NCBI RefSeq assembly: GCF_024494725.1
Contig: NZ_JANHDK010000001.1
Location: 1,054,001-1,118,000, forward strand
Length of the DNA: 64,000 bases
Direction: 5' to 3'
Source: Haloplanus ruber
GTDB taxonomy: Archaea > Halobacteriota > Halobacteria > Halobacteriales > Haloferacaceae
Made by a program: the position numbers and the translations under genes. The notes under the pieces were generated by a model. It searched no databases, was not told the DNA's origin, and was given only the letters and a program-made list of their open reading frames with translations. This document shows, one piece after another, positions 1 through 64,000 of the stretch. How positions within the stretch are numbered: position 1 is the stretch's first letter; every line of letters begins with the position of its first letter.

Positions 1-1
1 G

Positions 2-100
2 TACACCAACGAGTGGCAGTGGTTCCAGGACCGACAGGAGACGGCCATCACGGACGGCGGCGACGAAGACGTCGTTGCCGACGGCGGCACTGAGGAGTAG
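2..100 (+). CDS. C-terminal end of a protein cut by the window edge
   Basis: Only the last 32 codons are visible, ending in TAG. The fragment is rich in Trp, Gln and acidic residues (it contains WQWFQDRQE) and ends in an acidic, Gly-rich tail. That kind of tail is common on cytoplasmic ends of haloarchaeal membrane proteins. A heme-copper oxidase subunit I is possible because the small membrane protein at 296-565 resembles proteins found in cox gene clusters, but this is inference. A run of seven Ts follows the stop within ten bases and probably ends the transcript. Confidence 0.55.
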   Translation, partial: YTNEWQWFQDRQETAITDGGDEDVVADGGTEE

Positions 101-109
101 GGACGCAGC

Positions 110-116
110 TTTTTTT
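110..116 (+). terminator. T-run terminator after the first gene
   Basis: Seven consecutive Ts begin nine bases after the TAG stop at 98-100. Archaeal RNA polymerase terminates at oligo-T tracts without needing a hairpin. The position also separates this gene from the converging small ORF at 131-214. Confidence 0.6.
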
Positions 117-130
117 ACGGCCGATTCGCG

Positions 131-214
131 TCAGGTTGCGAGCAGGATGCCGGTGACGAACATCAGGAGTGCGACCGACCCGAGGATGATTCCGAGGAGA
201 TCCGTGTTGCTCAT
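131..214 (-). CDS. 27-residue single-span membrane peptide
   Basis: The short ORF starts with ATG (reverse strand) and encodes MSNTDLLGIILGSVALL followed by MFVTGILLAT and a stop. It is almost wholly one hydrophobic helix (about residues 6-25) with a short polar N-terminus, so it would be a tiny inner-membrane peptide. The composition is that of a genuine transmembrane helix rather than a random antisense ORF of a coding gene. It sits between the converging first gene and the 89-residue membrane protein. Function is unknown; small subunits of respiratory complexes look like this, but that is only a possibility. Confidence 0.5.
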   Translation of the reverse strand: MSNTDLLGIILGSVALLMFVTGILLAT

Positions 215-295
215 ACGCTCCCAACGGCGCGTATCGGCAAATGAGCATCGGTCCGAAGGGAAAGCGCTAATCGGCCGGTTCCCGTACCGCTAGCC

Positions 296-565
296 GTGTC
301 CGTGACGCAGACGCCACTGAACGGCCGCCGATTCGTGTTGTACCTCTATGTCGCCATCGTCGCGGTGGCCGGCGTGCTCGGGGTCATCCTCGGCGAAGTC
401 GTCGACATGGGCGAACCGCCCCGCCTGTTCTTTCTCGTTCCGCTCCCGCCGAACGGCGCTGGCTTCGCGGTGTACGGCGTGGTGACCGTGGCCGTCGCGC
501 TCGGCCTGCCGCTCGCACTCGTCGCCTACGTCTCGGAGCAAGAAGCGTCGGGGGAAGACACTTAG
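296..565 (+). CDS. Small two-span membrane protein (DUF7520/cox-cluster type)
   Basis: 89 residues with GTG as the likely start. Two clear membrane helices lie at about residues 12-34 and 56-80, separated by a Pro-rich loop containing PLPPNG. The C-terminus is acidic. From memory it resembles the small haloarchaeal family often annotated as cox cluster protein or DUF7520, found near terminal oxidase genes; I cannot verify this by search. No catalytic residues are evident. It is followed 24 bases later by a Usp gene on the same strand. Confidence 0.6.
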   Translation: MSVTQTPLNGRRFVLYLYVAIVAVAGVLGVILGEVVDMGEPPRLFFLVPLPPNGAGFAVYGVVTVAVALGLPLALVAYVSEQEASGEDT

Positions 566-589
566 TCACTGGCCGCTCCAAAGCCGGGT

Positions 590-988
590 ATGTATCACGT
601 CGTGATCGGCGTCGACGATAACGAAGAGCGGGCAGTCGCGTGTGCGCAAGCCGTCGCCGACCTTCCGGGTGCTGGATCGGGCGCCAAGGTCACCATCATT
701 CACAGTTTCACCGACAACCCGAGCGGTGCCTCGGCCTCCCAGATCGGCTCCGTCCGCGAGGCGATGGAGTATCTCGAAACGCAGGGCATCGAGGTGACGG
801 TGACGGAATCTAGCGGCGACCCTGCCGAACAGATCGTCGACGTTGCCGAAAGCGAGGATGCGAATCTGATCGTCGTGGCCGGGCGAAAGCGGTCGCCGAC
901 GGGGAAGGCGCTGTTCGGAAGTGTCACGCAGTCGGTGATTCTGAACGCGAATCGGCCGGTGATGGTCGCCGGCGATACCGACGACTAG
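590..988 (+). CDS. Universal stress protein (UspA family)
   Basis: 132 residues, the usual length of a single Usp domain. The N-terminal strand YHVVIGVDD has the conserved Asp after the first beta strand. The C-terminal half carries VVAGRKRSPTGKALFGSV, a variant of the Usp ATP-binding loop G-x2-G-x9-G(S/T) with Arg in place of the second Gly. Usp proteins are small cytoplasmic dimers that bind ATP or AMP and modulate stress responses, often acting on neighbouring transporters. The stop codon overlaps the end of the converging thioredoxin-like gene by four bases. Confidence 0.85.
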   Translation: MYHVVIGVDDNEERAVACAQAVADLPGAGSGAKVTIIHSFTDNPSGASASQIGSVREAMEYLETQGIEVTVTESSGDPAEQIVDVAESEDANLIVVAGRKRSPTGKALFGSVTQSVILNANRPVMVAGDTDD

Positions 989-1659
989 AACGCCTCGGCG
1001 AACGCGTCGGCGTAGGTCGGCGGCGACTCCCGGCCGGTCACGGTCGTCACGAGGTCACCCTTGCGAAAGCAACAGACCGTGGGCGCGGTGTCGACCCCGA
1101 AGGTACGCCGGAAGTCGGGGACGGACGGCCCATCCACGCCGGCGACGGCGACGCCCTCGGGTATCGCGTCGAGGAGCGCATCGAGGTCCGTCTTCAGCGC
1201 CTCACAGGGTGGACAGTCCCGACGCCACACGGTCACGACGGCCGTGGGGTTCTCGTCGAGAAATGCCCGCCACGCCCCGTCGTCGAGTTCCGTGAGGGCG
1301 TCGGGGACGGGCGACGCGGGCGTGATCTCGCCGACGAGTGTCGCCATGGTCAGGAGCGTCTCGTCGTCGACGTCGTCGTCGAGGACAGCCCGAAGCGAGA
1401 GGGTGTCGATCAACCCCTCGCGGGTCACGGCGCCGGCCTCGATCCGCTCGGCGGCCGTCGACTCGGGAATCGCAAACGTCTCCGCAACGGTACGGCGAAA
1501 TCGGTCGGCGTCGGCGTCCGCGTAGGTGTCGTGGTAGACGCGTCGCGCCGACTCGAACGTCTCGGTCGTGACGAGTCCGTCGTCGCGTTCGTCGACGAGT
1601 CCGGCGGCAATGAGTCGATCCAGCGCGGATTCGAGCGCCGCCTCGGAGGGGCCAGCCAT
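985..1659 (-). CDS. Thioredoxin-domain protein with CPPC motif, last gene of the liv operon
   Basis: 224 residues from the ATG at 1659, which lies one base after the livF stop; a longer reading into livF is not needed. Residues 1-120 are an acidic helical domain I do not recognise. Residues 125-224 form a thioredoxin fold with the redox pair C149-P-P-C152 in WRRDCPPCEAL and a later TAPT segment containing the family's cis-Pro. Thioredoxins reduce or exchange disulfides in the cytoplasm; there is no signal peptide. Position suggests co-transcription with the amino-acid/amide uptake operon. The unusual part is the N-terminal domain, which could recruit a partner. Confidence 0.75.
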   Translation of the reverse strand: MAGPSEAALESALDRLIAAGLVDERDDGLVTTETFESARRVYHDTYADADADRFRRTVAETFAIPESTAAERIEAGAVTREGLIDTLSLRAVLDDDVDDETLLTMATLVGEITPASPVPDALTELDDGAWRAFLDENPTAVVTVWRRDCPPCEALKTDLDALLDAIPEGVAVAGVDGPSVPDFRRTFGVDTAPTVCCFRKGDLVTTVTGRESPPTYADAFAEAF

Positions 1660-1660
1660 C

Positions 1661-2404
1661 TCAGACCCCCAGGTAGCGCTCGCGAGTCTCGTCGTCGTCC
1701 CGGAGTTCCGTGGCCGATCCGTCGAAGACGACGGCCCCTTGGTCGACGACGTACGCGCGGTCGGCAATCTTGATTGCGGCCGCGGCGTTCTGTTCGACCA
1801 GCAGGATCGTCACGCCCTGATCGCTGATGCGCTCGATGGCCGCCTCCACGTCCTCGACGATTTTCGGCGCAAGTCCCTCGTAGGGCTCATCGAGGAGGAG
1901 GAGGTCGGTGCTCTGTTTGAGCGCCCGCGCGATGGCGAGCATCTGCTGTTCCCCGCCCGAGAGCGTGCCAGCCTTCTGGGTCTTGCGCTCGCCGAGGCGG
2001 GGGAAATCCTCGTACACCTGTTCGGTGGACATCGACTGGCCGGTCGCAGTACGCGGACGCCGCCACGTGTTCGAGGTGTTGCGAGACACCTCCGCGATCC
2101 GGAGGTTCTCCTCGACGGTGAGGTTGGCGAACACCCGCCGCTCCTCGGGGACGAGTGAGATCCCCTGCATTGCCACGTCGTCGGCGGGGAGGCCGGTAAT
2201 GTCATCGCCTTTGAACCGCACCGTCCCGTCCCGTACCTCGGGCGGTTTCGCGCCAGAGATCGACCGGAGCGTCGTCGTCTTGCCGGCGCCGTTGCGCCCG
2301 AGAAGCGCACAGACCTCGCCTTCCTCGACGGTCAGGGAGAGGTCTCGCAGGATGTGACTCTCGCCGTAGTAGGCGTCCACGGCGTCGACATCGAGAAGGC
2401 TCAC
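1661..2404 (-). CDS. livF: ABC transporter ATPase, LivF type
   Basis: 247 residues. Walker A is GRNGAGKTT at 36-44, the ABC signature LSGGEQQ at 148-154, and Walker B plus catalytic Glu in LLLLDEP at about 168-174. The length and the C-terminal features match LivF, one of two cytoplasmic ATPases that drive HAAT-family uptake of branched-chain amino acids, amides or urea. Its start overlaps the end of livG by four bases. A strongly polar insertion near residues 108-128, between the Walker A and signature regions, is longer than I would expect and may be a halophilic loop. Confidence 0.93.
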   Translation of the reverse strand: MSLLDVDAVDAYYGESHILRDLSLTVEEGEVCALLGRNGAGKTTTLRSISGAKPPEVRDGTVRFKGDDITGLPADDVAMQGISLVPEERRVFANLTVEENLRIAEVSRNTSNTWRRPRTATGQSMSTEQVYEDFPRLGERKTQKAGTLSGGEQQMLAIARALKQSTDLLLLDEPYEGLAPKIVEDVEAAIERISDQGVTILLVEQNAAAAIKIADRAYVVDQGAVVFDGSATELRDDDETRERYLGV

Positions 2405-3159
2405 AGCTCCACCCCCCCGAGATACGCCTCCTGGACCGCCGCGTCGCCTTTGATCTCGTCGGGCGTCCCCTCGGCGATCACCTGACCGCGGTTGAGGACG
2501 ACGATCCGATCCGAGATACGGAAGACAATCTCCATGTCGTGTTCGATGAGCACGAACGTGAGGCCGAGTTCGCGTTTGACCTCCTCGACGAGGTCGACCG
2601 TCGCCTCGGTCTCCTCGGGAGACATCCCGGCCGTAGGCTCGTCCATCAGCAGGAGGTCGGGTTCAGCGGCGAGTGCGATGCCGATTTCGAGGCGACGCTT
2701 GTCGCCGTAGGGGAGTTCCGACGCCTGACGGTCGGCCTGATCGAGTAAGCCGACGGCGTCGAGGGTGTCCCGTGCCACCTGGTGGACTCCAGTGAGACTG
2801 TCCCGGTGTTCGAGAAGCTTGAACCCGAACGAACCGTGTTCGGATGCCAGCGCGGCGATCTCGGCGTTCTCACGCACCGTGAGATCCGAGAAGATCGACG
2901 CGGTCTGGAACGACTTGCTGACGCCCATCTGGACGACCTCGTGGGGGTCGTGGCCGACGATGGACTCTCCTTTGAACCGGATGTCCCCAGAGGTGGGGTC
3001 GAGGCGGCGCGTGATGAGATTGACGAGCGTCGACTTCCCGGCGCCGTTCGGACCGATGATCGAGACGCGTTCACCCTCCTCGACGGAGAGGTTCACCTCG
3101 TCGGTGGCCACGAGACCCCCGAACTCCTTGACGAGGTTCTCGGTTTCGAGCAGCGCCAT
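2401..3159 (-). CDS. livG: ABC transporter ATPase, LivG type
   Basis: 252 residues. Walker A is GPNGAGKST at 36-44 and Walker B is LLLMDEPTAG at about 169-178. The signature is the degenerate ELPYGDKRR (148-156), which is typical of LivG and distinguishes it from LivF. It pairs with LivF beneath the LivH/LivM permeases. Its start codon and the livM stop codon overlap, and it overlaps livF, so translation of the four transporter genes is coupled. Confidence 0.93.
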   Translation of the reverse strand: MALLETENLVKEFGGLVATDEVNLSVEEGERVSIIGPNGAGKSTLVNLITRRLDPTSGDIRFKGESIVGHDPHEVVQMGVSKSFQTASIFSDLTVRENAEIAALASEHGSFGFKLLEHRDSLTGVHQVARDTLDAVGLLDQADRQASELPYGDKRRLEIGIALAAEPDLLLMDEPTAGMSPEETEATVDLVEEVKRELGLTFVLIEHDMEIVFRISDRIVVLNRGQVIAEGTPDEIKGDAAVQEAYLGGVEL

Positions 3160-4259
3160 CAGTCCTCACCCCCGGTGACGTAATCGCGCACGTCGCGGAA
3201 GAACCCCCAGATTCCCCGGGGGAACACCCAGATGGTGACGACGAACACGAGACCGAGGATCAGATGCCAGAACGGGGCGACGAACTCGAAGGGGTGGCCG
3301 CCGCTGACAATGTTCTCGACGTAGAGATACACCCCGGCGCCGACGACGGGGCCGAACAGCGACCCCGTGCCGCCGAGAACGGTCATGATGACCACCTCGC
3401 CGCTCGTGGTCCAGTACAGCGACGAGAGCGGGACGTAGGTGCCGTGGATGACAAAGAGGCTCCCGGCCACGCCGGCGAAAAAGCCCGAGATGATGAACGA
3501 CATCAGACGGTAGCGCCAGACGTTCAGGCCGACGAACTCCGCGCGCTGTTCGTTCTCGCGAATCGCCCGGAACACCATCCCGTACGGCGAGTGGAGGATG
3601 CGGTAGCCGAGCGCAACACAGAGAAGCGCGATGACGGCCACGAAGGCGTACAGCCAGGTGCCCAAGAGTGTCTCAAGGACGAGAGGGAGTTCGGATTCGA
3701 GCGGGAAGAGCCCGAACAGTTCGGCCGTCTCGACGCCGGTGAAGCCGTTCTCGCCGCCGGTGATGAACGCGAGCGGCGAGGACGACATGTAGAACATCAT
3801 CTGGGCGAACGCGAGAGTGAGGATGGCGAAGTAGATGCCCCCACGACGAAGCGACAGGAATCCGAGAAACCACGCGAGCAGGACAGCAAAGACCGTTCCG
3901 GCCAGCACCATCAGGATCGGTGAACCGGAGACGTGTTGGCTGAACACACCGGCGGCGTAGGCGGCACCGCCCCAGAAGGCCGCGTGTCCGAAGGAGAGCA
4001 GGCCGGTGTAACCGAGCAGGAGGTCGAAGCCGAGCGCGAAGATGCCCCAGATGAGGATCAGCGTCGCGAGGCTCTGGTACCCCTGTAGCAGGTCGCTCAC
4101 GACGGGCATGCGAGAGAATACGAACGGGAACACCGCGAGCACGACGGCGGTGGCGGTCATCACGCGCAGTTCGTCGCCGCGGGGCATCCAGATGCCGACG
4201 GTATCGGCGAAACTGCTCCCCGTCTCGCCGTCGGCCGCGGCGGCAGGTTCGTCGCTCAC
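3159..4259 (-). CDS. livM: Branched-chain amino acid/amide ABC permease, LivM type
   Basis: 366 residues with about nine to ten hydrophobic segments. The N-terminal tail of about 35 residues is acidic and cytoplasmic. The conserved region GYTGLLSFGHAAFWGGAAYA near residue 109 is the LivM hallmark, and the EAA-like loop with AIRENEQRAEFVG lies at about 232-244. Together with LivH it forms the membrane channel of the HAAT-type uptake system. Its ATG overlaps the stop of livH. Confidence 0.92.
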   Translation of the reverse strand: MSDEPAAAADGETGSSFADTVGIWMPRGDELRVMTATAVVLAVFPFVFSRMPVVSDLLQGYQSLATLILIWGIFALGFDLLLGYTGLLSFGHAAFWGGAAYAAGVFSQHVSGSPILMVLAGTVFAVLLAWFLGFLSLRRGGIYFAILTLAFAQMMFYMSSSPLAFITGGENGFTGVETAELFGLFPLESELPLVLETLLGTWLYAFVAVIALLCVALGYRILHSPYGMVFRAIRENEQRAEFVGLNVWRYRLMSFIISGFFAGVAGSLFVIHGTYVPLSSLYWTTSGEVVIMTVLGGTGSLFGPVVGAGVYLYVENIVSGGHPFEFVAPFWHLILGLVFVVTIWVFPRGIWGFFRDVRDYVTGGED

Positions 4260-5197
4260 GGCGCCACCTCCGCCTCACCGAGCAGGCCCTGTGGTCGCAC
4301 GAGCAACACGATGGCGGCGATGGCGTAGAGACCGACCTGTGCCCACGCGGAGTAGGTCGCCACGAGGACGGCCTGTGTGACGCCAAAGAGGACGCCGCCG
4401 AGGACGGCGCCGGCGATGGACCCCACGCCGCCGATGACGACGGTCAGGAACGCGGGTACGAGAATCTCGTTGCCGATGGTCGGGTTGACGGGATTGAGCG
4501 GTCCGCCGACGACGCCGGCGACGCCGGCGAGGGCGGCACCGATCCCGAAGACGACGATGTACGGCCGGCTCAGGCGAATGCCGAGGAGTTCGACCATCTC
4601 GGGGTCACGGGTGCCCGCACGGACGACCAGCCCGAAGTCGGTGAACTCGACTAGCAGGTAGACGATCAACACCAGCACCGCGGTGATCCCGATGACGTAG
4701 TAGCGCCACGACGAGATGGGAATCGCCGCAAGAAACGGGACCTGCGGCGGACCCTGTGCCCACGAGGGCTGGCTGAACGGGAGGCTACTCGACCCGAAGA
4801 ACGCGCGGAACAGTTCCTGTACGATGATCGCCAGCCCGAAGGTAACGAGAATCTGGTCCGTGTCGGGGCGATTCTTGAACGGTTCGACGACCCAGCGTTC
4901 CATCGCGAGGCCGACGACGAACACCACGAAGGGGACGATCAAGAGCGCGGGGATGTACCCCAGGCCGAGTCCCAGTTGACCGAAGCCCCAGGCCTGTAAC
5001 TGGCCGCTCGTCAGGTTGACTTCGAGGGCGATCAGCAGGCCGGCGTAGGTTCCGATCAGGTACAGCGCCCCGTGGGCGAAGTTGACGAACTTTAGCGTGC
5101 CCAGGATGATCGATAGGCCGACTGCAAGCAGGATGTAGATGGCACCCTGCTGGAGGCCGTTGAGGAGGACGGTGATCGCCTCGATGTGAAAACTCAT
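4256..5197 (-). CDS. livH: Branched-chain amino acid/amide ABC permease, LivH type
   Basis: 313 residues, about eight membrane spans. The N-terminal GLQQGAIYILLAVGLSIILG and the following GTLKFVNFAHGALYLIG are diagnostic of LivH, and RAGTRDPEMVELLGI is the cytoplasmic coupling loop. It is the first permease gene after the receptor gene, separated by 128 bases. That gap holds AT-rich elements (around 5270-5292) that could be an internal promoter. Confidence 0.92.
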   Translation of the reverse strand: MSFHIEAITVLLNGLQQGAIYILLAVGLSIILGTLKFVNFAHGALYLIGTYAGLLIALEVNLTSGQLQAWGFGQLGLGLGYIPALLIVPFVVFVVGLAMERWVVEPFKNRPDTDQILVTFGLAIIVQELFRAFFGSSSLPFSQPSWAQGPPQVPFLAAIPISSWRYYVIGITAVLVLIVYLLVEFTDFGLVVRAGTRDPEMVELLGIRLSRPYIVVFGIGAALAGVAGVVGGPLNPVNPTIGNEILVPAFLTVVIGGVGSIAGAVLGGVLFGVTQAVLVATYSAWAQVGLYAIAAIVLLVRPQGLLGEAEVAP

Positions 5198-5325
5198 CGT
5201 CTCACCCCACCGGACGCGACGCGGCCGGTAGATCTGCGAGGTGTGGTTAGTAGTGTCATGTCTATGTTTAGCTTGATCATAATTGACTATAGTCTTGTGC
5301 TACGGGAAAGGGAGACGGGGCGGCG

Positions 5326-6681
5326 TTACTCGTCGCCGTACTCGCCGAGTTCACACTCGCCGGCGGGGCCGGCGTCGCAGGCGTACCCGAGTTCGTCGCG
5401 GCCGGTGACGTTGATGATCTCGAAGTACTGCCCCTCTGCCTGTTCGGACTCGGGAAGTCCCCGGACGACCGGCACGTCGCGCTGTGCCTGGTGGTCACAG
5501 CCGCGCATCGTCTCGGGACCCATCCCGACGTTGTCGTACTCGTAATCTTCGAGTTGCCGGATGACCTCGGGCGGGTAGAACGTCCCAGCGCGCTCGGCGG
5601 CCGCGGCGTACTGGAGCGTCTGGCCGTATGCGAGCTGGGCCGGTCCCGAGGGGATGCGGTCGTACTCGTCCTGGAAGGCCTGGAGGAACTCCTGGGACGG
5701 CGTGTTGTCGATCTGGGAGTCCCAGGCCACCGTGCCGAAGACACCCTCGATGGCCGCCCCGGCGGCCTCCGCCATCGGGCGGTTGTACAGCGGGACGACG
5801 AGTTCCATGTCCTCGTCGAGGCCGGCGTCGACGGCTTGACTCACCGACGTTGCACCGTCGAGCCCGTAGTGGTCCAGGAGAAGCACGTCGGCGCCGGAGT
5901 TCGCTGCCTCGGAGAGATACGAGGAGTAGTCGCTCGTGCCGAGTGGCGTGGCGACGGAGTCGACCTCCTCCCAGCCCGCCTCGGTCAGGAACTGGTTCAT
6001 CGACTCCTGGACGGTCTGTCCCCAACTGTAGTCGGCGTAGAGCTGGTAGAACTGCAGGTCGTCCCCGTACTCGTCGGTGAGGACCGGTGCCAGCGCCTGC
6101 CCCGTCATGTACGCGTTGAACATCTCACGGAAGCCGTAGCGCACACAGTTCTGGCCCGTGGTGTCGTTGGAGTGGGTCAGACACGCCATGAAGGGCGTGT
6201 TCTCCCGCTGACACAGCTCCTGGACCGCGATGGCAACCGCCGACGACGACCCGCCGGTCACCATGATGACCTCGTCACGCTGGATCATCCGCGACGCCGA
6301 CTGGCGCGCGGTGTCGGCGTCCGTCGCCGTGTCGCCGCTCACGGAGTCGATCTGATAGTCGAGCACGCCGTCGCCGGAGAGGTCGTCGAACTGGGAGTCG
6401 ACCCAGCCGCCGCCGTTGTTGAGGTGATCGACCGCGAGTTCGTACGCCCGAAGCTCGTCTTCCCCCTCCGAGGCGTACGGCCCGGATTGGGGAACGTTGA
6501 ACCCGAACGTCGCCGTATCACCCTCGATGGGGTAGTTGCCCAGTTCGGGATACTCCGACTCGCCGCCGCCTCCGCCGCCACCGCCGGAACAACCCGCCAG
6601 TCCCACGAGGCCAGCCGTCCCAGCCGCGCCAGCTGCCTTGATCACGTCGCGTCGATCTATTTGGCCGCCATTGGTACCCAT
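5326..6681 (-). CDS. Tat lipoprotein, ABC substrate-binding protein (HAAT family)
   Basis: About 451 residues. The N-terminus has a twin-arginine motif (RRDVIKA, residues 10-16) and a hydrophobic Ala/Gly stretch. A lipobox, GLAGC, gives Cys31 as the lipidated residue, followed by a Gly-rich linker. This is the usual design for haloarchaeal receptors anchored outside the cell. The mature part is a type I periplasmic-binding fold like LivJ, AmiC or UrtA; the ligand cannot be told from sequence. Two in-frame ATGs exist (6687 and 6681). The TATA element centred near 6707 puts transcription start at about 6681, so I prefer the second, leaderless start. It leads the livHMGF operon. Confidence 0.9.
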   Translation of the reverse strand: MGTNGGQIDRRDVIKAAGAAGTAGLVGLAGCSGGGGGGGGESEYPELGNYPIEGDTATFGFNVPQSGPYASEGEDELRAYELAVDHLNNGGGWVDSQFDDLSGDGVLDYQIDSVSGDTATDADTARQSASRMIQRDEVIMVTGGSSSAVAIAVQELCQRENTPFMACLTHSNDTTGQNCVRYGFREMFNAYMTGQALAPVLTDEYGDDLQFYQLYADYSWGQTVQESMNQFLTEAGWEEVDSVATPLGTSDYSSYLSEAANSGADVLLLDHYGLDGATSVSQAVDAGLDEDMELVVPLYNRPMAEAAGAAIEGVFGTVAWDSQIDNTPSQEFLQAFQDEYDRIPSGPAQLAYGQTLQYAAAAERAGTFYPPEVIRQLEDYEYDNVGMGPETMRGCDHQAQRDVPVVRGLPESEQAEGQYFEIINVTGRDELGYACDAGPAGECELGEYGDE

Positions 6682-6699
6682 ACTCATTCGGCGGCCAGA

Positions 6700-6714
6700 A
6701 TGTTAATAATAGTT
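6700..6714 (-). promoter_or_regulatory. TATA promoter of the liv-type operon
   Basis: On the reverse strand the AT-rich core ACTATTATTAAC is centred near 6707, about 26 bases before the ATG at 6681. It is the most AT-rich patch between this operon and the HAD gene. The spacing predicts a leaderless mRNA. Confidence 0.6.
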
Positions 6715-6839
6715 TCTGTTCATGTATCGGATTAGTTAGGTGTGCCGGTGGTGAACCATGGCCCCGTGGTCGGAGCGGGCGTACTGTCTTGGCGACAGGT
6801 GTGGCGAGCCGTCGGTGGTCGGCCCCGAGCCGACGCCGC

Positions 6840-7517
6840 TCAGTCCGAGGACAGGTCGTCGGCGACGGCCGGCAGCCCCGTCACCTCGTGGTCGGGGCGG
6901 GCCCCGATTGCCTCCGGCGGGTCACGTCGGCGATTCACCCACGTCGTTGCCATGCCCGCGGTGCCGGCGCCGGCGATGTCCCAGGCGTTCGAGGAGACGA
7001 GCCGGCAGGTGTCGAGCGGCCGGTCGAGCGTCTCGGCGGCGTGTTCGTACACCGACGGGTCGGGCTTGAACGTCCGCACGCCGTGGGCACTGACGATTCC
7101 GTCGAGGTGAGAGCGAAGCCCCGCGTTCTCCGCCAGTCGTTCGAGCATGGCAGGGTTGCCGTTCGAGAGGACGACCACCTCGTGACCGGCCGCGGACAGG
7201 CGGTCGAGGGTCTCCGCGGCGCCGGCGAACGGCGTCAAGTGGTCGTACGCCTCGCGGATGCGCTCGCGGGTCGCCGCGTCCGGGTCGAGATCGAATTGGG
7301 CCAGCGCGTACTCCAGCGCGTGGCCGGTGATCTCCCAGAACGGCTCGTAGTCGTCCATCTGTGCGCTCTGGTAGGAGTACTGGAGCTGTTTGCGGCGCCA
7401 CGTGTCGTCGACGGCCGCCACCAGTCGGTCGGCAACGTCGAGTTCGGCCCCCAGACGGGTGCGTACGCTGCTCGTATCACAGAGCGTGCCGTACATGTCG
7501 AAACAGATGCCGGTCAT
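6840..7517 (-). CDS. HAD-family hydrolase, L-2-haloacid dehalogenase type
   Basis: 225 residues. Motif I is FDMYGTL with nucleophile Asp7; Tyr replaces the second Asp of phosphatase-type HADs, which is the signature of the haloacid dehalogenase branch. Motif II is VVLSNGNP (Ser118), motif III contains Lys151 in FKPDPSVY, and the SSNAWD box lies at 175-180. Such enzymes hydrolyse the carbon-halogen bond of 2-haloacids, but many archaeal members act on other small substrates. It stands alone, with its own weak promoter, between the liv operon and the divergent GNAT gene. Confidence 0.85.
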   Translation of the reverse strand: MTGICFDMYGTLCDTSSVRTRLGAELDVADRLVAAVDDTWRRKQLQYSYQSAQMDDYEPFWEITGHALEYALAQFDLDPDAATRERIREAYDHLTPFAGAAETLDRLSAAGHEVVVLSNGNPAMLERLAENAGLRSHLDGIVSAHGVRTFKPDPSVYEHAAETLDRPLDTCRLVSSNAWDIAGAGTAGMATTWVNRRRDPPEAIGARPDHEVTGLPAVADDLSSD

Positions 7518-7563
7518 GCCCGTCCGTACGGCAGGGGGCGTCTTGATTCGTTCCCCGCCACCG

Positions 7564-7574
7564 CGACAATTTAA
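7564..7574 (+). promoter_or_regulatory. TATA promoter of the GNAT gene
   Basis: The AT-rich core ACAATTTAAGG is centred about 31 bases before the ATG at 7601, with no Shine-Dalgarno sequence between them. The mRNA should be leaderless or nearly so. Confidence 0.6.
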
Positions 7575-7600
7575 GGGGACCCCCGGTCCACATCACGTAC

Positions 7601-8356
7601 ATGGACATTCGTGAGGCACGGACGGAGGACATCGAAGGGATCAGAACCGTCGCACACCACTCGCTCGCCGCGTCGTACGGACACGCACTGGAGGACGACA
7701 TCATCGCGCAGGCCGTCGAGCGGTGGTACGACGAGAAGACGCTCACCGACGACCTCGACGACCCGGACACCGAGTTCCTCGTCGCGGAGGCGGAGGCTCG
7801 ACTCGTCGGATTCGCCCAAAGTTATGTCGTCGAGCGACGCGAGACCGTCGGCGAAATCGACTGGCTCCACGTCGAACCCGACAGCCGCGGGGTCGGGGTC
7901 GGCGACGGCCTACTGGAGACGCTCGAAGACCGACTCCTCGATCACGGCGTCACGCGCATCGAGGGGCGCGTACTGGCTGCCAACGAGGCCGGAACCGACT
8001 TCTACGAGAACGAGGACTTCGAGCGGATCGGCGAACGAACCGTCGAGATCGGCGGCGAACCGTTCGTCGAGATGCTCTACTCCAAGTTCCCGGAGACCGG
8101 CGGCCGACAGGTGCTCTCGGAGGCGGCAACTCTCCCGGACGGCCGGCAGGTGTACATCGCTCTCGACGAGAGCGTCCGCGGCGCCGACGGCCCGTTTTAC
8201 TCCGTCTATCTCGACCGGGACCGCGCGGAGCGGTACGGCTACCTCTGTGGCAACTGCGATAGCTTCGCCGTCTCGATGGACACGATGGGCCGTGTCGTCT
8301 GTAACGACTGCGAGAACCGGCGCAAGCCGACCCGGTGGGACGCCAGCTACCTCTAG
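7601..8356 (+). CDS. GNAT N-acetyltransferase fused to a C-terminal zinc ribbon (DUF5816)
   Basis: 251 residues. Residues 1-160 are a GNAT domain: the pyrophosphate-binding loop of acetyl-CoA is in VEPDSRGVGVGDGLLETL (91-108), and NEAGTDFYENEDFERIG (128-144) is the usual C-terminal GNAT strand-helix. Residues about 175-251 form a second domain with two CxxC knuckles (Cys216/219 and Cys234/237), fitting a structural zinc ribbon like the haloarchaeal DUF5816. The acceptor may be a protein, with the ribbon binding it; that is inference. Confidence 0.85.
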   Translation: MDIREARTEDIEGIRTVAHHSLAASYGHALEDDIIAQAVERWYDEKTLTDDLDDPDTEFLVAEAEARLVGFAQSYVVERRETVGEIDWLHVEPDSRGVGVGDGLLETLEDRLLDHGVTRIEGRVLAANEAGTDFYENEDFERIGERTVEIGGEPFVEMLYSKFPETGGRQVLSEAATLPDGRQVYIALDESVRGADGPFYSVYLDRDRAERYGYLCGNCDSFAVSMDTMGRVVCNDCENRRKPTRWDASYL

Positions 8357-8370
8357 CGTCGATCACCCGG

Positions 8371-8391
8371 TTATATCACAAAGTATTATCA
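8371..8391 (+). promoter_or_regulatory. Promoter of the symporter leader/transport operon
   Basis: Two AT-rich cores, TTATATCAC (8371-8379) and AGTATTATC (8382-8390), lie before the symporter. The second is centred 28 bases before the ATG at 8414, so transcription probably begins at that ATG, which opens a 12-codon leader ORF rather than the symporter itself. Confidence 0.6.
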
Positions 8392-8413
8392 GGTCGGCCA
8401 CACAGCCGTGGGT

Positions 8414-8452
8414 ATGCGACGACCGACGCACACGGAGGAATTGCCGTGGTGA
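8414..8452 (+). CDS. Possible 12-residue leader peptide coupled to the symporter
   Basis: ATG at 8414 opens MRRPTHTEELPW and stops with TGA at 8450-8452, which overlaps the GTG start of the symporter as GTGA. The ATG is at the distance from the TATA core expected for a leaderless start. A GGAGG (8434-8438) inside the leader is correctly placed to reinitiate at the symporter GTG. The peptide has no recognisable function; its role would be translational coupling or attenuation. It could be coincidental, since short ORFs occur by chance. Confidence 0.4.
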   Translation: MRRPTHTEELPW

Positions 8453-9945
8453 GCACGACGACGTTGCTCGGGCTGCTGACCGTCGTCTTGCTCGCCTTCG
8501 CGGCGTTTGGCGCGTGGTACGCCCGGGGGCGCATCGAAACCGTCGAGGATTACCTCACCGCGCGGAACTCGGCCGGCGGTGGGACGCTGACCGCGACCAT
8601 CGTCGCGTCGAGCATGGGGGCGTGGATCCTGTTCAGTCCCGCGGAGGCCGGGGCGGCCTTCGGCGGGATCACCGCAGTCACCGGCTACGCCGCAGGGTCG
8701 GCGCTCGCACTCGCCGCCTTCGCCGTCGTCGGCCCTCGGATTCGGCGGCTCCTCCCTCGCGGCCACAGCCTCACCGAGTACGCCTACGCCCGCTACGGGA
8801 CGGCGATGTACGCCTACGTGCTCGTCGTTAGCGTCGCCTACATGTTCGTCTTCCTCGCCGCGGAGTTCACCGGCATCGCGAGCGCACTCTCGCTGGTCGC
8901 GGGGGTGCCCGGCTGGCAGACGGCGACGGTCGTCGGCGTCACCGTCCTCGCGTACACCGGCTACGGCGGTCTCCGGGCCAGCATCGTCACCGACACCGTC
9001 CAGACGGTGCTCATCCTCCCGCTCCTGATGGTGAGTGTCGTCGTCACGGTGCTGGCACTCGGCGGCACCGACGCTGCCCACGCCGCCGTCGTCGACGCCG
9101 CGCCGGAACTCCTGACCGTCGGCTCGGCCACCGGCCTGGAGTTTGGCGCCTACGTCGTCATCGCCGTCGTCGGCGCGGAGATGCTAAACCAGGCGTGGTG
9201 GCAGCGAGTCTACGCCGCGAGCGACGAGGGGACGCTCCGTCGCGCCTTCCTCGTCGCCGCCGTAGCCGTCGTCCCGATGGTGCTCTTGGCGGGCGTGTTC
9301 GGCCCCGTTGCCGTCGGCCTCGGCCTCGTCGAGGCGCCGGGGGACGCCAGTATCTCCTTTTTCCTCGTCGTGACGGAGGTGCTCCCCGACGCCGCCGTGA
9401 TCGTCGTGGCCGTCCTCGCCGTCCTGCTCGTGGTCTCTAGCGCCGACACGCTGTTTAACGCCATCGCGAGTGTCGTCACCGCGGACCTGCCGCGTCTCCT
9501 CGATATCTCCGGGGACCGCCTCACCGCGACCGCTCGCGGCGTGACCGTCGTCGTCGCCGCGGCCGCGACGGTCGTCGGCGCACAGGGATACTCCGTGCTC
9601 ACGCTCTTTCTCCTCGCCGACCTGCTCGCGGCGGCAACCTTCATCCCGCTTTTGCATGGTCTCTTCTCCCCGCGGGCGACGTCCGCCGGCGCCCTGACGG
9701 CGAGCCTCGTCGCCCTTGTCGTCGGCCTAGCCGTCTTCCCACCCGCCCGCGGTGTCCTGCCGCTCGCGGGGCTTCCGGCGGCCTCGTACTTCCGGTCGTT
9801 TTTCGGCGCCGCCGCCGTCTCGACGGCCCTGACCGTCGCGGCTGCCCAAGTCGGTGACGAGCGGTTCGACCTCGACCGCCTCGACCTGGCGATCCGGCGC
9901 CTCGACGACGAGGCGGCCGACGACTCGGGGGGTGAGGGGCGGTGA
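8449..9945 (+). CDS. Sodium:solute symporter (SSS family)
   Basis: About 498 residues with some 13 hydrophobic segments. The N-terminal region with VEDYLTARNSAGG followed by a Gly/Ala-rich helix is typical of SSS transporters, as is the later LPRGHSLTEYAYARYG. The family uses the sodium gradient to import substrates such as proline, pantothenate, acetate or urea; the substrate cannot be read here. GTG at 8449 (or 8446) is chosen because of the GGAGG at 8434-8438; the upstream in-frame extension to 8335 would run back over the GNAT stop. The stop overlaps the next small gene as GTGA. Confidence 0.88.
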   Translation: MSTTTLLGLLTVVLLAFAAFGAWYARGRIETVEDYLTARNSAGGGTLTATIVASSMGAWILFSPAEAGAAFGGITAVTGYAAGSALALAAFAVVGPRIRRLLPRGHSLTEYAYARYGTAMYAYVLVVSVAYMFVFLAAEFTGIASALSLVAGVPGWQTATVVGVTVLAYTGYGGLRASIVTDTVQTVLILPLLMVSVVVTVLALGGTDAAHAAVVDAAPELLTVGSATGLEFGAYVVIAVVGAEMLNQAWWQRVYAASDEGTLRRAFLVAAVAVVPMVLLAGVFGPVAVGLGLVEAPGDASISFFLVVTEVLPDAAVIVVAVLAVLLVVSSADTLFNAIASVVTADLPRLLDISGDRLTATARGVTVVVAAAATVVGAQGYSVLTLFLLADLLAAATFIPLLHGLFSPRATSAGALTASLVALVVGLAVFPPARGVLPLAGLPAASYFRSFFGAAAVSTALTVAAAQVGDERFDLDRLDLAIRRLDDEAADDSGGEGR

Positions 9946-10055
9946 CCATCTCCGCGCTCGGCTTCGCGGTCCTGATCTGGGGGTCGCTGGCGCTGGTCGC
10001 CGGCGTCTTTCTGTACGAACTGGCAGCGGTCTGGCGGGAGTACCGCCGGGCGTAA
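9942..10055 (+). CDS. Symporter small accessory membrane protein (37 residues)
   Basis: The GTG start overlaps the symporter stop by four bases (GTGA). The product has one transmembrane helix (about residues 4-25, FAVLIWGSLALVAGVFLYEL) followed by a basic tail, REYRRA. Tiny single-span partners encoded directly after SSS or NSS transporters are known in bacteria and archaea (MetS-like, or annotated symporter small accessory protein). Overlap, membrane topology and position-specific basic tail make it likely to be a real subunit that stabilises or regulates the transporter. Confidence 0.7.
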   Translation: MTISALGFAVLIWGSLALVAGVFLYELAAVWREYRRA

Positions 10056-10116
10056 CGCGCGGCAGCCGGCCGTCGCCGACGACGGTCGGTGGTCCGCGGA
10101 TAGACCGGAGAGTGCC

Positions 10117-12111
<1,995 letters not shown>

Positions 12112-12141
12112 ATGTCAAGATAGAATTTCCAATCATTCGTG

Positions 12142-12151
12142 ATAAATTTAC
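12142..12151 (-). promoter_or_regulatory. TATA promoter of acs
   Basis: On the reverse strand the core TAAATTTATC lies 31-40 bases before the acs ATG at 12111. The whole stretch 12112-12150 is unusually AT-rich for this genome. Only a very short 5' leader would remain. Confidence 0.6.
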
Positions 12152-12263
12152 GCCATGGCGTCCGGTGATGCCCCGACTCGCCGGCTACTGGGCCGGTAGG
12201 AAGTTCGAAACAGCGCAGATTGGCCGCCGTACGGCCGGTATTGCGGGAACCCGAACTATTCAG

Positions 12264-12274
12264 AAGGCTTTTGA
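12264..12274 (+). promoter_or_regulatory. TATA-like promoter of korAB
   Basis: AAGGCTTTTGA is centred about 33 bases before the ATG at 12302. The GGCTTTT form recurs before other starts in this window (for example 39540, 48915, 63454) at the same spacing, which supports it as a core element. Confidence 0.5.
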
Positions 12275-12301
12275 CCGATCCGGCGATACGTCCCACATAA
12301 C

Positions 12302-14074
12302 ATGCCTGCGGACTTCAACTGGGCAATCGGTGGAGAAGCCGGCGACGGCATCAACTCTACCGGGAAAATCTTCGCCCAGGCGCTTTCGAGGGCCGGTCGG
12401 CACGTGTTCACCTCCAAGGACTTCGCGTCTCGCATTCGGGGCGGGTACACGGCGTACAAGGTCCGCACGTCGGTAGATCAGGTACAGAGCGTCGTCGACC
12501 GCCTCGATGTGCTCATCGCACTCACGCAACGGACAATCGACGAGAACATCGACGAACTCCACGAGGGCAGCGTCATCATCTACGACGGGGACCGAACGAC
12601 GATGGAGGGTGTCGAGATTCCCGACGAGATGATCGGCTTGGACGTCCCGTTGCAGGCGCTCGCCGAGGAGGCCGGCGGCGCCATCATGCGGAACGTCGTT
12701 GCGCTCGGGGCCGCGTGTGCGGTGGGCGAATTCCCCATCGCGAACCTCGACAGCGCCCTCGAAAAGCGGTTCGGCGACAAGGGGGCCGCCATCGTCGAGA
12801 ACAACAAGAACGCCGCCCGAAAGGGGAAAGAGTACGTCCACGACAACTACGACGAGGAGTTCGGATTCGAACTGGAGTGTACCGACGAGAACTACGTCCT
12901 TCTGAACGGGGACGAGGCCATCGGGATGGGCGCTATCGCCGCTGGCTGTCGATTCTACGCCGGCTACCCCATCACACCCGCGACGGACGTGATGGAGTAC
13001 CTCACGGGACGGATCGAACAGTACGGCGGCCACGTCGTCCAGGCCGAGGACGAACTCTCGGCGATCAACATGGCGCTCGGTGCCGCCCGCGCCGGCGCCC
13101 GGTCGATGACCGCCACCTCCGGTCCCGGAATCGACCTCATGGCCGAGACGTTCGGTCTGGTCGCCACCAGCGAGACGCCGCTGGTCATCTGTAACGTGAT
13201 GCGCTCGGGACCCTCGACCGGGATGCCCACCAAACAGGAGCAGGGCGACCTGAACGCGATGCTCTACGGCGGGCACGGCGAGGTGCCGCGGTTCGTCCTC
13301 GCGCCAACGACCGTCGCCGAGTGCTTCCACAAGACCGTCGAGGCGTTCAACCTCGCGGAGAAGTACCAACTACCCGTCTACCTGACCGCCGACCTCTCGC
13401 TTGCGGTCACCGAACAGACCTACCCGCCCGAGGAGTTCGACATGGACGCCGTCGACATCGAGCGTGGCAAGGTCGTCGACGAGGAGACGGTTGGCGAGTG
13501 GCAGGACGAGTCGGGGCGGTTCAAGCCCCACGCCCTCACCGACGACGGGATCAGCCCCCGTGCGTTCCCGGGGACCGAGGGTGGTGTCCACATGTCCACC
13601 GGCCTCGAACACGACGAACTCGGGCGCCGAACCGAGGAAACCGACATGCGCGTCCAGCAGGTCGACAAGCGGACCCGAAAAGTCCAGACGGCCAGAGAGC
13701 GCGAACCGTTCGAGCCACGCGAGTTCGGCGACGCCGACGCGGACACACTCGTCGTCTCGTGGGGGTCGAACGAGGGGGCGCTGATCGAGGCAAAGTCCTT
13801 CCTCGACGAGGAGGGAATCGACGCCCGCTATCTCTCGGTGCCCTACATCTTCCCGCGGCCGGACCTGACCGAGGCCGTCGAGGCGGCCGAGGAGACCATC
13901 GTCGTCGAGTGTAACGCGACAGGACAGTTCGCGGATCTGGTCGAACACGACACGCTGACGCGGGTGACCCGCATCAACAAGTACGACGGCGTCCGCTTCA
14001 AGGCGGACGAACTCGCCGAGCGAATCGCGGACGTGCTGGCGACCGACGAGGGAGCCGAGGAGGCCACCGCATGA
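12302..14074 (+). CDS. korA: 2-oxoacid:ferredoxin oxidoreductase, alpha subunit (gamma-alpha fusion)
   Basis: 590 residues. The N-terminal 190 form the gamma domain, beginning with GGEAGDGINSTGK. From about residue 200 comes the alpha (pyrimidine-binding) domain with the YPITPAT motif at 222-228. The complex oxidatively decarboxylates 2-oxoglutarate or pyruvate to the acyl-CoA and reduces ferredoxin; Halobacteria use it instead of the dehydrogenase multienzyme complexes. Which 2-oxoacid is preferred cannot be decided from sequence. Its stop overlaps the korB start as ATGA. Confidence 0.94.
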   Translation: MPADFNWAIGGEAGDGINSTGKIFAQALSRAGRHVFTSKDFASRIRGGYTAYKVRTSVDQVQSVVDRLDVLIALTQRTIDENIDELHEGSVIIYDGDRTTMEGVEIPDEMIGLDVPLQALAEEAGGAIMRNVVALGAACAVGEFPIANLDSALEKRFGDKGAAIVENNKNAARKGKEYVHDNYDEEFGFELECTDENYVLLNGDEAIGMGAIAAGCRFYAGYPITPATDVMEYLTGRIEQYGGHVVQAEDELSAINMALGAARAGARSMTATSGPGIDLMAETFGLVATSETPLVICNVMRSGPSTGMPTKQEQGDLNAMLYGGHGEVPRFVLAPTTVAECFHKTVEAFNLAEKYQLPVYLTADLSLAVTEQTYPPEEFDMDAVDIERGKVVDEETVGEWQDESGRFKPHALTDDGISPRAFPGTEGGVHMSTGLEHDELGRRTEETDMRVQQVDKRTRKVQTAREREPFEPREFGDADADTLVVSWGSNEGALIEAKSFLDEEGIDARYLSVPYIFPRPDLTEAVEAAEETIVVECNATGQFADLVEHDTLTRVTRINKYDGVRFKADELAERIADVLATDEGAEEATA

Positions 14075-14934
14075 GTTCCAACGTTCGATTCACCGACTTC
14101 AAATCCGACGCACAGCCCACCTGGTGTCCCGGATGCGGCGACTTCGGGACCATGAACGGCATGATGAAGGCACTGGCCGAAACCGGCAACAGTCCCGACG
14201 AGACGTTCATCGTCGCCGGCATCGGCTGTTCCGGTAAGATCGGGACGTACATGCGATCCTACGCCATCCACGGCGTCCACGGCCGAGCGCTCCCGGTCGG
14301 CGCCGGCGCCAAACTCGCCAACCCCGACATCGAGGTGATGGTCGCGGGCGGCGACGGCGACGGCTACTCCATCGGCGCTGGGCACTTCATCCACGCCGTC
14401 CGCCGCAACGTCGACATGACCTACGTCGTCATGGACAACCGCATCTACGGACTCACCAAGGGGCAGGCCTCGCCGACCAGCCGCGAGGACTTCGAGACGT
14501 CGACGACCCCCGAGGGTCCCCAGCAACCCCCGGTTAATCCGCTTGCGCTCGCGCTCGCTGCCAGCGGCACCTTCATCGCCCAGTCGTTCTCGACGGACGC
14601 CCAGCGCCACGCGGAAATCGTCAAGCAGGCCGTCGAACACGACGGCTTCGGCTTCGTCAACGTGTTCTCACCCTGCGTGACGTTCAACGACGTGGACACG
14701 TACGACTACTTCCGGGATCACATCGTCGACCTCGACGATACCGATCACGATCCGACGAGCTACGAGGACGCTCGCTCGCGCATCCTCGATCCGGGCAAGG
14801 AGTACCAGGGCGTCTTCTACCGGGACGAGGACTCCGCGCCCTACGAGCGGAGCCACGGTGTCGACGCCGATATGTCAGACATCCCCGACGGCGCACCCGA
14901 GGACGCGATGGACCTCGTCCGCGAGTTCTACTGA
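14071..14934 (+). CDS. korB: 2-oxoacid:ferredoxin oxidoreductase, beta subunit
   Basis: 287 residues. It binds thiamine diphosphate: GDGDG at 94-98 with the terminal Asn at about 123 (VMDNRIYGLTKGQ) forms the TPP motif. Cys19, Cys22 (WCPGCGDFG) and Cys53 (GIGCSGK) are ligands of the single [4Fe-4S] cluster in two-subunit enzymes. No ferredoxin-like delta domain is fused or encoded nearby, as expected for the haloarchaeal alpha2beta2 type. Overlaps korA by four bases. Confidence 0.95.
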   Translation: MSSNVRFTDFKSDAQPTWCPGCGDFGTMNGMMKALAETGNSPDETFIVAGIGCSGKIGTYMRSYAIHGVHGRALPVGAGAKLANPDIEVMVAGGDGDGYSIGAGHFIHAVRRNVDMTYVVMDNRIYGLTKGQASPTSREDFETSTTPEGPQQPPVNPLALALAASGTFIAQSFSTDAQRHAEIVKQAVEHDGFGFVNVFSPCVTFNDVDTYDYFRDHIVDLDDTDHDPTSYEDARSRILDPGKEYQGVFYRDEDSAPYERSHGVDADMSDIPDGAPEDAMDLVREFY

Positions 14935-14976
14935 GGCCGTCGGCGGTCGGCCGTTCTCGTCCCCGTTCAGCAAGAC

Positions 14977-14986
14977 TGATTATGCT
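14977..14986 (+). promoter_or_regulatory. TATA promoter of the flavoprotein gene
   Basis: TGATTATGCT is centred about 24 bases before the ATG at 15005. That spacing supports 15005 as the start rather than the longer frame that runs back into korB. Confidence 0.55.
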
Positions 14987-15004
14987 CTCGTGGTATCGAA
15001 AGAT

Positions 15005-16240
15005 ATGTCCGACCGTTTCGATGTGATCGTCGCCGGCGCGGGGCCCGCCGGGGCCCAGTGTGCGCGCGACCTTGCTCAGCGGGATTACGACGTTCTCGTC
15101 CTCGAAGCCGAATCCGAGGACGGCTTCCCCCGCCAGAGCAACAAGTCGACCGCCGGAACCTTCCCTTCGATGATGGCCTCCTTCGGCGTGCCCGACGAGG
15201 TGGTGATGAACTACACCGACGACGTGGTACTGGAGTCGCCGAACGATCACTACGTCCAGCATCAACCCGGCGCCGTTCTGGAGTTCGCGGCGTTCAAGCA
15301 GTGGCTGGTCCGGGAGGGCCGGTCGGAGGGGGCGACCTACCGGTTCGACGCCCGCGTGAACGGGCCGATCATGGAGGACGGCGACATCGCCGGCGTCCGG
15401 TACGCGGGTGACGCGGAGGCGTACGCCGACATCGTCGTCGACGCGACGGGACCGGCCGCACCGCTCGCCCGGGAACTCGGCGTGAGCGACCTGAAGCGGG
15501 AACAACAGGCTATCGGCATCGAGTGGGAGATGTCCGGTGTCGACGTCGACCACCCGGAGTATGCCGATCTGCGGGACACGATGATGCTCCGCCTCGACCA
15601 CGAGTACGCGCCCGGCGGCTACTCCTGGATCTTCCACACCGGCGGCGACACCGCGAAGGTCGGCCTCTGTTACATCCAAAACGAGAGCCACGAACGGTAC
15701 AGTCGCGACGGGGCGAACATCGACGACTACCTCACCCACTGGCTCGAAACGGACCCTCGTTTCGCCGACGCCGAACAGATCACCGAGAAACAGCAACACC
15801 GCGGCTCGGCCCACATCCAGATGCCCGGGCGCCTCTGTACGGACGGCTTCATGGCTATCGGCGACACGGTGCCGACCATCGACCCGCTCTGGGGCGAGGG
15901 GATCCACAAGGGGATGAAGTCGGGGCGGATGGCCGCCATCACCGCCGACCGGTGTTTCACCGAGGCCGATCCGGACACGTCCGCGGAGGCGATGTCCGTC
16001 TACAGCAAACTGTGGCACAGCGAGGTTGCCCCCCGGATGCGCGAGCGTCTGTTGATGACCGAACTCCTCTATCTCGCCCCCAACGACCGGTACGACACGC
16101 TGATGGACGACCTCCAGAGCGCCGACGACGGCACGCTGGCGAAGGCAAACGCGGGTAACGTCCGCGCGATGATGAAACTCATCCACCTCGGTGACCTGCC
16201 CCTGTTGGGCAGGTTTGGCCGCGAGCGACTGGCCGGGTAG
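15005..16240 (+). CDS. Geranylgeranyl-reductase-family FAD oxidoreductase
   Basis: 411 residues. The Rossmann FAD-binding motif GAGPAG is at 11-16, with the acidic end of strand 2 in VLVLEAE. A second FAD contact, GDTVPTIDPLWGEGIHKGM, sits around residue 290. This is the architecture of archaeal digeranylgeranylglycerophospholipid reductases and FixC-like proteins, which saturate the isoprenoid chains of ether lipids or quinones. The last contact usually reads closer to GDAA..xNPxxGGGI, so it may be a paralogue with another substrate. It has its own promoter after korB. Confidence 0.82.
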   Translation: MSDRFDVIVAGAGPAGAQCARDLAQRDYDVLVLEAESEDGFPRQSNKSTAGTFPSMMASFGVPDEVVMNYTDDVVLESPNDHYVQHQPGAVLEFAAFKQWLVREGRSEGATYRFDARVNGPIMEDGDIAGVRYAGDAEAYADIVVDATGPAAPLARELGVSDLKREQQAIGIEWEMSGVDVDHPEYADLRDTMMLRLDHEYAPGGYSWIFHTGGDTAKVGLCYIQNESHERYSRDGANIDDYLTHWLETDPRFADAEQITEKQQHRGSAHIQMPGRLCTDGFMAIGDTVPTIDPLWGEGIHKGMKSGRMAAITADRCFTEADPDTSAEAMSVYSKLWHSEVAPRMRERLLMTELLYLAPNDRYDTLMDDLQSADDGTLAKANAGNVRAMMKLIHLGDLPLLGRFGRERLAG

Positions 16241-16368
16241 CGTCGCGTGACGCGGGGAGAGACCCCGACCCGAAGCGCTCTCGTAATCGAAGACACGACG
16301 GACAGGGGGTACCGGCACGAACCGATCCTTCCACAACTCCTTTCGGCGTCTCGGCCCTCGATTCGGAT

Positions 16369-17190
16369 ATGTCTCAATCCAACAGCGACGTGCAGCGGTC
16401 GAGCGGGATGCCGGTTCTCGGACTCGGAACGTGGCAGAACACCACACCACAGGAGTGTGCGGACGCGGTGGCGACGGCCCTGGATATGGGCTACCGCCAC
16501 ATCGACACGGCACAGGCCTACGACAACGAGGAACACGTCGGCGACGGCATCGCGCAGGCGTCGGTCCCGCGCGAGGACGTGTTCCTGGCGACGAAGGTAT
16601 GGATCGACAACCTCGCGCCCGAGGACGTTCGGGAGACGACCGAGCGGAGTCTGGAGAAACTCGGCGTCGACGCCGTCGACCTGCTCTACATCCACTGGCC
16701 GGCGCGGGCGTATGACCCCGCCGAGACCCTCGGGGCCTTCGACGACCTGTACGACGACGGCCTGATCGACCGAATCGGGATCAGCAACTTCGAACCCGAA
16801 CAGGTGACCGAGGCCGTCGAGACGGCCGAAGCACCCATCTTCGCAAACCAGGTCGAGTGTCACCCGCTGCTCCCCCAAGAGGAACTGCGCGCCCACTGCG
16901 CTGACCTCGGGATCGAGGTAGTGGCCTACTCGCCGCTGGCCCGCGGTGAGGTGTTCGACGTGCCGGAGATTCAGGCCGTCGCCGAGAAACACGGCGTCAG
17001 CGAGGCGCAGGTGTCGCTCGCTTGGCTCCGCGAGAAGGGCGTGACCGCCATCCCGAAGGCGACCGGTGAGGAGCACGTCCGCGACAACTGGGCGTCGCGG
17101 ACGCTCACTCTCGACGACGAGGACGTGGCGAAACTCGACGGCATCGACCGCCGGGAGCGGATGGTCGACCCCGACTTCGCCCCCTGGTAG
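16369..17190 (+). CDS. Aldo/keto reductase
   Basis: 273 residues. All four catalytic residues are visible: Asp46, Tyr51 (DTAQAYDNEEHVG), Lys76 (FLATKVW) and His109 (LLYIHWP). Conserved ISNF and PLARG segments follow. It reduces aldehydes or ketones with NADPH in the cytoplasm and resembles the 2,5-diketogluconate reductase / AKR5 group. It appears monocistronic; I see no strong TATA element in 16241-16368. Confidence 0.92.
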   Translation: MSQSNSDVQRSSGMPVLGLGTWQNTTPQECADAVATALDMGYRHIDTAQAYDNEEHVGDGIAQASVPREDVFLATKVWIDNLAPEDVRETTERSLEKLGVDAVDLLYIHWPARAYDPAETLGAFDDLYDDGLIDRIGISNFEPEQVTEAVETAEAPIFANQVECHPLLPQEELRAHCADLGIEVVAYSPLARGEVFDVPEIQAVAEKHGVSEAQVSLAWLREKGVTAIPKATGEEHVRDNWASRTLTLDDEDVAKLDGIDRRERMVDPDFAPW

Positions 17191-17199
17191 GCACGGCCG

Positions 17200-18324
17200 C
17201 TACGAGCGGTCGGCCGTCTCGGCGTCGGCCTCGGCGTCCTCTTTTGGGTTGTCGGCGACGTTCGCGGCCACCCGGACGCCGGCCAGCGAGACGACGATGG
17301 CCGAGACGACAAAGAGAGCGAGCCGTTCGGTTGCCGGGACCCCGACCCCGAGAAGCTGAAGATTCCGGAGAACGCCCTCGCGTTCGAGAAAGTAGCCGGC
17401 GAACCCGCGGACGACGAGGCCGAGGGCGACGACGCCGAACGGGAGATTCAGATACGGACGTGGCACGCGATCCGAGTCGATGAGTTCGTCGAGGAGACGA
17501 CCGGCGCTGGCCGTAAGCGCCGCCAGCGCCAGCCACGGAATGGCGCTGTACGCGAACTGCATGACCGGAACGAGGACGCCCTCCGCAGTCGTCTCGACGG
17601 CGAGGACCCCGAGGAAGGCGCCGACGAGGGCGAGACCGCCGGCGACGGCGTAGGTGACGACCGACACCTGTCCGGAGTACAGCGCCTCTTGGATCCGGTC
17701 GGGAAGGCGCGCGACGTACGTATCGATGGCGAGGCCCTTGTACAGCACCGCGGCACCGAGCAGCGAGGCAAGCCCTGCGAACGCCACGGGGAGTGAGAAC
17801 CGCACGAGCAACACCGGGAGGAGAAGCAGGCCGACCCCAAGCGGAACCAGCACGGTCGACCGGAGTTCCTCGTCGGCGAGAAACTGCTTGAGGAGGTAGT
17901 ACGTAGATTCGATGTCGCGGGCCTGCCTGACGACGACCCGGTCGACGGAGTCGACGGGCAGGCGGCTCTCGACGATGGGAATCAGGCGTTCGTCGTCGGC
18001 GCTGTCGGTGACGATGATCGCCGAATCGGGGGCGTGGCGGTCGAGGAGTTCGTCGATCTGTGAAGCCACCGAGCGGTCGGCGCCAACCGTGGAGTCACCG
18101 GACCCTGAGACGACAGCGACCACAGCCTCCTCGTCGTCGTTCCGGAGGTCGCGGGTGACACGGAGCGCCTCCAGGAGACAGTTGACCGTCGAGTCCTCGG
18201 GGTCGGCGAGACCGACCTCCGTCACCAGCGCCTGCATCGCGTCCCACCCGTCGACGGGCATCGACACGCCAACCGTCCGCCCGATGTCGTCGGCGCGGTC
18301 GACACACAGGACGAGTGTCGTCAC
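17200..18324 (-). CDS. DUF373 family membrane protein
   Basis: 374 residues from a GTG start. The N-terminal 150 residues are soluble, beginning TTLVLCVDRADDIG, which is the hallmark of archaeal DUF373. The C-terminal part has about six membrane spans. The start is set by a TATA core centred 26 bases upstream (near 18350); the longer frame to 18465 runs into sppA. Function is unknown. It lies directly downstream of, and on the same strand as, the sppA protease. Confidence 0.85.
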   Translation of the reverse strand: MTTLVLCVDRADDIGRTVGVSMPVDGWDAMQALVTEVGLADPEDSTVNCLLEALRVTRDLRNDDEEAVVAVVSGSGDSTVGADRSVASQIDELLDRHAPDSAIIVTDSADDERLIPIVESRLPVDSVDRVVVRQARDIESTYYLLKQFLADEELRSTVLVPLGVGLLLLPVLLVRFSLPVAFAGLASLLGAAVLYKGLAIDTYVARLPDRIQEALYSGQVSVVTYAVAGGLALVGAFLGVLAVETTAEGVLVPVMQFAYSAIPWLALAALTASAGRLLDELIDSDRVPRPYLNLPFGVVALGLVVRGFAGYFLEREGVLRNLQLLGVGVPATERLALFVVSAIVVSLAGVRVAANVADNPKEDAEADAETADRS

Positions 18325-18343
18325 GCTCGTGAGAACTATCCAC

Positions 18344-18356
18344 GGGGATAAATATC
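18344..18356 (-). promoter_or_regulatory. TATA promoter of the DUF373 gene
   Basis: Reverse-strand core GAGATATTTATCC, centred near 18350, is 26 bases before the GTG at 18324. It decides the start codon and indicates separate transcription from sppA. Confidence 0.65.
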
Positions 18357-18373
18357 TCCCGTCCGGCTGCCGA

Positions 18374-19369
18374 TCAGAAGCGGAGCCGGAAGCCCTGTTC
18401 GTCGTCGACGAGGGTGCCGGCCACGCCGGCGCCAAACGCGTAGGCGACGGCCGTCGCGCCGCCACGGAAGCGCTCGGTCAGCCCTCGGTCGGGTTCGAAC
18501 TCGCGGACCGACACCTCCTCGTCGAGCAGGTCCGCGACGTGGTCCTCGACGTCGTCTCGGTCGCCGAGTTCGTCGACCAGCCCCAGTTCGTGGGCGTCGT
18601 CGCCGAGGTAGATCCGAGCCTCGGTGTCCCGGACCACCGCGGGGTCCATCCCCCGGCCCTCGGCGACGCGCTCGACGAAGTCCTCGTAGAACCCGTCGAT
18701 GAGACCCTGGAGATACTCGCGCTCGTCCGCCGAGAGTTCCTTCAGAGGGGTTCCCGCGTCCTTGTACTCGCCGGCCGCGAAGCGCTCGTAGGAGACGCCC
18801 AACTCGTCGGCCAACTCGGAGACGTTCACCCGCGAGCCGATGACGCCGATGCTTCCGACGATGCTCGCCTGTCGCGCCCAGAGTTCGTCACAGCCGCTGG
18901 CGATCCAGTAGCCACCGCTGGCACAGACGTCGGTCGCGTAGGCGACGGTCGGGCCGTCGAAGTCGGCGGCAGCCCGGCGAATATCGTCGCTCGGGACGAC
19001 TTCACCGCCCGGCGTGTCGAGTTTCACTAGCAACGCCTCGGCGGCGTCGTCCTCGTCGGCACGCTCGATCTGTTCGACGATGTCGTCGGCCGTCGAGCCG
19101 ATACCGCCGGGGAGCGGCCCGGGCGCCGATCCATCGCGGGTGATCGGTCCGTCGACCGCCACCTCGGCGGCGTTGTAATCCGGGAAAATCGAGTCGGCCA
19201 GACCGCCGGCGGTACGGGCGCCGATGACCACGACGCCGGTGGTCACCAACAGCCCGAGGAGGTCCGCGAGCGATCCGGGGAGGACCACGAAAAGCAGGAA
19301 TCCAAGCACCGCCGCGACCACCACGCCGCCGACCACGATCACGGCCCGGCCGACGTCGTCCTCACTCAC
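18374..19369 (-). CDS. sppA: Signal peptide peptidase SppA (peptidase family S49)
   Basis: 331 residues with a GTG start. One or two N-terminal membrane helices (about 9-30 and 36-52) anchor it with the catalytic domain probably outside. The catalytic dyad is Ser151 in CASGGYW and Lys203 in GEYKDAGTP, both conserved in archaeal SppA. The oxyanion region DTPGGEV is at 118-124. It degrades cleaved signal peptides in the membrane. A six-codon ORF (MVSKRE) from ATG at 19382 overlaps the GTG start region. Confidence 0.92.
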   Translation of the reverse strand: MSEDDVGRAVIVVGGVVVAAVLGFLLFVVLPGSLADLLGLLVTTGVVVIGARTAGGLADSIFPDYNAAEVAVDGPITRDGSAPGPLPGGIGSTADDIVEQIERADEDDAAEALLVKLDTPGGEVVPSDDIRRAAADFDGPTVAYATDVCASGGYWIASGCDELWARQASIVGSIGVIGSRVNVSELADELGVSYERFAAGEYKDAGTPLKELSADEREYLQGLIDGFYEDFVERVAEGRGMDPAVVRDTEARIYLGDDAHELGLVDELGDRDDVEDHVADLLDEEVSVREFEPDRGLTERFRGGATAVAYAFGAGVAGTLVDDEQGFRLRF

Positions 19370-19405
19370 GTTTGCTCACCATACGCACTGCTGGGGAACG
19401 GATCG

Positions 19406-19416
19406 GCATAAAAACA
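19406..19416 (-). promoter_or_regulatory. TATA promoter of sppA
   Basis: Reverse-strand GTTTTTATGC is centred near 19411, placing transcription start at about 19385, some 15 bases before the GTG. A short leader is therefore likely. Confidence 0.5.
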
Positions 19417-19436
19417 CCTGCGTCGGCGGATCCAGT

Positions 19437-20360
19437 CTACAGGAGACCCGTCTTCTGCAACTTCATCAGGTCCTCGGTGTCGAGGGTTTCGCCTTCCTTG
19501 AACTTCTGGTAGATTTCCTCGGCCTCCTCTTTGGCGGCCTCGCGCTCGGCCTCGCGCTCGTCCTGCTGTTCCTGCTCTTCTTCCTTGTCGAGTTCGCGCA
19601 GGCGCTTCTGGACGCGGACGAAGTCCTCGTGGTGTCGGTCGGCCGCTTCCTGGGCCTCGACGAAGAGTTCGTGCATCTCGTCGGCCTTGTCACGGATCTC
19701 GTCGGCCTCGCGATAGGCCTCGATCATCTGGTTGTGATGTTCCTGGGCCTTATCGGCGAGCTCCGTCACCTTCTGGTGGTGCTGGGACGCCTCGGAGCGG
19801 ACCTCCTCGGCCTCCGCGACGAGTTCGTCGAGTTCGCTCGCATCGTCGAGTTTCTCCTTGCGCTGCTGGTACTCCTCGCGTTTGTCCTCGATTTTCTCGA
19901 TGAGTTCGCGCTCGTCCTCGGCGCTGAGCACCTCGGTCTGCTGGCGGAATTCGAGCTGCTCGATCTCCTCTTCGAGCTCCTCGAGATCCTTGCCATCGCC
20001 GAGTTCGAGGTCCTGTTTCATCTCCTCGACCTCGTCGAAGAGCTCGTTTGCCTTGGCGTTGAGCTCGTTTCGGCTCTCCTTGTGCTCTTGGACCTGTTCG
20101 TTGAGCTCGTCGCGTTTCTCGCGGTGCTCTTGGGCCTCGTCGACTTTCTCCCGCGTCTCGGCGTTCAGGTCGTCGCGCTCAGAGGCCCGTTCCGAGGCCA
20201 TCTGGTTGAGTTCGTTACGCCGGTCGCGGAGCTGGCCGGCGAGTTTGATGAGCTGTCCCTTCGAGTCGTTTTCGAGCTGGTCGTCGGTGAGTTCGACGTT
20301 GTTCGCTTCGTCGAGCGCTGCGACGTCGAATTCGTCGAGTACTTCTTCTGTTGTTACCAT
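19437..20360 (-). CDS. Long coiled-coil protein
   Basis: 307 residues, almost entirely charged heptad-like sequence rich in Glu, Lys, Arg and Gln; only the first 35 residues lack it. There is no membrane span or enzyme motif. Orthologues in Halobacteria are often labelled phosphoserine phosphatase, a name I see no support for here because no HAD motif is present. Its abundance of Lys/Arg with Glu is characteristic of a long antiparallel coiled coil (residues about 40-290), suggesting a scaffolding or chromosome/ribosome-associated role. That role is inference. Confidence 0.8.
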   Translation of the reverse strand: MVTTEEVLDEFDVAALDEANNVELTDDQLENDSKGQLIKLAGQLRDRRNELNQMASERASERDDLNAETREKVDEAQEHREKRDELNEQVQEHKESRNELNAKANELFDEVEEMKQDLELGDGKDLEELEEEIEQLEFRQQTEVLSAEDERELIEKIEDKREEYQQRKEKLDDASELDELVAEAEEVRSEASQHHQKVTELADKAQEHHNQMIEAYREADEIRDKADEMHELFVEAQEAADRHHEDFVRVQKRLRELDKEEEQEQQDEREAEREAAKEEAEEIYQKFKEGETLDTEDLMKLQKTGLL

Positions 20361-20504
20361 TGTTGAAACCTCGATACCACCGCTCCGGGCGAACTGGCGG
20401 CTAGTCGTCCCGCAATCAACCGTGGATAAGAGTTCCCGATCATTCTGCGAGCGATACCGCCACGCGCCGGAGACGCGTTGGTAACTGCAAATACAGCCGA
20501 CATG

Positions 20505-20517
20505 TACATAAATACTT
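20505..20517 (-). promoter_or_regulatory. Possible distal promoter of the coiled-coil gene
   Basis: Reverse-strand GAAGTATTTATGT is a strong TATA-like core but lies about 150 bases before the ATG at 20360. A weaker element, ACTCTTATCC, is nearer (about 20422-20431). A long leader or alternative start sites are possible. The 299-base gap to 20660 holds no other gene that I can support. Confidence 0.35.
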
Positions 20518-20594
20518 CGGTGAACGAAGGAGTGAGAAACGGTACCACGAGCCGCTGTACCTGCCGTGCGAACCGTTCACAACGCCATCGGCAG

Positions 20595-20606
20595 GGTATA
20601 TAAAAC
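20595..20606 (+). promoter_or_regulatory. Strong TATA promoter of the small Cys-rich protein
   Basis: GGTATATAAAAC is one of the best TATA boxes in the window. Transcription would start near 20627, leaving about 33-55 bases of leader before the candidate ATGs at 20660 and 20681. Confidence 0.65.
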
Positions 20607-20659
20607 ACCGTCGCCGATCGGTTCCAGTTTCAGTTTCACTACGGGGACGGCACGGATTC

Positions 20660-20842
20660 ATGTCGGTCCGTCGACTACCTATGGATATGCTCGAGAACCT
20701 CACGAGTACCTGCGAGGCGGCCGGCTGTGATCGACCCCTCGACGACGACGCCCTGATGGTGGCGATGCGGACCGACTCGGGCGAGCGGCGGGCCTACGAG
20801 TGTGCCTGTGGCGCGGTGACGGTGACCGTCGTCCAGGATTGA
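20660..20842 (+). CDS. Small Cys-containing protein of unknown function
   Basis: Up to 60 residues; in-frame ATGs at 20660, 20681 and 20687 make the start uncertain. It contains Cys-x4-Cys (STCEAAGCD) and a later Cys-x-Cys (YECACG), possibly a mini zinc site. It is acidic and soluble with no signal. A strong promoter precedes it. I do not recognise the family beyond being a haloarchaeal small zinc-finger-like protein. Confidence 0.6.
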   Translation: MSVRRLPMDMLENLTSTCEAAGCDRPLDDDALMVAMRTDSGERRAYECACGAVTVTVVQD

Positions 20843-20880
20843 TCGTCACCGCTAAGCCGGCCGGCCGGCGACGACTCGGC

Positions 20881-21294
20881 ATGCAAGAGGTCGTCCACGC
20901 ACGCGGTCACGAACACGTCGCCGCAACCCACGACACCACCTTCGAGGTGACGACCGACGACTGGCTCACCCCCGCCGGCGACTGCATCGTCGGCGTCGAA
21001 GCCGACCGGGCCCCCGCCGACTTCGACGACGCGTTCGTCGACGCCTGCCGGGACTCCACGGCGTCGATCACCCTCACCCTCGACGTCGACGGGGCGACGC
21101 AGACGGTTCGCGCCCACGGCCACCCCGACCTCACCTTCGAAAGCGACCGAAGCGCCGTCGTCCGGACGAGCACCTACGTCGACGACCGCACCGTCGCCGT
21201 CGGCGCCGGCGCCGCCGCGTCCGACCTGGACCGCGGACTGGTTACCGCCCTCGCCGACGGCGTCGACTGTACCCTGACGCTAACCGTCGAGTGA
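20881..21294 (+). CDS. DUF371 family protein
   Basis: 137 residues from ATG 20881. The start MQEVVHARGHEHVAATHDTT and the two-fold repeat of a small beta-sheet unit (ADFDDAFVDACRD and ASDLDRGLVTAL precede similar T-L-T strands) match archaeal DUF371. The HARGH.....TH..T segment is the most conserved part of that family. No activity is known. Longer reading back to 20800 would overlap the preceding gene and is unnecessary. Confidence 0.8.
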   Translation: MQEVVHARGHEHVAATHDTTFEVTTDDWLTPAGDCIVGVEADRAPADFDDAFVDACRDSTASITLTLDVDGATQTVRAHGHPDLTFESDRSAVVRTSTYVDDRTVAVGAGAAASDLDRGLVTALADGVDCTLTLTVE

Positions 21295-21496
21295 CTCCGC
21301 GCTCTTCTATCCGCCGCAGAGAGCAGTAGCGGCGACGCCGAGGCCCACCTCGCGGCCGCCGGTTCCGAGGCGGCATAGTAGTCTCCCGCTTCAGAGAGGA
21401 GCCACCGAGTCGTCGCTGGCGGGGTCCCGGTGAAACGTCGCACCGGAATCTGCCCACAGATCGCAGCAGCGCGATCCGAAGAGGCTGCAGGAGCCG

Positions 21497-22300
21497 TCAG
21501 TCAGTGATGGCGTCGGTCTGTTCGCGGAGCGTGACGAACTCGTCGCCGTCGTCGATATCCTCGCCGGTGAACGGCGTCGAAACCGTGCCGTCGTACCCGT
21601 CGAGATCCAGTGCCTCCAGCCTCGCGGTGTATCCGCCGAATCCGTTGAGATACAGAAACTCATCGCTGAGCGATGCGACCGGCCCCTTGTCTTGGTCGGT
21701 CAGCGTTGTCGTGGTCCGGGAAATCGACGAGTTACTGTCAGGCTCGACCGATAGCCGCAGGGCCAACACGTCGTCGTCGCCGTCGGCGTCCGAGACGCTG
21801 TACGCTATCGACTGTGTCTGGCCGATCGGCCCGACGAACTCGAACTCGTCGACAGAGAATCGTTCGGCTGGCGCGGGGAGCGTAATCGACACGGTCTTCG
21901 AGAACGGAAGACTCGACTTGCCGCCGGTGTCGGTCACCGTCGCCGTCACCTCGACGTCCCCTTCCGACTGAAACGCGCGTGTTAGTGTCTGCGAGCCGTC
22001 TCCGACCAGGACACCGTCGATCTGCCACTCGTAGGTCAGCGCGGAGGCCGAATCCTGCGGGTCGGAGGCCTCGGCCTCGAACGTGTAGACCGCGCCTTGC
22101 TGATCCGTTACGGTGATGTCGGTGACCTTCGGTGAGACGTTGCTGCCGCCGCCCCCACCACCCCCCTCGCTGTCACCGTACAGTCCAGGGGCAACCCCGA
22201 CCAGTCCCTCCTCGATTTCTTCCCGGACGTCGGGCGGGACATCCTCGAACGCGAGGTTCGTCTCCGCGCGCTCAACGAAGTCCGCGAACGAGGGACTCAT
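21497..22300 (-). CDS. PKD-domain-like beta protein without a visible signal peptide
   Basis: 267 residues. Residues 1-42 are an acidic helical segment, 43-53 a Gly-rich linker, and about 55-140 a PKD-like immunoglobulin fold (VTDITVTDQQGAVYTFEAEA ... ALTYEWQIDG). The rest is Asp/Ser/Thr-rich beta sequence. Such domains normally work outside the cell, yet no Sec or Tat signal is seen and there is no membrane span. Its ATG overlaps the stop of the upstream exported protein (ATGA), so the two are co-translated and may act together on the surface. Confidence 0.7.
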   Translation of the reverse strand: MSPSFADFVERAETNLAFEDVPPDVREEIEEGLVGVAPGLYGDSEGGGGGGGSNVSPKVTDITVTDQQGAVYTFEAEASDPQDSASALTYEWQIDGVLVGDGSQTLTRAFQSEGDVEVTATVTDTGGKSSLPFSKTVSITLPAPAERFSVDEFEFVGPIGQTQSIAYSVSDADGDDDVLALRLSVEPDSNSSISRTTTTLTDQDKGPVASLSDEFLYLNGFGGYTARLEALDLDGYDGTVSTPFTGEDIDDGDEFVTLREQTDAITD

Positions 22301-22824
22301 GTGGAGACCTTCCCGGTGACGGTCACGCTCTCGCCGGTTTCGACGTCGGAGCCGACGTCATCAGGAAAGGCAGCCACGACGAGGCTGTACGTCTCCGCGG
22401 TCCCGGGAGAGAGTGCTACCGACGGGAAGTCCGTCTTTGGGACGGTCAACACCATCAGGGTACTGCTGGTGTCGGTGTCGACGAGGATCAGCGGCGTGAC
22501 CTCGACGTCGACCTCCTGGGTTCCCTGATTACGCACCTCGAACAGGTCCTCGAACACGGTGGTCGCGTCGGCGTTGACACCCTGGCCACCGGCGCTCGTC
22601 GCGTTGTCCCCGGTGAGGTCCACCCCGAACTGGCCGTCGGTCGTTTCGGTGTACGGTGCGTTCGGACCGACAGCCTCCAACGCGAGAAACGCGTTCGCGT
22701 CGGCAGCCACATCCACGGCGACATCCCGGTCGGCCTCGACGCTCGTGAACGCTCCCGTCCCGTTCACCACGGCACTGCCCGCACCGATCGTTCCGATCAT
22801 CGCGATGAGTTGTCGTCGGTTCAT
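22297..22824 (-). CDS. DUF1102 / camelysin-like exported protein
   Basis: 175 residues from ATG 22824. The N-terminus MNRRQLIAMIGTIGAGSA is a Tat-like signal with a short hydrophobic core, cleaved probably before TGAFTSVEADRD. That segment plus VAADANAFLALE is typical of the haloarchaeal DUF1102 family, which resembles TasA/CalY-type secreted fibre proteins in bacteria. A beta-rich, Thr/Asp-rich mature domain follows. Usually a dedicated signal peptidase lies nearby; none is seen here. Overlaps the PKD gene by four bases. Confidence 0.75.
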   Translation of the reverse strand: MNRRQLIAMIGTIGAGSAVVNGTGAFTSVEADRDVAVDVAADANAFLALEAVGPNAPYTETTDGQFGVDLTGDNATSAGGQGVNADATTVFEDLFEVRNQGTQEVDVEVTPLILVDTDTSSTLMVLTVPKTDFPSVALSPGTAETYSLVVAAFPDDVGSDVETGESVTVTGKVST

Positions 22825-23332
22825 TGTGTGGGGGTTCGGCGTGGGGATCCTGTGGTGGGTCGAACGGACCCCGGCCGATGCCCACTGGCGGAGTCGAACC
22901 GCCACCGCACCGTACGGACACCCGTGTGGGTGGGGAGTCGTGAACGCACTGGTCGGTCGTCGTGCGACCCGCATCGAACGGATCTACCGTCAGAGGAGAC
23001 GCTCGTCGACGTATCGTGATTCGCGCCTATCGTTCGGCAGCATACAACTCGAATACACTTCTTAACAGGTTGTTGTTGACCTATTGAAACGTCTACAACG
23101 AGCGATAGAAGAGGCGTAACCTTAGAATACGCCGACATGTGACGCGGGGCAATCAGCTATCGGCCGGGATTCCCACCGGTAAGCGCCGAATACGCCACCC
23201 GTCCAACGGAGACCGGCGACACGGACGCGGGAATCTTCCGGAGCGACGGGTGGTCGACGGTGTGAACGATGCGTAGACCGGGACTCAATCTGTGTCCAAT
23301 GATAGATTACGCTGCGGCCGTACCCTTGCAGC
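22825..23332. other. 508-base gene-poor interval
   Basis: No ORF here has convincing coding character; those present overlap others or run through stops. The first 200 bases, up to about 23020, are GC-rich and include a tRNA T-arm-like hairpin at 22879-22904. From about 23030 to 23130 the DNA becomes clearly more AT-rich (with TTGTTGTTGACC and several TATA-like cores), and it probably holds the promoter(s) of one or both flanking genes. It may be decayed gene sequence. Confidence 0.5.
22879..22904 (-). other. tRNA 3'-end-like relic (T arm plus acceptor half)
   Basis: On the reverse strand GGCGG-TTCGACT-CCGCC forms a five-pair stem with a seven-base loop that matches the tRNA T-loop consensus TTCRANY. 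It is followed by a seven-base AGTGGGC and then A, the layout of a 3' acceptor strand and discriminator. No D arm, anticodon arm or matching 5' acceptor GCCCACT lies upstream. It could be an attachment-site remnant of a tRNA-targeting element or a chance hairpin. Confidence 0.3.
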
Positions 23333-23980
23333 ATGGAGATCAGACGGCTACACGAGGACTTGATCGACCTACACGGGCGCCCGAGTAAGACGTACAGCGA
23401 GGACGGAGTGCGACAGCTTTTGACCACTATCCTCTCACAGAACGTTACCGACGTGCAGACGGCCAGAGCCTCGGAGAAGCTGTTCTCGACGTATCCAGAT
23501 TACAGAGCCATCGAACGAGCCGATCAGGAGGAACTAGCTGACGTTATCTCGGACGTCGGATTGATGAACCAGAAGTCACGCCGGATTCAGCGGTCGCTCG
23601 AGCGGATTCGAAAGGAGACCGGTGGCGAGTACACGCTCGCGTTTTTAGGCGAGATGGAGACTGCAGAGGCACAAGAGTGGCTCACCCAGATCAAGGGGGT
23701 CGGGGCGAAGACAGCCAACGTCGTGCTCAATTTTCACTTCGAGAAACCGACGTTCGCGGTGGATACACACATCGAACGACTCTCCAAGCGGTTCGGACTC
23801 ATCGACGAGTCGACGACGGCGACACAGGCCCACGAAGTCCTGAACGAGCGGATCCCGGACGATATCAAATACAGTCTGCACGTCTTGCTCATCACTCACG
23901 GCAAAGAGTACTGTTCCGCGCAGAACGCAAACTGCGGGAATCCGGTGTGTGAGAACTACTGTCACTGCGAGTACTGCTGA
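23333..23980 (+). CDS. Endonuclease III-like DNA glycosylase (HhH-GPD)
   Basis: 215 residues. The helix-hairpin-helix with catalytic Lys is IKGVGAKTANVV (Lys126), and the catalytic Asp is Asp144 in FAVDTHIERL. TTILSQNVTD at 31-40 matches the N-terminal substrate-binding segment. It should excise oxidised pyrimidines or similar lesions and nick the strand. Its C-terminus has six cysteines (194, 201, 206, 210, 212, 215); the order C-x6-C-x4-C-x5-C differs from the usual C-x6-C-x2-C-x5-C of the [4Fe-4S] cluster. It is richer in Lys and less GC-biased than neighbouring genes, suggesting transfer. Confidence 0.85.
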   Translation: MEIRRLHEDLIDLHGRPSKTYSEDGVRQLLTTILSQNVTDVQTARASEKLFSTYPDYRAIERADQEELADVISDVGLMNQKSRRIQRSLERIRKETGGEYTLAFLGEMETAEAQEWLTQIKGVGAKTANVVLNFHFEKPTFAVDTHIERLSKRFGLIDESTTATQAHEVLNERIPDDIKYSLHVLLITHGKEYCSAQNANCGNPVCENYCHCEYC

Positions 23981-24097
23981 GCGGGATAGAGGGGTGACGG
24001 GCGGCGATCACAGTCGTGATCCGCTCGCTTCGTCGACCCGTGTGCCGTGCCGTCCGGCGTGACCGAGTCGGGTGGTGGTGGAGCGACCCCGTCGGCG

Positions 24098-26017
24098 TTA
24101 CTTGAAGCGGAACGTCTCCAAGTTCTTCGGCGCGAACGTTCGCATGTTGTAGTCGTGATAGAGCGCGGAGGAGAGGTCCTGTACAGAGCGTTCGTCGCCG
24201 TGGACACAGAGGACCTTCTCCGGACGTGGGTTCATCGTCTTGACGAAGTTCTCTAGGCCCTGACGGTCGGCGTGGCCGGAGAAGCCGTCGACCGTCTCGA
24301 CGCCCATATTCAGGGAGAGGGTGTTACCGCGGCCGCCGCGCTCGCGGTCGTTGATCGGAATCTCGTCCCAGCCGTTCTGGATGCGCCGGCCGAGGGTTCC
24401 CTGGGCTTGGTAGCCGACGAACGCGAGCGTCGAGTCCGGATCGGGGCCGAGGTGGCGGAGCCAGGACATGATCGGGCCGCCGGTGACCATCCCCGACGTC
24501 GAGAGGATGATCGCCGACTCGCCGTCGGCAACTTCTTGACGTTCGTCCTCGCCGGCGTCGATGTGGTTGAACTGCTCAGCGAGGAAGGGGTTTTCGTCGT
24601 CGTGGAAGATGCGGTCCCGGAGGTCGTCCCGGAGATATTCGGGGTAGGTGGTGTGGATGGCCGTCGCCTCCCAGATCATCCCGTCGAGGTGGACGGGCAT
24701 CTCGGGGATCTTGCCGCTCCGCATCGCCTCCTCCAGTACGAGCATGATCTCCTGAGACCGCCCGACTGCGAAGGCCGGAATGACGATTTTGCCGTCCTGC
24801 TCGTGCGTCTCGTTGATAATTCGGAGGAGGTTGCGCTCGGAGTCCTCCTGGTCGGTCTGGTAGTCGTTGCGCCCGCCGTAGGTGGATTCGAGGACGAGCG
24901 TCTCGACCCGCGGGAAGTCGTTGACGGCGCCGTTGAAGAGTCGCGTATCCTCGTAGTGGATGTCGCCCGAGAAGGCGACGTTGTAGAGGCCGTCACCGAT
25001 GTGGAAGTGAGAGACGGCCGAGCCGAGGATGTGCCCGGCGTTGTGGAAGGTGAGTTTCACGTCGGGCGCGATGTCGGTCACGTCGCCGTACTCGAGGGGA
25101 ACGGTGTGTTTGATCGCCTCCCGGACCATCTCACTCTCGTAGGGTGGGGTCCGGCCCTCCTTGACGGCCACGTCGAGGTAGTCGAGCGTGAGCAGACCCA
25201 TCAGGTCTCGGGTTGGCTCGGTGCAGTAGATGGGGCCGTCGTAGCCGTACTTAAAGAGGAGGGGGATCAGCGCGGAGTGGTCGAGGTGAGCGTGGGTGAG
25301 GACGACGGCGTCGATGGAGTTCAGAGGCGCAGCCTCCGGCACTTGAAGGTAGGGAACCTCGCCCTCGGCGCCGGGCTTGTCGCCGCAGTCGATCAGGACG
25401 CGCGTCTCGGCGGTCGAGAGGATGAAGCTCGCGCGGCCGACCTCGCGACAGCAGCCGAGGGTGGTGATCCGCACCCACTGGTCGTCGGCCATCTCCTCGC
25501 GGTGGATCTGCCGGCCGACACGTTCGAGGATGTCCCGTCGCTCCTCGCGTTCCTGTTTGAGAAAGTTCCGGACGTTCGACACCGTCGAGGATTCGATTGG
25601 TGGGGTGCGGACCACTTCGGGCGTCCAACCGATCTCTTTGGTTATCTCCCGGAGCGTCGAGCCGTGACGCCCGATCACCATCCCCGGTTTCTCGGCCTCG
25701 ATGACGACTTCGCCGGTGTCGGCGTGGAAATCGAGGTCGGTCACGCCGGCGTCACCGGGGATCACGTCCTGGATCCGCTCGCGAGCCTCGCGGACGTTCA
25801 TCAGTACGTCGGGGTCGGGCCGGACCGTGATACGCTTCCGGAGTTTGCTCGCCAGCTTGCGGATGAGGTCGCCATTGCTGGCGAAGTCCTTCGGATCGCG
25901 CGTGTACACGACCAGTTCCGGCCCTTCGTATTTCACGTCGGAGACGGAGATGCCGGGCGGTAGTTCGTCCTCGATCTCTGCTTTCAGGTCCTCGAGTTGC
26001 TTGTCTACGGAGCTCAT
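24098..26017 (-). CDS. aCPSF1/FttA: KH-MBL-beta-CASP ribonuclease, transcription termination factor
   Basis: 639 residues. Residues 1-140 are two KH-type RNA-binding domains (GxxG-like IGRHG at 115-119). The metallo-beta-lactamase domain starts near 185 and has the zinc motif THAHLDHS at 241-248. The beta-CASP region and a C-terminal MBL His in VDGFSGHADRQG and LCVHGDE follow. In archaea this protein cleaves nascent RNA 3' ends after U-rich tracts and ends transcription. The length and all motifs are complete. It stands alone with a 239-base upstream gap. Confidence 0.95.
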   Translation of the reverse strand: MSSVDKQLEDLKAEIEDELPPGISVSDVKYEGPELVVYTRDPKDFASNGDLIRKLASKLRKRITVRPDPDVLMNVREARERIQDVIPGDAGVTDLDFHADTGEVVIEAEKPGMVIGRHGSTLREITKEIGWTPEVVRTPPIESSTVSNVRNFLKQEREERRDILERVGRQIHREEMADDQWVRITTLGCCREVGRASFILSTAETRVLIDCGDKPGAEGEVPYLQVPEAAPLNSIDAVVLTHAHLDHSALIPLLFKYGYDGPIYCTEPTRDLMGLLTLDYLDVAVKEGRTPPYESEMVREAIKHTVPLEYGDVTDIAPDVKLTFHNAGHILGSAVSHFHIGDGLYNVAFSGDIHYEDTRLFNGAVNDFPRVETLVLESTYGGRNDYQTDQEDSERNLLRIINETHEQDGKIVIPAFAVGRSQEIMLVLEEAMRSGKIPEMPVHLDGMIWEATAIHTTYPEYLRDDLRDRIFHDDENPFLAEQFNHIDAGEDERQEVADGESAIILSTSGMVTGGPIMSWLRHLGPDPDSTLAFVGYQAQGTLGRRIQNGWDEIPINDRERGGRGNTLSLNMGVETVDGFSGHADRQGLENFVKTMNPRPEKVLCVHGDERSVQDLSSALYHDYNMRTFAPKNLETFRFK

Positions 26018-26205
26018 ATGTACCGGGTGAGAGCCCTCCGCACGGTCGTGCCCGTTCGATTCTCGCCCGTCGGCGACGTCCCCGTGGACGGTCGGCGCCG
26101 GACGGTGGCGGTCGTGCCAAATCGCATAGGTACGGTGCTGTACGGGAGGTGCTCGACTGCGGGAAGAGGCAGCGAAAACCCGCTTGAGTCACCCTATCAG
26201 TCGGG

Positions 26206-26235
26206 CATTATAAAAGCCTTCGCAAAATCGAAGGC
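26206..26235 (+). promoter_or_regulatory. TATA box followed by a perfect inverted repeat (putative operator)
   Basis: A TATA core, TTATAAAA (26208-26215), is followed at once by GCCTTCG-CAAAAT-CGAAGGC (26216-26235), seven-base arms with a six-base spacer. Transcription should start near 26237, so the repeat fills the stretch between TATA and start site. Archaeal repressors commonly bind there. It could alternatively be a hairpin at the mRNA 5' end if the start is earlier. Confidence 0.55.
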
Positions 26236-26256
26236 ACTCGCCCCTCGACGGCCGGT

Positions 26257-26736
26257 ATGGAACTCACCCCGGCAGCCGTCGAACGCGAGTACGAATGGGT
26301 TCGAGAGCGCGAGTCGGTCGTCCCACTGATCAACGGAACACGGGACCGCCTCGCCGACTGCTTCGACGTCGACGTCGGTCACGTCACCCGGGAGGCGTAC
26401 CGCGAGGAAGTCGCCGCCGTCTTCGCGGACGGCGCCCGCGCGGTCAACGTCGCGGCTTACGTCGCCCTCCTCCGTGATCTGGATGTGACCGGCGACTACC
26501 CGGGGTTCGTCGTCGACGAGGTACTCGGCCGGGAACTCGCCGCGGCCATCGCGGGCGGGCAACCCTACTCGCTGCTCGCACAGGCGACCTTTCACTTTGC
26601 GGACGTGACGACCCACACCGAGGGCGTCGCGGGGGCCGACGACTTGGACGCCGCCCTCGCTGCGGGCTTCCAGACCCGCCTTCCGGGGTGGGAGTGGACC
26701 GAGGGGTCCAGTCCGTTCGCGGTCGGTCGGGAATGA
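26257..26736 (+). CDS. Conserved haloarchaeal protein of unknown function
   Basis: 159 residues, acidic, mostly helical with no membrane span or signal. It begins MELTPAAVEREYEWVRERE and has no catalytic motif I recognise; it may belong to a haloarchaeal DUF family (possibly DUF8055). Its promoter carries an unusually clean inverted repeat, so it is probably regulated. The next gene on the same strand is a dehydrogenase with its own promoter. Confidence 0.7.
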   Translation: MELTPAAVEREYEWVRERESVVPLINGTRDRLADCFDVDVGHVTREAYREEVAAVFADGARAVNVAAYVALLRDLDVTGDYPGFVVDEVLGRELAAAIAGGQPYSLLAQATFHFADVTTHTEGVAGADDLDAALAAGFQTRLPGWEWTEGSSPFAVGRE

Positions 26737-26744
26737 GTTAACTG
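26735..26744 (+). promoter_or_regulatory. TATA-like promoter of the SDR gene
   Basis: GAGTTAACTG overlaps the stop of the preceding gene and is centred about 28 bases before the GTG at 26767, fitting a leaderless transcript. Confidence 0.5.
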
Positions 26745-26766
26745 CCGCCAGGCCGAGGGGTGGCGT

Positions 26767-27591
26767 GTGCAATCGAAGACCGTCCTCATCACGGGCTGTT
26801 CGTCCGGTATCGGTCGTGCGACCGCCGAGGCCTTTCTCGACGCAGACTGGGACGTGTACGCCACGGCCCGCAACCCCGCCGACGTGGAGACACTCGGCAA
26901 CCGCGGCTGTACCGTCGCGACACTCGACGTGACGGAGGACGACGACGTAGAACGGGTCGTCGACCGGGTTCTCGACGACCACGGCCGGATCGACTGCCTC
27001 GTCAACAACGCCGGGTACGCCCAGTTCGGCCCGATAGAGGACGTTCCCGTCGATGCCGTCCACCGGCAGTTCGACGTGAACGTCTACGGCGCCCACCGAC
27101 TGGCCCGGGCGGTCCTCCCACACATGCGTCGCCGCCGCGAGGGGACGATTGTCAACATCTCCAGCGTCGCCGGCCGTCTCTCCTTTCCCGGCGGCGGCGT
27201 CTACGCCGGGTCGAAGTTCGCGCTCGAAGCCATGACCGACGCGCTCCGTGCCGAGGTTGACGAGTACGGGATCGATGCCGTCCTGATCGAACCCGGACCC
27301 GTCGATACGGGCTTTACCGAGCGCGCCGAGAAGGAGATCGAAGGAGTCGAACGCTCCGGCGCGTACGAGGACTTCTACGACGTCTTCGCGGACACGCAGG
27401 CCATCGGCGGCGGCGGTCCCGGTGCGGTCGCCCCCGAGCGTGTCGCCGAGGACGTCCTCAACGCCGCGAGTTCGACGAAGCCCGCGAGTCGGGTCCCGGT
27501 CGGGACGCTCGCGCGGGCGAGCGTCTTGGGGCGGTTCGTCCCCGACCGCCTGCGCGATCAGGCCTTCTCGTTGCTCGACCGACTAACGTAG
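26767..27591 (+). CDS. Short-chain dehydrogenase/reductase (SDR, classical)
   Basis: 274 residues with a GTG start. Cofactor-binding TGCSSGIG lies at 9-16, the NNAG motif at about 79-82, Ser in ISSVAG at about 132, and the catalytic Tyr-x3-Lys in VYAGSKFALE. The family oxidises or reduces alcohols/ketones with NAD(P); the C-terminal region resembles SDRs acting on lipid or steroid-like substrates, but the substrate is unknown. It converges with the Get3-like gene, overlapping by nine bases. Confidence 0.9.
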   Translation: MQSKTVLITGCSSGIGRATAEAFLDADWDVYATARNPADVETLGNRGCTVATLDVTEDDDVERVVDRVLDDHGRIDCLVNNAGYAQFGPIEDVPVDAVHRQFDVNVYGAHRLARAVLPHMRRRREGTIVNISSVAGRLSFPGGGVYAGSKFALEAMTDALRAEVDEYGIDAVLIEPGPVDTGFTERAEKEIEGVERSGAYEDFYDVFADTQAIGGGGPGAVAPERVAEDVLNAASSTKPASRVPVGTLARASVLGRFVPDRLRDQAFSLLDRLT

Positions 27592-28713
27592 ACACGCGGC
27601 GACGACGCGGAGCGCCCGCTCCCCACGCACCTCGTCGGCGAGCAGGGGAACGCGTTTCACGTCGTGGTCGCGAAACAGGTCGCTCGCCCGACGGAGCGCC
27701 CGCTGCTGGACGTCCCACCGACGCTGACAGAACTCACAGTCCGCCAGATTCGGAGAGACGACCCACTCGGCGTCGACGTCGGCAACGTCCGCTAGATCCT
27801 CCATCACGCGGTTGACGACGACGGTTCCGACGGGAATGGAGAACTCGTCGAGGCGGCGGACGAGGCGCTGGGACTCGACGACGCTCATCTCCTCCGGCAC
27901 CATCACGACCCGGAAGTCGGTGCGGGCGGGGTCCTGAAGGACGGCCCGGAGTCGCTCGATCCGGTCGCCGAGTTCGTCTAGGTCCGGCGCGTCGGGGTCG
28001 TCGCCGCCGCCGACACCGAACATGCCCTTGAAGCCGTCCATCATTCCCGAGAACTTCTCGCGCATGGAGAGCAGGCGCCCGACCATCGAGTCGAGCACCT
28101 CGGGCAGTTCGAGCAGTCGCAGGGTGTGACCCGTCGGTGCCGTGTCGATCACCACGCGGTCGAACCGGGGGTCGTCCAGATACTCCAGCAACTGGCGCAT
28201 CGCTGCCGCCTCGTCCGCGCCGGGCATCGACCCGCCCATCAGCGGATCGATGGCGTCGTCGCCGAGTGCCTCGCCAATCTCGCCGAGACCGCCGAGTGGC
28301 GCACCGGCGCCGGCGTCACCCGCGCCGTCTGTTCCGCCGTCGACGCCGATGCCGCCCGCGCCGAACAGCCCCTCCTCCATGGCCGCCTCGGGGTCGATTT
28401 CCGCGGCCCACAGGGGGTTGTCCTCGCGGATGCGCGTCGGCGTCGCGGGAATGTCGACGTCGAGGGTGTCCGACAGAGAGTGGGCGGGATCGGTCGAGAC
28501 GACGAGCGTCGCCGTCCCCGTGGCGGCCGAGGCAAGCGCCGTCGCCGCCGCCATCGTCGTCTTGCCGACGCCACCCTTGCCGCCGTAGAGGACGTACTCC
28601 GGTGCGTCCACCGTCTCGGGGAGGTCGGTCGCCGCCGCGACGTCGACCCGCGCGGGGCTGTCGTTTCCCCCTTCCGCAACCTCGTCGACCGGCTCCACGT
28701 CGAGTTCGCTCAT
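27583..28713 (-). CDS. Get3/ArsA-family ATPase
   Basis: 376 residues, a single ATPase unit. The deviant P-loop GGKGGVGKTT is at 44-53, with IDTAPTGHTLRLLELPE as the switch/A-loop. Near the C-terminus Cys326-E-F-Cys329 forms the CxxC seen in Get3, where it binds zinc between two subunits; the arsenite-binding cysteine triad of bacterial ArsA is not evident. It most likely inserts tail-anchored membrane proteins or chaperones clients rather than pumping arsenite. The first 40 residues are an acidic extension. Confidence 0.88.
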   Translation of the reverse strand: MSELDVEPVDEVAEGGNDSPARVDVAAATDLPETVDAPEYVLYGGKGGVGKTTMAAATALASAATGTATLVVSTDPAHSLSDTLDVDIPATPTRIREDNPLWAAEIDPEAAMEEGLFGAGGIGVDGGTDGAGDAGAGAPLGGLGEIGEALGDDAIDPLMGGSMPGADEAAAMRQLLEYLDDPRFDRVVIDTAPTGHTLRLLELPEVLDSMVGRLLSMREKFSGMMDGFKGMFGVGGGDDPDAPDLDELGDRIERLRAVLQDPARTDFRVVMVPEEMSVVESQRLVRRLDEFSIPVGTVVVNRVMEDLADVADVDAEWVVSPNLADCEFCQRRWDVQQRALRRASDLFRDHDVKRVPLLADEVRGERALRVVAACLR

Positions 28714-28791
28714 ATCCGGTCCGAGACGACCCGGGCACCTGTACCCGTCGATACGGGGAAGACACTTGCCGGTAGGCGATGCATCTCAGGT

Positions 28792-29139
28792 ATGATCGGC
28801 TGTCCCTCCGGGCGACCGCTGCTCGCCGCTGTCGCGGCCGTCTCGCTCGTGACCACCGGCTGTCTCGGCGTGGGGCCGTCGCCGCCCGCAACGCCGACAG
28901 CGACGCCGACGGCGTCGGTGGGGACGGACTGTCCGCCGGCACTGACCGTCTACGCCCTCGACGAGGACCCCGCCAATCTCGATTCGGTCGTCGACTACGA
29001 GAACCTCTCCGCCGAGAAGCGGGCGACGTTCGACCGCGCGCGCAACGAGCGCGTCACCGACTTCGCGTACGACTGGCGGGATATCGACGTCGTGGCGTAC
29101 GATGGGGCGTACTACCGGACGGGCGTCGTCGTCTGTTAG
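28792..29139 (+). CDS. Small predicted lipoprotein
   Basis: 115 residues. The N-terminal hydrophobic segment ends in the lipobox VTTGC with Cys24 as the lipid site, followed by a Pro/Thr-rich linker (TPTATPTAS) typical of haloarchaeal exported proteins. The mature domain of about 70 residues has two Cys (DCPPAL and the terminal VVC) that could form a disulfide. No family recognised. It converges with and overlaps the end of the aminotransferase gene by four bases. Confidence 0.7.
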   Translation: MIGCPSGRPLLAAVAAVSLVTTGCLGVGPSPPATPTATPTASVGTDCPPALTVYALDEDPANLDSVVDYENLSAEKRATFDRARNERVTDFAYDWRDIDVVAYDGAYYRTGVVVC

Positions 29140-30245
29140 AAGCCGTCGTAGGCGGCGAGGCGCTCGGCGGCCTCCTCGGCCCGCGGGCTGACGAGCGCGA
29201 ATCGGACCCACTCGTCGTAGGAGCCGAAGGTGTCGCCGGGCATGCAGGCGACGCCCGCCTCGTCGACGAGGCGTTCGACGTTCTCGAGGGTGCCGGGAAA
29301 GCCCTCGAAGCGCGCGAAGACGTAGAACGCCCCCTCAGGGACGACGTAGTCGGCGCCCGCGGCGTCCAGCGCGTCGGTGAAGGCGTCGATCCGCTCCCGG
29401 AGGAGGTCGCGCGAGGCCTCGTAATACTCGGGACCGGTCTCCCGGAGTGCCCGGAGGACGGCCGCCTGTGAAGGGCGGGCGCTGGCCACGTTCACGAGCA
29501 TATGTCGGGTGCGGGCGGCCTCGGCCAACTCCGGGGGGAAGATCCCGTAGCCGACCCGCAGCCCGGTCACCGCCATCGACTTCGAGAAGGAGTTGGTGAC
29601 GACCGCGTGGTCGCCGTCGACGGAGAGGGCGCTCTCGAAGCGCCCGGAGAAGTCGTAGTGATCGTACACCTCGTCGGAGATCAGCACGGCGTCGTGCTCG
29701 GCCGCGAGATCGGCCACCGCGGCCATCGTGTCCGCGTCGTACACCGCCCCCGTCGGGTTGTTCGGCGAGTTGACGAGAACCGCGGCGGTCTCGGCGCTTG
29801 CCGCCTCGCGCATCGCCGCCACGTCGAGGCCACCGTCCTCGGCGACGGGGACGAGAGACACGTCCGCGCCAAGCATCTGTGCCTTGCCGGGGTAGTAGGG
29901 GTAGACGGGATCGGTGAGAATGATCTCGTTGCCCGCGTCGCGTTCGAGCGCGCCCGCCATCGCGAGGTAGTTCGCCTCGCCGGCGCCGTTCGTGACGATC
30001 ACGCGGTTGGCGTCGACGTCGCGGCGGGCGGCAATCTCCTCTCGGAGCGCGCGCAGGCCGTCACTCGGCGGGTACTGGAACGCCGCGGGTTCGGCGTCGG
30101 CAAAGTCGCGTAGGCCCTCGCGGAGGGCAGTCGGCGGCTCCCAGTCCGGTCCCCCGCTCACCAGGTCGATCACGTCGCGGTCCGCGTCGGCCGCGTACTG
30201 CATGACGTGAAAGAACAGCGGCGTGTCGTAGTCCATGCCCGCCAT
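29136..30245 (-). CDS. PLP-dependent aminotransferase, class I/II
   Basis: 369 residues from the ATG at 30245 (another in frame at 30236). It has the fold type I signatures VNSPNNPTGAVYD (substrate-contacting Asn), SDEVYDHYDF and the PLP lysine in TNSFSKSMAVTGLRVGYG. It is close to aspartate/aromatic aminotransferases of archaea, transferring amino groups between amino and 2-oxo acids. The longer frame up to 30512 would overlap the divergent hydrolase gene and is rejected. Confidence 0.92.
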   Translation of the reverse strand: MAGMDYDTPLFFHVMQYAADADRDVIDLVSGGPDWEPPTALREGLRDFADAEPAAFQYPPSDGLRALREEIAARRDVDANRVIVTNGAGEANYLAMAGALERDAGNEIILTDPVYPYYPGKAQMLGADVSLVPVAEDGGLDVAAMREAASAETAAVLVNSPNNPTGAVYDADTMAAVADLAAEHDAVLISDEVYDHYDFSGRFESALSVDGDHAVVTNSFSKSMAVTGLRVGYGIFPPELAEAARTRHMLVNVASARPSQAAVLRALRETGPEYYEASRDLLRERIDAFTDALDAAGADYVVPEGAFYVFARFEGFPGTLENVERLVDEAGVACMPGDTFGSYDEWVRFALVSPRAEEAAERLAAYDGF

Positions 30246-30312
30246 CCGGACGGCGGTCAAATCGGTCTTTCGCTCTCCCGTGCCGACACGCTTGAGTCGG
30301 GAGGGGGCGAAG

Positions 30313-30828
30313 GTGGCCGACGTGAACAAGAAAGGACACGTGCTCAACGCCGCGCTACTGAGCGTCGGCCTCGGTGTCGTGCTCGCCGCGCCGACGGCAC
30401 TCACGGCGGCCGAGGCACTCGCCGTCGCCGAAACGGTCGCCAAACTGTCCGTCCCCATCGTCCTCGGCGCGCTCTTTCCCGACGTCGACACCGCCTTCGG
30501 CAAGCACCGCAAGACGCTTCATAACCTGTTCGTTCTGGGGGTCGTCGCCGCCTTTCCCATCGTCTTCGACAACCTCCAGTTCGTCTGGATCGGCATCGCC
30601 ACCCACTATCTCCTCGACGTGGTCGGCAGCCGTCGAGGGATCGCGCTCTTCTACCCGCTGACGAGCCAGGAGTGGGGTCTCCCCAGCGGCGTAACCACCA
30701 GCAGCAAGTACGCGGATCTCGTGACCGTCGTCGTCACGGGACTGGAGGTCGCCACCCTCGCGGCCGTCCACATCTACGTGATTCCGCTCGGGGAGACGGC
30801 AAGCGTGGTGAACACCATCCTGGCCTAA
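30313..30828 (+). CDS. Membrane-bound metal-dependent hydrolase-like protein (DUF457/YdjM type)
   Basis: About 171 residues from GTG 30313 (alternative GTG 30322). It has four to five hydrophobic helices with conserved polar residues: NKKGHVLNAA near the start, and GALFPDVDTAFGKHRKTLHN, where paired Asp and His are the presumed metal ligands. THYLLDVVGS is a third conserved patch. The family is related to bacterial YdjM, of uncertain activity. Divergent from the aminotransferase gene. Confidence 0.8.
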   Translation: MADVNKKGHVLNAALLSVGLGVVLAAPTALTAAEALAVAETVAKLSVPIVLGALFPDVDTAFGKHRKTLHNLFVLGVVAAFPIVFDNLQFVWIGIATHYLLDVVGSRRGIALFYPLTSQEWGLPSGVTTSSKYADLVTVVVTGLEVATLAAVHIYVIPLGETASVVNTILA

Positions 30829-30844
30829 CACCGGTGCCGCCTCC

Positions 30845-31606
30845 TCAGACGGCCACGTCGTCGAAGCGGCCGTCGTACGCGATATGTCGAGGGTGGGTCG
30901 GCTCCGTTCCCGAGAGGAAGAGTCGATCCAGCTTCCCCCACGTGTTCTCGACGCCGAGATGGGCGAACTCCGCGAGGCCACGCAGGTGGTGGTCGGCGCC
31001 ACGTCGCCGGACGACACGCCGGGGTGTCTCCGACCGGAGCGCCTCGACGAGGGCCGCCTCCGAGTCGATGGACGCCTCGAAGGCCGTCCACGCCTCGCCG
31101 ACAGTTCGCTGCAGGTGGGCGTACGATGACCCGAACCCTGGCTGTCCCGTCTCTCGGGCCACCGCCCGACACCGCCGGTTCTGTGGCGGGAGGCACTTCA
31201 CGTTGTGCGTCTCGACGGCGTGGATGGCGTCGGCGTGGGCGGCGATGCCGTCACGGGAACAGCTGATGTTCAGCATCTCGGGGTGGGGGACGAGAACGGC
31301 GGCGTCCTGTCTGTCGGCGGCCGCCAATGCCCCGTCGAAGGTGATGAAATCGGGGACCGGGTCGTCGAGGCCGACGACGAGGAGGTGACGGCGGGCGTAC
31401 CACGGCCCGGTGAACACCTCGCGTGCGGGCACGATCAGGAGTTCGTCGTCGGAGAATTTGCTGGCCCGCTCGCGAATGGTCGGAAGGCGCGTGAAATGCG
31501 GCGCGTAGACGAGAGCGTCGAGGCCGCGGGCTTTCGCCCGCGTCACGACGTCCTCGTCGAGTACCTTCACGTGCATGTCGATGCGAGTCGACCCTGCCGT
31601 CGTCAC
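30845..31606 (-). CDS. PHP-domain protein
   Basis: 253 residues. The fold resembles PHP metal-dependent phosphoesterases: N-terminal IDMHVKVLDEDV replaces the usual DxHxH, followed by GLDALVYAPHF and LVPHPEMLN (His and Glu/Asp as metal ligands), and VETHN. One expected His of the first motif appears absent (DMHVKV), so metal binding may differ. Haloarchaeal members are annotated as PHP-associated or RNase P subunit p30-like. It lies downstream of spt5 on the same strand. Confidence 0.72.
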   Translation of the reverse strand: MTTAGSTRIDMHVKVLDEDVVTRAKARGLDALVYAPHFTRLPTIRERASKFSDDELLIVPAREVFTGPWYARRHLLVVGLDDPVPDFITFDGALAAADRQDAAVLVPHPEMLNISCSRDGIAAHADAIHAVETHNVKCLPPQNRRCRAVARETGQPGFGSSYAHLQRTVGEAWTAFEASIDSEAALVEALRSETPRRVVRRRGADHHLRGLAEFAHLGVENTWGKLDRLFLSGTEPTHPRHIAYDGRFDDVAV

Positions 31607-31685
31607 GGACCCACCTGAGCGGACGGCGCAGTTAGTGGTTGCTATTCGGGAGATACAGTGTCGGTGCGTTGAGGTGAAGGCGGGG

Positions 31686-32123
31686 TTACCGTTCGTCCGA
31701 GTCGAGGACGCGGATCTGGTCGCCGCGGACGGTGACGGGGATGGGCACCGTCGCCTCGTACAGTTCGACGGTCACCTGGTCTTTGCCCTCGTCGATCCGC
31801 TGGACACGGGCCTTCTCGCCTTTGAAGGGTCCGGCGATGAGTTCGACGATGTCGCTCTCCGCGATGCCCTCGACGTCCGGAGTGGGCGAGAGGAAATGCT
31901 CCACCTCGGTGAGCGAGGACTTGCCGGGGACGATAGAGCGAGCGTGGGGAATCTCGTCCATAACCCGTTCGAGGACGGCGTTGTTGTCCGCCTCGACCAT
32001 CACGTAACTCGTCAGGGAGTCGGGCGCCAACACCGCGTGGACCTCGTCTTCCTCGCGGCTGGCGATCATGTCCGCGACAGTCCGCTCCTGGCTGGCGGTG
32101 GTTTTGACGGCGAAGATACCCAT
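31686..32123 (-). CDS. spt5: Transcription elongation factor Spt5 (archaeal NusG)
   Basis: 145 residues from ATG 32123. An N-terminal NGN domain ([18 protein letters not shown] to about residue 82) is followed by a KOW domain ([19 protein letters not shown]). It binds RNA polymerase with Spt4 and increases processivity. It is directly downstream of secE, one base after its stop, the usual archaeal order. Confidence 0.95.
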
Positions 32124-32124
32124 G

Positions 32125-32298
32125 CTACACACCTCCGGGGAGGAGGGTCATGACCGCGAAGATGACGAACCCGAGGAGGCCGACGAGAAAGATACCTGCC
32201 CCCGCGACCTTGGCGATCTGCGAGAACTCGTTCCACGACGGCGTGCTCGCCATCTTGAGCACGCGGACGTAGCTTGCGAGGTCGTATTTGACGTCCAT
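32125..32298 (-). CDS. secE: Preprotein translocase subunit SecE
   Basis: 57 residues: [19 protein letters not shown], then [20 protein letters not shown] and the membrane helix [18 protein letters not shown]. The PSWNEF motif just before the single helix is the archaeal SecE/Sec61-gamma hallmark. It forms the SecYEbeta channel in the cytoplasmic membrane. Its transcript should start at or next to the ATG because a TATA core lies 27 bases upstream. Confidence 0.93.
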
Positions 32299-32320
32299 AC
32301 CGGGCGATACGCGAGCGGGC

Positions 32321-32340
32321 TTTTTCTATCTATTGATAAG
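32321..32340 (-). promoter_or_regulatory. Promoter of secE-spt5
   Basis: Reverse-strand CTTATCAATAGATAGAAAAA lies 23-42 bases before the secE ATG, so secE-spt5 can be made apart from ftsZ1 although all three genes share the strand. Confidence 0.6.
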
Positions 32341-32357
32341 CCGAGCGCAGGTGGCGA

Positions 32358-33530
32358 CTACTCGACGTAGTCGATATCGTCACCGGACGTCGCCGGCTCC
32401 GGCGTCGGCGTGTCGTCGCCACGGCCGTAGATCTGCGGTGATTCGACGCCCGTGACGACGATCATCGTCCGCATCGTCCCGTCGAGTTCCTCGTCGATGG
32501 AGGTTCCCCAGATGATGCGAGCGTCGGGGTCGATCCGGTCGTAAATCTCCTCGACGACGCCCTCCGCCTCCTCGATGGCCATGTCGGTGCCACCGGTGAC
32601 GTTGACGAGCGCCGAGTTGGCCCCCGAGATGTCGACATCGAGCAGCGGCGACCGAAGCGCCGAGCGAACCGAGTCCTGTGCTTTCTGCTCGGAGTCGCTC
32701 TCGCCGAGGCCAATCATGGCGACGCCGCCTTTCTCCATCACCGTCTTTACGTCGGCGAAGTCCAGGTTGACGAGGCCGGGTTTGGTGATGAGTTCGGTGA
32801 TTCCCTTCACCGAGCGCATCAGCACCTCGTCGGAGACTTTGAACGCCTGTCGGACGGGGAGTTTCCCGACCGAGTCGAGGAGGCGGTCGTTGGGCACGAC
32901 GATGACCGTGTCGGCCACGTCACGCAGGCGTTCCAGCCCGGCTTCGGCGTTGGTCCGCCTGACCTCGCCTTCGGCGGTAAAGGGCGTCGTCACGATGGCG
33001 ATGGTGAGTGCGCCGGACTCGCGGGCCGCCTCAGCGACGACAGGCGCCGACCCGGTGCCGGTGCCGCCGCCGAGGCCGGCAGTGACGAACACCATATCGG
33101 AGCCCTCGATGGCGCCGTAGATGTCGTCCTGGCTCTCGATGGCGGCCTCCTCGCCGACCTGCGGGAGCGACCCTGCGCCGCGGCCGCCGGTCTTCTCTTC
33201 GCCCATCAGAATCTTCGTGTCCGCCTCCACGTCGACGAGATGTTGGACGTCGGTGTTGGCGGCGACGAGGTTGGCACCTTTGATGCCCTCCTCAGCCATC
33301 CGGTTGACGGTGTTGCCGCCGGCGCCCCCACAGCCGACGACGGTGATGTCCGTCTGGAGGTCCTTCAGGACGTCCTCGAGTTCCTCGTCGGTCATCTTCC
33401 CGGTGCGGTTCTCTGCGTCGGTGTCGGCGGACGTGTCGGTCGCGGGCTCCCGGTCGGCACTGACGTCGGCCGCGGCCCCATCCCCCGGCTCCTCGGCTTC
33501 CTCGATTGCATCCTCCACGATGGAGTCCAT
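32358..33530 (-). CDS. ftsZ1: Cell division protein FtsZ (FtsZ1 type)
   Basis: 390 residues from ATG 33530. An acidic disordered tail of about 50 residues precedes the GTPase domain: [13 protein letters not shown] (67-79), the tubulin signature GGGTGTG at 154-160, and the C-terminal activation domain ending near 340, then a short acidic tail. Neighbourhood (secE-spt5 downstream) is that of haloarchaeal ftsZ1. It polymerises at midcell with FtsZ2. Confidence 0.95.
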
Positions 33531-33558
33531 AGTACGCACGGGCGTTTCGAAGGCAACC

Positions 33559-33569
33559 ACATTATCTTT
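33559..33569 (-). promoter_or_regulatory. TATA promoter of ftsZ1
   Basis: Reverse-strand AAAGATAATGT, centred 34 bases before the ATG at 33530. It supports starting FtsZ at MDSIV rather than at the longer frame beginning at 33587. Confidence 0.5.
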
Positions 33570-33661
33570 CCGCCCGTTGTCACGCACACGTCTGACGCTC
33601 CGGGGAATCGACGTGCTGAGAACGTCATGCGTGCGTCAGACAATAGTCAGATGTTAAATAA

Positions 33662-35020
33662 TTACGGCGGCGAAACGACCGGGAACCGTTCGACTTGTTC
33701 GGTGCTGACGACGTCGGGGTCGATCCGCTCGCCGTCGACTTCGACGGCTTCGCCGTCGGCCAGGCGGCCGAAGGCCGGCCCCTCGGGGACACCGAGGGTG
33801 CGGGCGGCCGCCGGGTCGAACGTCTCTCTCCGGGCGACCACCTCGTCGCCCTCCTTGGACACGTCGTCGTAATCCGTCCGCAGGATCGTCGCCAGTGCGT
33901 CGGTCAGCCCCTCGGCGACCGCCGCAGGGTCGTCGGCCGGCAGGGCGATCCGTCCGCGTGGCCGAGCCCCGCCGTCGGTCGTCTCGAAGGCGACGGCGGC
34001 GTCCTCGACGGCGGCCCGCGTCGCCTCGACGTCGACGGCGCTCGCGGCGTCGACCAACGCCGTCGGAAGCGACCCGACGACGACCCCATCGGCGGGATCG
34101 CCGTCGACCTGTGGGACCACCTCGCCGAACCGGAGGCCCTCGGCCACGGGATCGAGTCGCTCCTCGACGGCTGTGACGACCGGCAAGGGGTGTGCGCTCG
34201 TCTCCCGGAGCCACGTCTCGGTCACGACCCGGTAGCCCAGGTCTGTGAGGACGTCCGCGAGTCCCGACCGCCCGCCCTCGACGAGGACGTGGTCGGCACC
34301 ACTTGCCTCGACCGCCCGGCGGAGGACGTCGCGGTTCGCCGCGGGGTTCCCCATCGCCTCCAGTCCCCAGTCGGCGGCGACGTGACCGACGGCCCACGCC
34401 GTCTCGCGGACGACGCGGCCGAAGCGCGGCGCGTAGTGGCCGCCGCCGAAGCCCGCGACCTGTTTCTCGCGGTCGGCGTCGACACCGCGTAACTCGAGGA
34501 CGGCCCGCGCGACGGCGCGGGCACCGTCCGGATCGGACCACTGTGTCTCACCGCTCCCGAGTTCGACGAACATCGAGGGCACGCCCACGGCCGTCGGCCC
34601 GTGGTGAGTGCACTCGGTGCCCACCTCGTAGGCTGGCGGAGCGTGGGTTTCGAGCGCCGAGACGACGACCGACGCCGCGTTCGGGCAGGCACGGGCGAAC
34701 TCGCCGGCCGTCCCGCCGTACTCCGCGTCGCCGAAGTTACCGGTGAAGTGGGCGGTCAGGAGCGGTCCCGTCTCCCCCGAGTGCCGGGAGACGACGACCA
34801 GGAGGTCGGGGTCGTCGAAGGCGGCGTCGGGCCGGTCGAGGTGGATGTGTAACTCGTCGAAGGTGCGCAGTTCGAAGCCGTCGGTGCGATAGTAGGTGCC
34901 GCCCCCCTCGCCGTCGGGGCGGTGTTCGTCGTGTCGTTCGGTCCAGTCGGCGAGGTCCAGCAGCGCCTCGCCGATGCGTTCGGAGGCGCTGTCGGCGCGG
35001 CTGACGACGATAGCGATCAC
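33662..35020 (-). CDS. dtdA: D-aminoacyl-tRNA deacylase (archaeal DtdA)
   Basis: 452 residues from GTG 35020. The N-terminal 270 residues carry the archaeal Dtd2-like catalytic domain (start IAIVVSRADSAS; LLVVVSRHSGETGPLLTAHFTGN; GFGGGHYAPRF with conserved His). Residues after 300 are the haloarchaeal C-terminal extension. It removes D-amino acids mischarged onto tRNA. The GTG start is confirmed by a TATA core 28 bases upstream; the longer frame to 35203 overlaps the divergent usp gene. Confidence 0.9.
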   Translation of the reverse strand: MIAIVVSRADSASERIGEALLDLADWTERHDEHRPDGEGGGTYYRTDGFELRTFDELHIHLDRPDAAFDDPDLLVVVSRHSGETGPLLTAHFTGNFGDAEYGGTAGEFARACPNAASVVVSALETHAPPAYEVGTECTHHGPTAVGVPSMFVELGSGETQWSDPDGARAVARAVLELRGVDADREKQVAGFGGGHYAPRFGRVVRETAWAVGHVAADWGLEAMGNPAANRDVLRRAVEASGADHVLVEGGRSGLADVLTDLGYRVVTETWLRETSAHPLPVVTAVEERLDPVAEGLRFGEVVPQVDGDPADGVVVGSLPTALVDAASAVDVEATRAAVEDAAVAFETTDGGARPRGRIALPADDPAAVAEGLTDALATILRTDYDDVSKEGDEVVARRETFDPAAARTLGVPEGPAFGRLADGEAVEVDGERIDPDVVSTEQVERFPVVSPP

Positions 35021-35042
35021 GGCGGGTAGGTCCGCGGAGGCG

Positions 35043-35077
35043 GCGAATAAGTACGTCGATGGGGAACGCTTATTCCG
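35043..35077. promoter_or_regulatory. Mirror-image divergent promoters of dtdA and a usp gene
   Basis: GAATAAG (35045-35051) and CTTATTC (35069-35075) are exact inverted copies with 17 bases between. Each serves as TATA core at 27-28 bases from one start: 35020 (reverse, GTG) and 35099 (forward, ATG). Both mRNAs should be leaderless, and a dimeric regulator could see the two at once. Confidence 0.6.
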
Positions 35078-35098
35078 GCGGCAAGAGGAGGCGGGCGT

Positions 35099-35494
35099 AT
35101 GAGGGTGCTTGTCCCGGTCGACGGATCGGAGTGTAGCATGCGCGCACTCGGCTTCGCGGCCGATTTCGTGTGCCGATTCGACGCGACGCTCGATGTCGTT
35201 CACTTCACCGACTCACCGGGGGCCGACACCGAGCGTCTGGCAGAGCAGGTGTCGAACGTGCTCGAATCTGAGGGGCTGGACGGGGAGACCGAGATCATCG
35301 GCGACGTTCGCCTCAGCAATCTGAAGGCGTCGGATCAGGTCGGCAAGGACATCCTCGGATTGGTCAAGGAGCGCGACTACGATCACGTCGTCATGGGGCA
35401 TCACGGGACCGGCCGCATCGGCAAACTCCTCCTGGGGAGCGCGGCGAACACCGTCTCGAAGTCGGGGACAGTGCCAACCACAATCGTGCCCTGA
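35099..35494 (+). CDS. Universal stress protein (UspA family)
   Basis: 131 residues. The canonical ATP-binding loop GHHGTGRIGKLLLGS (G-x2-G-x9-GS) is complete, so this member probably binds ATP. MRVLVPVDGSE is the first strand with conserved Asp. It is encoded just before a CaCA antiporter on the same strand, an arrangement repeated nearby at 36843-39006. Confidence 0.9.
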   Translation: MRVLVPVDGSECSMRALGFAADFVCRFDATLDVVHFTDSPGADTERLAEQVSNVLESEGLDGETEIIGDVRLSNLKASDQVGKDILGLVKERDYDHVVMGHHGTGRIGKLLLGSAANTVSKSGTVPTTIVP

Positions 35495-35554
35495 ACCGGG
35501 GAGTCACCCCTCACGACGACCGTTCCCGTCCTGGTGCTGTGGAGACGGATGGAC

Positions 35555-35565
35555 TGATTTAACTA
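35555..35565 (+). promoter_or_regulatory. TATA promoter of the first antiporter gene
   Basis: TGATTTAACTA is centred about 32 bases before the ATG at 35592 in a 97-base gap after the usp gene. Confidence 0.5.
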
Positions 35566-35591
35566 CTTCGATTCGAAAGCGCTCGGCACTC

Positions 35592-36788
35592 ATGAGTCTC
35601 AGTCCGTCGCTCGTGAACGCCAATACGCACCCCCTGGTCGTCGGGAAACTGGCATCCCCCGCGGCGATACACATCGTGTTGCTGGTGCTATCCTTCCTGC
35701 TGTTGTTGCTCGGTGCGGAAATATTCACGAACGGCGTCGAGTGGCTCGGTCACCGCCTCGGCGTGAGTGAGAGTGCCACGGGGAGCATCCTCGCGGCCGT
35801 CGGGACGGCCCTCCCCGAGACGATGATCCCGGTCATCGCCATCCTGCAGGCGACCTTCGGGTCGGGGGCGCAGGCCGCCGCCGACGAGGTCGGTGTCGGT
35901 GCGATCCTCGGTGCCCCGTTCATGCTTTCGACTATCGCCATGTTTCTCGTCGGAGCCAGCGTGCTCTACTTCGGCGACCGCCGGAGCTTCGGCGAGCAGA
36001 TGCACTTCAACGAGGTGTCGACCCAGCGTGACCTCTCTTTCTTTTTGATGGGGTATACGCTCGCGTTCGCCGCTGCCGTCATCCACGACGAACTCGTCGG
36101 TTACGCCATCGGGGCCGTGCTCGTTGCCCTGTATCTCGTGTATCTCGTCCGGTCACTCCAGAGCGGTGAACTCGTCGAGAGCGACGACCTAGAGGAACTC
36201 CACCTCGGGCAGGCCGTCGAAGGCGCCAGTAACCGCCTGCTCGACGGTGAATCCGGGCCTCACGCTGACGATCCACACGTCTCGCTGGTCGTCCTCCAGA
36301 CCCTCGGCGCACTGGCCGTCATCATTGCCGGTGCCCACATGTTCGTCGGGCAGACGACGTGGGTCTCCGACGAGATTCTCCACATGCCGGCGGCGGTGAT
36401 CGCACTCCTCATCGCGCCGCTGGCGACCGAACTGCCCGAGAAACTCAACAGCGTCATCTGGATCTCGCGGGACAAGGATACGCTCGCGCTCGGTAACATC
36501 TCGGGAGCGATGGCGTTTCAGGGGACTCTCCCCGTCACGCTCGGCATTCTCTTCACCTCGTGGAACCTCTCGCTCGCCTGGGGAACGACCGGGTTCCTCA
36601 ACGCTTTCTCGGCCATACTCGCCATCGTCAGCGGCGGCATCCTCTACCTTCGGGCCCGAAACGTCGACGAAGGAAATATGAGTCCCTATCCGTTCCTCAT
36701 CGGCGGCGTCTTCTACACCCTGTTCATCGCCGTCCTCCTGTATCACGTGTTCGTGATCGGGGTCGCGGCCGGGGGAGCCGGACACTGA
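35592..36788 (+). CDS. Sodium/calcium exchanger family antiporter (CaCA)
   Basis: 398 residues, about ten to eleven membrane spans. The two inverted alpha repeats are visible: AVGTALPETMIP near 75-86 and LIAPLATELPEKLNS near 270-284; their acidic residue coordinates the cation. The central cytoplasmic loop (about 185-215) is acidic. It exchanges calcium or another cation for sodium or protons. It pairs with the usp gene upstream and converges on the second antiporter unit. Confidence 0.88.
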   Translation: MSLSPSLVNANTHPLVVGKLASPAAIHIVLLVLSFLLLLLGAEIFTNGVEWLGHRLGVSESATGSILAAVGTALPETMIPVIAILQATFGSGAQAAADEVGVGAILGAPFMLSTIAMFLVGASVLYFGDRRSFGEQMHFNEVSTQRDLSFFLMGYTLAFAAAVIHDELVGYAIGAVLVALYLVYLVRSLQSGELVESDDLEELHLGQAVEGASNRLLDGESGPHADDPHVSLVVLQTLGALAVIIAGAHMFVGQTTWVSDEILHMPAAVIALLIAPLATELPEKLNSVIWISRDKDTLALGNISGAMAFQGTLPVTLGILFTSWNLSLAWGTTGFLNAFSAILAIVSGGILYLRARNVDEGNMSPYPFLIGGVFYTLFIAVLLYHVFVIGVAAGGAGH

Positions 36789-36842
36789 GTAGGACGGCCG
36801 GGACGCGGTGATCTCCCCCGTCTACGGTCGGTGCTGTCGTCG

Positions 36843-37676
36843 TCAGTCCTCGGTGACGACGAGCACCGGTCGGTCGACGGTGCGGAGGACACGCCCAGCA
36901 ACGGTCCCCAGTTGCTGCCCGGCGAGGTTCGACTGCCCCTCGGAGGCCATGACGACCAGGTCGACACCGTTCTCCTTGACGTACTCGCCGATGGCGTCGT
37001 GGGCGACGCCCCGAATCACGTCGTCTCGCACGTCCAGATCGGACGCGTCGACCGTCGCGACCAGTTCGTCGACCGCCTGGTGGCCCTGTGTCTCCAGGCG
37101 CTCGATGTACTCACTGTCGACGCCGCCGGCGTCGAACACACCCGCTTCGGCCTGAATGTCCACGACGTTGAGCACGTGGAGTGCGGCGTCGAAGCGCCGC
37201 GCCAGATCCGCTCCGTAGGGGCCTGCTTCGGCGGCGAGTTCGCTGCCGTCGGTGGTCACGAGGACGTTCCCGTACTCGGTGCCGGTGTCGCCGTCGACGG
37301 CGCCTTCTGGGACCGTCAGGACGGGCGCGGGGCTTCGCCGCAGGACCCGTTCCGTGACGGACCCGAGGAGGCGTGCCCGGATTCCGGATCGCCCGCGACG
37401 ACCAACGACCAGCAGATCGACGCCCCGTTCGTCGGCCCGGGTTGCGATGGTCGTTGCCGGCTTGCCCGAGAGGACTTCCGTCTCGACGACGACGCCGGCG
37501 CCGTCGGCCATCTCGGCGACGTCGTCGAGGACGGCCTGTCCCTCCTCGGCGTCGCCGCCGTAGACCGTGACGACGTCGACGGCGGCGTCGTACGTCGCCG
37601 CCAGTTCCACGCCGTACTTGGCCGCCCTACGGGCACGGTCGCTGCCGTCGACGGCGATCAGGATATCGTCGAACAT
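36843..37676 (-). CDS. Tandem universal stress protein (two Usp domains)
   Basis: 277 residues. Domain 1 (1-140) has the intact loop VVGRRGRSGIRARLLGS. Domain 2 (about 145-277) has VVMASEGQSNLAGQQLGT, in which the ATP loop is degenerate, so probably only domain 1 binds nucleotide. It lies one base after the stop of the antiporter gene upstream, so the two are certainly one transcript. Confidence 0.9.
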   Translation of the reverse strand: MFDDILIAVDGSDRARRAAKYGVELAATYDAAVDVVTVYGGDAEEGQAVLDDVAEMADGAGVVVETEVLSGKPATTIATRADERGVDLLVVGRRGRSGIRARLLGSVTERVLRRSPAPVLTVPEGAVDGDTGTEYGNVLVTTDGSELAAEAGPYGADLARRFDAALHVLNVVDIQAEAGVFDAGGVDSEYIERLETQGHQAVDELVATVDASDLDVRDDVIRGVAHDAIGEYVKENGVDLVVMASEGQSNLAGQQLGTVAGRVLRTVDRPVLVVTED

Positions 37677-37677
37677 C

Positions 37678-39006
37678 TCAGTCTGCCCCCCTCGGTTGAT
37701 CGTCGGCGCTGGAAAAGGCGTCACTCACCGTCCCAGCGGACTGCCGGAGGATGCCGGCCAGCGCCTTGCGCCGGGCCGCGAACAGCCCCAGCCCCAAGAT
37801 GATGTAGATACCGGTGAACACCAACAGCAGTTGGTAGTCCGAGATGGGGAGTTCGAGGAGTCCCCGGATGAGCAGAAACTCCGAGATTACCTGCGTGAGG
37901 AAGAGGACCAACAGCGCCACCGCCTCGCGAACCGAGATTTCGAAGTTGACCAGCAGCGAGATGGCGAAGAAAGACTGGGCCGCGGTCAGCCAGATTTCGC
38001 CCGACTGCTTCTGATCGAAGGGGAGCGCGCCGTACTGTCCCAGGGCGATGGAGTAGACGAGGACGAGCGTCCCGATGAGGAGCGTCCACTGGTTGAGCTT
38101 CGAGGAGATGAGCGCGTTGAATCCCGCCGTCGACCGCGCCTTGTTGACGAGATAGACGACGACGATGAGTTCCGGCGACTCCGAGGCCAGCGGTGCGATC
38201 CACTGGATCATGAAGAAGGACGGAATCCCGACGTTCTGTCCCAACTGTTCGAGACCGTGTGCGAACGGTTCGACGGCGGTGAAGATCATGATGCCGGAGT
38301 ACGCGAACAGGCCGATCACCGTCGCCGCGCGGTAGGGTTTCGGGAACCGCTGGAGATAGGCCGGGACGCCGACGTGGGCCTCCTCGGCCTCCACGTCGCC
38401 CTTAAGCACGATGGCGATATACGCAACGTACAGCCCCACGAGAACCGCCATATCGAGAATGTCGATCCCGCCACCGAAGGGGACGAGGAAGGCCCACAGC
38501 GTGGCGAGAAAGAGAAAGACGATTTCGAGGCCGATGTCGCGGTCGAGCGAGACGGAGTTGGCGAGAAAGCCGTCTCGCTGTTTCACCGCGGGATCGGCCG
38601 ACGACCCGTTCCGGAAGACCGTAAAGAGTGCAACGCCGGCCCAACCGATGCCGATGAGGATGCGGTTCGCGCCGGTCATGTTGGCAACGGCGAGGTTGCC
38701 GGCTTCGATACCGCGCTCGGTCCCGGCGAACACGCCGGCGTTCCAGGCGTACAGCGCGTCGACGGCGTACTCCGGGGCGACCGCAAGCACCGCGAGGACG
38801 GCGATGGCGAAGGCCCGGGGGACGTCCTTCTCGGCGGTTTCGGCACCCCACGCGAGCAGGAATGACGCACCGAGCACCGAGAGGCCGCTCACGAGGACCG
38901 TCACCCCGGTCGAATATCCGTGTGCCGTCCCCGTCAGAAAGCTGACGATCCACGGGAGTGTCAGCGCGAAGGCGCCGGCGAGTGCGCCGATGGCCTGTCG
39001 TCTCAT
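37678..39006 (-). CDS. Sodium/calcium exchanger family antiporter (CaCA), second copy
   Basis: 442 residues from ATG 39006, about eleven membrane spans. Alpha repeats: VLAVAPEYAVDALYAW near 62-77 and IAPLASESPELIVVVYL near 300-316. The Ala-Pro-Glu/Ser-Pro-Glu forms and the length differ from the 35592 protein, so this is a paralogue, not a recent duplicate. It is followed by the tandem Usp gene. A TATA core (39091-39101) about 90 bases upstream implies a 60-base leader. Confidence 0.88.
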   Translation of the reverse strand: MRRQAIGALAGAFALTLPWIVSFLTGTAHGYSTGVTVLVSGLSVLGASFLLAWGAETAEKDVPRAFAIAVLAVLAVAPEYAVDALYAWNAGVFAGTERGIEAGNLAVANMTGANRILIGIGWAGVALFTVFRNGSSADPAVKQRDGFLANSVSLDRDIGLEIVFLFLATLWAFLVPFGGGIDILDMAVLVGLYVAYIAIVLKGDVEAEEAHVGVPAYLQRFPKPYRAATVIGLFAYSGIMIFTAVEPFAHGLEQLGQNVGIPSFFMIQWIAPLASESPELIVVVYLVNKARSTAGFNALISSKLNQWTLLIGTLVLVYSIALGQYGALPFDQKQSGEIWLTAAQSFFAISLLVNFEISVREAVALLVLFLTQVISEFLLIRGLLELPISDYQLLLVFTGIYIILGLGLFAARRKALAGILRQSAGTVSDAFSSADDQPRGAD

Positions 39007-39282
39007 GGGTTGCCCCCACCGTGCCGGGACGCGTCGGGTATCAGTGTCCGGATCATGACATCGTGTCTGTCGATACCACGCCCCCGGGTAATAAAACACA
39101 AGTTGTCCACAACACGCTCGATATCGGAGAGTAAAGTCCCGCTACGCGCCCAATTCTCCGAGAGGCGGCGAACAAGATGAACGTTCGATATAGACCGTCT
39201 CACCGCTGAATTCGGGCGTTTCGGGCCGAGAGCGTCGGATTCGCAGTCAGGGCGTCCGTTCTCGGTTGGCCGGGGAGCGTCG

Positions 39283-39477
39283 TCACTCCTCCTCTTTCGT
39301 GACGACTGCCGCCGCGGGCACGCTCGATTTTACGCTCTCGATGCCCCGTTTCGCCCCCTGTTTCGACGCATACCCCTCGCCGCTGTCGGCGATGATGTTG
39401 CCGTTGGCGACGACGAGTCGCCACCGCCACTCGTCGGCGTTGTCTTGGTACACTTCGAACCGCGGTGCAGGTGGCAT
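39283..39477 (-). CDS. DUF1508 (YegP-like) small protein
   Basis: 64 residues. [20 protein letters not shown] with a following [22 protein letters not shown] is the complete DUF1508 unit: a beta strand pair and one helix. Bacterial YegP has two such units; this has one. Function is unknown. The last three residues are acidic. It has its own TATA core. Confidence 0.88.
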
Positions 39478-39500
39478 ACCGGCCGTACACGCGGGCGGCC

Positions 39501-39511
39501 CAATAAATCGG
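39501..39511 (-). promoter_or_regulatory. TATA promoter of the DUF1508 gene
   Basis: Reverse-strand CGATTTATTG, centred 29 bases before the ATG at 39477; leaderless spacing. Confidence 0.6.
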
Positions 39512-39539
39512 CGGCCACACGCGCCACGCGTCGGACGCG

Positions 39540-39551
39540 GGGGCTTTTCTC
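39540..39551 (+). promoter_or_regulatory. TATA-like promoter of aroE
   Basis: GGGGCTTTTCTC is centred about 29 bases before the ATG at 39575. It supports this start over the longer frame beginning at 39266. Confidence 0.5.
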
Positions 39552-39574
39552 CCCCCGCGACGAATCGGGGCCCG

Positions 39575-40393
39575 ATGTACGTCTATGGACTGATCGGCAA
39601 CCCGGTCGGGCACTCGCTCTCGCCGCCGATGCACGAGGCGGCCTACCGCGAACTCGACGTGGACGCCCGCTATGTCACGTTCGAACCCGACCCCGACGAC
39701 GTCGCCCACGCCGTCGAAGGGGCGGCGGCACTCGGTATTGACGGCCTCAACGTCACCATCCCGTTCAAACAGGACGTCCTCGAACTCGTCGACCCCGACG
39801 ACCTCGCGGCACGCATCGGCGCCGTCAACACCATCGACTTCTCCACGTCGCCGCCTCGTGGGTACAACACCGACGCCGCAGGGGTTCGCCGCGCCTTCGA
39901 ACACCACGACGTCGCACTCGCCGGCACCGACGCCGTCGTCGTCGGTGCGGGCGGCGCCGGCCGGGCCGTCGCCGTCACCCTTGCCACCGCCTGCGATACG
40001 GTCCACGTGGCCAACCGAACCGTCGAACGAGCGGACGAACTCGCGGCCGACGTCCGCGCCGATGATCCGACGGCCACCGTGACGGCCGGCGGACTCGACA
40101 CCCTCGCGGATCGGGTGCCTGCGGCCGATCTGCTCGTCAACGCGACGAGCGTCGGGATGGAGGAAGACGCCACACCGGTGCCGGAAGATCTGCTACACGG
40201 GGATCTGGCCGTCCTCGACGCGGTGTACTCGCCGGTCGAGACGCGTCTCCTCCGGGCGGCCGCCGACGCGGGTGCGACGGTCATCGACGGCGCGTGGATG
40301 CTCCTATTCCAGGGCGTCGTCGCCTTCGAGCACTGGACGGGGCGTGACGCCCCCGTCGACGTAATGAACGAGACACTCAGGTCACATCTCTGA
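39575..40393 (+). CDS. aroE: Shikimate 5-dehydrogenase
   Basis: 272 residues. Substrate residues Ser14 and Ser16 (GHSLSPPMH), catalytic Lys65 (NVTIPFKQD), Asn86 and Asp100 (GYNTDAAG) are present, and GAGGAG at 124-129 binds NADPH. It reduces 3-dehydroshikimate to shikimate for aromatic amino acids. No other shikimate gene lies beside it. Confidence 0.95.
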
Positions 40394-40403
40394 CTGCCTC
40401 GAA

Positions 40404-40415
40404 GGTTTTTAAATG
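40404..40415 (+). promoter_or_regulatory. TATA promoter of the HhH protein gene
   Basis: GGTTTTTAAATG is centred about 29 bases before the ATG at 40439; leaderless spacing. Confidence 0.6.
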
Positions 40416-40438
40416 CCGGGCGGCCGTACATATTATCA

Positions 40439-40948
40439 ATGGGAATCCTGGATACGCTGCTGTCGCTGCTCGGACTGGGTGGGTCGTCGAGCGACGAGCG
40501 ACGGGAGACGACCGTCAGCGTCGAACGCGAGCGGGCCAACACAGACTCCGAGGCGGCCGTCAAGGGCACTGATCCCGCCGACACGGCCGCCGCCGGGACG
40601 GAGGCCACCGCGTCGACCGGGTCGCTGGTCGACGAGGACGCCGACGCCGCCGCCGAACCTGCCGAGGCAGCGGGTCCCGACGCGGGCGATACGGAGACGG
40701 AACTCGACACTGCGGCGGCCGAATCCGCCGGCGAGTCGACCGGCGAACACGACGGACCACCAGAGGTGGACGTCGAATCGGTCGAGGTCATCAAGGGTAT
40801 CGGCCCCGCCTACGCCGAACGACTCTCCGCGGCGGGCGTAGAGTCGGTGGCCGACCTCGCGGCCGCGGACGCGGAGGACCTCGCGCCACAGATCGACCTC
40901 TCGGCGAAGCGGGTCGGCCGCTGGATCGACCGCGCGAAGGACCGCTGA
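40439..40948 (+). CDS. Helix-hairpin-helix protein with amphipathic N-terminus and acidic linker
   Basis: 169 residues in three parts. Residues 1-15 (MGILDTLLSLLGLGG) form a short hydrophobic or amphipathic helix. About 16-108 is a disordered Ala/Glu/Asp/Thr-rich linker. Residues 112-169 hold a helix-hairpin-helix pair (IKGIGPAYAERLSAAGVESVADLAA), of the type found in DUF4332/RNA polymerase alpha-CTD-like proteins that bind DNA or proteins. The next gene follows after six bases and is probably co-transcribed. Confidence 0.8.
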   Translation: MGILDTLLSLLGLGGSSSDERRETTVSVERERANTDSEAAVKGTDPADTAAAGTEATASTGSLVDEDADAAAEPAEAAGPDAGDTETELDTAAAESAGESTGEHDGPPEVDVESVEVIKGIGPAYAERLSAAGVESVADLAAADAEDLAPQIDLSAKRVGRWIDRAKDR

Positions 40949-40954
40949 CCGGCG

Positions 40955-41839
40955 ATGTACCACGTCGACGGCCGCCTCGTCGACACCGCGACGCTCTCGC
41001 TGGACGACCGCGGGGCCGCCCTCGGCGACGCCGTGACCGACACGCTGCGGGTCTACGACGGCACCCCGTTCGCGTGGCGACGCCACGTTGACCGCCTGTT
41101 CGATGCCTGCGAGCGCCACGGGTTCGACCCCGGGGTCGACGCCGACGCTCTCCGGACACGGGTCGAGGAGACGCTCGCCGCCGACGGCCTCGAAGACGCG
41201 CTGGTTCGGATCTCGATCACCCGCGGGTGTGCCACCGGTGACGAGGAGACTGGGTCCGCTCTCCCGGACGCCGACCGCCTCCGTCCCCCCGCCGACCCCG
41301 ATCCGACCGTCGTCGTCTCGGCGACGCCGGCCCCGTCGGACGACGCGGCGCCGGTGACTGTCCAGACCGTCCGCACCCGTGCCATCGCGCCCGACGCGGT
41401 GCCGGCGGCGTCGCTCACCCACAATCGACTCGACGCGGTCCGCGCCCAGGCGGAACTCCGGCGGGCGGCACCCCCCGACGACGACCCGGCGGACGAGGCC
41501 CTCCTGTTGGACGCCGCAGGCAACGTCGTGAGCGGGACGGTGAGCGACCCGTTTTTCGTCGACGGCGACGCAGTTCGACTCCCGGAACTCGGCGACCGAC
41601 CCGCCCGGACCGCCACCCGGTCGGTCGTCCGCGAACTCGCCGCCGAGGAAGGGTTCCCCGTCGTGACGGGCGACTACACGCCCGCCGACATCAGGGGGGC
41701 CACGGAGGCGTTCGTCGCGGAACCGAGCGCGGGTGTCCGTCCGATCACCCGACTCGACGGCGTCACGGTCGGCGGTGGCCCCGTCACCGACCTGCTCGCT
41801 CGGCTGTTCGCGGAACGCGTCGCCGCAACCGGCGGGTGA
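40955..41839 (+). CDS. Aminotransferase class IV homologue lacking any lysine
   Basis: 294 residues with the overall layout of class IV (PabC/IlvE) PLP enzymes: N-terminal DDRGAALGDAVTDTLRVYDG, RISITRG at 85-91, DEALLLDAAGNVV, and a final GVRPITRLDGVTVG. However, the residue expected to hold PLP (Lys three positions before the conserved Asn157 in THNRLD) is Leu154, and the protein has no lysine at all. The usual Glu-x3-Ser-Asn after the GNVV strand is also altered (SGTVSDPFF). It is intact in frame, so it is either a non-PLP derivative or a decaying paralogue. Canonical members make 4-aminobenzoate or branched-chain amino acids. Confidence 0.8.
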   Translation: MYHVDGRLVDTATLSLDDRGAALGDAVTDTLRVYDGTPFAWRRHVDRLFDACERHGFDPGVDADALRTRVEETLAADGLEDALVRISITRGCATGDEETGSALPDADRLRPPADPDPTVVVSATPAPSDDAAPVTVQTVRTRAIAPDAVPAASLTHNRLDAVRAQAELRRAAPPDDDPADEALLLDAAGNVVSGTVSDPFFVDGDAVRLPELGDRPARTATRSVVRELAAEEGFPVVTGDYTPADIRGATEAFVAEPSAGVRPITRLDGVTVGGGPVTDLLARLFAERVAATGG

Positions 41840-41856
41840 CGGTGTGGCGCCGACGT

Positions 41857-41869
41857 GAGGTATAAATTT
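41857..41869 (+). promoter_or_regulatory. TATA promoter of the Rieske gene
   Basis: GAGGTATAAATTT, centred 29 bases before the ATG at 41892; a near-perfect archaeal TATA box. Confidence 0.7.
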
Positions 41870-41891
41870 CGGCGGCCAATACCCCGACCCG

Positions 41892-42305
41892 ATGGATGCC
41901 GACCGGCGGATGACGTCGCTCGATTCGGTCCCCAACGACACCACCTTCCTCGTCACGCTCCGTCGCCGCGACACCGGCGAAGAGCGCGAGGCGGTGTTGG
42001 TTCGCGCCGACGGCGGGGTGCGTGGCTGGCTGAACTACTGTCGACACCTGCTGGACGTGCGACTGGACAAGGGGTCGGGCGCCCCGATGCGCGACGGCGA
42101 ACTCGTCTGTGCGAACCACGGCGCCTACTTCGAGGCCGACTCCGGCTACTGTACGTTCGGCCCCTGTGAGGGTGCCACCCTCGAAGCCGTCGACGTGGCC
42201 GTCGACGACGGGGCCGTCTATCTGACCGACGACGACTACGCCTTCGTTACGACCGGATCGCTCGACGACGGCGGTCCCTCCCCGTCGTCGAACGTCGAGT
42301 TCTGA
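41892..42305 (+). CDS. Rieske [2Fe-2S] domain protein
   Basis: 137 residues. The cluster ligands are Cys50-x-His52 (NYCRHLLD) and Cys73-x2-His76 (CANHGAYF), with CTFGPCEG giving the two further cysteines common in Rieske folds. No membrane anchor or catalytic domain is attached, so it resembles a soluble ferredoxin-like Rieske protein or the small subunit of an oxygenase/nitrite-reductase system. Its redox partner is not in the window. Confidence 0.9.
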   Translation: MDADRRMTSLDSVPNDTTFLVTLRRRDTGEEREAVLVRADGGVRGWLNYCRHLLDVRLDKGSGAPMRDGELVCANHGAYFEADSGYCTFGPCEGATLEAVDVAVDDGAVYLTDDDYAFVTTGSLDDGGPSPSSNVEF

Positions 42306-42319
42306 CCGGCGCCCAGCAA

Positions 42320-42330
42320 GGACTTTTGTC
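42320..42330 (+). promoter_or_regulatory. TATA-like promoter of the small membrane protein gene
   Basis: GGACTTTTGTC lies 28 bases (centre) before the ATG at 42353. Confidence 0.45.
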
Positions 42331-42352
42331 GTTACCGGTCGCACATTGGAAT

Positions 42353-42796
42353 ATGTCCGCCCGGTCCTCCCTCCCCTCCACGGACCCCGCCGTCGCACGC
42401 ATCGCCTCCATCGTCGACGCCCTCGCCGTCCTCGCGGGCGTGATCGGGTCGCTGGCACTCCTCGGCGACCGGGGGGCGCTCCCGGCCGCCCTCGACAGCC
42501 TGCACGCACTCGTCGCCGTCGGATCGGGGGGACCGCCGTACGCCCCGCTGGCCTCCCCCGTCGCGGCGGCGGCGCTACTCCTCTGTGGCTCCCTGCTCGC
42601 CGCCTACGCGCTCTGGACTCGCCGGCGATGGCTGGTGTGGTCGCTCGCCGGAACCGCTACCGTCGTCGCCGTGCTCACCCCTACCGCTGGCGGGGTGGCC
42701 GTCGCCCCGTTCGCGCTCCTGCTCTCCGTCGCCGCCGGTCTCCGGGGCCTCCGAGCGGGACGGACGAGCGCCGAACAGCCGGACGTGACGCTCTGA
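42353..42796 (+). CDS. Small integral membrane protein of unknown function
   Basis: 147 residues from ATG 42353; four hydrophobic segments (about 17-38, 62-85, 90-108 and 112-130) connected by short loops, with Arg-rich boundaries (WTRRRW and the RGLRAGR tail). No conserved motif recognised. It has its own promoter and precedes the PQQ-like gene, which also has one. Confidence 0.7.
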   Translation: MSARSSLPSTDPAVARIASIVDALAVLAGVIGSLALLGDRGALPAALDSLHALVAVGSGGPPYAPLASPVAAAALLLCGSLLAAYALWTRRRWLVWSLAGTATVVAVLTPTAGGVAVAPFALLLSVAAGLRGLRAGRTSAEQPDVTL

Positions 42797-42861
42797 TCGC
42801 CCTCCCAGGTCGCCCGGAAGCGCGAGCAATCTGTTGGCGGCGACGTGTCACGCCGGGTCCG

Positions 42862-42873
42862 CCTTTTTTATTC
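42862..42873 (+). promoter_or_regulatory. TATA promoter of the PQQ-like gene
   Basis: CCTTTTTTATTC is centred 29 bases before the ATG at 42896, and it decides that start over the GTG at 42845. Confidence 0.6.
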
Positions 42874-42895
42874 CCGCGTCTGGACGTGCCGACTG

Positions 42896-44122
42896 ATGCC
42901 CTCCATCACGCGCCGCCGACTCCTCGGTGGAAGCCTCGCCCTCGCGGCCGGTGGCTACGGAACCTACCGCCTGCACCGCGGCGCAGCCGCGGCGACGTTC
43001 GACGCCTGGACGCCCGCCCCCGGAACGTGGCCGCTCCGTCGATACGACCCCGCGAACACCGCACACAATCCACACGCGACGCCGCCGAGAGAGCGACCCA
43101 CACTCCGAGAGTTCACCACGCTCTCGACGTCCGCCAGACGCCCGTCGTACTCGCCGCTCGTCGGCCCCGACTACGTCGTCGTCTATGGCTCGGGGCTCGC
43201 GGCCTACGCCCGCGACGACGGATCGGCGGCCCGTACCGTCGCGGCCGCGACGCCTCGCGCGGGATTCGGCCCCGACGGTCACCTCCACACGGTTAGCCTC
43301 GAATCGGACACCGACAGCGCGCCCACGGCCGTCGTCGGCTACGAGGCGGCCGACCTGCGCGAGCGCTACCGGGTGCCGCTCGATGCCGACAATCCTCGCG
43401 GCCTGACGGTCGGAACGGACGAGGTGTACCTCGGAACCGAACAGGGAACGCTCCACGGGGTCGACGCCGACGGCGGCCGGCGCTGGCGGGTCGACGGCAC
43501 GATGCCCGCCCTCGTCGATAACCGCCTGTACGCCGCCGGAGCACCCCTCGACGGGACCGTCGCGTACGCCGAGCGCACCGGGTGTGACCGGTCGCTCCGG
43601 CCGGGGCCGCGACGGGCGTGGAGCGCCGGTCCCGTGTCCGGCTTCGTCCACGCCCCCGCCGTCGCCGACGGCCGTCTCGTCGTCGGAACCTACGCGGAAG
43701 GTGGCGGCGTGGTCGCCGCCGTTGACGCCATCTCCGGCGACCCCCTGTGGGAGCCTCGGCCGCTGGGTGTCGACGTCGCCACGCCGGCCGTCGTCGGCAC
43801 CCACGGCTACGTCGCCACTGGCACTGACGACCGACGAGCGGGCCTCGTCGCGGCACTCGATCTCCGGACGGGCGAGAGCGAGTGGCGTGACGAGACCGAG
43901 TGGCACGCCCTCACCCCCGCCGTCGGCGGCGATACGCTCGTCGTGGCCGGGGAGGCCCGAGAGGGCGGCGAGGTGGTCGGCGGGGTGGTCCGGGCCTACG
44001 ACCGCGCCGGGGGCGAACGGCTGTGGACCCACCGGTTCGAAACACCGGGGGTCGGCGGCCTGGCGCTCGTCGGTGGGCGCGTGCTGGTCGCGGCGGGGTC
44101 GTCAGTGTACGAACTTCGGTGA
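42896..44122 (+). CDS. Exported PQQ-binding-like beta-propeller protein
   Basis: 408 residues. The N-terminus has a Tat motif (TRRRLLGGSLALAAGG, residues 5-20), so it is exported folded. The mature part is a beta-propeller of repeating units such as YLGTEQGTLHGVDADGGRRW and ALDLRTGESEWRD, the PQQ/BamB type. No quinoprotein catalytic residues can be assigned, so a binding or scaffold role outside the cell is more likely than dehydrogenase. Its 3' end overlaps the converging CHAD remnant. Confidence 0.85.
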   Translation: MPSITRRRLLGGSLALAAGGYGTYRLHRGAAAATFDAWTPAPGTWPLRRYDPANTAHNPHATPPRERPTLREFTTLSTSARRPSYSPLVGPDYVVVYGSGLAAYARDDGSAARTVAAATPRAGFGPDGHLHTVSLESDTDSAPTAVVGYEAADLRERYRVPLDADNPRGLTVGTDEVYLGTEQGTLHGVDADGGRRWRVDGTMPALVDNRLYAAGAPLDGTVAYAERTGCDRSLRPGPRRAWSAGPVSGFVHAPAVADGRLVVGTYAEGGGVVAAVDAISGDPLWEPRPLGVDVATPAVVGTHGYVATGTDDRRAGLVAALDLRTGESEWRDETEWHALTPAVGGDTLVVAGEAREGGEVVGGVVRAYDRAGGERLWTHRFETPGVGGLALVGGRVLVAAGSSVYELR

Positions 44123-44275
44123 TGATCTCTCTTTACAGCGCTTGCGCACCTCGTGGATCGTCTCGTGGGGGTCGTCGGCGCCGTCGATGTGTTCGATGGC
44201 CCGTTCGATCTTGCCATCGACGATGCGCTTGATGCCGTCCGAAACCGATTCCGCAGGTTGGAGGGTGTAGTTCAT
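44102..44275 (-). pseudogene. Truncated CHAD-domain gene (N-terminal remnant)
   Basis: The 57-codon frame begins MNYTLQPAESVSDGIKRIV and continues to DPHETIHEVRKRCKERSS. That matches the start of CHAD proteins, including the HExRKRCK motif whose His and Lys contact polyphosphate. Full CHAD domains continue for about 200 residues (KxRxLLRL...). Here the homology stops right after RKRCK, and the last residues are antisense of the PQQ-like gene's end. The gene was probably cut by a deletion that joined it to its neighbour. Confidence 0.7.
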
Positions 44276-44298
44276 GCGTGAACCGTGCGTGACTGCCG

Positions 44299-44616
44299 CT
44301 AGGCCCGGCCTTCGAACTGTCTGAGCGCTTTCGCGACGGCTTCAGCTTCGAGGGTCGAGTCGAAGGCATCGAACCGGTCGAGGGCACTATCTGACCAGTC
44401 GTCGACACGCCGCCGTTCCTGAATGAACCCTTCGAGAAAGACGGCCGCGCGGTAGGCTTCTTGCGGCCCGGGGTCGGGAGCGAGGTCGGTGGGGACAATC
44501 GAGTTGAGGTCGCTCCGATACTCGCGAATGTCGAACGTCCACGATCCCGAGGCGTCGAGGAACGACTCGTACCGCCGCCGTGGGACCAGATCGGGTGGTT
44601 TCTCGCCGGTACTCAT
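44299..44616 (-). CDS. Orphan 105-residue protein
   Basis: Starts MSTGEKPPDLVPRRRYESF from ATG 44616; an upstream in-frame ATG (44643) exists but lies within the AT-rich promoter region (TAATATTTAGT). Soluble, mixed charge, predicted helical in the second half (residues 55-105). No family recognised. It lies between the CHAD remnant and the tRNA gene and may be an accessory gene left behind by the same rearrangement. Confidence 0.55.
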   Translation of the reverse strand: MSTGEKPPDLVPRRRYESFLDASGSWTFDIREYRSDLNSIVPTDLAPDPGPQEAYRAAVFLEGFIQERRRVDDWSDSALDRFDAFDSTLEAEAVAKALRQFEGRA

Positions 44617-44804
44617 GACAATACACATACTAAATATTAGCACATATATCTTGTCGTCACGTCACACCCGTCGATTCCGACGCCGCACAGCCGTCGTATC
44701 GGGGCTGAGTTCCGTGTGTCCAAGGGAGCAACCACGGCGCTTCGCTCGTTCGAAGCGATAGAGATCCGTCGAGCGGATGGCTTCCTCGTCGCGTATGTCG
44801 TCCG

Positions 44805-44809
44805 AAAAA
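44805..44809 (-). terminator. T-run after the initiator tRNA gene
   Basis: On the reverse strand a TTTTT tract begins one base after the tRNA discriminator base, a typical stop for a tRNA transcript. The remaining 190 bases up to the next gene hold only its promoter-like AT-rich segment. Confidence 0.5.
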
Positions 44810-44884
44810 TAGCGGGAGGTAGATTTGAACTACCGATCTCCGGGTTATGAGCCCGGCGGAATCTCCTGGCTATCCCATCCCGCT
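44810..44884 (-). tRNA. Initiator tRNA-Met (CAU)
   Basis: 75 bases. The acceptor stem pairs AGCGGGA with TCCCGCT, discriminator A. The D arm is GATAGCCAGGAGATTC-like. The anticodon stem CCGGG/CCCGG surrounds CTCATAA, giving anticodon CAU; three G-C pairs at its base mark an initiator rather than an elongator. The T arm is GTAG(G)-TTCAAAT type with consensus TTCAAAT. The first A-U pair of the acceptor is also characteristic of archaeal initiators. CCA is not encoded. Confidence 0.95.
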
Positions 44885-44905
44885 ATCAAATCCGAGTCCG
44901 GTCGC

Positions 44906-44917
44906 GGCATTAAGGGT
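44906..44917 (-). promoter_or_regulatory. TATA promoter of the tRNA gene
   Basis: Reverse-strand ACCCTTAATGCC, centred about 27 bases before the tRNA 5' end at 44884, so the primary transcript starts at or just before the mature 5' end. Confidence 0.6.
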
Positions 44918-44950
44918 TGTGATTCACGGACCGGAACGGGGCGTGCGTCC

Positions 44951-45409
44951 TCACTCCGCGCCGACGCGCCACGTGAACAGCCCCTCGGTGAGGTAATTGA
45001 GGAGCATCCCACAGCCGATTCCGATGGCGTTGGCCACCGTCGGCCAGAGGTCGGCGCCGGCGACGACGAGTCTGATGTCCGTCCACGACGTCAGCGCCGT
45101 CAGAACGGCAAAGCCGACGAGTAAGCCACCCGCCCGCACCAGGTGAGATTTCAGGTAGCGCCGGCCACGGGGGAGCCACCCGGCCGCGCCGGCCTCCGAG
45201 AACGTCCACCAGTCGTTGATCAGGAACATCAGCGTGATCGACACCTCGGCGCCGGCGGCCTTAGCAACCTGCGGGAGAACGCCGTAGCCGGCCGTGAGCA
45301 CCGCGACGACGGCTGTCTCCGCGGTTGCGCCGACCGCACCAACGGAGACGAACTGTCCGAACCGAATCCCGGAGAAAAGCTCCTCCAGTTTGCCCAGGCC
45401 GTCGGTCAT
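44951..45409 (-). CDS. GtrA-family membrane protein
   Basis: 152 residues, four membrane helices with charged loops; FGQFVSVGAVGATAETAVV and the later FLINDWWTFSEAG segment are typical of GtrA, proposed flippases or helpers for lipid-linked sugars. It overlaps the preceding glycosyltransferase stop by four bases. The longer open frame (to 47179) lies antisense to the DUF2298 gene and is not a gene. Confidence 0.88.
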   Translation of the reverse strand: MTDGLGKLEELFSGIRFGQFVSVGAVGATAETAVVAVLTAGYGVLPQVAKAAGAEVSITLMFLINDWWTFSEAGAAGWLPRGRRYLKSHLVRAGGLLVGFAVLTALTSWTDIRLVVAGADLWPTVANAIGIGCGMLLNYLTEGLFTWRVGAE

Positions 45410-46176
45410 CGGTGGTTTCGGTCGACGAGCGCGGGCGTCGACTCCCGCGACCGGTCGAGCATCTCGTGCAGGCGGTCGTTCCGGATGAGGCGCGCCCGAT
45501 GGCGGGCAGCGACGAGTCCCCGGGCCAGTCGAACCGTCGTCCGGACGGGCGAGACGGTCGATTCCGGGCGGTCCTCCCAGACGACCGGTACCTCGACGAT
45601 CCGGCAGTCGACGGCGTCGGCGACGGCGAGCAGTTCGATGTCCCACGCGAAGCCGGGTTCGTGGAGGTAGGGCCGGGTCCGCGTCCAAGCCTCGCGCGTC
45701 AGTGCCTTCGCGCCACACTGGTAGTCGTGGAGGTGGACGTCGAGGAGACGACGGGCCAGCCACGCGAACCCGTCGCCGAGATAGCGTCGCGCGACCGTCT
45801 GGTGGGATTCGACGGTCGCGTCGGGGTGGCGACGCGACCCGGCGGCGAGGCTGGCCTCGCCGGCCGCGACCGGACGGATCACGTCCGCGACGGACGACGC
45901 GGGCGTACTGCCGTCGGCGTCGGCGAAGGCCAATACGTCCGTCGAGAGGGCTTCGAACCCCGCGGTGATCGCCGCACCCTTTCCCCGGCGTGCGGACGAC
46001 TCGCCGACGGTGACCGGCAGGGCGTCGATTCGGTCCCGAACGCCGGGGTCGGAGGCGTCGAGTTCGACGCGGATCGTCTCGGGGGCGACCGTTTCGTGGA
46101 GGGCGTCGACGTAGCGTTCGAGACGGTCGACGTCCGGGTGGTAGGCGGGGATCACCACCCCGACGGAACGGGTCAT
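45406..46176 (-). CDS. Family 2 glycosyltransferase (dolichyl-phosphate sugar synthase type)
   Basis: 256 residues from ATG 46176. N-terminal VVIPAYHPDVDRL binds nucleotide sugar; the metal-binding DxD is FADADGS near residue 86-92; HDYQCGAKALTREAW and AWDIELLAVAD are the conserved DPMS-like acceptor patches. It should transfer a sugar from a nucleotide to a polyprenyl phosphate on the cytoplasmic side. Coupled with the downstream gtrA, as in bacterial gtrAB systems. Confidence 0.9.
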   Translation of the reverse strand: MTRSVGVVIPAYHPDVDRLERYVDALHETVAPETIRVELDASDPGVRDRIDALPVTVGESSARRGKGAAITAGFEALSTDVLAFADADGSTPASSVADVIRPVAAGEASLAAGSRRHPDATVESHQTVARRYLGDGFAWLARRLLDVHLHDYQCGAKALTREAWTRTRPYLHEPGFAWDIELLAVADAVDCRIVEVPVVWEDRPESTVSPVRTTVRLARGLVAARHRARLIRNDRLHEMLDRSRESTPALVDRNHR

Positions 46177-46196
46177 AGGGTGGCCTTTCGTGACGG

Positions 46197-46209
46197 GCGT
46201 AAAAAACCG
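46197..46209 (-). promoter_or_regulatory. TATA promoter of the GT2-gtrA pair
   Basis: Reverse-strand GGTTTTTTACGC, centred 27 bases before the ATG at 46176; leaderless spacing. Confidence 0.65.
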
Positions 46210-46238
46210 AACGACTTGCTCTCGTCTCACACCGAAAC

Positions 46239-46249
46239 CGGTTTATCGT
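46239..46249 (+). promoter_or_regulatory. TATA promoter of the DUF2298 gene
   Basis: CGGTTTATCGT is centred 27 bases before the ATG at 46271. With the opposing element at 46197-46209 it forms a compact divergent control region. Confidence 0.65.
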
Positions 46250-46270
46250 CGCTGGCTCGATTCCGTGTAG

Positions 46271-48586
46271 ATGGAGTACGGGCTCGTTCTCCGGTGGCTG
46301 GTCCTCTACGGCCTCCTCGCGGCGCTTGGCCGGCCACTTGCCGCCCGACTGTTCGCGACTCTCCCCGGTCGCGGGGTCGGCTTCGCTCTTCCGACGGCCC
46401 TCGTCGTCCTCGGAACCGTCGTCTACTGGCTCGGTCATCTCGCCTTTACGCTCCCGACGCTCGCCGCCGGTGTCGTCGTCTTGGCCGGTCTCGCCCTCCT
46501 CGCGGCGCTCGACCGCGACGCGCTCGCCGACCGTCGGATCGAACTCGCCGGCGGCGTTCGCCCCGGACGCGAGGGGTGGGCGGCGGCGGCCGTCTTCGTC
46601 GCCGCCTTCGCTCTCCTGCTTGCCGTCCGCGCCGTCGACCCGGCGGTGATTCCCGTCGGCGGCGAGAAGTTCCTCGATTTCGGCCTGCTGAAATCCCTCG
46701 ACCGGGCGACGCAGCTTCCACCGGCGGACGTGTGGTTCGCGGGTGACCCCGTCGCCTACTACTACGGTGGCCACCTGCTGACGGCGACACTCGCCGACCT
46801 CACGGGCACCGCCCCCCGCTACGCGTACAACCTCTCGCTCGCGGGCTTCTATGCGACCCTCGTGACCGCAGCATACGGACTCGCCGGCGCGATTGCCCGC
46901 CAGCGGGCTGGATCGTGGCGTCTCGCCGGCCTCGCGGCCGCCTTCTTCGTCGGCCTCGCGAGCAACCTCGTCACGGTATCTCGTCTCGCCGTCGGCGCCC
47001 TTCCCGACTCTCAGCGGATGGCGGTCGCCAGCGCCATCGCAGCACAGACCCGCTACTCGGCCGACGCCGTCCGCTCGGGGCTTGACTCCTTCTCGTACTG
47101 GACCGCCAGCCGCGTCATCCCGGGGACGATCAACGAGTTCCCGTTGTTCGCCTGGGTGAACGGCGACCTCCACGCCCACATGATGGGGGCGCCGTTCCTA
47201 CTTTTGGGCGCCGGCCTCGCGTTCGCGCTTTTCCGGACGCCGGCGACCGACCGTCGGCGCCGTCGCGTCCTCGCGTTCGTCGCTCTGCCGCTGCTCGCCG
47301 GCTTTCAAGCCGTCGTCGACACCTGGAGTTTTCCCTCGCTTTTCGGCCTGCTCTTTCTCGCACTCGCGCTCGGCCGCGTCGACCCTTGGGGCCTCCTCTC
47401 GGCGCGGGTGGCCCGCTGGCGGGCCGCCCGCGACGTCGACCCGGTGACGGCGGAACTCGAACGCCTCACGGGTGCCCTCGCCGTCGCGGGGGTCGCTGGC
47501 GCTCTCGGGGGACTCCTCGCGCTCCCCTTTCTGCTGGGCGCGGGTGGCGGCCGGTCGGTGGCGCTCCTGCCGGCCGCAGAGCGTTCCAGCCTGCCGGCGC
47601 TTCTCCTCGTCCACGGCGCCTTCGTCGCTGTCTTCGTCGCCTACCTACTTGATCGCCTGTCCGTCGACCGAGTGTTAGCGCCGCTCGTCGGTCTCGGCGC
47701 CCTCGTCGGCCTCGCGCTGACGGCCAATCTGGCCGTCGCGCTGATCGTCGGCCCACTCTTGATCGCCGGGTGGGCCGCCCATCGCACCGACCGCCCGGTC
47801 GGGTTCGAAACTGTGCTGATCGTCGCCGGTGCAGGGCTGGTTGGCCTCGTCGAACTCGTGTACGTCCGCGAACTCGCCGGGCCGCTCCGAATGAATACCG
47901 TATTCAAGACTTACGCGCAGGTGTGGGTGCTGTGGGGGGTCGCCGCCGGCGTCGCCCTCCCCGCGTTCGTCCGGTGGCCAGGCGGCGTCTCGGTGCCGGG
48001 GACCCGCACTCGCTGGCTCCGTGCGTGCCTCGCCGCCGTCGTCGTCCTCGCGACGGTGCCCTACGCGGGGCTGGCGCTGTCGACGCACTTCGAGGGGGCG
48101 GCCGATCCGACGCTCGACGCCACCCGGTTCGTCGAGCGGCACCACCCCGCAGAGGCCCGCGCCGTCGCCTACGTCGACGACCTGTCGGGCCAGCCGACCC
48201 TGCTCTCGGCGCCGGCGACGAGCCGGTATCCCGGGCCGGAACGCGACGCCCCGGCGCCGCCCGGGATGTATAGCTGGGATTCGAGTCCGGCGGCCAGCCT
48301 CACCGGTGTGCCGACCGTCGCCGGCTGGCACCACGAGGTCGGCTACCGCGGCCGGGAGCCGTACCTCACGCGGGTTCGGGCCGTCGACGACGCCTACACC
48401 GGGCCGCCCGAGCGGACCACGGCGGTGCTCGAACGCTACGGCGTCGATTACGTCTGGGTCGGGCCGGCCGAGCGGGACCGCTACGGCGAGGTGTCCTTCG
48501 CTGACGTCTCGGGGGTGACGCCGGTCTTCGAGAACGAGGCGGTGACGATCTATCGGGTCGAGACGGCGGAACTGGGCGCTGCGTGA
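46271..48586 (+). CDS. DUF2298 (YYY) polytopic membrane protein, probable glycosyltransferase-like
   Basis: 771 residues, about 14-16 hydrophobic helices and a C-terminal soluble domain (about 610-771). The YYYGGHLLTATLADLTG segment near 158-174 is the triple-Tyr hallmark of the archaeal/Chloroflexi YYY family. The sequence layout, with conserved acidic residues in extracytoplasmic loops (for example GGEKFLDFGLLKSL), resembles GT-C fold enzymes that use polyprenyl-phosphate sugars. With GT2 and GtrA opposite, a role in surface glycosylation is likely, but no activity is established for the family. Confidence 0.85.
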   Translation: MEYGLVLRWLVLYGLLAALGRPLAARLFATLPGRGVGFALPTALVVLGTVVYWLGHLAFTLPTLAAGVVVLAGLALLAALDRDALADRRIELAGGVRPGREGWAAAAVFVAAFALLLAVRAVDPAVIPVGGEKFLDFGLLKSLDRATQLPPADVWFAGDPVAYYYGGHLLTATLADLTGTAPRYAYNLSLAGFYATLVTAAYGLAGAIARQRAGSWRLAGLAAAFFVGLASNLVTVSRLAVGALPDSQRMAVASAIAAQTRYSADAVRSGLDSFSYWTASRVIPGTINEFPLFAWVNGDLHAHMMGAPFLLLGAGLAFALFRTPATDRRRRRVLAFVALPLLAGFQAVVDTWSFPSLFGLLFLALALGRVDPWGLLSARVARWRAARDVDPVTAELERLTGALAVAGVAGALGGLLALPFLLGAGGGRSVALLPAAERSSLPALLLVHGAFVAVFVAYLLDRLSVDRVLAPLVGLGALVGLALTANLAVALIVGPLLIAGWAAHRTDRPVGFETVLIVAGAGLVGLVELVYVRELAGPLRMNTVFKTYAQVWVLWGVAAGVALPAFVRWPGGVSVPGTRTRWLRACLAAVVVLATVPYAGLALSTHFEGAADPTLDATRFVERHHPAEARAVAYVDDLSGQPTLLSAPATSRYPGPERDAPAPPGMYSWDSSPAASLTGVPTVAGWHHEVGYRGREPYLTRVRAVDDAYTGPPERTTAVLERYGVDYVWVGPAERDRYGEVSFADVSGVTPVFENEAVTIYRVETAELGAA

Positions 48587-48590
48587 TCGC

Positions 48591-48851
48591 TTACTCGCGG
48601 CCGCGCGGGCTGACCACGTCGAGGGCGTCGGCGTCGATTGCGTCGATGTCGAGCCAGTGGGGGACGTACTGGCGCTTCGCGAACGTCTCGCGCTCGTCGG
48701 GCGTGCCGATGGTACACCAGAGCTGTACCTCATCGGGGCCGTGGTAGTCGCCCTGACGCTGAATCGAGAAACAGACCTGCTCCTCGCCGTCGTACTCGAT
48801 GACGGCGTCCTTGCGGATGCCGGGGTCGCCCCTGACGATGAGCTGTTGCAT
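48591..48851 (-). CDS. HAH_0734-type conserved haloarchaeal protein
   Basis: 86 residues, soluble. MQQLIVRGDPGIRKDAVIEY followed by EEQVCFSIQRQGDYHGPDEV resembles, from memory, a small family known only in Halobacteria. Mixed beta sheet with one Cys; no activity known. It has its own TATA core and converges on the DUF2298 gene. Confidence 0.7.
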   Translation of the reverse strand: MQQLIVRGDPGIRKDAVIEYDGEEQVCFSIQRQGDYHGPDEVQLWCTIGTPDERETFAKRQYVPHWLDIDAIDADALDVVSPRGRE

Positions 48852-48872
48852 GGACCACGCTTCGGACAGTCC

Positions 48873-48883
48873 GGGTTTAATCG
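48873..48883 (-). promoter_or_regulatory. TATA promoter of the HAH_0734-type gene
   Basis: Reverse-strand CGATTAAACCC, centred 27 bases before the ATG at 48851. Confidence 0.55.
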
Positions 48884-48913
48884 CTTCGATGGGTGTCGAG
48901 AGAATCCGTGCGA

Positions 48914-48924
48914 ACGCTTTTGCC
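48914..48924 (+). promoter_or_regulatory. TATA-like promoter of the SPFH gene
   Basis: ACGCTTTTGCC, centred 28 bases before the ATG at 48947; same GCTTTT core as before korA and aroE. Confidence 0.5.
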
Positions 48925-48946
48925 CACGACAGCCTAATTCGATGGT

Positions 48947-50089
48947 ATGGCCCCCGTCGTACTGCAGTTGATCCCAGGGCTCGGACCGCTCCTCGTCGGC
49001 GTGCTCGTCCTGTTGCTCGCCATCGTCACCGTCTACCAGATGGTCGAGATCGTAGACGCCTACGAGAAGAAGGCACTCACCGTCTTCGGCGAGTACCGAC
49101 GACTACTCGAACCGGGGATCACGTTCATCCCCCCGTTCGTCTCGCGGACGTACGCCTTCGACATGCGGACCCAGACACTCGACGTGCCGCGCCAGGAGGC
49201 GATCACCCGCGACAACTCGCCGGTGACCGCGGACGCCGTCGTCTATATCAAGGTGATGGACGCCAAGAAGGCGTTCCTTGAGGTGGACAACTACAAGATG
49301 GCGGTCTCGAATCTCGCCCAGACGACGCTGCGTGCCGTCCTGGGCGACATGGAACTCGACGACACGCTGAACAAGCGCCAGGAGATCAACGCCCGCATCC
49401 GGAAGGAACTCGACGAGCCGACCGACGAGTGGGGCGTCCGGGTCGAGTCCGTCGAGGTCCGCGAGGTCAACCCCTCGAAGGACGTCCAGCAGGCGATGGA
49501 ACAGCAGACCTCCGCGGAGCGTCGCCGCCGGGCGATGATTCTCGAAGCGCAGGGGGAACGGCGAAGCGCCGTCGAAACGGCCCAAGGGGAAAAGCAGTCG
49601 AACATTATCCGCGCCCAGGGTGAAAAGCAGAGCCAGATCCTCGAAGCACAGGGTGACGCCATCTCGACCGTGTTGCGCGCGAAGTCCGCGGAGTCGATGG
49701 GCGAACGCGCCATCATCGAGAAGGGGATGGAGACCCTAGAGGGGATCGGCCAAGGCGAGTCGACGACGTTCGTCCTCCCGCAGGAACTCACGTCGCTGGT
49801 CGGCCGGTACGGCAAGCAGTTGACCGGCAGCGACGTCCAGGACACGGAGGGACTCGACTCGCTCGATTTCGACGCCGAAACCCGCGAGCTGATCGGTCTC
49901 GACGACATCGAGGAGATCCTCGGACAGATCGACCAGGCCGCGGAGATGGACATCGAGGAACTGGAACAGGAGGCAGAAGCGATCAAGTCGGGCGCCGGGA
50001 CGGACATCAAGAGTCCGGACGAGGTGGTTCAGCAGGCGGACGGATCGCCCGACGCCGCCGAGTCAGAGCCGGAACCCGAGACGGAGTGA
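48947..50089 (+). CDS. SPFH/stomatin-like membrane scaffold protein
   Basis: 380 residues. One N-terminal membrane helix (about 8-32), an SPFH/band-7 domain (35-190, with EKKALTVFGEYRRLLEPG), then a helical region with repeated AQGE units (ILEAQGERRS, ETAQGEKQS, IRAQGEKQS, LEAQGD) that oligomerises. The acidic C-terminal tail of 100 residues is disordered. Stomatins organise membrane microdomains and often partner with an NfeD protein or protease; neither is adjacent. Confidence 0.92.
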   Translation: MAPVVLQLIPGLGPLLVGVLVLLLAIVTVYQMVEIVDAYEKKALTVFGEYRRLLEPGITFIPPFVSRTYAFDMRTQTLDVPRQEAITRDNSPVTADAVVYIKVMDAKKAFLEVDNYKMAVSNLAQTTLRAVLGDMELDDTLNKRQEINARIRKELDEPTDEWGVRVESVEVREVNPSKDVQQAMEQQTSAERRRRAMILEAQGERRSAVETAQGEKQSNIIRAQGEKQSQILEAQGDAISTVLRAKSAESMGERAIIEKGMETLEGIGQGESTTFVLPQELTSLVGRYGKQLTGSDVQDTEGLDSLDFDAETRELIGLDDIEEILGQIDQAAEMDIEELEQEAEAIKSGAGTDIKSPDEVVQQADGSPDAAESEPEPETE

Positions 50090-50109
50090 TCACTCGGCCG
50101 CGGGGGCGA

Positions 50110-50121
50110 CACCCTTTAGTC
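50110..50121 (+). promoter_or_regulatory. TATA-like promoter of the winged-helix gene
   Basis: GACACCCTTTAG-type element centred about 30 bases before the ATG at 50146. Confidence 0.45.
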
Positions 50122-50145
50122 GACAGCTACCGAGCACCAAGGTAG

Positions 50146-50817
50146 ATGCCGAACGGGGACCGGGGGGTCGACGAGGACAAACGAACTACGCTGCGCCGCT
50201 TCGCCGCGCTGGGTGCGGCGACGCCGCTTGCCGGGTTCGGGAGCGGCGAGGCGGCCGCACGCTCGACGGACGACAGCTCCGACGTTCGCGGCGCAATCCT
50301 CGGGTACGTGAACACGACTCCCGGGGCACACTTCTCGAAGCTCCGTGACGACCTGCAGTTGGGGACAGGCGAGACACAGCACCACCTGCGCCGACTGCTC
50401 GACGGCGGGGAGGACACACACGAGACGGCCGGCCGTCGGTCCACGGAGGCCACCATCGTCTCACGGCGCGACGGCGACTACCGCCGCTTTTTCATCGCCG
50501 ACCGCTTCTCGACGTTCGAACAGGTGGCGCTCGGCTACCTTCGCCGGGAGACACCGCGGGGGATGTTGCTGACGCTGCTTCGCCACCCTGGCGCGACCGG
50601 AAGTGCGGTGGCCGATGCTGTCGGGGTGTCGCGGGCGACGGTGAGCACGTACGCCTCGGAACTCGCGGAGGCGGGACTGCTCGCCCGAGACGACGGCTAC
50701 GTCGTCGCACGCCCGGAGACGATCATCACGCTCTTGGTGCGGTACGCGGACTCCTTCGACGACGAGGTGCGCGCGTTCGCCGCCGAGGCCGACGACCTGC
50801 TCCGATACGATCCCTAA
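50146..50817 (+). CDS. Winged-helix regulator with a signal-peptide-like N-terminus
   Basis: 223 residues. Residues 12-39 (RTTLRRFAALGAATPLAG then FGSGEAAARS) resemble a weak Tat signal. Two winged helix-turn-helix units follow: about 48-110 (GYVNTTPGAHFSKLRDDLQL) and 128-200 (VADAVGVSRATVSTYASELAE, with recognition helix). The double wHTH is common in haloarchaeal regulators; export of such a DNA-binding protein would be odd, so the N-terminus may instead anchor it to the membrane or be misread. It converges on the DUF7123 gene, overlapping by four bases. Confidence 0.75.
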   Translation: MPNGDRGVDEDKRTTLRRFAALGAATPLAGFGSGEAAARSTDDSSDVRGAILGYVNTTPGAHFSKLRDDLQLGTGETQHHLRRLLDGGEDTHETAGRRSTEATIVSRRDGDYRRFFIADRFSTFEQVALGYLRRETPRGMLLTLLRHPGATGSAVADAVGVSRATVSTYASELAEAGLLARDDGYVVARPETIITLLVRYADSFDDEVRAFAAEADDLLRYDP

Positions 50818-51050
50818 GCCTCGACCATCCAGGTCGTCCCCGAGGAGTAGCCCCACTTCTCGACGGTCACGTCGAACTCACCGGTGCGGATAGCGGTCAT
50901 GTTCGCCCCAACCTCCTTTGCCGTCATGCCGAGTTCCGACGCGATGAGCCGTGACTTGAAGTACGTCTTGTCCGCCGCGTGTTCGCGCAGGTACGCGAGG
51001 ATGCGTCGCTGTTTGTCGGTGAGATCGTTGCCGGCGGCACTCGTGCTCAT
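50814..51050 (-). CDS. Small winged-helix protein (DUF7123 type)
   Basis: 78 residues from ATG 51050. LTDKQRRILAYLREHAADKT and LIASELGMTAKEVGANMTAI form a compact wHTH with a C-terminal beta wing ending GTTWMVEA. It is likely a DNA-binding regulator; targets unknown. The longer frame upstream to 51104 is not needed because a TATA core lies 26 bases before 51050. Confidence 0.8.
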   Translation of the reverse strand: MSTSAAGNDLTDKQRRILAYLREHAADKTYFKSRLIASELGMTAKEVGANMTAIRTGEFDVTVEKWGYSSGTTWMVEA

Positions 51051-51070
51051 ACTTGTTTGGTCGGCGCTAA

Positions 51071-51080
51071 CGGTAATAGG
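51071..51080 (-). promoter_or_regulatory. TATA promoter of the DUF7123 gene
   Basis: Reverse-strand CCTATTACCG, centred 26 bases before ATG 51050. The rest of the 250-base gap to 51302 shows no gene that I can support. Confidence 0.5.
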
Positions 51081-51268
51081 GCGTTTGGTACGGACGGTTA
51101 ACACCGCGCTGTCTGTCGATTATTGGGCTACGGTGGCGGGTGAATCACCCCGTGAGCGGGTGGGGAGGTACGGTTACCTAACAGGCCTCGGACGCCGGTG
51201 GGGGACAGCCCGGACCGCCGAGAGAGCGTGGTGGCGTCGCAGAAACCGCTCGTACCCGCCGGAAACGA

Positions 51269-51281
51269 AGGTTCTTATTGG
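51269..51281 (+). promoter_or_regulatory. TATA promoter of the phosphatase-superfamily gene
   Basis: AGGTTCTTATTGG, centred 27 bases before ATG 51302. Confidence 0.55.
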
Positions 51282-51301
51282 TGTCCCGGATATGCGATGG
51301 T

Positions 51302-52654
51302 ATGGGTCTGTTCGATAGACTGCGGGGAGAGGATCACCCGCGTGTCGCGTTCATCGGCATCGACGGGGTGCCGTTTAGCCTCCTCGAGGACCACCCCGAG
51401 GAGTTTCCCAACTTCGCGTCGCTCGCATCGGAGGGCAGCGCGGGCGCCATCGACAGCATCGTTCCGCCGGAGTCGAGCGCCTGTTGGCCGGCGCTCACGA
51501 CCGGCGTCAATCCCGGTGAGACGGGAGTGTACGGCTTTCAGGACCGCGAAGCTGGCTCCTACGACACCTACGTCCCCATGGGACAGGACGTCCAAGCGCC
51601 GCGCATCTGGGACCGACTGGAGGAAAACGACCGGACCGCGACGGTGATGAACGTCCCGGTTACGTTCCCCCCACAGCGAAACGTCACGCGGATGGTGTCG
51701 GGGTTCCTCTCGCCCGGCGTCGACAAGGCGGCCCACCCGGACGGACTCCGGGACTACCTGCAGTCTATCGACTACGCCATCGACGTGAACGCCAAACTCG
51801 GACACAAAGAGGACAAAAGCGAGTTCGTCGAGGACGCCCACGACACCATCGACACGCGCTTCGAGGCGTTCTCCAACTACCTCGAAGACGACGACTGGGA
51901 CCTGTTTTTCGGCGTCTTCATGACCACCGACCGGGTCAATCATTTCCTGTTCAAGGATTACGAGCGCGACGGCCCGAACAAGGAGGCGTTCATGGACTTC
52001 TACCGGAAGGTCGACGACTACATCGGCCGGATTCGCGACAGCCTGGACGACAACGTGACACTCGTCGTCGCCAGCGACCACGGCTTCACCTCCCTCGATT
52101 ACGAGGTACACTGCAACGCGTGGCTCCAGGAAGAGGGCTGGCTCTCCTTCGAGGACGATGACCACGACGACCTGACGGATATCGCCGAGGAGTCGCGGGC
52201 GTACTCGCTCATCCCCGGTCGCTTCTACATCAACCTCGAAGGCCGGGAGCCACGGGGTTCGGTCCCTCAAGAGGAGTACGAGTCGACCCGCGACGAACTG
52301 AAGGCGGCACTAGAGAGTCTAGAAGGGCCGGACGGCAACCCGGTGTGTGAACGCGTCGTCGAGAAGGAGGACGCCTTCCGCGGCGAACACGACGATATCG
52401 CGCCTGATCTCGTTGCCATCCCCAGCCACGGGTTCGACCTCAAATCCGGGTTCAAGGGTCACGACGAGGTGTTCGACGTCGGGCCGCGGAACGGGATGCA
52501 CAGTTTCGACAACGCGACGCTGTTCGTCGACGACCCCTCGGCATCGGTGACGGACGCCGACCTGTTCGATATCGCGCCGACCATCCTTGATCTGATGGAC
52601 GTCGACTACGGCCGCACCGACTTCGACGGTGGCAGCCTCGTCACGTCGAAGTGA
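51302..52654 (+). CDS. Alkaline-phosphatase-superfamily hydrolase (nucleotide pyrophosphatase/PDE-like)
   Basis: 450 residues, no signal peptide. Metal ligands are visible: Asp21 (IGIDGVP), the nucleophile region PPESSACWPALTTG (54-67), DRVNHFLF, and ASDHGF, plus MHSF near 405. In relatives the nucleophile is usually Thr in PPxTxPAW; here the aligned residue is Ser58. Such enzymes hydrolyse phosphomono- or diesters, or transfer phosphate groups to lipids or glycans. Haloarchaeal copies sit in cytoplasm or near glycosylation genes. Convergent with cetZ. Confidence 0.85.
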   Translation: MGLFDRLRGEDHPRVAFIGIDGVPFSLLEDHPEEFPNFASLASEGSAGAIDSIVPPESSACWPALTTGVNPGETGVYGFQDREAGSYDTYVPMGQDVQAPRIWDRLEENDRTATVMNVPVTFPPQRNVTRMVSGFLSPGVDKAAHPDGLRDYLQSIDYAIDVNAKLGHKEDKSEFVEDAHDTIDTRFEAFSNYLEDDDWDLFFGVFMTTDRVNHFLFKDYERDGPNKEAFMDFYRKVDDYIGRIRDSLDDNVTLVVASDHGFTSLDYEVHCNAWLQEEGWLSFEDDDHDDLTDIAEESRAYSLIPGRFYINLEGREPRGSVPQEEYESTRDELKAALESLEGPDGNPVCERVVEKEDAFRGEHDDIAPDLVAIPSHGFDLKSGFKGHDEVFDVGPRNGMHSFDNATLFVDDPSASVTDADLFDIAPTILDLMDVDYGRTDFDGGSLVTSK

Positions 52655-52655
52655 C

Positions 52656-53732
52656 CTAGAGCAGCCCGTCGATCCGGTCGTCTTCGAGCGCCGAGGCGGC
52701 ATCTTCGTCGTCGTCCCCCGCATCTGCGGCCTGTCGTGCCCGTTCGAGGAAGCCGTCGAGACGGTCGGAGTCGGCCACCCCGCCGAGCAAGACGAGCGCC
52801 GCGAGGCGGTCGCCCGAGAGGGGGAAGTCGCCGCCCCGAACCTCCATCGTATCGAGTTCGGTCTCCAGCCAGGAGCGGGCGCGCTCGACGCCCTTCCGAG
52901 AGATGGTCTCGGGCCGGCCGGCGACGACTAATAGTCCGCGTTCGGCGCTGGTCGTATCGGGGAGGCTCAGCCCCGACCGCATCGCCCGACGGGTGGTACT
53001 CGTGACGACGTTCACGTTCGCCGCCGCCTCGGACGACGACTCCGCGGCGGCGTAGCCGAGCGTAGCGACGCCCGTCCCGCGGAGGGTGTTGATGACCTCG
53101 GAGCTGTCGACGACGGACTCACCGACGCCGTCGACCGCCTCGCCGGCCGCGAGCAACAGGCCGACACGGCGGGCGATGCGCTCGTTGATCGCCTCGTATC
53201 CGGATTCCAGGCTCTCGCCTGCCGACCGCCAGGCGTCGTTGTCGACCAAGAGCGTCGCGTCGGCCTCCCGGCTCAGTGTCTTCAGCGACCGCCCGGCGTT
53301 CGCCTGGTAGAGCGCTCCCTCATCTCGCCCGGGAAGGATGCCGAGGCCGTAGACCGGCACGTCGTAGATTCGCTGGAGTTCCTTGACGAGATACGGTGCG
53401 CCCCCACTCCCGGTCCCACCGCCGAGGCCGGCGACGACGAACACCGCCTCGGCCCGGGCGGTCACCCGCCCGTCGATGGCGCCGAGTACCTCCTGTACGT
53501 CGTCCCGCATCACCTTCGTGCCGAGTTCGTTGTCGCCGCCGACCCCGTGTCCGTTCACCTCGGCCCCGCCGATCAGGACCGTATCGAGAGGGAGGGACTG
53601 CAGGTCGGAGCGGGCGCTGTTGACCGCGAGGGAACCGATGACCGCGCCAAAGCCGTTTCGCGCGTCGAAATCGGACAGGGCGTCGACGACCTTACCGCCG
53701 GCCTGTCCGACACCAATCAGGACGGACTTCAT
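52656..53732 (-). CDS. CetZ-family tubulin/FtsZ homologue
   Basis: 358 residues from ATG 53732. MKSVLIGVGQAGGKVVDALS and GHGVGGDNELG are CetZ-specific nucleotide loops, and the tubulin signature GLGGGTGSGGAP is at 103-114, followed by YGLGILPGRDEGALY. CetZ proteins shape cells and support motility rather than divide them. Its acidic C-terminal tail (about 335-358) is short. It is divergent from the pilus-like operon across a 131-base gap with a promoter for each side. Confidence 0.92.
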   Translation of the reverse strand: MKSVLIGVGQAGGKVVDALSDFDARNGFGAVIGSLAVNSARSDLQSLPLDTVLIGGAEVNGHGVGGDNELGTKVMRDDVQEVLGAIDGRVTARAEAVFVVAGLGGGTGSGGAPYLVKELQRIYDVPVYGLGILPGRDEGALYQANAGRSLKTLSREADATLLVDNDAWRSAGESLESGYEAINERIARRVGLLLAAGEAVDGVGESVVDSSEVINTLRGTGVATLGYAAAESSSEAAANVNVVTSTTRRAMRSGLSLPDTTSAERGLLVVAGRPETISRKGVERARSWLETELDTMEVRGGDFPLSGDRLAALVLLGGVADSDRLDGFLERARQAADAGDDDEDAASALEDDRIDGLL

Positions 53733-53755
53733 GCGTCCGACGTGTGTCTTGCGCC

Positions 53756-53767
53756 TCTTCAAATCAC
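53756..53767 (-). promoter_or_regulatory. TATA-like promoter of cetZ
   Basis: Reverse-strand CGGTGATTTGAA, centred about 30 bases before ATG 53732. Confidence 0.45.
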
Positions 53768-53828
53768 CGCCGCGTCTCGGAGCGAGGGGCGACCCAGCGT
53801 CCGAGACGGGAGCCGTCACACCGAGCCG

Positions 53829-53839
53829 AGACTTTAGGA
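53829..53839 (+). promoter_or_regulatory. Promoter of the pilus-like operon
   Basis: AGACTTTAGGA, centred 30 bases before ATG 53864. It is the only promoter-like element before the overlapping genes that run to 58679. Confidence 0.5.
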
Positions 53840-53863
53840 GGGATACCGCGCCCACCGCGGGCC

Positions 53864-54574
53864 ATGAGCGACACCTTGGAGCAACGTGTCGACGCGCTGG
53901 AACGGGCGCTCACCGACGGACGAACGGCCGACGTGGATGGTCTCTCCGAAGCGGCCGAACTGGCGGAACGGCTCGACGAACTCGAAGCCACCGTCGAGAC
54001 GATAGACGACCGGGTGGCCGAACTGGAGGCGGGTGTGCAGGCCCTCCGCGGGTTCGTCGGCGGCGTCGACGCCGTCGACGAGGCGGTCGAACGGCGGGCG
54101 AACGCCGCTATCGCCCGGGTCGAACGACTCGAAACCGAAGTCCGCGAAGGGAGGGCCGAAGCAGGAACACTCCAGCCTGACCCGGGGCGGGGTGACGACG
54201 ACACCAGCAGCTCGAAGCGAGACGAGAGCGCCGCTGACGGCCGTATGCGGCGAGACGACGGCCGACCGGCCGCGAACCGCGCGCCCACCGACGCCGCACG
54301 GAGCGTCGGCCACGAACACGGTGGTCGCACCGCGCCCGCCGACGGAGAAGTCGACGCCGGCCGGAACGACCGGAACCCCCACGACTCGACCGGCGTGGGA
54401 CGGCACGCGGGAGCAAACGAGCCACCCGTCTCGACGCTCGCCGCAGCGGCGGCCGACACCGCCCGGACGGAGTTGGCGTCGGAGCCGGCAGTGTCCGACG
54501 AGGAGCGTGAGCCAGCGGGTGGAGCGACCGAGGCGGACACGACACTCGCCGAACGGGTCCGTCGGCTCCTGTGA
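53864..54574 (+). CDS. Coiled-coil protein, first gene of the pilus-like operon (DUF7310 type)
   Basis: 236 residues. Residues 1-105 form a coiled coil (LEQRVDALERALTDGR... AELAERLDELEATVETIDDRV). About 110-225 is a disordered Arg/Asp/Gly-rich linker, with a final LAERVRRLL helix. No membrane span. It probably acts as a cytoplasmic assembly factor. Its stop overlaps the next start as GTGA, linking it to the machine genes. Confidence 0.75.
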   Translation: MSDTLEQRVDALERALTDGRTADVDGLSEAAELAERLDELEATVETIDDRVAELEAGVQALRGFVGGVDAVDEAVERRANAAIARVERLETEVREGRAEAGTLQPDPGRGDDDTSSSKRDESAADGRMRRDDGRPAANRAPTDAARSVGHEHGGRTAPADGEVDAGRNDRNPHDSTGVGRHAGANEPPVSTLAAAAADTARTELASEPAVSDEEREPAGGATEADTTLAERVRRLL

Positions 54575-55005
54575 TCCGGACGGTCCTCGCGGTCCTGCTG
54601 TCGGTCGCCTTGCTCGCCGCCGTCGCCCCAGGAATCGACGAAGGGCGCCGGTCGCGAACGGCGACCCACCTCGACGACGCGACCGACCGCATCGAACGGG
54701 CGGCCCACTCGCTGCGTGCGCACGAGGATCCCACGCGTCCGGGGGTGACCGGGGCACGGCGCGTCGTTCGGGTTCGTGTTCCGGCCACGTCTTGGAGCGC
54801 CGCGGGGGCGACCCTGCGAATCGAAGGGGAGGGCGACCGGATCGGCTACCGACTCGACGGCCGGCCGCCCCACTGGACCACACTCCGGGGCCTCGACCTC
54901 CGGACGCCTGCGGGACCGGTCGCCCTCGAACGCCCGGGAGAGCACCGACTCGTCGTCTCGCTGGTCCGTGACCGGGGCGTCGGCGTCGTGATCGCCCGCG
55001 ACTGA
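54571..55005 (+). CDS. Small exported/anchored protein (DUF7311 type)
   Basis: 144 residues. One N-terminal hydrophobic helix (about 2-20, IRTVLAVLLSVALLAAVAPG) followed by a beta-rich extracytoplasmic domain of about 110 residues (VVRVRVPATSW... TLRIEGEGDRIGYRLDG). It is probably a membrane-anchored minor component. GTG start overlaps the coiled-coil gene stop. Confidence 0.72.
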   Translation: MIRTVLAVLLSVALLAAVAPGIDEGRRSRTATHLDDATDRIERAAHSLRAHEDPTRPGVTGARRVVRVRVPATSWSAAGATLRIEGEGDRIGYRLDGRPPHWTTLRGLDLRTPAGPVALERPGEHRLVVSLVRDRGVGVVIARD

Positions 55006-55044
55006 GGTCGAGATTCAAGGGTGATCGGGGGACCACGGCGTCGC

Positions 55045-56955
55045 ATGCGCCTACTGGATCGGTTACGGGACGGGGGCGATAGCGAGGCCAGCGGCGAGTG
55101 TGGCTGTGAGCCGACGGTGCGGTCGCCACGCGGGAACGACCCCGACCGACGCGGCACGCTCGTCGTCACGGCCGACAGTTGCCCCGCCAGCGGCGACCTA
55201 ATCGCGAACCCGGACTGTCGGGCGACGGTGATCGACGCGCTCGGCGGTACCGGCGTCGACGTCATCCACGTCAGAGCGGACGGCCGCGAACGGGTGTACG
55301 ACGATGGAGCGGTCGGGTTGCTCGTCGCGGCGGGCCGGTTTGCCGTCCGGGTCGCCGTTCACGACGAGCGACTGGCGGACCTGGCGCGCCGCGACCCGCT
55401 CGAGGCCGCCCGGACCGCGACCGGTCGCGCGGGACCCGTATCGACGCTGGCCGCGAGCACCGGCCTGGCTGCCGGCGCCGACCGGGTCGACGGATACGAG
55501 GCGGCGCTTGGAGCACGGACGGGGCCAACAGTCGCCGACGCGCGTCTGGATCGGCGTCCACCCCGCGACGCGAAACTGGTCGCCCGTCGCGAACTCGACA
55601 CCGGCGCAACGGTGCGACGATATCGGACGGGGACGGACGAGCGCTACCTGCTCGATCCGCCAGGGTGGCGGCTGGACGACGCGGAGCTAGCCACCCTCGC
55701 CGACGCGCACGACCGACTGGCCGAGACGACCGCCGAGGACGGCGGACGAGCGATTACCCGCGCCGTTCGGACGGCAACACCCGACGACGAGTCGGTGGCA
55801 GTGGCGACAGTCGAGCGCGTCCTCCGGCGTCACACACGCGGGCACGGCGTCTTCGAGGATCTGTTCGCCGATCCGCGGGTGTCCGAGGTCCTGGTGACGG
55901 CGCCGGTCACGGACAATCCGGTTCGCGTCGCCGTCGACGGCAAGCGGGTATCGACGAACGTCCACCTGACCCGACGGGGGGCCGCGGCGCTGGCCTCCCG
56001 GTTCCGGCGGGAGAGCGGGCGCGCCTTCTCGCGGGCGGCGCCGACCCTCGACGCGGCGACGCGCACCCGGAACGGCCAGGTCCGGGTGGCCGGGGTCGCC
56101 GATCCGGCGAGCGACGGCTACGCTTTCGTCTTTCGCACCGGCGACCGGACGGCGTGGACGCTCCCGGCGCTTGTCGCCAACGGGACGCTTCCGGCCGACG
56201 CCGCGGCGCTTTGCTCTGTCGCCGTTGAGCGTGCCGGCGCGGGGCTGATCGCTGGACCGCGGGGTGCCGGGAAGACGACGCTCCTCTCGGCGCTGCTGTG
56301 GGAACTTCCGCCGGCGACGCGAACCGTTGTCGTCGAGGACACGCCTGAACTCCCCGCGGCCCGCCTCCAGTCCGCTGGCCGTGACGTCCAGTCCGTGCGC
56401 ATCGAGACCGGCGATGGACCTGCACTCTCGCCGACGGCGGCGCTCCGAACCGCGCTCCGCCTCGGTGAGGGGGCGCTGGTCGTCGGGGAGGTGCGGGGTG
56501 AGGAGGCGGCGACGCTCTACGAGGCGATGCGCGTCGGGGCTGCGAGTAGTGCCGTCCTCGGAACGATCCACGGCGACGGCGCCGACGCGGTGTTCGAGCG
56601 GGTGGTGACCGACCTCGGCGTCCCCGCGTCCTCCTTCGCGGCGACGGACTTCCTCGTCACGCTCTCGACTGGCGAGAGACGCACCGTGGCGAGCGTCGAG
56701 GAGGTGCGCGACGCCGGGGACGGCGTCGCGTTCGAGCCGCTGTTCGAGCCTGCAACGGACGGTGCCGAGGCGACAGGGGTTATCGACCGCGGAAACAGCC
56801 GGCTCGTCGCGTCGCTGGCTCGACCGGGCGAGTCCTACGCCGACGTTCTCGACGTCCTCGACGACCGAGCCTCGCTACTTGCCGACCTCGCGAGGACGGA
56901 CCGAACCGACCCGGCGGCCGTCGACGCGGCCCACCGCGAGCGGGTGGGCGAATGA
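55045..56955 (+). CDS. Type IV pilus/secretion-type ATPase (PilB/TadA/ArlI-like)
   Basis: About 636 residues from ATG 55045 (GTG 55021 is possible). The N-terminal 250 residues are family-specific, with paired cysteines (GECGCEP, SCPAS, PDCRA). The RecA-like core has Walker A GPRGAGKTT at about 404-412, Asp box VVVEDTPELP, and Walker B with Glu in LVVGEVRGEE at about 479-488. It hydrolyses ATP at the inner face of the membrane to drive pilus or secretion assembly. It overlaps the platform gene (ATGA). Confidence 0.9.
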   Translation: MRLLDRLRDGGDSEASGECGCEPTVRSPRGNDPDRRGTLVVTADSCPASGDLIANPDCRATVIDALGGTGVDVIHVRADGRERVYDDGAVGLLVAAGRFAVRVAVHDERLADLARRDPLEAARTATGRAGPVSTLAASTGLAAGADRVDGYEAALGARTGPTVADARLDRRPPRDAKLVARRELDTGATVRRYRTGTDERYLLDPPGWRLDDAELATLADAHDRLAETTAEDGGRAITRAVRTATPDDESVAVATVERVLRRHTRGHGVFEDLFADPRVSEVLVTAPVTDNPVRVAVDGKRVSTNVHLTRRGAAALASRFRRESGRAFSRAAPTLDAATRTRNGQVRVAGVADPASDGYAFVFRTGDRTAWTLPALVANGTLPADAAALCSVAVERAGAGLIAGPRGAGKTTLLSALLWELPPATRTVVVEDTPELPAARLQSAGRDVQSVRIETGDGPALSPTAALRTALRLGEGALVVGEVRGEEAATLYEAMRVGAASSAVLGTIHGDGADAVFERVVTDLGVPASSFAATDFLVTLSTGERRTVASVEEVRDAGDGVAFEPLFEPATDGAEATGVIDRGNSRLVASLARPGESYADVLDVLDDRASLLADLARTDRTDPAAVDAAHRERVGE

Positions 56956-58679
56956 TCGACTACGCAACCGTCGTCGAGACGCTCGCGAGGCGGTGGCCGT
57001 GGCCCACGCCCGGCGACCCAACTCTCGACGGGGCGCTCGCGTATCTCCGTGTCCCGGTCGGCGCCTCGACGCTCGAGCGTGCGTCCCGAGTCGCCGGGAC
57101 ACTCGTCTGTGTCGTCGGCGCAGTCCTCGGGGCGCTGGTGGGCGTCGCGACGACGCCCAGGTGGGGCGTCGTCGTCACGGGAACCGGACTCGCCGTCGGT
57201 ATCGGGGTCCCCCTCGCCGCGAACCGCGGTCCCCGACTGGCGGCACGCCTGGCGCGGACGCGGGCGCTCGGATCGACCGCGGCGCTCGTCGGCCGAGCGG
57301 CGATGTGTTTACGGCTCGATCCGACGCTGGAACGGGCGGCCGCGTTCGCCGCACGGACGGGACGGGGAGTGCTCGCCCGAAGCCTCGACGGTCACGTGAC
57401 GCGGGCCACGGGCACCCCAGAGAGTGGCTTGGACGGCTTTGCCGACGAGTGGGGCGAGCGCTTTCCGGCGCTCAAGCGTGCGGTCTCACGACTCGGGGCC
57501 GCGGCGACGGCGCCGCCCGACGAACGGGAACGACACCTCGACCGCGCCGTATCGGCGGCACTCGACGGTGCCAGAGACGAGTTGGCTGCGTTCACGAGCG
57601 AGATTCGCGGCCCGGTCACGGGACTGTACGCCTTCGGCGTCCTCCTGCCGCTGGCGCTGGTGGGCGTCCTGCCGGCGGCGCGAGCGACGGGTGTACGGCT
57701 CTCGCTGACCGCCGTCGTCGCTCTGTATAACGCCGTTCTCCCGGCTGTCGTGGTCGGATCGGGGGCGTGGCTACTCGCCCGCCGACCGGTCGCCTTCCCA
57801 CCGCCGCGGATCGACTCGACACACCCCGAGACGCCGGATAGCCCCCTCCCCGCGCTCGCGGCGGGCGCCGTCACCGGCGTGGGCGGCGGCCTCGCCGCCG
57901 CACGGGTGGTCGCGCCGTGGGCGGTGCCAATCGCTGGGATCGGTCTCGGGGTCGGCACGGTGCTCGTGGTTCGCTTTCACGCGGCCAACGCGGTTAGAAC
58001 GCGGGTGCGAGCGGTCGAGGCCAATCTCGACGACGCGCTGTATCTGATCGGCCGACGGGTGGCGGCCGGGGAAGCCGTCGAGTCGGCGCTCGACGCGGCC
58101 GCCGGACGGGTCGAGGGCGCGACCGGTGACTTCCTCGGCGACGCGGTGGGTCGCCAGCGGCGACTCGGACTCACCGTGACAGCGGCGTTTCGTGGTGACG
58201 GCGGGCCGTCGAACGCTCTGCCGAGCCGTCGGACCGAGGAGATGGTGACCCTCATTGGTCTTGCGGCGACCGAGGGTGAGCCGGCCGGCGACGCGCTGGT
58301 CGCGACCGCCGAACACGTCGAGGAGCTGAGACGGGTCGAACGGACGGCACGACGGGAACTATCGCAGGTGACCGACACGCTCGCCAACACCGCGGCTGTC
58401 TTCGGTCCGCTGGTCGGCGGCGCAACGGTCGCGCTGTCGGCCCGCGTCGCACACACCGGAACGAGCGCCGGATTCGGTGCTGCACCCCTTCCGACCGGTG
58501 CTCTGGGTGTCGCGGTGGGAGCGTACGTGCTCTGGCTCGCGGCTGCGCTCACGACCCTCGCGACCGGGCTGACGTACGGACTCGACCGCACACTCGTCGG
58601 CTATCGCGTCGGCGTGGCGCTCTGTCTCGCGACCGTCGCCTACCTCGCGGCGTACGTCGGGGCCGGTGTCTTCCTGTGA
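56952..58679 (+). CDS. Type II/IV secretion platform protein (PilC/TadC/ArlJ-like)
   Basis: 575 residues with about eight membrane spans. Two T2SF-like cytoplasmic helical regions: about 95-215 (GLDGFADEWGERFPALKRAV) and 345-475 (EANLDDALYLIGRRVAAGEAVESAL ... RTARRELSQVTDTLANTAAV). This double-T2SF layout is the archaeal form. It anchors the ATPase and is thought to transmit its movement to the pilin subunits. Confidence 0.9.
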   Translation: MIDYATVVETLARRWPWPTPGDPTLDGALAYLRVPVGASTLERASRVAGTLVCVVGAVLGALVGVATTPRWGVVVTGTGLAVGIGVPLAANRGPRLAARLARTRALGSTAALVGRAAMCLRLDPTLERAAAFAARTGRGVLARSLDGHVTRATGTPESGLDGFADEWGERFPALKRAVSRLGAAATAPPDERERHLDRAVSAALDGARDELAAFTSEIRGPVTGLYAFGVLLPLALVGVLPAARATGVRLSLTAVVALYNAVLPAVVVGSGAWLLARRPVAFPPPRIDSTHPETPDSPLPALAAGAVTGVGGGLAAARVVAPWAVPIAGIGLGVGTVLVVRFHAANAVRTRVRAVEANLDDALYLIGRRVAAGEAVESALDAAAGRVEGATGDFLGDAVGRQRRLGLTVTAAFRGDGGPSNALPSRRTEEMVTLIGLAATEGEPAGDALVATAEHVEELRRVERTARRELSQVTDTLANTAAVFGPLVGGATVALSARVAHTGTSAGFGAAPLPTGALGVAVGAYVLWLAAALTTLATGLTYGLDRTLVGYRVGVALCLATVAYLAAYVGAGVFL

Positions 58680-58713
58680 AGACTCAAGTAGGGTGACGGG
58701 ACCACCCCGTTCC

Positions 58714-59181
58714 ATGTTCGACGTTTCGGTCGACGCGTGGTACACCTGGCTCGGAGTGTCGCTCGCGAGCGTCGCGCTGTTCGGCGTCGGCGCGTCGTTG
58801 CCGACGGCCCCACCGCCGGCCGCGGCCGACGCCGCCGACACGGTCGACCGGGCGGCTGGGTCGGCCGGCCCCGTCACGGCGGAACATCCGCTCGGGGCGC
58901 GGGCGGTTCGGGTCGCGCCGCGCCGACTCGGCCTCCGGAACGACGCCGGCACCACCCACGCGACGTTCGCGTTCGGGCCGGTGACGCCAGCCGTCCGAAG
59001 CGGGCCACTTGGCGACGTCCTCCGAGGAGCCCCGCCGTCGTCACGCTTCGAGTCACCAGCGGCGCTCTGTGACGCCGCGGAGAGCGCACGCAATCGGCCT
59101 CCACAGTGGCGGCCGGCCGACGGGTCGTTACTCGTCAGACGCGTCATCTGGGAGGGGTGTGATGTCACGCTCGTCGGGTAG
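58714..59181 (+). CDS. Membrane-anchored operon protein (DUF7283 type)
   Basis: 155 residues from ATG 58714. One N-terminal helix (about 9-28) with the polar side MFDVSVDAWYTW before it, then a soluble domain with Arg-rich and Thr-rich stretches. It has no classical prepilin cleavage motif, so it is more likely a pseudopilin-like or structural partner. It overlaps the next gene by 20 bases. Confidence 0.7.
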   Translation: MFDVSVDAWYTWLGVSLASVALFGVGASLPTAPPPAAADAADTVDRAAGSAGPVTAEHPLGARAVRVAPRRLGLRNDAGTTHATFAFGPVTPAVRSGPLGDVLRGAPPSSRFESPAALCDAAESARNRPPQWRPADGSLLVRRVIWEGCDVTLVG

Positions 59182-59560
59182 GGGGCAGGTCGAACCGACC
59201 GCCGCCCTCGTGGTCCTGCTGGCGGTGTCGAGCGCCGTCTCGGCCTACGCCGTCGCGCTCAACGGTGTGGGTGCCGAACACCAGGCTGACCGAGCGCTGG
59301 CCGGCCCGACTCTCGACCGTGTCACTAGTGTTCTCGTGACCGGAGGGGTCGCCGCCCCGACACGAACGGAACGCGCCCACCGCACCGGTCCCGACGGCTA
59401 TCGGCTGAACGTGACCGTCGCCGCGGCCGGCCGGCGGTGGTACGCGGGTGCGACCCCGCCACGGGGAGCGACGACGGACGCGGCGGGTCGTGCCATGAGC
59501 GTCCGTCTGGCTCCGGGGCGGGTCCGACCCGGTCGCGTCCGCGTGGAGGTGTGGTCGTGA
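59162..59560 (+). CDS. Class-III-signal (pilin-like) protein (DUF7285 type)
   Basis: 132 residues. The N-terminus MSRSSGRGQVEPTAALVVLL has Arg-Gly-Gln followed by a hydrophobic helix (VVLLAVSSAVSAYAVAL), fitting a PibD-type prepilin site cut after RG with a Glu at +3. The remaining 95 residues are beta-like. This is the best candidate for the major or a minor pilin of the system. The start overlaps the previous gene; the stop overlaps the next (GTGA). Confidence 0.78.
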   Translation: MSRSSGRGQVEPTAALVVLLAVSSAVSAYAVALNGVGAEHQADRALAGPTLDRVTSVLVTGGVAAPTRTERAHRTGPDGYRLNVTVAAAGRRWYAGATPPRGATTDAAGRAMSVRLAPGRVRPGRVRVEVWS

Positions 59561-60405
59561 CGAGCACCATCCTCGACGGCGTGTTCTGCCTGCTGTTGGT
59601 CAGCGCCGCGGTGGTGACGGTGACGACGGCGACGCCGCGAGAGCCAGTCGGTGAGGGGCGTGCACCGGACGTGGCCTCAACGGTGGCGACGACGACGGCG
59701 GCGGTGAACTACACGCTCGCGCCACGGTTCGACCGGACTCCCGTCGAGGGACCAGAGAGCGACGCCTTCGCCCGGACGGCCCACGGGACGCTAGCCGAAC
59801 TCCTGGCGCGGGCGACAGTGGGGGAGTTGACGGTGGGCGGCCAGCCGCTGTCCCGCGACCACGCGGGGCTCTCTCGAGCCGTCGTCCGCGCCGTCGAGGG
59901 GGCGGTCCGGACCAATCACACGCGGATCACCGCAGTCTGGCGGCCGTACCCGAACGCGTCGGTGACCGGGCGGATCACCGTCGGGGGTCGCCCTCCGCCG
60001 GACGTGCCGGTCCACACGGCGACGCTCACGGTTTCGAGCGGCTTCCCCACGACACGAATCGACGCACGGCGGGCCGGGGCGACGAACGGCATCGCGGGTG
60101 TCGCCGACGCCGTTGCGGCCGGTATCGTCGAGGGGCTGTTCCCGCCGACCCGGACCCGTTTGGCGGCCGGGGAGCGGGCGTCGTCGCTCGTCCGGCACCG
60201 GTATCGGCTCGCAGAGCGTCGGTTCGGCGTCGACGGACACACGACTCTGTCCGACGGCGACGTCGACGCCGCGAACGACCGACTTGCCGCCGCGCTCTCG
60301 GATCGGGTGGCCCGGGACCTCCGCGGCGCGAACGTGTCCGCGTCGACGGCCGCCGAGCGCGTCGGCGTCGGGCGTGTACGAATCGTCGTGAGGACGTGGC
60401 CGTGA
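59557..60405 (+). CDS. Exported operon protein (DUF7284 type)
   Basis: 282 residues. One N-terminal hydrophobic segment (about 5-25, ILDGVFCLLLVSAAVVTVTT) then a large Thr/Val-rich extracytoplasmic domain with several Asn-x-Ser/Thr sites (for example NYTL, NHTR, NASV) that could be N-glycosylated. No cleavage motif is obvious, so it may stay anchored. Both ends overlap neighbours by four bases. Confidence 0.72.
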   Translation: MTSTILDGVFCLLLVSAAVVTVTTATPREPVGEGRAPDVASTVATTTAAVNYTLAPRFDRTPVEGPESDAFARTAHGTLAELLARATVGELTVGGQPLSRDHAGLSRAVVRAVEGAVRTNHTRITAVWRPYPNASVTGRITVGGRPPPDVPVHTATLTVSSGFPTTRIDARRAGATNGIAGVADAVAAGIVEGLFPPTRTRLAAGERASSLVRHRYRLAERRFGVDGHTTLSDGDVDAANDRLAAALSDRVARDLRGANVSASTAAERVGVGRVRIVVRTWP

Positions 60406-63400
60406 CCCGACTGGCCGAGGATCGGCGGGCGCGGATCCCGTTTGCCCTGCTTGGCGTCCTGCTGCTGGTCGGTGCATCGACGTACGCCGCGACGATCAGC
60501 ACGCAGGGTCCGAGTCGCGTCGACCGCGGGGCTGCGGCGGCGATGGAGCGTGTATCGGCCGGATCGACGGCAGCCCTGCGCTCGGCGGTCGGGGAGGCGG
60601 CGCGAGCGGCCGCGGCCGAGCCGGTCACCGAGCCAGCCGCGACGCCGTTCGGACGCGTACTGAGCGACCGAGACCCGTTCCGCGACGCACTCCGGCTTCG
60701 GATCTATCTTCGCCTCCGCGAGCGATTGGAGACGACCCGCTATCGCCGGGGATCGGTGACGGCTGTCGCGTCGGTTCCCGAAGCAACGACACCGACGGGG
60801 GTTCGGCGGGCGCTGGATCGGGTGCGGGTAACCGGCGTTGAGAACGGAACGGCCCTCCGGGTGACGGTGCGGAACCTGACGGTGATGGTTCGTGACGGGG
60901 AGCGCGTCGTCGCCCAGGAGAACCGGTCTCGAACCGTCACCGTCTCGACGCCCGTGCTCGCGCTCCACGACCGCGCGTCGGCGTTCGAGACGCGGCTAAA
61001 CCGCCGTCCACTGGCGGGTCCGGGGCTGGGGCGACGGCTGACTGCCCGACTCTACCCGGTCGCCTGGGCACGGGGATACGCGCAGTATAGCGGGTTGCCC
61101 GTCGCCAACGTCGTCGGGACCAGACACGTCGAGACGGCGACGAACGGGGCGCTGCTCGAAACCCAGCGAGCGGTGTTCGGGCGGAGCGACCCGGCCGGCC
61201 GCCAGGCGATGCGTCGAGCGACACTGGAGCTCGGCGTGGACGACCTGACGGCGGCGTCGTCGGTAGACGGGGAGTGGGCGAAAGGCGTCGTTCCGCGTCC
61301 AAACCGACGCGTGAACGCGTCGACGCCGCTCCCGCCGCGCCGTGGGATGTCGCCGGACCGCCGGTTCGACGTCGAGGTGGCCCCACTGGCTGACCGCGCA
61401 CTGACGGGGTTGCGGACGGAGTCGATCCGGTCGAACCGGTCACTCGCCGACGCGCTCCGCGCCGCCTATCGCGTCGAGGCGGCGCTACGGACGACCCGGA
61501 AGCGACTCGACTCCGAGCCGCGACCGGACCCCGAGCCGCCAGGCCCGGAGTGGTTCCTGACGGAGACGCGTGTCGCGACCGATCATGAGGTGGAATCGAG
61601 CGTCGGGACAGCCCCTCAGGCGAGGGACGGCGAACGGCGGTTCGGCTCGTTCGCTCGGCACGTGACCCTCAACCGTCGAATCAAGTGGGTCTGGCGGCGC
61701 GATAACGATACGCGAGTCACGACCGGCGAGTGGACCGAACGCTATCGGGTCGGCGTGACCGTCGTGGGGTCGTACGCGCCGAACGGCTCGGCCCCTGCCC
61801 GCCCGACGGCGCCGCGGTTCGAGCGGGGCGGACCGCTCGACGGTCCGAACCTCGCCGACGTGCCCCGGAAGGCGCGAGAGCGGCTACTCGACCGACAGGG
61901 CGGGCGGAACGCCGTGGCGGCGGCCGTCGCCAATGAGAGTCTCGACACGACCGAAGCAACAGTGTACGGTGATCGGCCGTCCGATCTTCGGTCGTGGGCG
62001 TACGCCGATCTGAGGGGGGTCGCGGCGCGACTCGGCAACCGATCTGTCGAGGTTCGGGCGGGGGCAGTCGCGACCTACGGAGTCAACCCGCCGGGAAGCC
62101 TGTCGACCACCCTCCGCAAACGGCAGGCGACGCTCGTCGACCCGCCCGAACGGTACCAGGGCGTGGCGGATCGGGCGCGCGTCAACGCACGGGTCGCGTT
62201 GCTCAACGCGACGATAGCTCGGCTAGATCGCCGCGCGAAGGCACACGAACGGACGAAAGAGGCGTTTGGCGACGTCCTCGGTCGAGTTGGCGTCGAATCT
62301 CCCCAGACACTCGGGCAGATCTTCGAGGCGCGCAACACGCCGATCACGGCTCCGCAGGGTCGGCTCGCGGGTCGGCCGCCCGGCGGCCCCGTCGGCGTCG
62401 TCCCCGACGGCTCGCCAGCCTACCTCACCGTCGAGTCGGTGAGTCACGACCGGGCGCATGCCGTGGCGCCGTCGCGCTCGTATCGCCCGCTGGCGACGAA
62501 GAACGTCAACCTGTTCGTGGCGCCGTACGGGGACGCGGCGGACGTGGTGTCGGCGCCGGCGACCGACGGTGTCTCGCGGGTTCGGCTACGGACCGCCGCA
62601 CGGGTGCTCGTGGCGGCCGAACCGGTTGCGAACGACTCGGTTCGCGAGCAACGGCGCGCCCTCTCGCGGGCCGTCGCGTCGTCGGTCGGTCGGGTGCGGG
62701 CGCGGACACGCCGTGCCGTCCAGAACGAGACGCGACTCACGCGACCGGAGGCTGCGGCGGCAGTCGCGGCCGGCTTCGACCGGTGGGAGGGGCCCGGACG
62801 GCGGGCGCTCGCCGCGACCAACGGCTCGCTCGCCGCGGCGATAGCCGTCGCCGCGGGTCGCCGGGATGAGGCCCCACGGTCGGATCGCGTCGGTCGACTG
62901 GAGCGGCGACTCGACGCCGCCATCGCCGAGAGTCTACGTCACGACGCGACGACTGTCGCGGAGACGGTGGTGGCGCGGACACTGACGCGGGTGCGGGACC
63001 GGGCACTGGCACGGGCGAGCGAGGCGGCGACGGACCGACTCGCCCGTGGCCGTCTGAACGAGACGCTCGGTGTGGTGCCAGCCGGGTTTCCGGTCGCCCC
63101 CGTCCCGGGGTACTGGTACGCGACGGTCAACGTCTGGGCGGTGCAGGTCCGGGGCGCCTACGCGCGGTTCACGCTCCGAACCCAACGCGGCGCGCCGACA
63201 CCCGGGGGTGCGATCCGGTATGTGCGCGACGGCTCGACGGTTCGGGTGGACGTCGACGGCGACGGACGAGCCGAGCGTCTCGGCCGCGACGAACGGATCG
63301 ACTTCCGGACGCGGACGGTCGTCGCCGTCGCGGTTCCACCCGGTCGGAGCGGCGTGGGCGACGTCAACGGCAACGCCGACGAGCGAGGGGGGAGTTGGCC

Positions 63401-63452
63401 GGAGCCTGGATGTACGTCTTGGGCAGTCGAGGACTGTCCCGCCGCGGAGTGA
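60402..63452 (+). CDS. Giant exported protein of the pilus-like operon (DUF7286 type)
   Basis: About 1016 residues from the GTG at 60402 that overlaps the preceding stop (GTG 60396 is the alternative). RARIPFALLGVLLLVGASTY (about 9-28) is the only membrane helix. The rest is extracytoplasmic: alternating helical Arg/Ala-rich and beta Val/Thr-rich stretches with many Asn-x-Thr/Ser sequons (GNRSVEV, LNATIA, ANDSV), and a Cys pair near the end (EPGCTSWAVEDC). No known domain recognised. It could be a tip adhesin, tape-measure or exoskeletal subunit. Confidence 0.75.
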   Translation: MTRLAEDRRARIPFALLGVLLLVGASTYAATISTQGPSRVDRGAAAAMERVSAGSTAALRSAVGEAARAAAAEPVTEPAATPFGRVLSDRDPFRDALRLRIYLRLRERLETTRYRRGSVTAVASVPEATTPTGVRRALDRVRVTGVENGTALRVTVRNLTVMVRDGERVVAQENRSRTVTVSTPVLALHDRASAFETRLNRRPLAGPGLGRRLTARLYPVAWARGYAQYSGLPVANVVGTRHVETATNGALLETQRAVFGRSDPAGRQAMRRATLELGVDDLTAASSVDGEWAKGVVPRPNRRVNASTPLPPRRGMSPDRRFDVEVAPLADRALTGLRTESIRSNRSLADALRAAYRVEAALRTTRKRLDSEPRPDPEPPGPEWFLTETRVATDHEVESSVGTAPQARDGERRFGSFARHVTLNRRIKWVWRRDNDTRVTTGEWTERYRVGVTVVGSYAPNGSAPARPTAPRFERGGPLDGPNLADVPRKARERLLDRQGGRNAVAAAVANESLDTTEATVYGDRPSDLRSWAYADLRGVAARLGNRSVEVRAGAVATYGVNPPGSLSTTLRKRQATLVDPPERYQGVADRARVNARVALLNATIARLDRRAKAHERTKEAFGDVLGRVGVESPQTLGQIFEARNTPITAPQGRLAGRPPGGPVGVVPDGSPAYLTVESVSHDRAHAVAPSRSYRPLATKNVNLFVAPYGDAADVVSAPATDGVSRVRLRTAARVLVAAEPVANDSVREQRRALSRAVASSVGRVRARTRRAVQNETRLTRPEAAAAVAAGFDRWEGPGRRALAATNGSLAAAIAVAAGRRDEAPRSDRVGRLERRLDAAIAESLRHDATTVAETVVARTLTRVRDRALARASEAATDRLARGRLNETLGVVPAGFPVAPVPGYWYATVNVWAVQVRGAYARFTLRTQRGAPTPGGAIRYVRDGSTVRVDVDGDGRAERLGRDERIDFRTRTVVAVAVPPGRSGVGDVNGNADERGGSWPEPGCTSWAVEDCPAAE

Positions 63453-63453
63453 A

Positions 63454-63463
63454 GCCTTTTGAT
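63454..63463 (+). promoter_or_regulatory. TATA-like promoter of the DUF5791 gene
   Basis: GCCTTTTGAT is centred 27 bases before ATG 63485, at the end of the pilus-like operon, so the following gene is transcribed separately. Confidence 0.5.
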
Positions 63464-63484
63464 GGCGGGGCACCCATCGAACGT

Positions 63485-63916
63485 ATGCTCCACGAAGCGG
63501 TCGACGAACCGGAGACGCTGTCCCCCCAACAACTTCGCGACGCCTACGACGCCGAACTCCGTGCCGTGATCGATGCACAAGGAATCGAACGGGTCGCCAC
63601 GGCGGCGGACCTCCCGGCCGAAACGGTCGCTGCGCTCGCTGGCGGGGAGTCCCCGTCGGTGACGCTGTCGGAAGCCGCGGCGGTTCTCGCGGCCGACTCC
63701 GAGGGCCGAGACGCGAACGCCATCGTACAGGAGGTCCGTGACTACCTGCTGATGGGAATGACGACTGGCGTCCTCGATGTCGACACCATCGCCTCGAACG
63801 TCGACCTTGACCTCTCTGGGCAGGAGATCCAACAGGCCATCGAGGGGCGGATTCGGCTGACACTCGACGAACTCGCATCGATCCACCGCTACGTGGCGGA
63901 GCGGTCGTCCCCCTAA
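63485..63916 (+). CDS. DUF5791 family protein
   Basis: 143 residues from ATG 63485. MLHEAVDEPETLSPQQLRDAYDAEL leads a helical, acidic protein with IERVATAADLPAETVAALAGG, an HTH-like helix pair, and a second helical half (DYLLMGMTTGVLDVDTIASN). Haloarchaeal family of unknown function; its helix-turn-helix-like segment suggests nucleic-acid or protein binding. No signal or membrane span. Confidence 0.75.
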   Translation: MLHEAVDEPETLSPQQLRDAYDAELRAVIDAQGIERVATAADLPAETVAALAGGESPSVTLSEAAAVLAADSEGRDANAIVQEVRDYLLMGMTTGVLDVDTIASNVDLDLSGQEIQQAIEGRIRLTLDELASIHRYVAERSSP

Positions 63917-63921
63917 TCACC

Positions 63922-64000
63922 GTGCAGGTCGCCATTTTAGGGTGTGGATACGTCGGTCTCCGCCTCGGGCGCCAGTTGACTGACGAGGGTCACGACGTCG
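63922..64000 (+). CDS. Start of an NAD(P)-binding oxidoreductase/epimerase (cut by window end)
   Basis: The frame starts VQVAILGCGYVGLRLGRQL and continues to the window edge. The Rossmann motif GCGYVG with the following strand fits SDR-type epimerases/dehydratases or UDP-sugar dehydrogenases that modify sugar nucleotides. Only 26 codons are visible, so the exact family cannot be told. Confidence 0.65.
   Translation, partial: MQVAILGCGYVGLRLGRQLTDEGHDV

Follow-up and report, generated by a model that had tools for sequence, protein, structure and literature searches.

Among described systems, the PabC proteins of haloarchaea (for example, HVO_0708 of Haloferax volcanii) resemble the protein analyzed here, which we call PabCx, in full-length fold-type IV homology and in the ancestral gene neighborhood. 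Unlike PabC, PabCx lacks the Schiff-base Lys, the Glu that contacts N1 of PLP, the Ser-Asn (SN) motif, and the Gly of the phosphate loop, and pabB and pabA are not adjacent to its gene. The branched-chain and D-amino-acid transaminases (PF01063) share its Pfam domain, and class IV transaminases are its best matches among solved structures, but the cofactor residues of PabCx are altered and transaminase activity is unsupported. The plant tryptophan synthase beta pseudoenzyme, TSB-like, presumably has a fold that differs from that of PabCx. It is a PLP-enzyme paralog that has lost key residues and has a non-catalytic role, as we propose for PabCx; the organisms differ, and its partner and role are experimental according to an extract of PMC12727527, whereas we infer those of PabCx.

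The cofactor site of these enzymes is described for P. aeruginosa PabC. According to an extract of PMC3174152, the equivalent Lys binds PLP, Glu173 contacts N1, Arg46 holds the phosphate as part of a His43-Glu28-Arg46 network, and any alteration of Gly199 would clash with the phosphate. In haloarchaea, the pABA pathway still rests on prediction, as an extract of a 2021 review states (PMC8305020). No Lys-less PabC was described in the open-licence literature that we searched on haloarchaeal and archaeal PabC, PLP and fold-type IV pseudoenzymes, and inactive BCAT paralogs.

PabCx is encoded in a stretch of 64,000 nucleotides from Haloplanus ruber (hereafter the window). The features of the locus are as follows.

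39566..40393, plus strand: shikimate dehydrogenase gene (aroE), the upstream neighbor, from profile matches; it adjoins the HHH gene in 12/12 Haloplanus loci
40406..40414, plus strand: TATA-like element, about 29 nt ahead of the start codon of the HHH gene, read from the sequence; putative promoter
40439..40948, plus strand: helix-hairpin-helix (HHH) protein, 169 aa, first gene of a two-gene unit (HHH_5, E 8.1e-13)
40955..41839, plus strand: PabCx, Lys-less class IV aminotransferase/PabC homolog, 294 aa, from translation, Pfam, orthologs, and dN/dS
41860..41869, plus strand: TATA-like element preceding the Rieske gene, read from the sequence; putative function
41892..42305, plus strand: Rieske [2Fe-2S] protein, the downstream neighbor (PF00355, E 1.1e-05), in 12/12 Haloplanus loci

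The HHH gene is present in 12/12 Haloplanus loci, including those without PabCx. It ends 6 nt ahead of PabCx in the window, and the gap between the two genes is -1 to 6 nt in 10/10 loci, which confirms their co-encoding as stated in a first-pass annotation made from the sequence alone. In all 12 Haloplanus genomes, the HHH gene is preceded at the same position by a TATA-like element (GTTTTTAA in 11 and GTTATTAA in G011), and the one at 40406..40414 probably serves the HHH-PabCx unit as a leaderless promoter. Given the TATA-like element ahead of it, the Rieske gene probably has its own promoter. In the two genomes without PabCx, 152 nt (G009) and 109 nt (G011) separate the HHH gene from the Rieske gene. 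The G009 spacer (locus L178) contains an inverted repeat, GGTGGTTCG...CGAACCACC, possibly a terminator or a scar. An antisense open frame of 512 aa (40436-41974, minus strand) spans the HHH and PabCx genes and was judged to be an artifact of high G+C content.

The PabCx frame starts with an ATG at 40955 and ends with a TGA at 41837-41839. Residues 27-266 match Pfam PF01063 (Aminotran_4) with an E value of 5.5e-34 and 118.4 bits, against a curated cut-off of 28.5, so that both translation and profile agree with the earlier description of a 294-aa class IV aminotransferase homolog with zero Lys. Scores on the NCBIfam class IV models are far below the cut-offs, including those of the PabC equivalogs PRK06092 (82.6 versus 260) and TIGR03461 (75.6 versus 176.85), models on which the resident haloarchaeal PabC was not scored. 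The same genome encodes three class IV proteins: IlvE, a normal PabC (the resident PabC), and PabCx, which is ~46% identical to the resident PabC. An AlphaFold2 model of PabCx built from two sequences only had a mean pLDDT of 41.3.

The codons that distinguish the cofactor site of PabCx, together with those of an inserted loop, are listed below.

41414..41416, plus strand: Leu154 (CTC), at the Schiff-base Lys position, from sequence and alignments
41426..41428, plus strand: Arg158, a Tyr in Lys-bearing haloarchaeal PabC (78/79), from alignments
41468..41488, plus strand: residues 172-178 (APPDDDP), a short inserted loop, from alignments with orthologs and the resident PabC
41531..41533, plus strand: Ser193 (Gly in most orthologs), in the place of the PLP N1-contacting Glu, from alignments; role of the Glu from an extract of PMC3174152
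41543..41548, plus strand: Ser197-Asp198, replacing the usual Ser-Asn, from alignments
41609..41611, plus strand: Thr219, where the PLP-phosphate loop has Gly (79/79), from alignments; steric role of the Gly from an extract of PMC3174152

Comparison with solved enzymes by HMMER gave 55 distinct sequences at E values up to 0.001, with four alignments inspected, and Leu154 aligned under the Schiff-base Lys of solved class IV enzymes such as 5e25 and 9j32. For haloarchaeal proteins, an alignment of 120 rows was reduced by 14 IlvE, one distant, and 10 partial rows to 95 full-length PabC-type rows, a nonrandom sample drawn from best-match and neighborhood loci. Seventy-nine of these carry the Schiff-base Lys and 16 do not. 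The column is Lys in 79/79 rows besides the 16 Lys-less copies, which have Ala (four), Leu (four), Arg (four), Val (two), Thr (one), or Gly (one); within the Haloplanus orthologs alone, it varies among Leu, Ala, Val, and Thr. The N1-contacting Glu, present in 72/79 Lys-bearing rows, is Gly in 14 and Ser in two of the Lys-less copies. The Asn of the SN motif (79/79) is replaced by Asp in 13, Ala in two, and Thr in one, and the phosphate-loop Gly (79/79) is kept in 2/16. Four residues past the Lys, the Tyr found in 78/79 Lys-bearing rows is Arg in 14, Asp in one, and His in one of the Lys-less copies, a column in which two rows of genus g67 align poorly. None of the 10 Haloplanus PabCx orthologs has the Lys, Glu, Asn, or Gly of the PLP site, and Thr219 is invariant in all 10. 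Retained in the Lys-less copies are His44 (16/16), Arg47 (15/16), and Arg222 (16/16); the window protein has both His44 and Arg47.

These alignments bear out the first-pass reading of a Leu (CTC) at the Schiff-base position, here Leu154 at 41414-41416, and of altered Glu and Ser-Asn positions, here Ser193 and Ser197-Asp198. That a better alignment might place the catalytic Lys elsewhere, a doubt raised at the same time, is ruled out: the protein contains no Lys, and all alignments agree. Set against the residue roles in P. aeruginosa PabC, the changes, judged from the sequence, rule out the usual covalent PLP link for PabCx and make ordinary PLP binding unlikely. In the alignments, PabCx is an enzyme homolog without the required catalytic residues, as expected of a pseudoenzyme.

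The lack of Lys in the whole protein says less. As a sample for Lys content, 39 ORFs of at least 240 aa were picked greedily in the window, a set that contains the antisense ORF and not PabCx; their mean Lys content was 1.48%, and three had none. The 10 PabCx orthologs have 0 Lys in 2850 aligned residues versus 39 in 2840 for the resident PabC, and base composition alone predicts 23.8 Lys in the 10, an expectation that neglects their relatedness. The absence is real but means little as evidence because three of the 39 other long window ORFs also lack Lys, and selection against Lys was set aside as an explanation since such ORFs are Lys-free too. One of the three is the product of a neighboring gene, 425 aa long (42845-44122, plus strand), which we take to be PQQ/beta-propeller-like; it has no Lys, and neither do the counterparts picked in loci L034 and L036.

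Twelve Haloplanus genomes were searched for orthologs. PabCx was found in 10, its own genome included, the other copies being 64-85% identical to the window protein, and was missing from G009 and G011. Because two of 12 genomes lack it, PabCx is dispensable in Haloplanus. A scan of genome contigs returned one true ortholog (L091, Haloplanus sp. LUM.53) and one distant bacterial match (L092, 24% identity). All 10 Haloplanus orthologs have zero Lys and open frames. A Lys-less clade, whose existence the first-pass annotation had proposed to check, is thus found in 10/12 genomes, and no close ortholog carries Lys; the intact frame and fold signatures that it described are seen in the 10 open frames and in the Aminotran_4 match.

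Pairwise dN/dS was estimated by the Nei-Gojobori method with bootstrap ranges, ignoring transition and codon bias. Values for PabCx were 0.28 (0.18-0.39) for G000-G007, 0.17 (0.11-0.26) for G004-G005, 0.42 (0.27-0.62) for G002-G006, and 0.42 (0.31-0.58) for G001-G008; those for the resident PabC in the same pairs were, in order, 0.15, 0.26, 0.23, and 0.18. Third codon positions account for 49-64% of the differences in PabCx and 61-74% in the resident PabC, and mean identity is 69.7% versus 80.1%. The dN/dS values and third-position shares indicate that PabCx is under constraint, weaker than that on the resident PabC in three of four pairs, and its maintenance by selection is well supported by these comparisons. 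PabCx in this respect also matches a pseudoenzyme, being kept by selection (dN/dS 0.17-0.42), although such values show constraint and not role. A sequencing error or a recent loss of the Lys is ruled out by the 10 Lys-free, open-frame orthologs together with dN/dS. Of the two options left by the first-pass annotation, the non-PLP derivative with a putative new role is favored, and recent loss of function does not stand, since the orthologs are Lys-free and dN/dS is well below 1.

Conservation within PabCx follows a pattern of its own. Between 12 PabC and 10 PabCx rows, 50 columns are invariant in both with the same residue and 12 are invariant in both with a different residue; 88 are invariant in PabC only and 44 in PabCx only. 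PabCx thus has 106 invariant columns, and PabC has 150, 88 of which vary in PabCx. In the inserted loop, A172, P173, P174, D175, and P178 are invariant in 10/10 orthologs, and the resident PabC lacks A172-D175. Conservation is dense across region 149-175, which matches by position the dimer-interface helix of PabC, in which three residues are fixed differently (PabC Y155 to PabCx R158, G158 to A161, and L163 to A166).

The gene neighborhood indicates where PabCx comes from. Many Halobacteria have the order aroE-HHH-pabB-pabA-pabC, often with a Rieske gene nearby (for example, loci L059, L061-L064, L189, L190, L192, L194, and L195). At the corresponding site of Haloplanus, the order is aroE-HHH-PabCx-Rieske, with pabB and pabA missing, and in 12/12 genomes a resident pabB-pabA-pabC cluster is found at another place, next to a peptidyl-prolyl isomerase gene. 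PabCx is the original PabC of the aroE-HHH site, where it remained once pabB and pabA had gone. In the tree, the resident PabC falls with the copies of families f4, f5, and f12 and apart from the resident copies of its own family (wider group support 83/94), which suggests that it was acquired from another lineage. A second pab cluster, from another haloarchaeal lineage, would have taken over pABA synthesis and freed the old PabC. The copy that stayed behind HHH has a changed cofactor site, with its frame and much of its sequence under purifying selection. Splitting of the pab cluster seems to have happened more than once in haloarchaea: at L235, L236, and L237 (G039, G016, and G028, respectively), pabB and pabA are gone from pabC, and the sole pabC is at the aroE-HHH site with its Lys kept.

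Similar leftover copies were sought in 170 genomes of the family and 392 of the order, 369 of which gave matches at E values up to 1e-18. The Lys position was read in genomes with more than one match and in genus g4, so that single-copy genomes are mostly outside this reading and Lys-less sole copies could be missed. Three other genera, in three families of which one is that of Haloplanus, have similar Lys-less leftovers at the aroE-HHH site. The Schiff-base residue is Arg in g4 (G014, G060, and G061), Arg in G037, and Gly and Ala in G268 and G286. Estimates of dN/dS for these leftovers were 0.23 (0.11-0.40) and 0.23 (0.16-0.32) in g4 and 0.42 (0.31-0.57) in g67. Leftovers accompanied by a second PabC have lost the Lys in 16/18 cases, the exceptions being G031 and G308, and the sole-copy leftovers with pabB elsewhere (G016, G028, and G039) have kept it in 3/3. 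The G308 leftover (L167/L232), on a contig that ends just past HHH and shows no aroE, has the Lys and a Gly in place of the N1-contacting Glu, and is a possible intermediate. In genome G061, a short contig (L184, G061:C242, 3998 bases) encodes yet another PabC, the third, together with pabB and pabA; this copy is closest in the tree to genus g14 and is perhaps a contamination of the assembly.

The Lys may have been lost once or several times. In a careful tree built from all columns, the 16 Lys-less copies fall together with support of 99/98, as they would if a single origin had been followed by gene transfer between families. This is also where long branches meet, and the other analyses point away from a single origin, which we think rather unlikely. 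When the lineages were placed one at a time, the g67 pair joined the PabC of G039, from its own family (support 84), Haloplanus and g4 fell among lines of family f1, and G037 had no resolved place. When five stretches of the active site were excluded, Haloplanus and g4 stayed with the f1 lines and parted from g67 and G037, which went elsewhere. Constraining g67 to group with G039 gave a higher likelihood with either data set (p-AU 0.56 and 0.875). In an aroE tree, G037 lies far from Haloplanus, a result that bears on G037 only as G268 and G286 are not among its rows. The placements suggest, and we favor, at least two independent losses of the Lys.

On balance, we consider it probable that PabCx is a PLP-free pseudoenzyme that descends from PabC, is encoded in a single unit with the HHH protein, and is retained for binding or regulation rather than for catalysis. 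Its present role is the least certain step and one that we infer: PabCx would be a dimer, co-produced with the HHH protein, that binds or regulates without catalyzing, and His44, Arg47, and Arg222, which it still has, may hold a different small anion in the reshaped pocket. A retained role is favored by the 12 columns fixed to a new residue, the invariant new loop, and the conserved HHH gap and TATA-like element; counting against it are the faster change relative to the resident PabC, the 88 of 150 PabC-invariant columns that vary, and the two of 12 genomes without PabCx. The main rival is a slowly decaying relic that became redundant after the pab replacement, lost its cofactor residues, and will vanish. 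The clean absence from G009 and G011, the faster change than in PabC, and the apparent intermediates G031 (Lys kept) and G308 (Lys kept, Glu lost) are what such decay would leave, and the frame would survive by weak or residual selection, for example through translation coupled to HHH. This explanation is unlikely given dN/dS upper limits of 0.26-0.62 in the four Haloplanus pairs and a dN/dS of 0.23 in g4, 10/10 open frames, and newly fixed residues and loop; moreover, since the Rieske gene apparently has its own promoter, coupling to HHH would protect nothing downstream.

Less probable still is a regulatory subunit, in which PabCx would be a dead heterodimer partner of the resident PabC that tunes pABA synthesis. 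PabC functions as a dimer with its active site near the interface (extract of PMC3174152), PabCx shows dense conservation in the dimer-helix region (149-175), and a dead PLP-enzyme paralog that activates a partner is known in TSB-like (extract of PMC12727527); the three helix residues fixed unlike PabC, however, would fit an interface of PabCx's own as well. We regard it as improbable that PabCx is still an enzyme, binding PMP or another cofactor non-covalently or using another residue. The retention of His44 (16/16), Arg47 (15/16), and Arg222 (16/16) in the Lys-less copies speaks for activity, but substitutions affect the Lys, Glu, Asn, Gly, and Phe positions alike, and at the Lys position Haloplanus alone has Leu, Ala, Val, and Thr.

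The preferred reading, a PLP-free pseudoenzyme with a retained non-catalytic role, can be extended to the other lineages more tentatively. Replacement of the pab cluster may have made the leftover PabC PLP-free repeatedly, at least twice, giving a new fold-type IV binding or regulatory family with a shared function tied to HHH; we hold this broader reading as possible but doubtful. Recurring pocket changes would belong to it: replacement of Glu by Gly and of Asn by Asp, loss of the Gly in the phosphate loop, and often Arg in place of Tyr.

If PabCx is such a protein, it represents a pseudoenzyme lineage within fold-type IV, a group taken to consist of PLP enzymes, and annotation pipelines will go on naming it an aminotransferase or PabC. 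The stages are found side by side, as intact clusters, leftovers with the Lys, one with the Lys and without the Glu, leftovers without both, and clean loss. This series would be a useful natural record of the loss or re-use of an enzyme once a second cluster has made it redundant, and PabCx also bears on pABA synthesis in haloarchaea.

Follow-up and report, generated by a model that had tools for sequence, protein, structure and literature searches.

Eight open, co-directional genes (sequence, Pfam) at positions 53864-63452 of the analyzed stretch of Haloplanus ruber DNA (64,000 nucleotides in all, and referred to here as the window) constitute an archaeal type IV pilus operon of an already catalogued kind, the cetZ2-linked PilB2/C2 type of subclade 4F. 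The initial annotation had described a pilus-like machine of unknown function; that the machine is complete and, to judge from its sequence, probably active holds good, and the machine itself turns out to be in the catalogue already. The more explicit reading proposed here, to which a probability of about 0.65 is attached, is that of a PilB2/C2 (subclade 4F) type IV pilus with a shaft of DUF7382 and a priming/tip complex composed of the operon's exported proteins. Gene content, gene order, intact motifs, ATPase clade and co-occurrence are its observed basis; the assembly order, the roles of single parts and adhesion are what we infer. (What this means in outline is that the prepilin peptidase PibD would trim class III leaders, and that the PilB2 ATPase would work through the PilC2 platform to extract pilins from the membrane. 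The priming and tip complex would consist of DUF7311, DUF7283, DUF7285, DUF7284 and the giant DUF7286, and the shaft of polymerised DUF7382, which is encoded separately; DUF7310 and CetZ2 would have a part in control or positioning from the cytoplasmic side. Attachment or cell-cell contact would be the likely use.)

All of the operon's proteins except the platform score above curated Pfam cut-offs (7 of 8), and the accessory genes all carry Pfam family names, including those of the exported proteins, in which no recognisable domains had been seen at first. The starts listed in Table 1 are the best supported; with the conserved starts of the ATPase (ATG 55045) and DUF7283 (ATG 58714) genes, five of the seven junctions overlap rather than the six of the original count. 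The place of the platform beside the ATPase is kept in halobacterial and methanogen relatives (by a family profile that gives the methanogen proteins 322-335 bits). DUF7310 fits the halobacterial coiled-coil subunit of subclade 4F, arCOG07564, as described (PMC4858521). A FlaFind-like class III motif is found in 107 of 119 homologues of DUF7285 and 74 of 108 homologues of DUF7284; DUF7283 and DUF7286 fail the strict motif. A class III signal had originally been attributed to one of the exported proteins; DUF7285 is a class III prepilin, and, as a correction to the original count, the N-terminus of DUF7286 is also pilin-like. The AlphaFold model of DUF7285 has a pLDDT of 87.7, and a fold search of solved structures yields no match at E<=0.001 and no known pilin fold. 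The host is a halobacterial genome of 3.28 Mb encoding six T2SSE-domain ATPase proteins.

The product of the neighboring cetZ2 gene has CetZ2 of Haloferax volcanii as its closest solved structure (4b45, 485 bits, versus 323 for CetZ1). Its start codon and that of operon gene 1 are 131 bp apart (a sigma-70 promoter scan of this interval uses a model that is not applicable to archaea), and in 70 of the 101 complete loci a divergent cetZ2 is no more than 1.2 kb away from gene 1. This neighbor went unmentioned in the initial annotation.

Table 1. The operon and its divergent neighbor, in window coordinates
Feature	Position	Strand	Basis
cetZ2, tubulin-like GTPase, divergent from operon	52656..53732	-	Pfam CetZ_C, 213 bits
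Putative divergent promoter region, cetZ2/operon	53733..53863	.	Sequence
Gene 1, DUF7310, cytoplasmic coiled-coil protein	53864..54574	+	PF23991, 96.5 bits
Gene 2, DUF7311, small, N-terminal membrane helix	54571..55005	+	PF23993, 142.7 bits
Gene 3, PilB2-type secretion ATPase, Cys-rich N-terminus	55045..56955	+	PF00437 (T2SSE), 67 bits
Gene 4, PilC2-type membrane platform	56952..58679	+	PF00482 (T2SSF), weak, E 0.0087, below cut-off
Gene 5, DUF7283, N-terminal membrane helix, predicted minor pilin	58714..59181	+	PF23954, 181.9 bits
Gene 6, DUF7285, class III prepilin (GRG/QVEPTAAL)	59162..59560	+	PF23956, 110 bits
Gene 7, DUF7284, pilin-like N-terminus, predicted minor pilin	59557..60405	+	PF23955, 290 bits
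Gene 8, DUF7286, 1016 aa, giant pilin-like surface protein, candidate tip protein	60402..63452	+	PF23957, 1155.6 bits

The ATPase had been described as intact and presumably active, and all of its catalytic motifs are indeed in place: Walker A (GPRGAGKT), Asp box (VVVEDTPE), Walker B (LVVGEVRGEE) and His box (GTIHG). A CxC..C..C motif is present in the N-terminus of 108 of 110 orthologues. In a tree built without named PilB1-B5 references, the window-type ATPases and their Methanocella and Methanosarcina orthologues form a single clade (support 100/100) that stands apart from ArlI and other pilus ATPases, including those of the window's own genome; methanogen orthologues score 424-440 bits, paralogues at most 162. 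The initial annotation had called for an ATPase tree compared with ArlI, PilB and TadA. The same annotation was to be given up if the ATPase fell inside a characterised pilus clade with the same accessory genes. As far as description goes, the ATPase does belong to such a clade, although to one without demonstrated function.

Assignment of the operon to more familiar classes does not survive comparison with curated models. The archaellum ArlI equivalog NF058587 gives the window ATPase 59 bits against a cut-off of 550 (the ArlI of the same genome is a separate gene, L002, with 887 bits), and a bindosome ATPase model, with a cut-off of 1000 bits, gives it just 48. With scores so far under the cut-offs, archaellum and bindosome membership are both rejected. 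The best NCBIfam match of the ATPase is TIGR03819, at 121 bits against a cut-off of 373, and no Tad pilin or TadZ family is matched in the operon in Pfam or NCBIfam; a bacterial-type Tad (tight adherence) system is rejected because the TadA-family score is under its cut-off and Tad pilin and TadZ do not appear.

The eight-gene order on one strand, which the initial annotation had read from the window and proposed to map across relatives, is kept in 101 of the 109 loci with enough upstream DNA, in many genera and far beyond chance. The ATPase is present in 214 of 292 Halobacteria genomes, which places the PilB2-type system among the most widespread pilus machines of the Halobacteria sampled. 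That breadth, the conserved order and the intactness of the window copy (eight genes and every ATPase motif) make it highly improbable that the locus is a decaying and mostly silent one, carried along with cetZ2, even if decay does occur elsewhere. Halobacterium R1 has an in-frame stop in pilC2, which is intact in the window, and NRC-1 has a 10 kb insertion in pilB2 (Losensky 2015, PMC4292770). Scars are seen in two further genomes: in G124 the final 51 codons of DUF7286 remain together with cetZ2, gene 1 and a portion of gene 2, and in G012 cetZ2 and the C-terminus of DUF7286 are left. Because these remnants are deletion scars, an operon missing from its place next to cetZ2 has, in some cases at least, been lost secondarily. 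Brown and Duggin (2023, PMC9856176) explain the patchy presence of pilB2/C2 by recent gain or a mobile element. In contrast, at least some absences represent loss in place, and gain by a mobile element is insufficient as the sole account, since deletion scars next to cetZ2 mark no fewer than two of the absences.

The exported partners had been thought specific to Halobacteria. Four of the families have homologues in methanogens, and a Halobacteria-only exported set is rejected on account of these homologues outside the class. DUF7286 is found outside the window's order in 35 sampled genomes of the phylum and in the Methanosarcina acetivorans control. Profile comparison with two non-halobacterial genomes that we take to be Methanocella (Methanocella-like, below) and a Methanosarcina-like genome gives probabilities of 97.1% for DUF7311, 97% for DUF7285, 97% for DUF7284 and 100% for DUF7286; DUF7283 has a weak positional match (15%). 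DUF7285, DUF7284 and DUF7286 also exceed the Pfam cut-offs in these genomes, and the methanogen DUF7311 homologues have a class III-like leader. Both Methanocella-like genomes arrange the exported genes in the same sequence as the window does, with no ATPase or platform gene between them; the Methanosarcina-like genome has a DUF7286 gene at the same place, but a divergent one. ATPase and platform of these genomes are located away from the exported set.

Separation of this kind is not confined to methanogens. One halobacterial genome (G033) splits the system between a locus with cetZ2, the ATPase, the platform and a gene for DUF7283 and a second locus with DUF7311, DUF7283, DUF7285, DUF7284 and DUF7286. 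Another (G045) lacks an orthologous ATPase and has DUF7285, DUF7284 and DUF7286 next to cetZ2, an arrangement in which the exported set possibly works with another ATPase. These layouts would suit a surface complex of the five exported proteins (an S-layer or adhesin assembly, bindosome-like) that makes no long fibre and possibly relies on a different ATPase. Such a complex is a doubtful proposition in view of the low bindosome score and the distribution of DUF7286: it occurs in 224 of the 292 Halobacteria genomes, including all 214 that bear the ATPase, and the ATPase is missing from just 10, several of which hold fragments.

There is no obvious major pilin among the eight genes. A candidate is provided by the two Methanocella-like genomes, in which a pilin-like protein of 157-159 residues with an Ig-like domain adjoins the ATPase and platform; an A24 prepilin peptidase, a HerA-like ATPase and a DUF7311-like protein lie near this locus. 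The halobacterial homologue is DUF7382, a stand-alone class III pilin encoded apart from the operon (at C2:27684-28121 in the window's genome) and adjoining a HerA-like ATPase in 5 of 6 genomes examined. Among the 292 genomes, DUF7382 is found in 211 of the 214 with the ATPase and 11 of the 78 without it (8 of these 11 hold whole or partial DUF7286), although p-values for the ATPase/DUF7286 and ATPase/DUF7382 co-occurrences ignore relatedness. Fourteen genera include both ATPase states: eight show full joint loss (one of these, g35, is represented by a single fragmented genome), five keep DUF7382 and one is split. Ten tested genomes lacking both ATPase and DUF7382 still have other T2SSE ATPases. 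DUF7382 is likely to be the major pilin of the PilB2-type system, as far as sequence comparison can tell, and its place at the Methanocella locus together with its co-occurrence makes it probably the dedicated pilin arCOG02981 of Makarova et al.

A shaft gene outside the operon is also compatible with a type II secretion-like pseudopilus, that is, a short piston pilus for which DUF7286 or an unlinked protein serves as exported cargo or cap. Several minor pilin-like genes accompanied by one large one are reminiscent of the GspHIJK set. A pseudopilus is nevertheless unlikely: in the relatives' loci no cargo gene travels with the eight genes, a dedicated single-domain pilin co-occurs with them in the form of DUF7382, and DUF7286, whose N-terminus keeps a membrane helix and a leader region that hardly varies, is unsuited to the role of a released cargo.

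In the PilB2/C2 pilus reading, the most economical role for DUF7286 would be that of a giant tip pilin, a suggestion that draws on its N-terminus and its model. The N-terminal sequence R[AG]-R-[VI]-PFAL-x-GV-LLLV is near-invariant among 63 sequences and recalls the PilA pattern, with Pro at +3; Arg at +1 breaks the strict FlaFind motif. The AlphaFold model is confident (pLDDT 84.5, pTM 0.70), and a fold search finds no solved structure (PDB) that matches at E<=0.001, and no viral model either. Weak fold matches (to levivirus maturation proteins, SecB and ribosomal proteins) are judged to be noise. It may tentatively be suggested that DUF7286, with a fold not previously seen, caps an ancient pilus of Halobacteria and methanogens that has the unlinked DUF7382 as its shaft and is positioned by CetZ2. 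If true, DUF7286 would be a single-protein archaeal tip adhesin without a known bacterial counterpart.

Counting for the pilus reading as a whole are gene order, the ATPase clade, the pairing of the ATPase with DUF7286 and with DUF7382, the presence of DUF7382 and the A24 peptidase at the Methanocella-like locus, the DUF7285 motif, and the co-transcription of pil-2 and its rise in adherent cells (below); counting against it are the presence of DUF7382 in a few ATPase-less genomes, the FlaFind failures, the absence of a pilin fold match for DUF7285, the low pilB2 transcript in published data, the fact that PilB2 goes unnamed in the proteome survey (below) and the neglect of relatedness in the co-occurrence p-values. 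The pairing of ATPase, DUF7286 and unlinked DUF7382 amounts to a concrete parts list, and function and the link between pili and CetZ2 are therefore directly testable in Haloferax.

The PilB3/C3 (PilA pili), PilB1/C1 and PilB4 systems of H. volcanii and the archaellum belong to the same ATPase/platform superfamily and share the logic of the class III signal; the window ATPase differs from theirs in belonging to a clade of its own. An extensive survey of the H. volcanii proteome mentions PilB3, PilB1 and PilB4 by name and makes no mention of PilB2. A search of the literature by DUF number found nothing, and no published phenotype was found for the PilB2-type system. In Halobacterium salinarum, pilB2 (arCOG01818) and pilC2 lead the seven-gene, 6.9 kb pil-2 transcript, which includes three predicted prepilins and is up in adherent cells, at a low level (PMC4292770). 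Pil-2 was considered exclusive to haloarchaea on the basis of blastn; the profile searches used here, in contrast, reach methanogens. The pilB2/C2 regulon that adjoins cetZ2 in Haloferacales and Halobacteriales (PMC9856176) resembles the window operon in its cetZ2 neighbor, its ATPase/platform pair and a phosphodiesterase gene nearby. The 80 named loci leave out H. volcanii, so that the link to published loci runs through their descriptions, other Haloferax species and a control-genome match.

In the description of subclade 4F, the ATPase has an N-terminus rich in Cys, the platform is TadC-like, the halobacterial form includes a coiled-coil subunit, a gene of the FtsZ family belongs to the context and the major pilin stands alone, with the dedicated pilin arCOG02981 at a Methanocella locus (PMC4858521). 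The window's system has the ATPase clade, the Cys-rich ATPase, the adjacent TadC-like platform, and the DUF7310 coiled coil together with cetZ2 as FtsZ-family gene; the presence in Methanocella is likewise common to both, DUF7382 is a candidate for the stand-alone pilin, and no difference from subclade 4F was found. One paper assigns H. volcanii PilB2 to subclade 4C; the features of the window operon fit 4F. What is added here to these descriptions is the link to DUF7382, the profile-level homology of four exported families with methanogen proteins, the deletion scars and the model of DUF7286.

The operon has left remnants beside cetZ2 in other Halobacteria. In G124 gene 1 is still present, together with part of gene 2 and the final 51 codons of DUF7286, and in G012 only the DUF7286 C-terminus is left; these remnants, which adjoin cetZ2, are operon deletion scars. 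In G045, another halobacterial genome, a tandem pair of cetZ genes is followed by DUF7285, DUF7284 and DUF7286, and no ATPase or platform gene lies within that stretch.

The halobacterial form of DUF7311, as encoded in the window, has its membrane helix right at the protein start, while its homologues in methanogens have a class III-like leader (DEKG/ADFLGMRLVVVL). Halobacterial DUF7311 may be a pilin that no longer needs processing. Downstream of methanogen DUF7286 lies a small protein whose start resembles a signal peptide (motif KAYYNGQE / DVYYNDKLLPG), present in several copies at one locus (L229); no halobacterial counterpart was seen within the operon.

Methanocella-like genomes have a HerA-like ATPase (DUF87) close to their PilB2-type ATPase locus, and one adjoins the stand-alone DUF7382 pilin gene in five of the six Halobacteria examined (L300, L301, L302, L304, L305).

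Coordinates of features (window, or local to each relative's locus)
Feature	Locus	Position	Remark
Remnant	L235 (G124:C1:2358000-2376000)	6030-7920	cetZ2 side
Remnant	L236 (G012:C1:2147000-2164000)	10392-12318	cetZ2 side
cetZ pair to DUF7286	L234 (G045:C1:1482000-1500000)	4721-14175	
DUF7311	window	54571-55005	
DUF7311	L225	8646-9134	methanogen
DUF7311	L226	8576-9004	methanogen
Small protein after DUF7286	L225	14379-14987	
Small protein after DUF7286	L226	14030-14563	
Small protein after DUF7286	L227	2421-3032	
Small protein after DUF7286	L229	15086-18993	
HerA-like ATPase	L275	10956-12107	
HerA-like ATPase	L276	4568-5677	
HVO_0163-type winged-helix regulator	window	50146-50817	operon neighbour
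Type I phosphodiesterase/nucleotide pyrophosphatase	window	51278-52654	operon neighbour
DUF5791 protein	window	63485-63916	operon neighbour

Among the operon's neighbours in the window is a type I phosphodiesterase/nucleotide pyrophosphatase gene; the published cetZ2 neighbourhood likewise names a predicted phosphodiesterase/nucleotide pyrophosphatase (Brown and Duggin 2023, PMC9856176).
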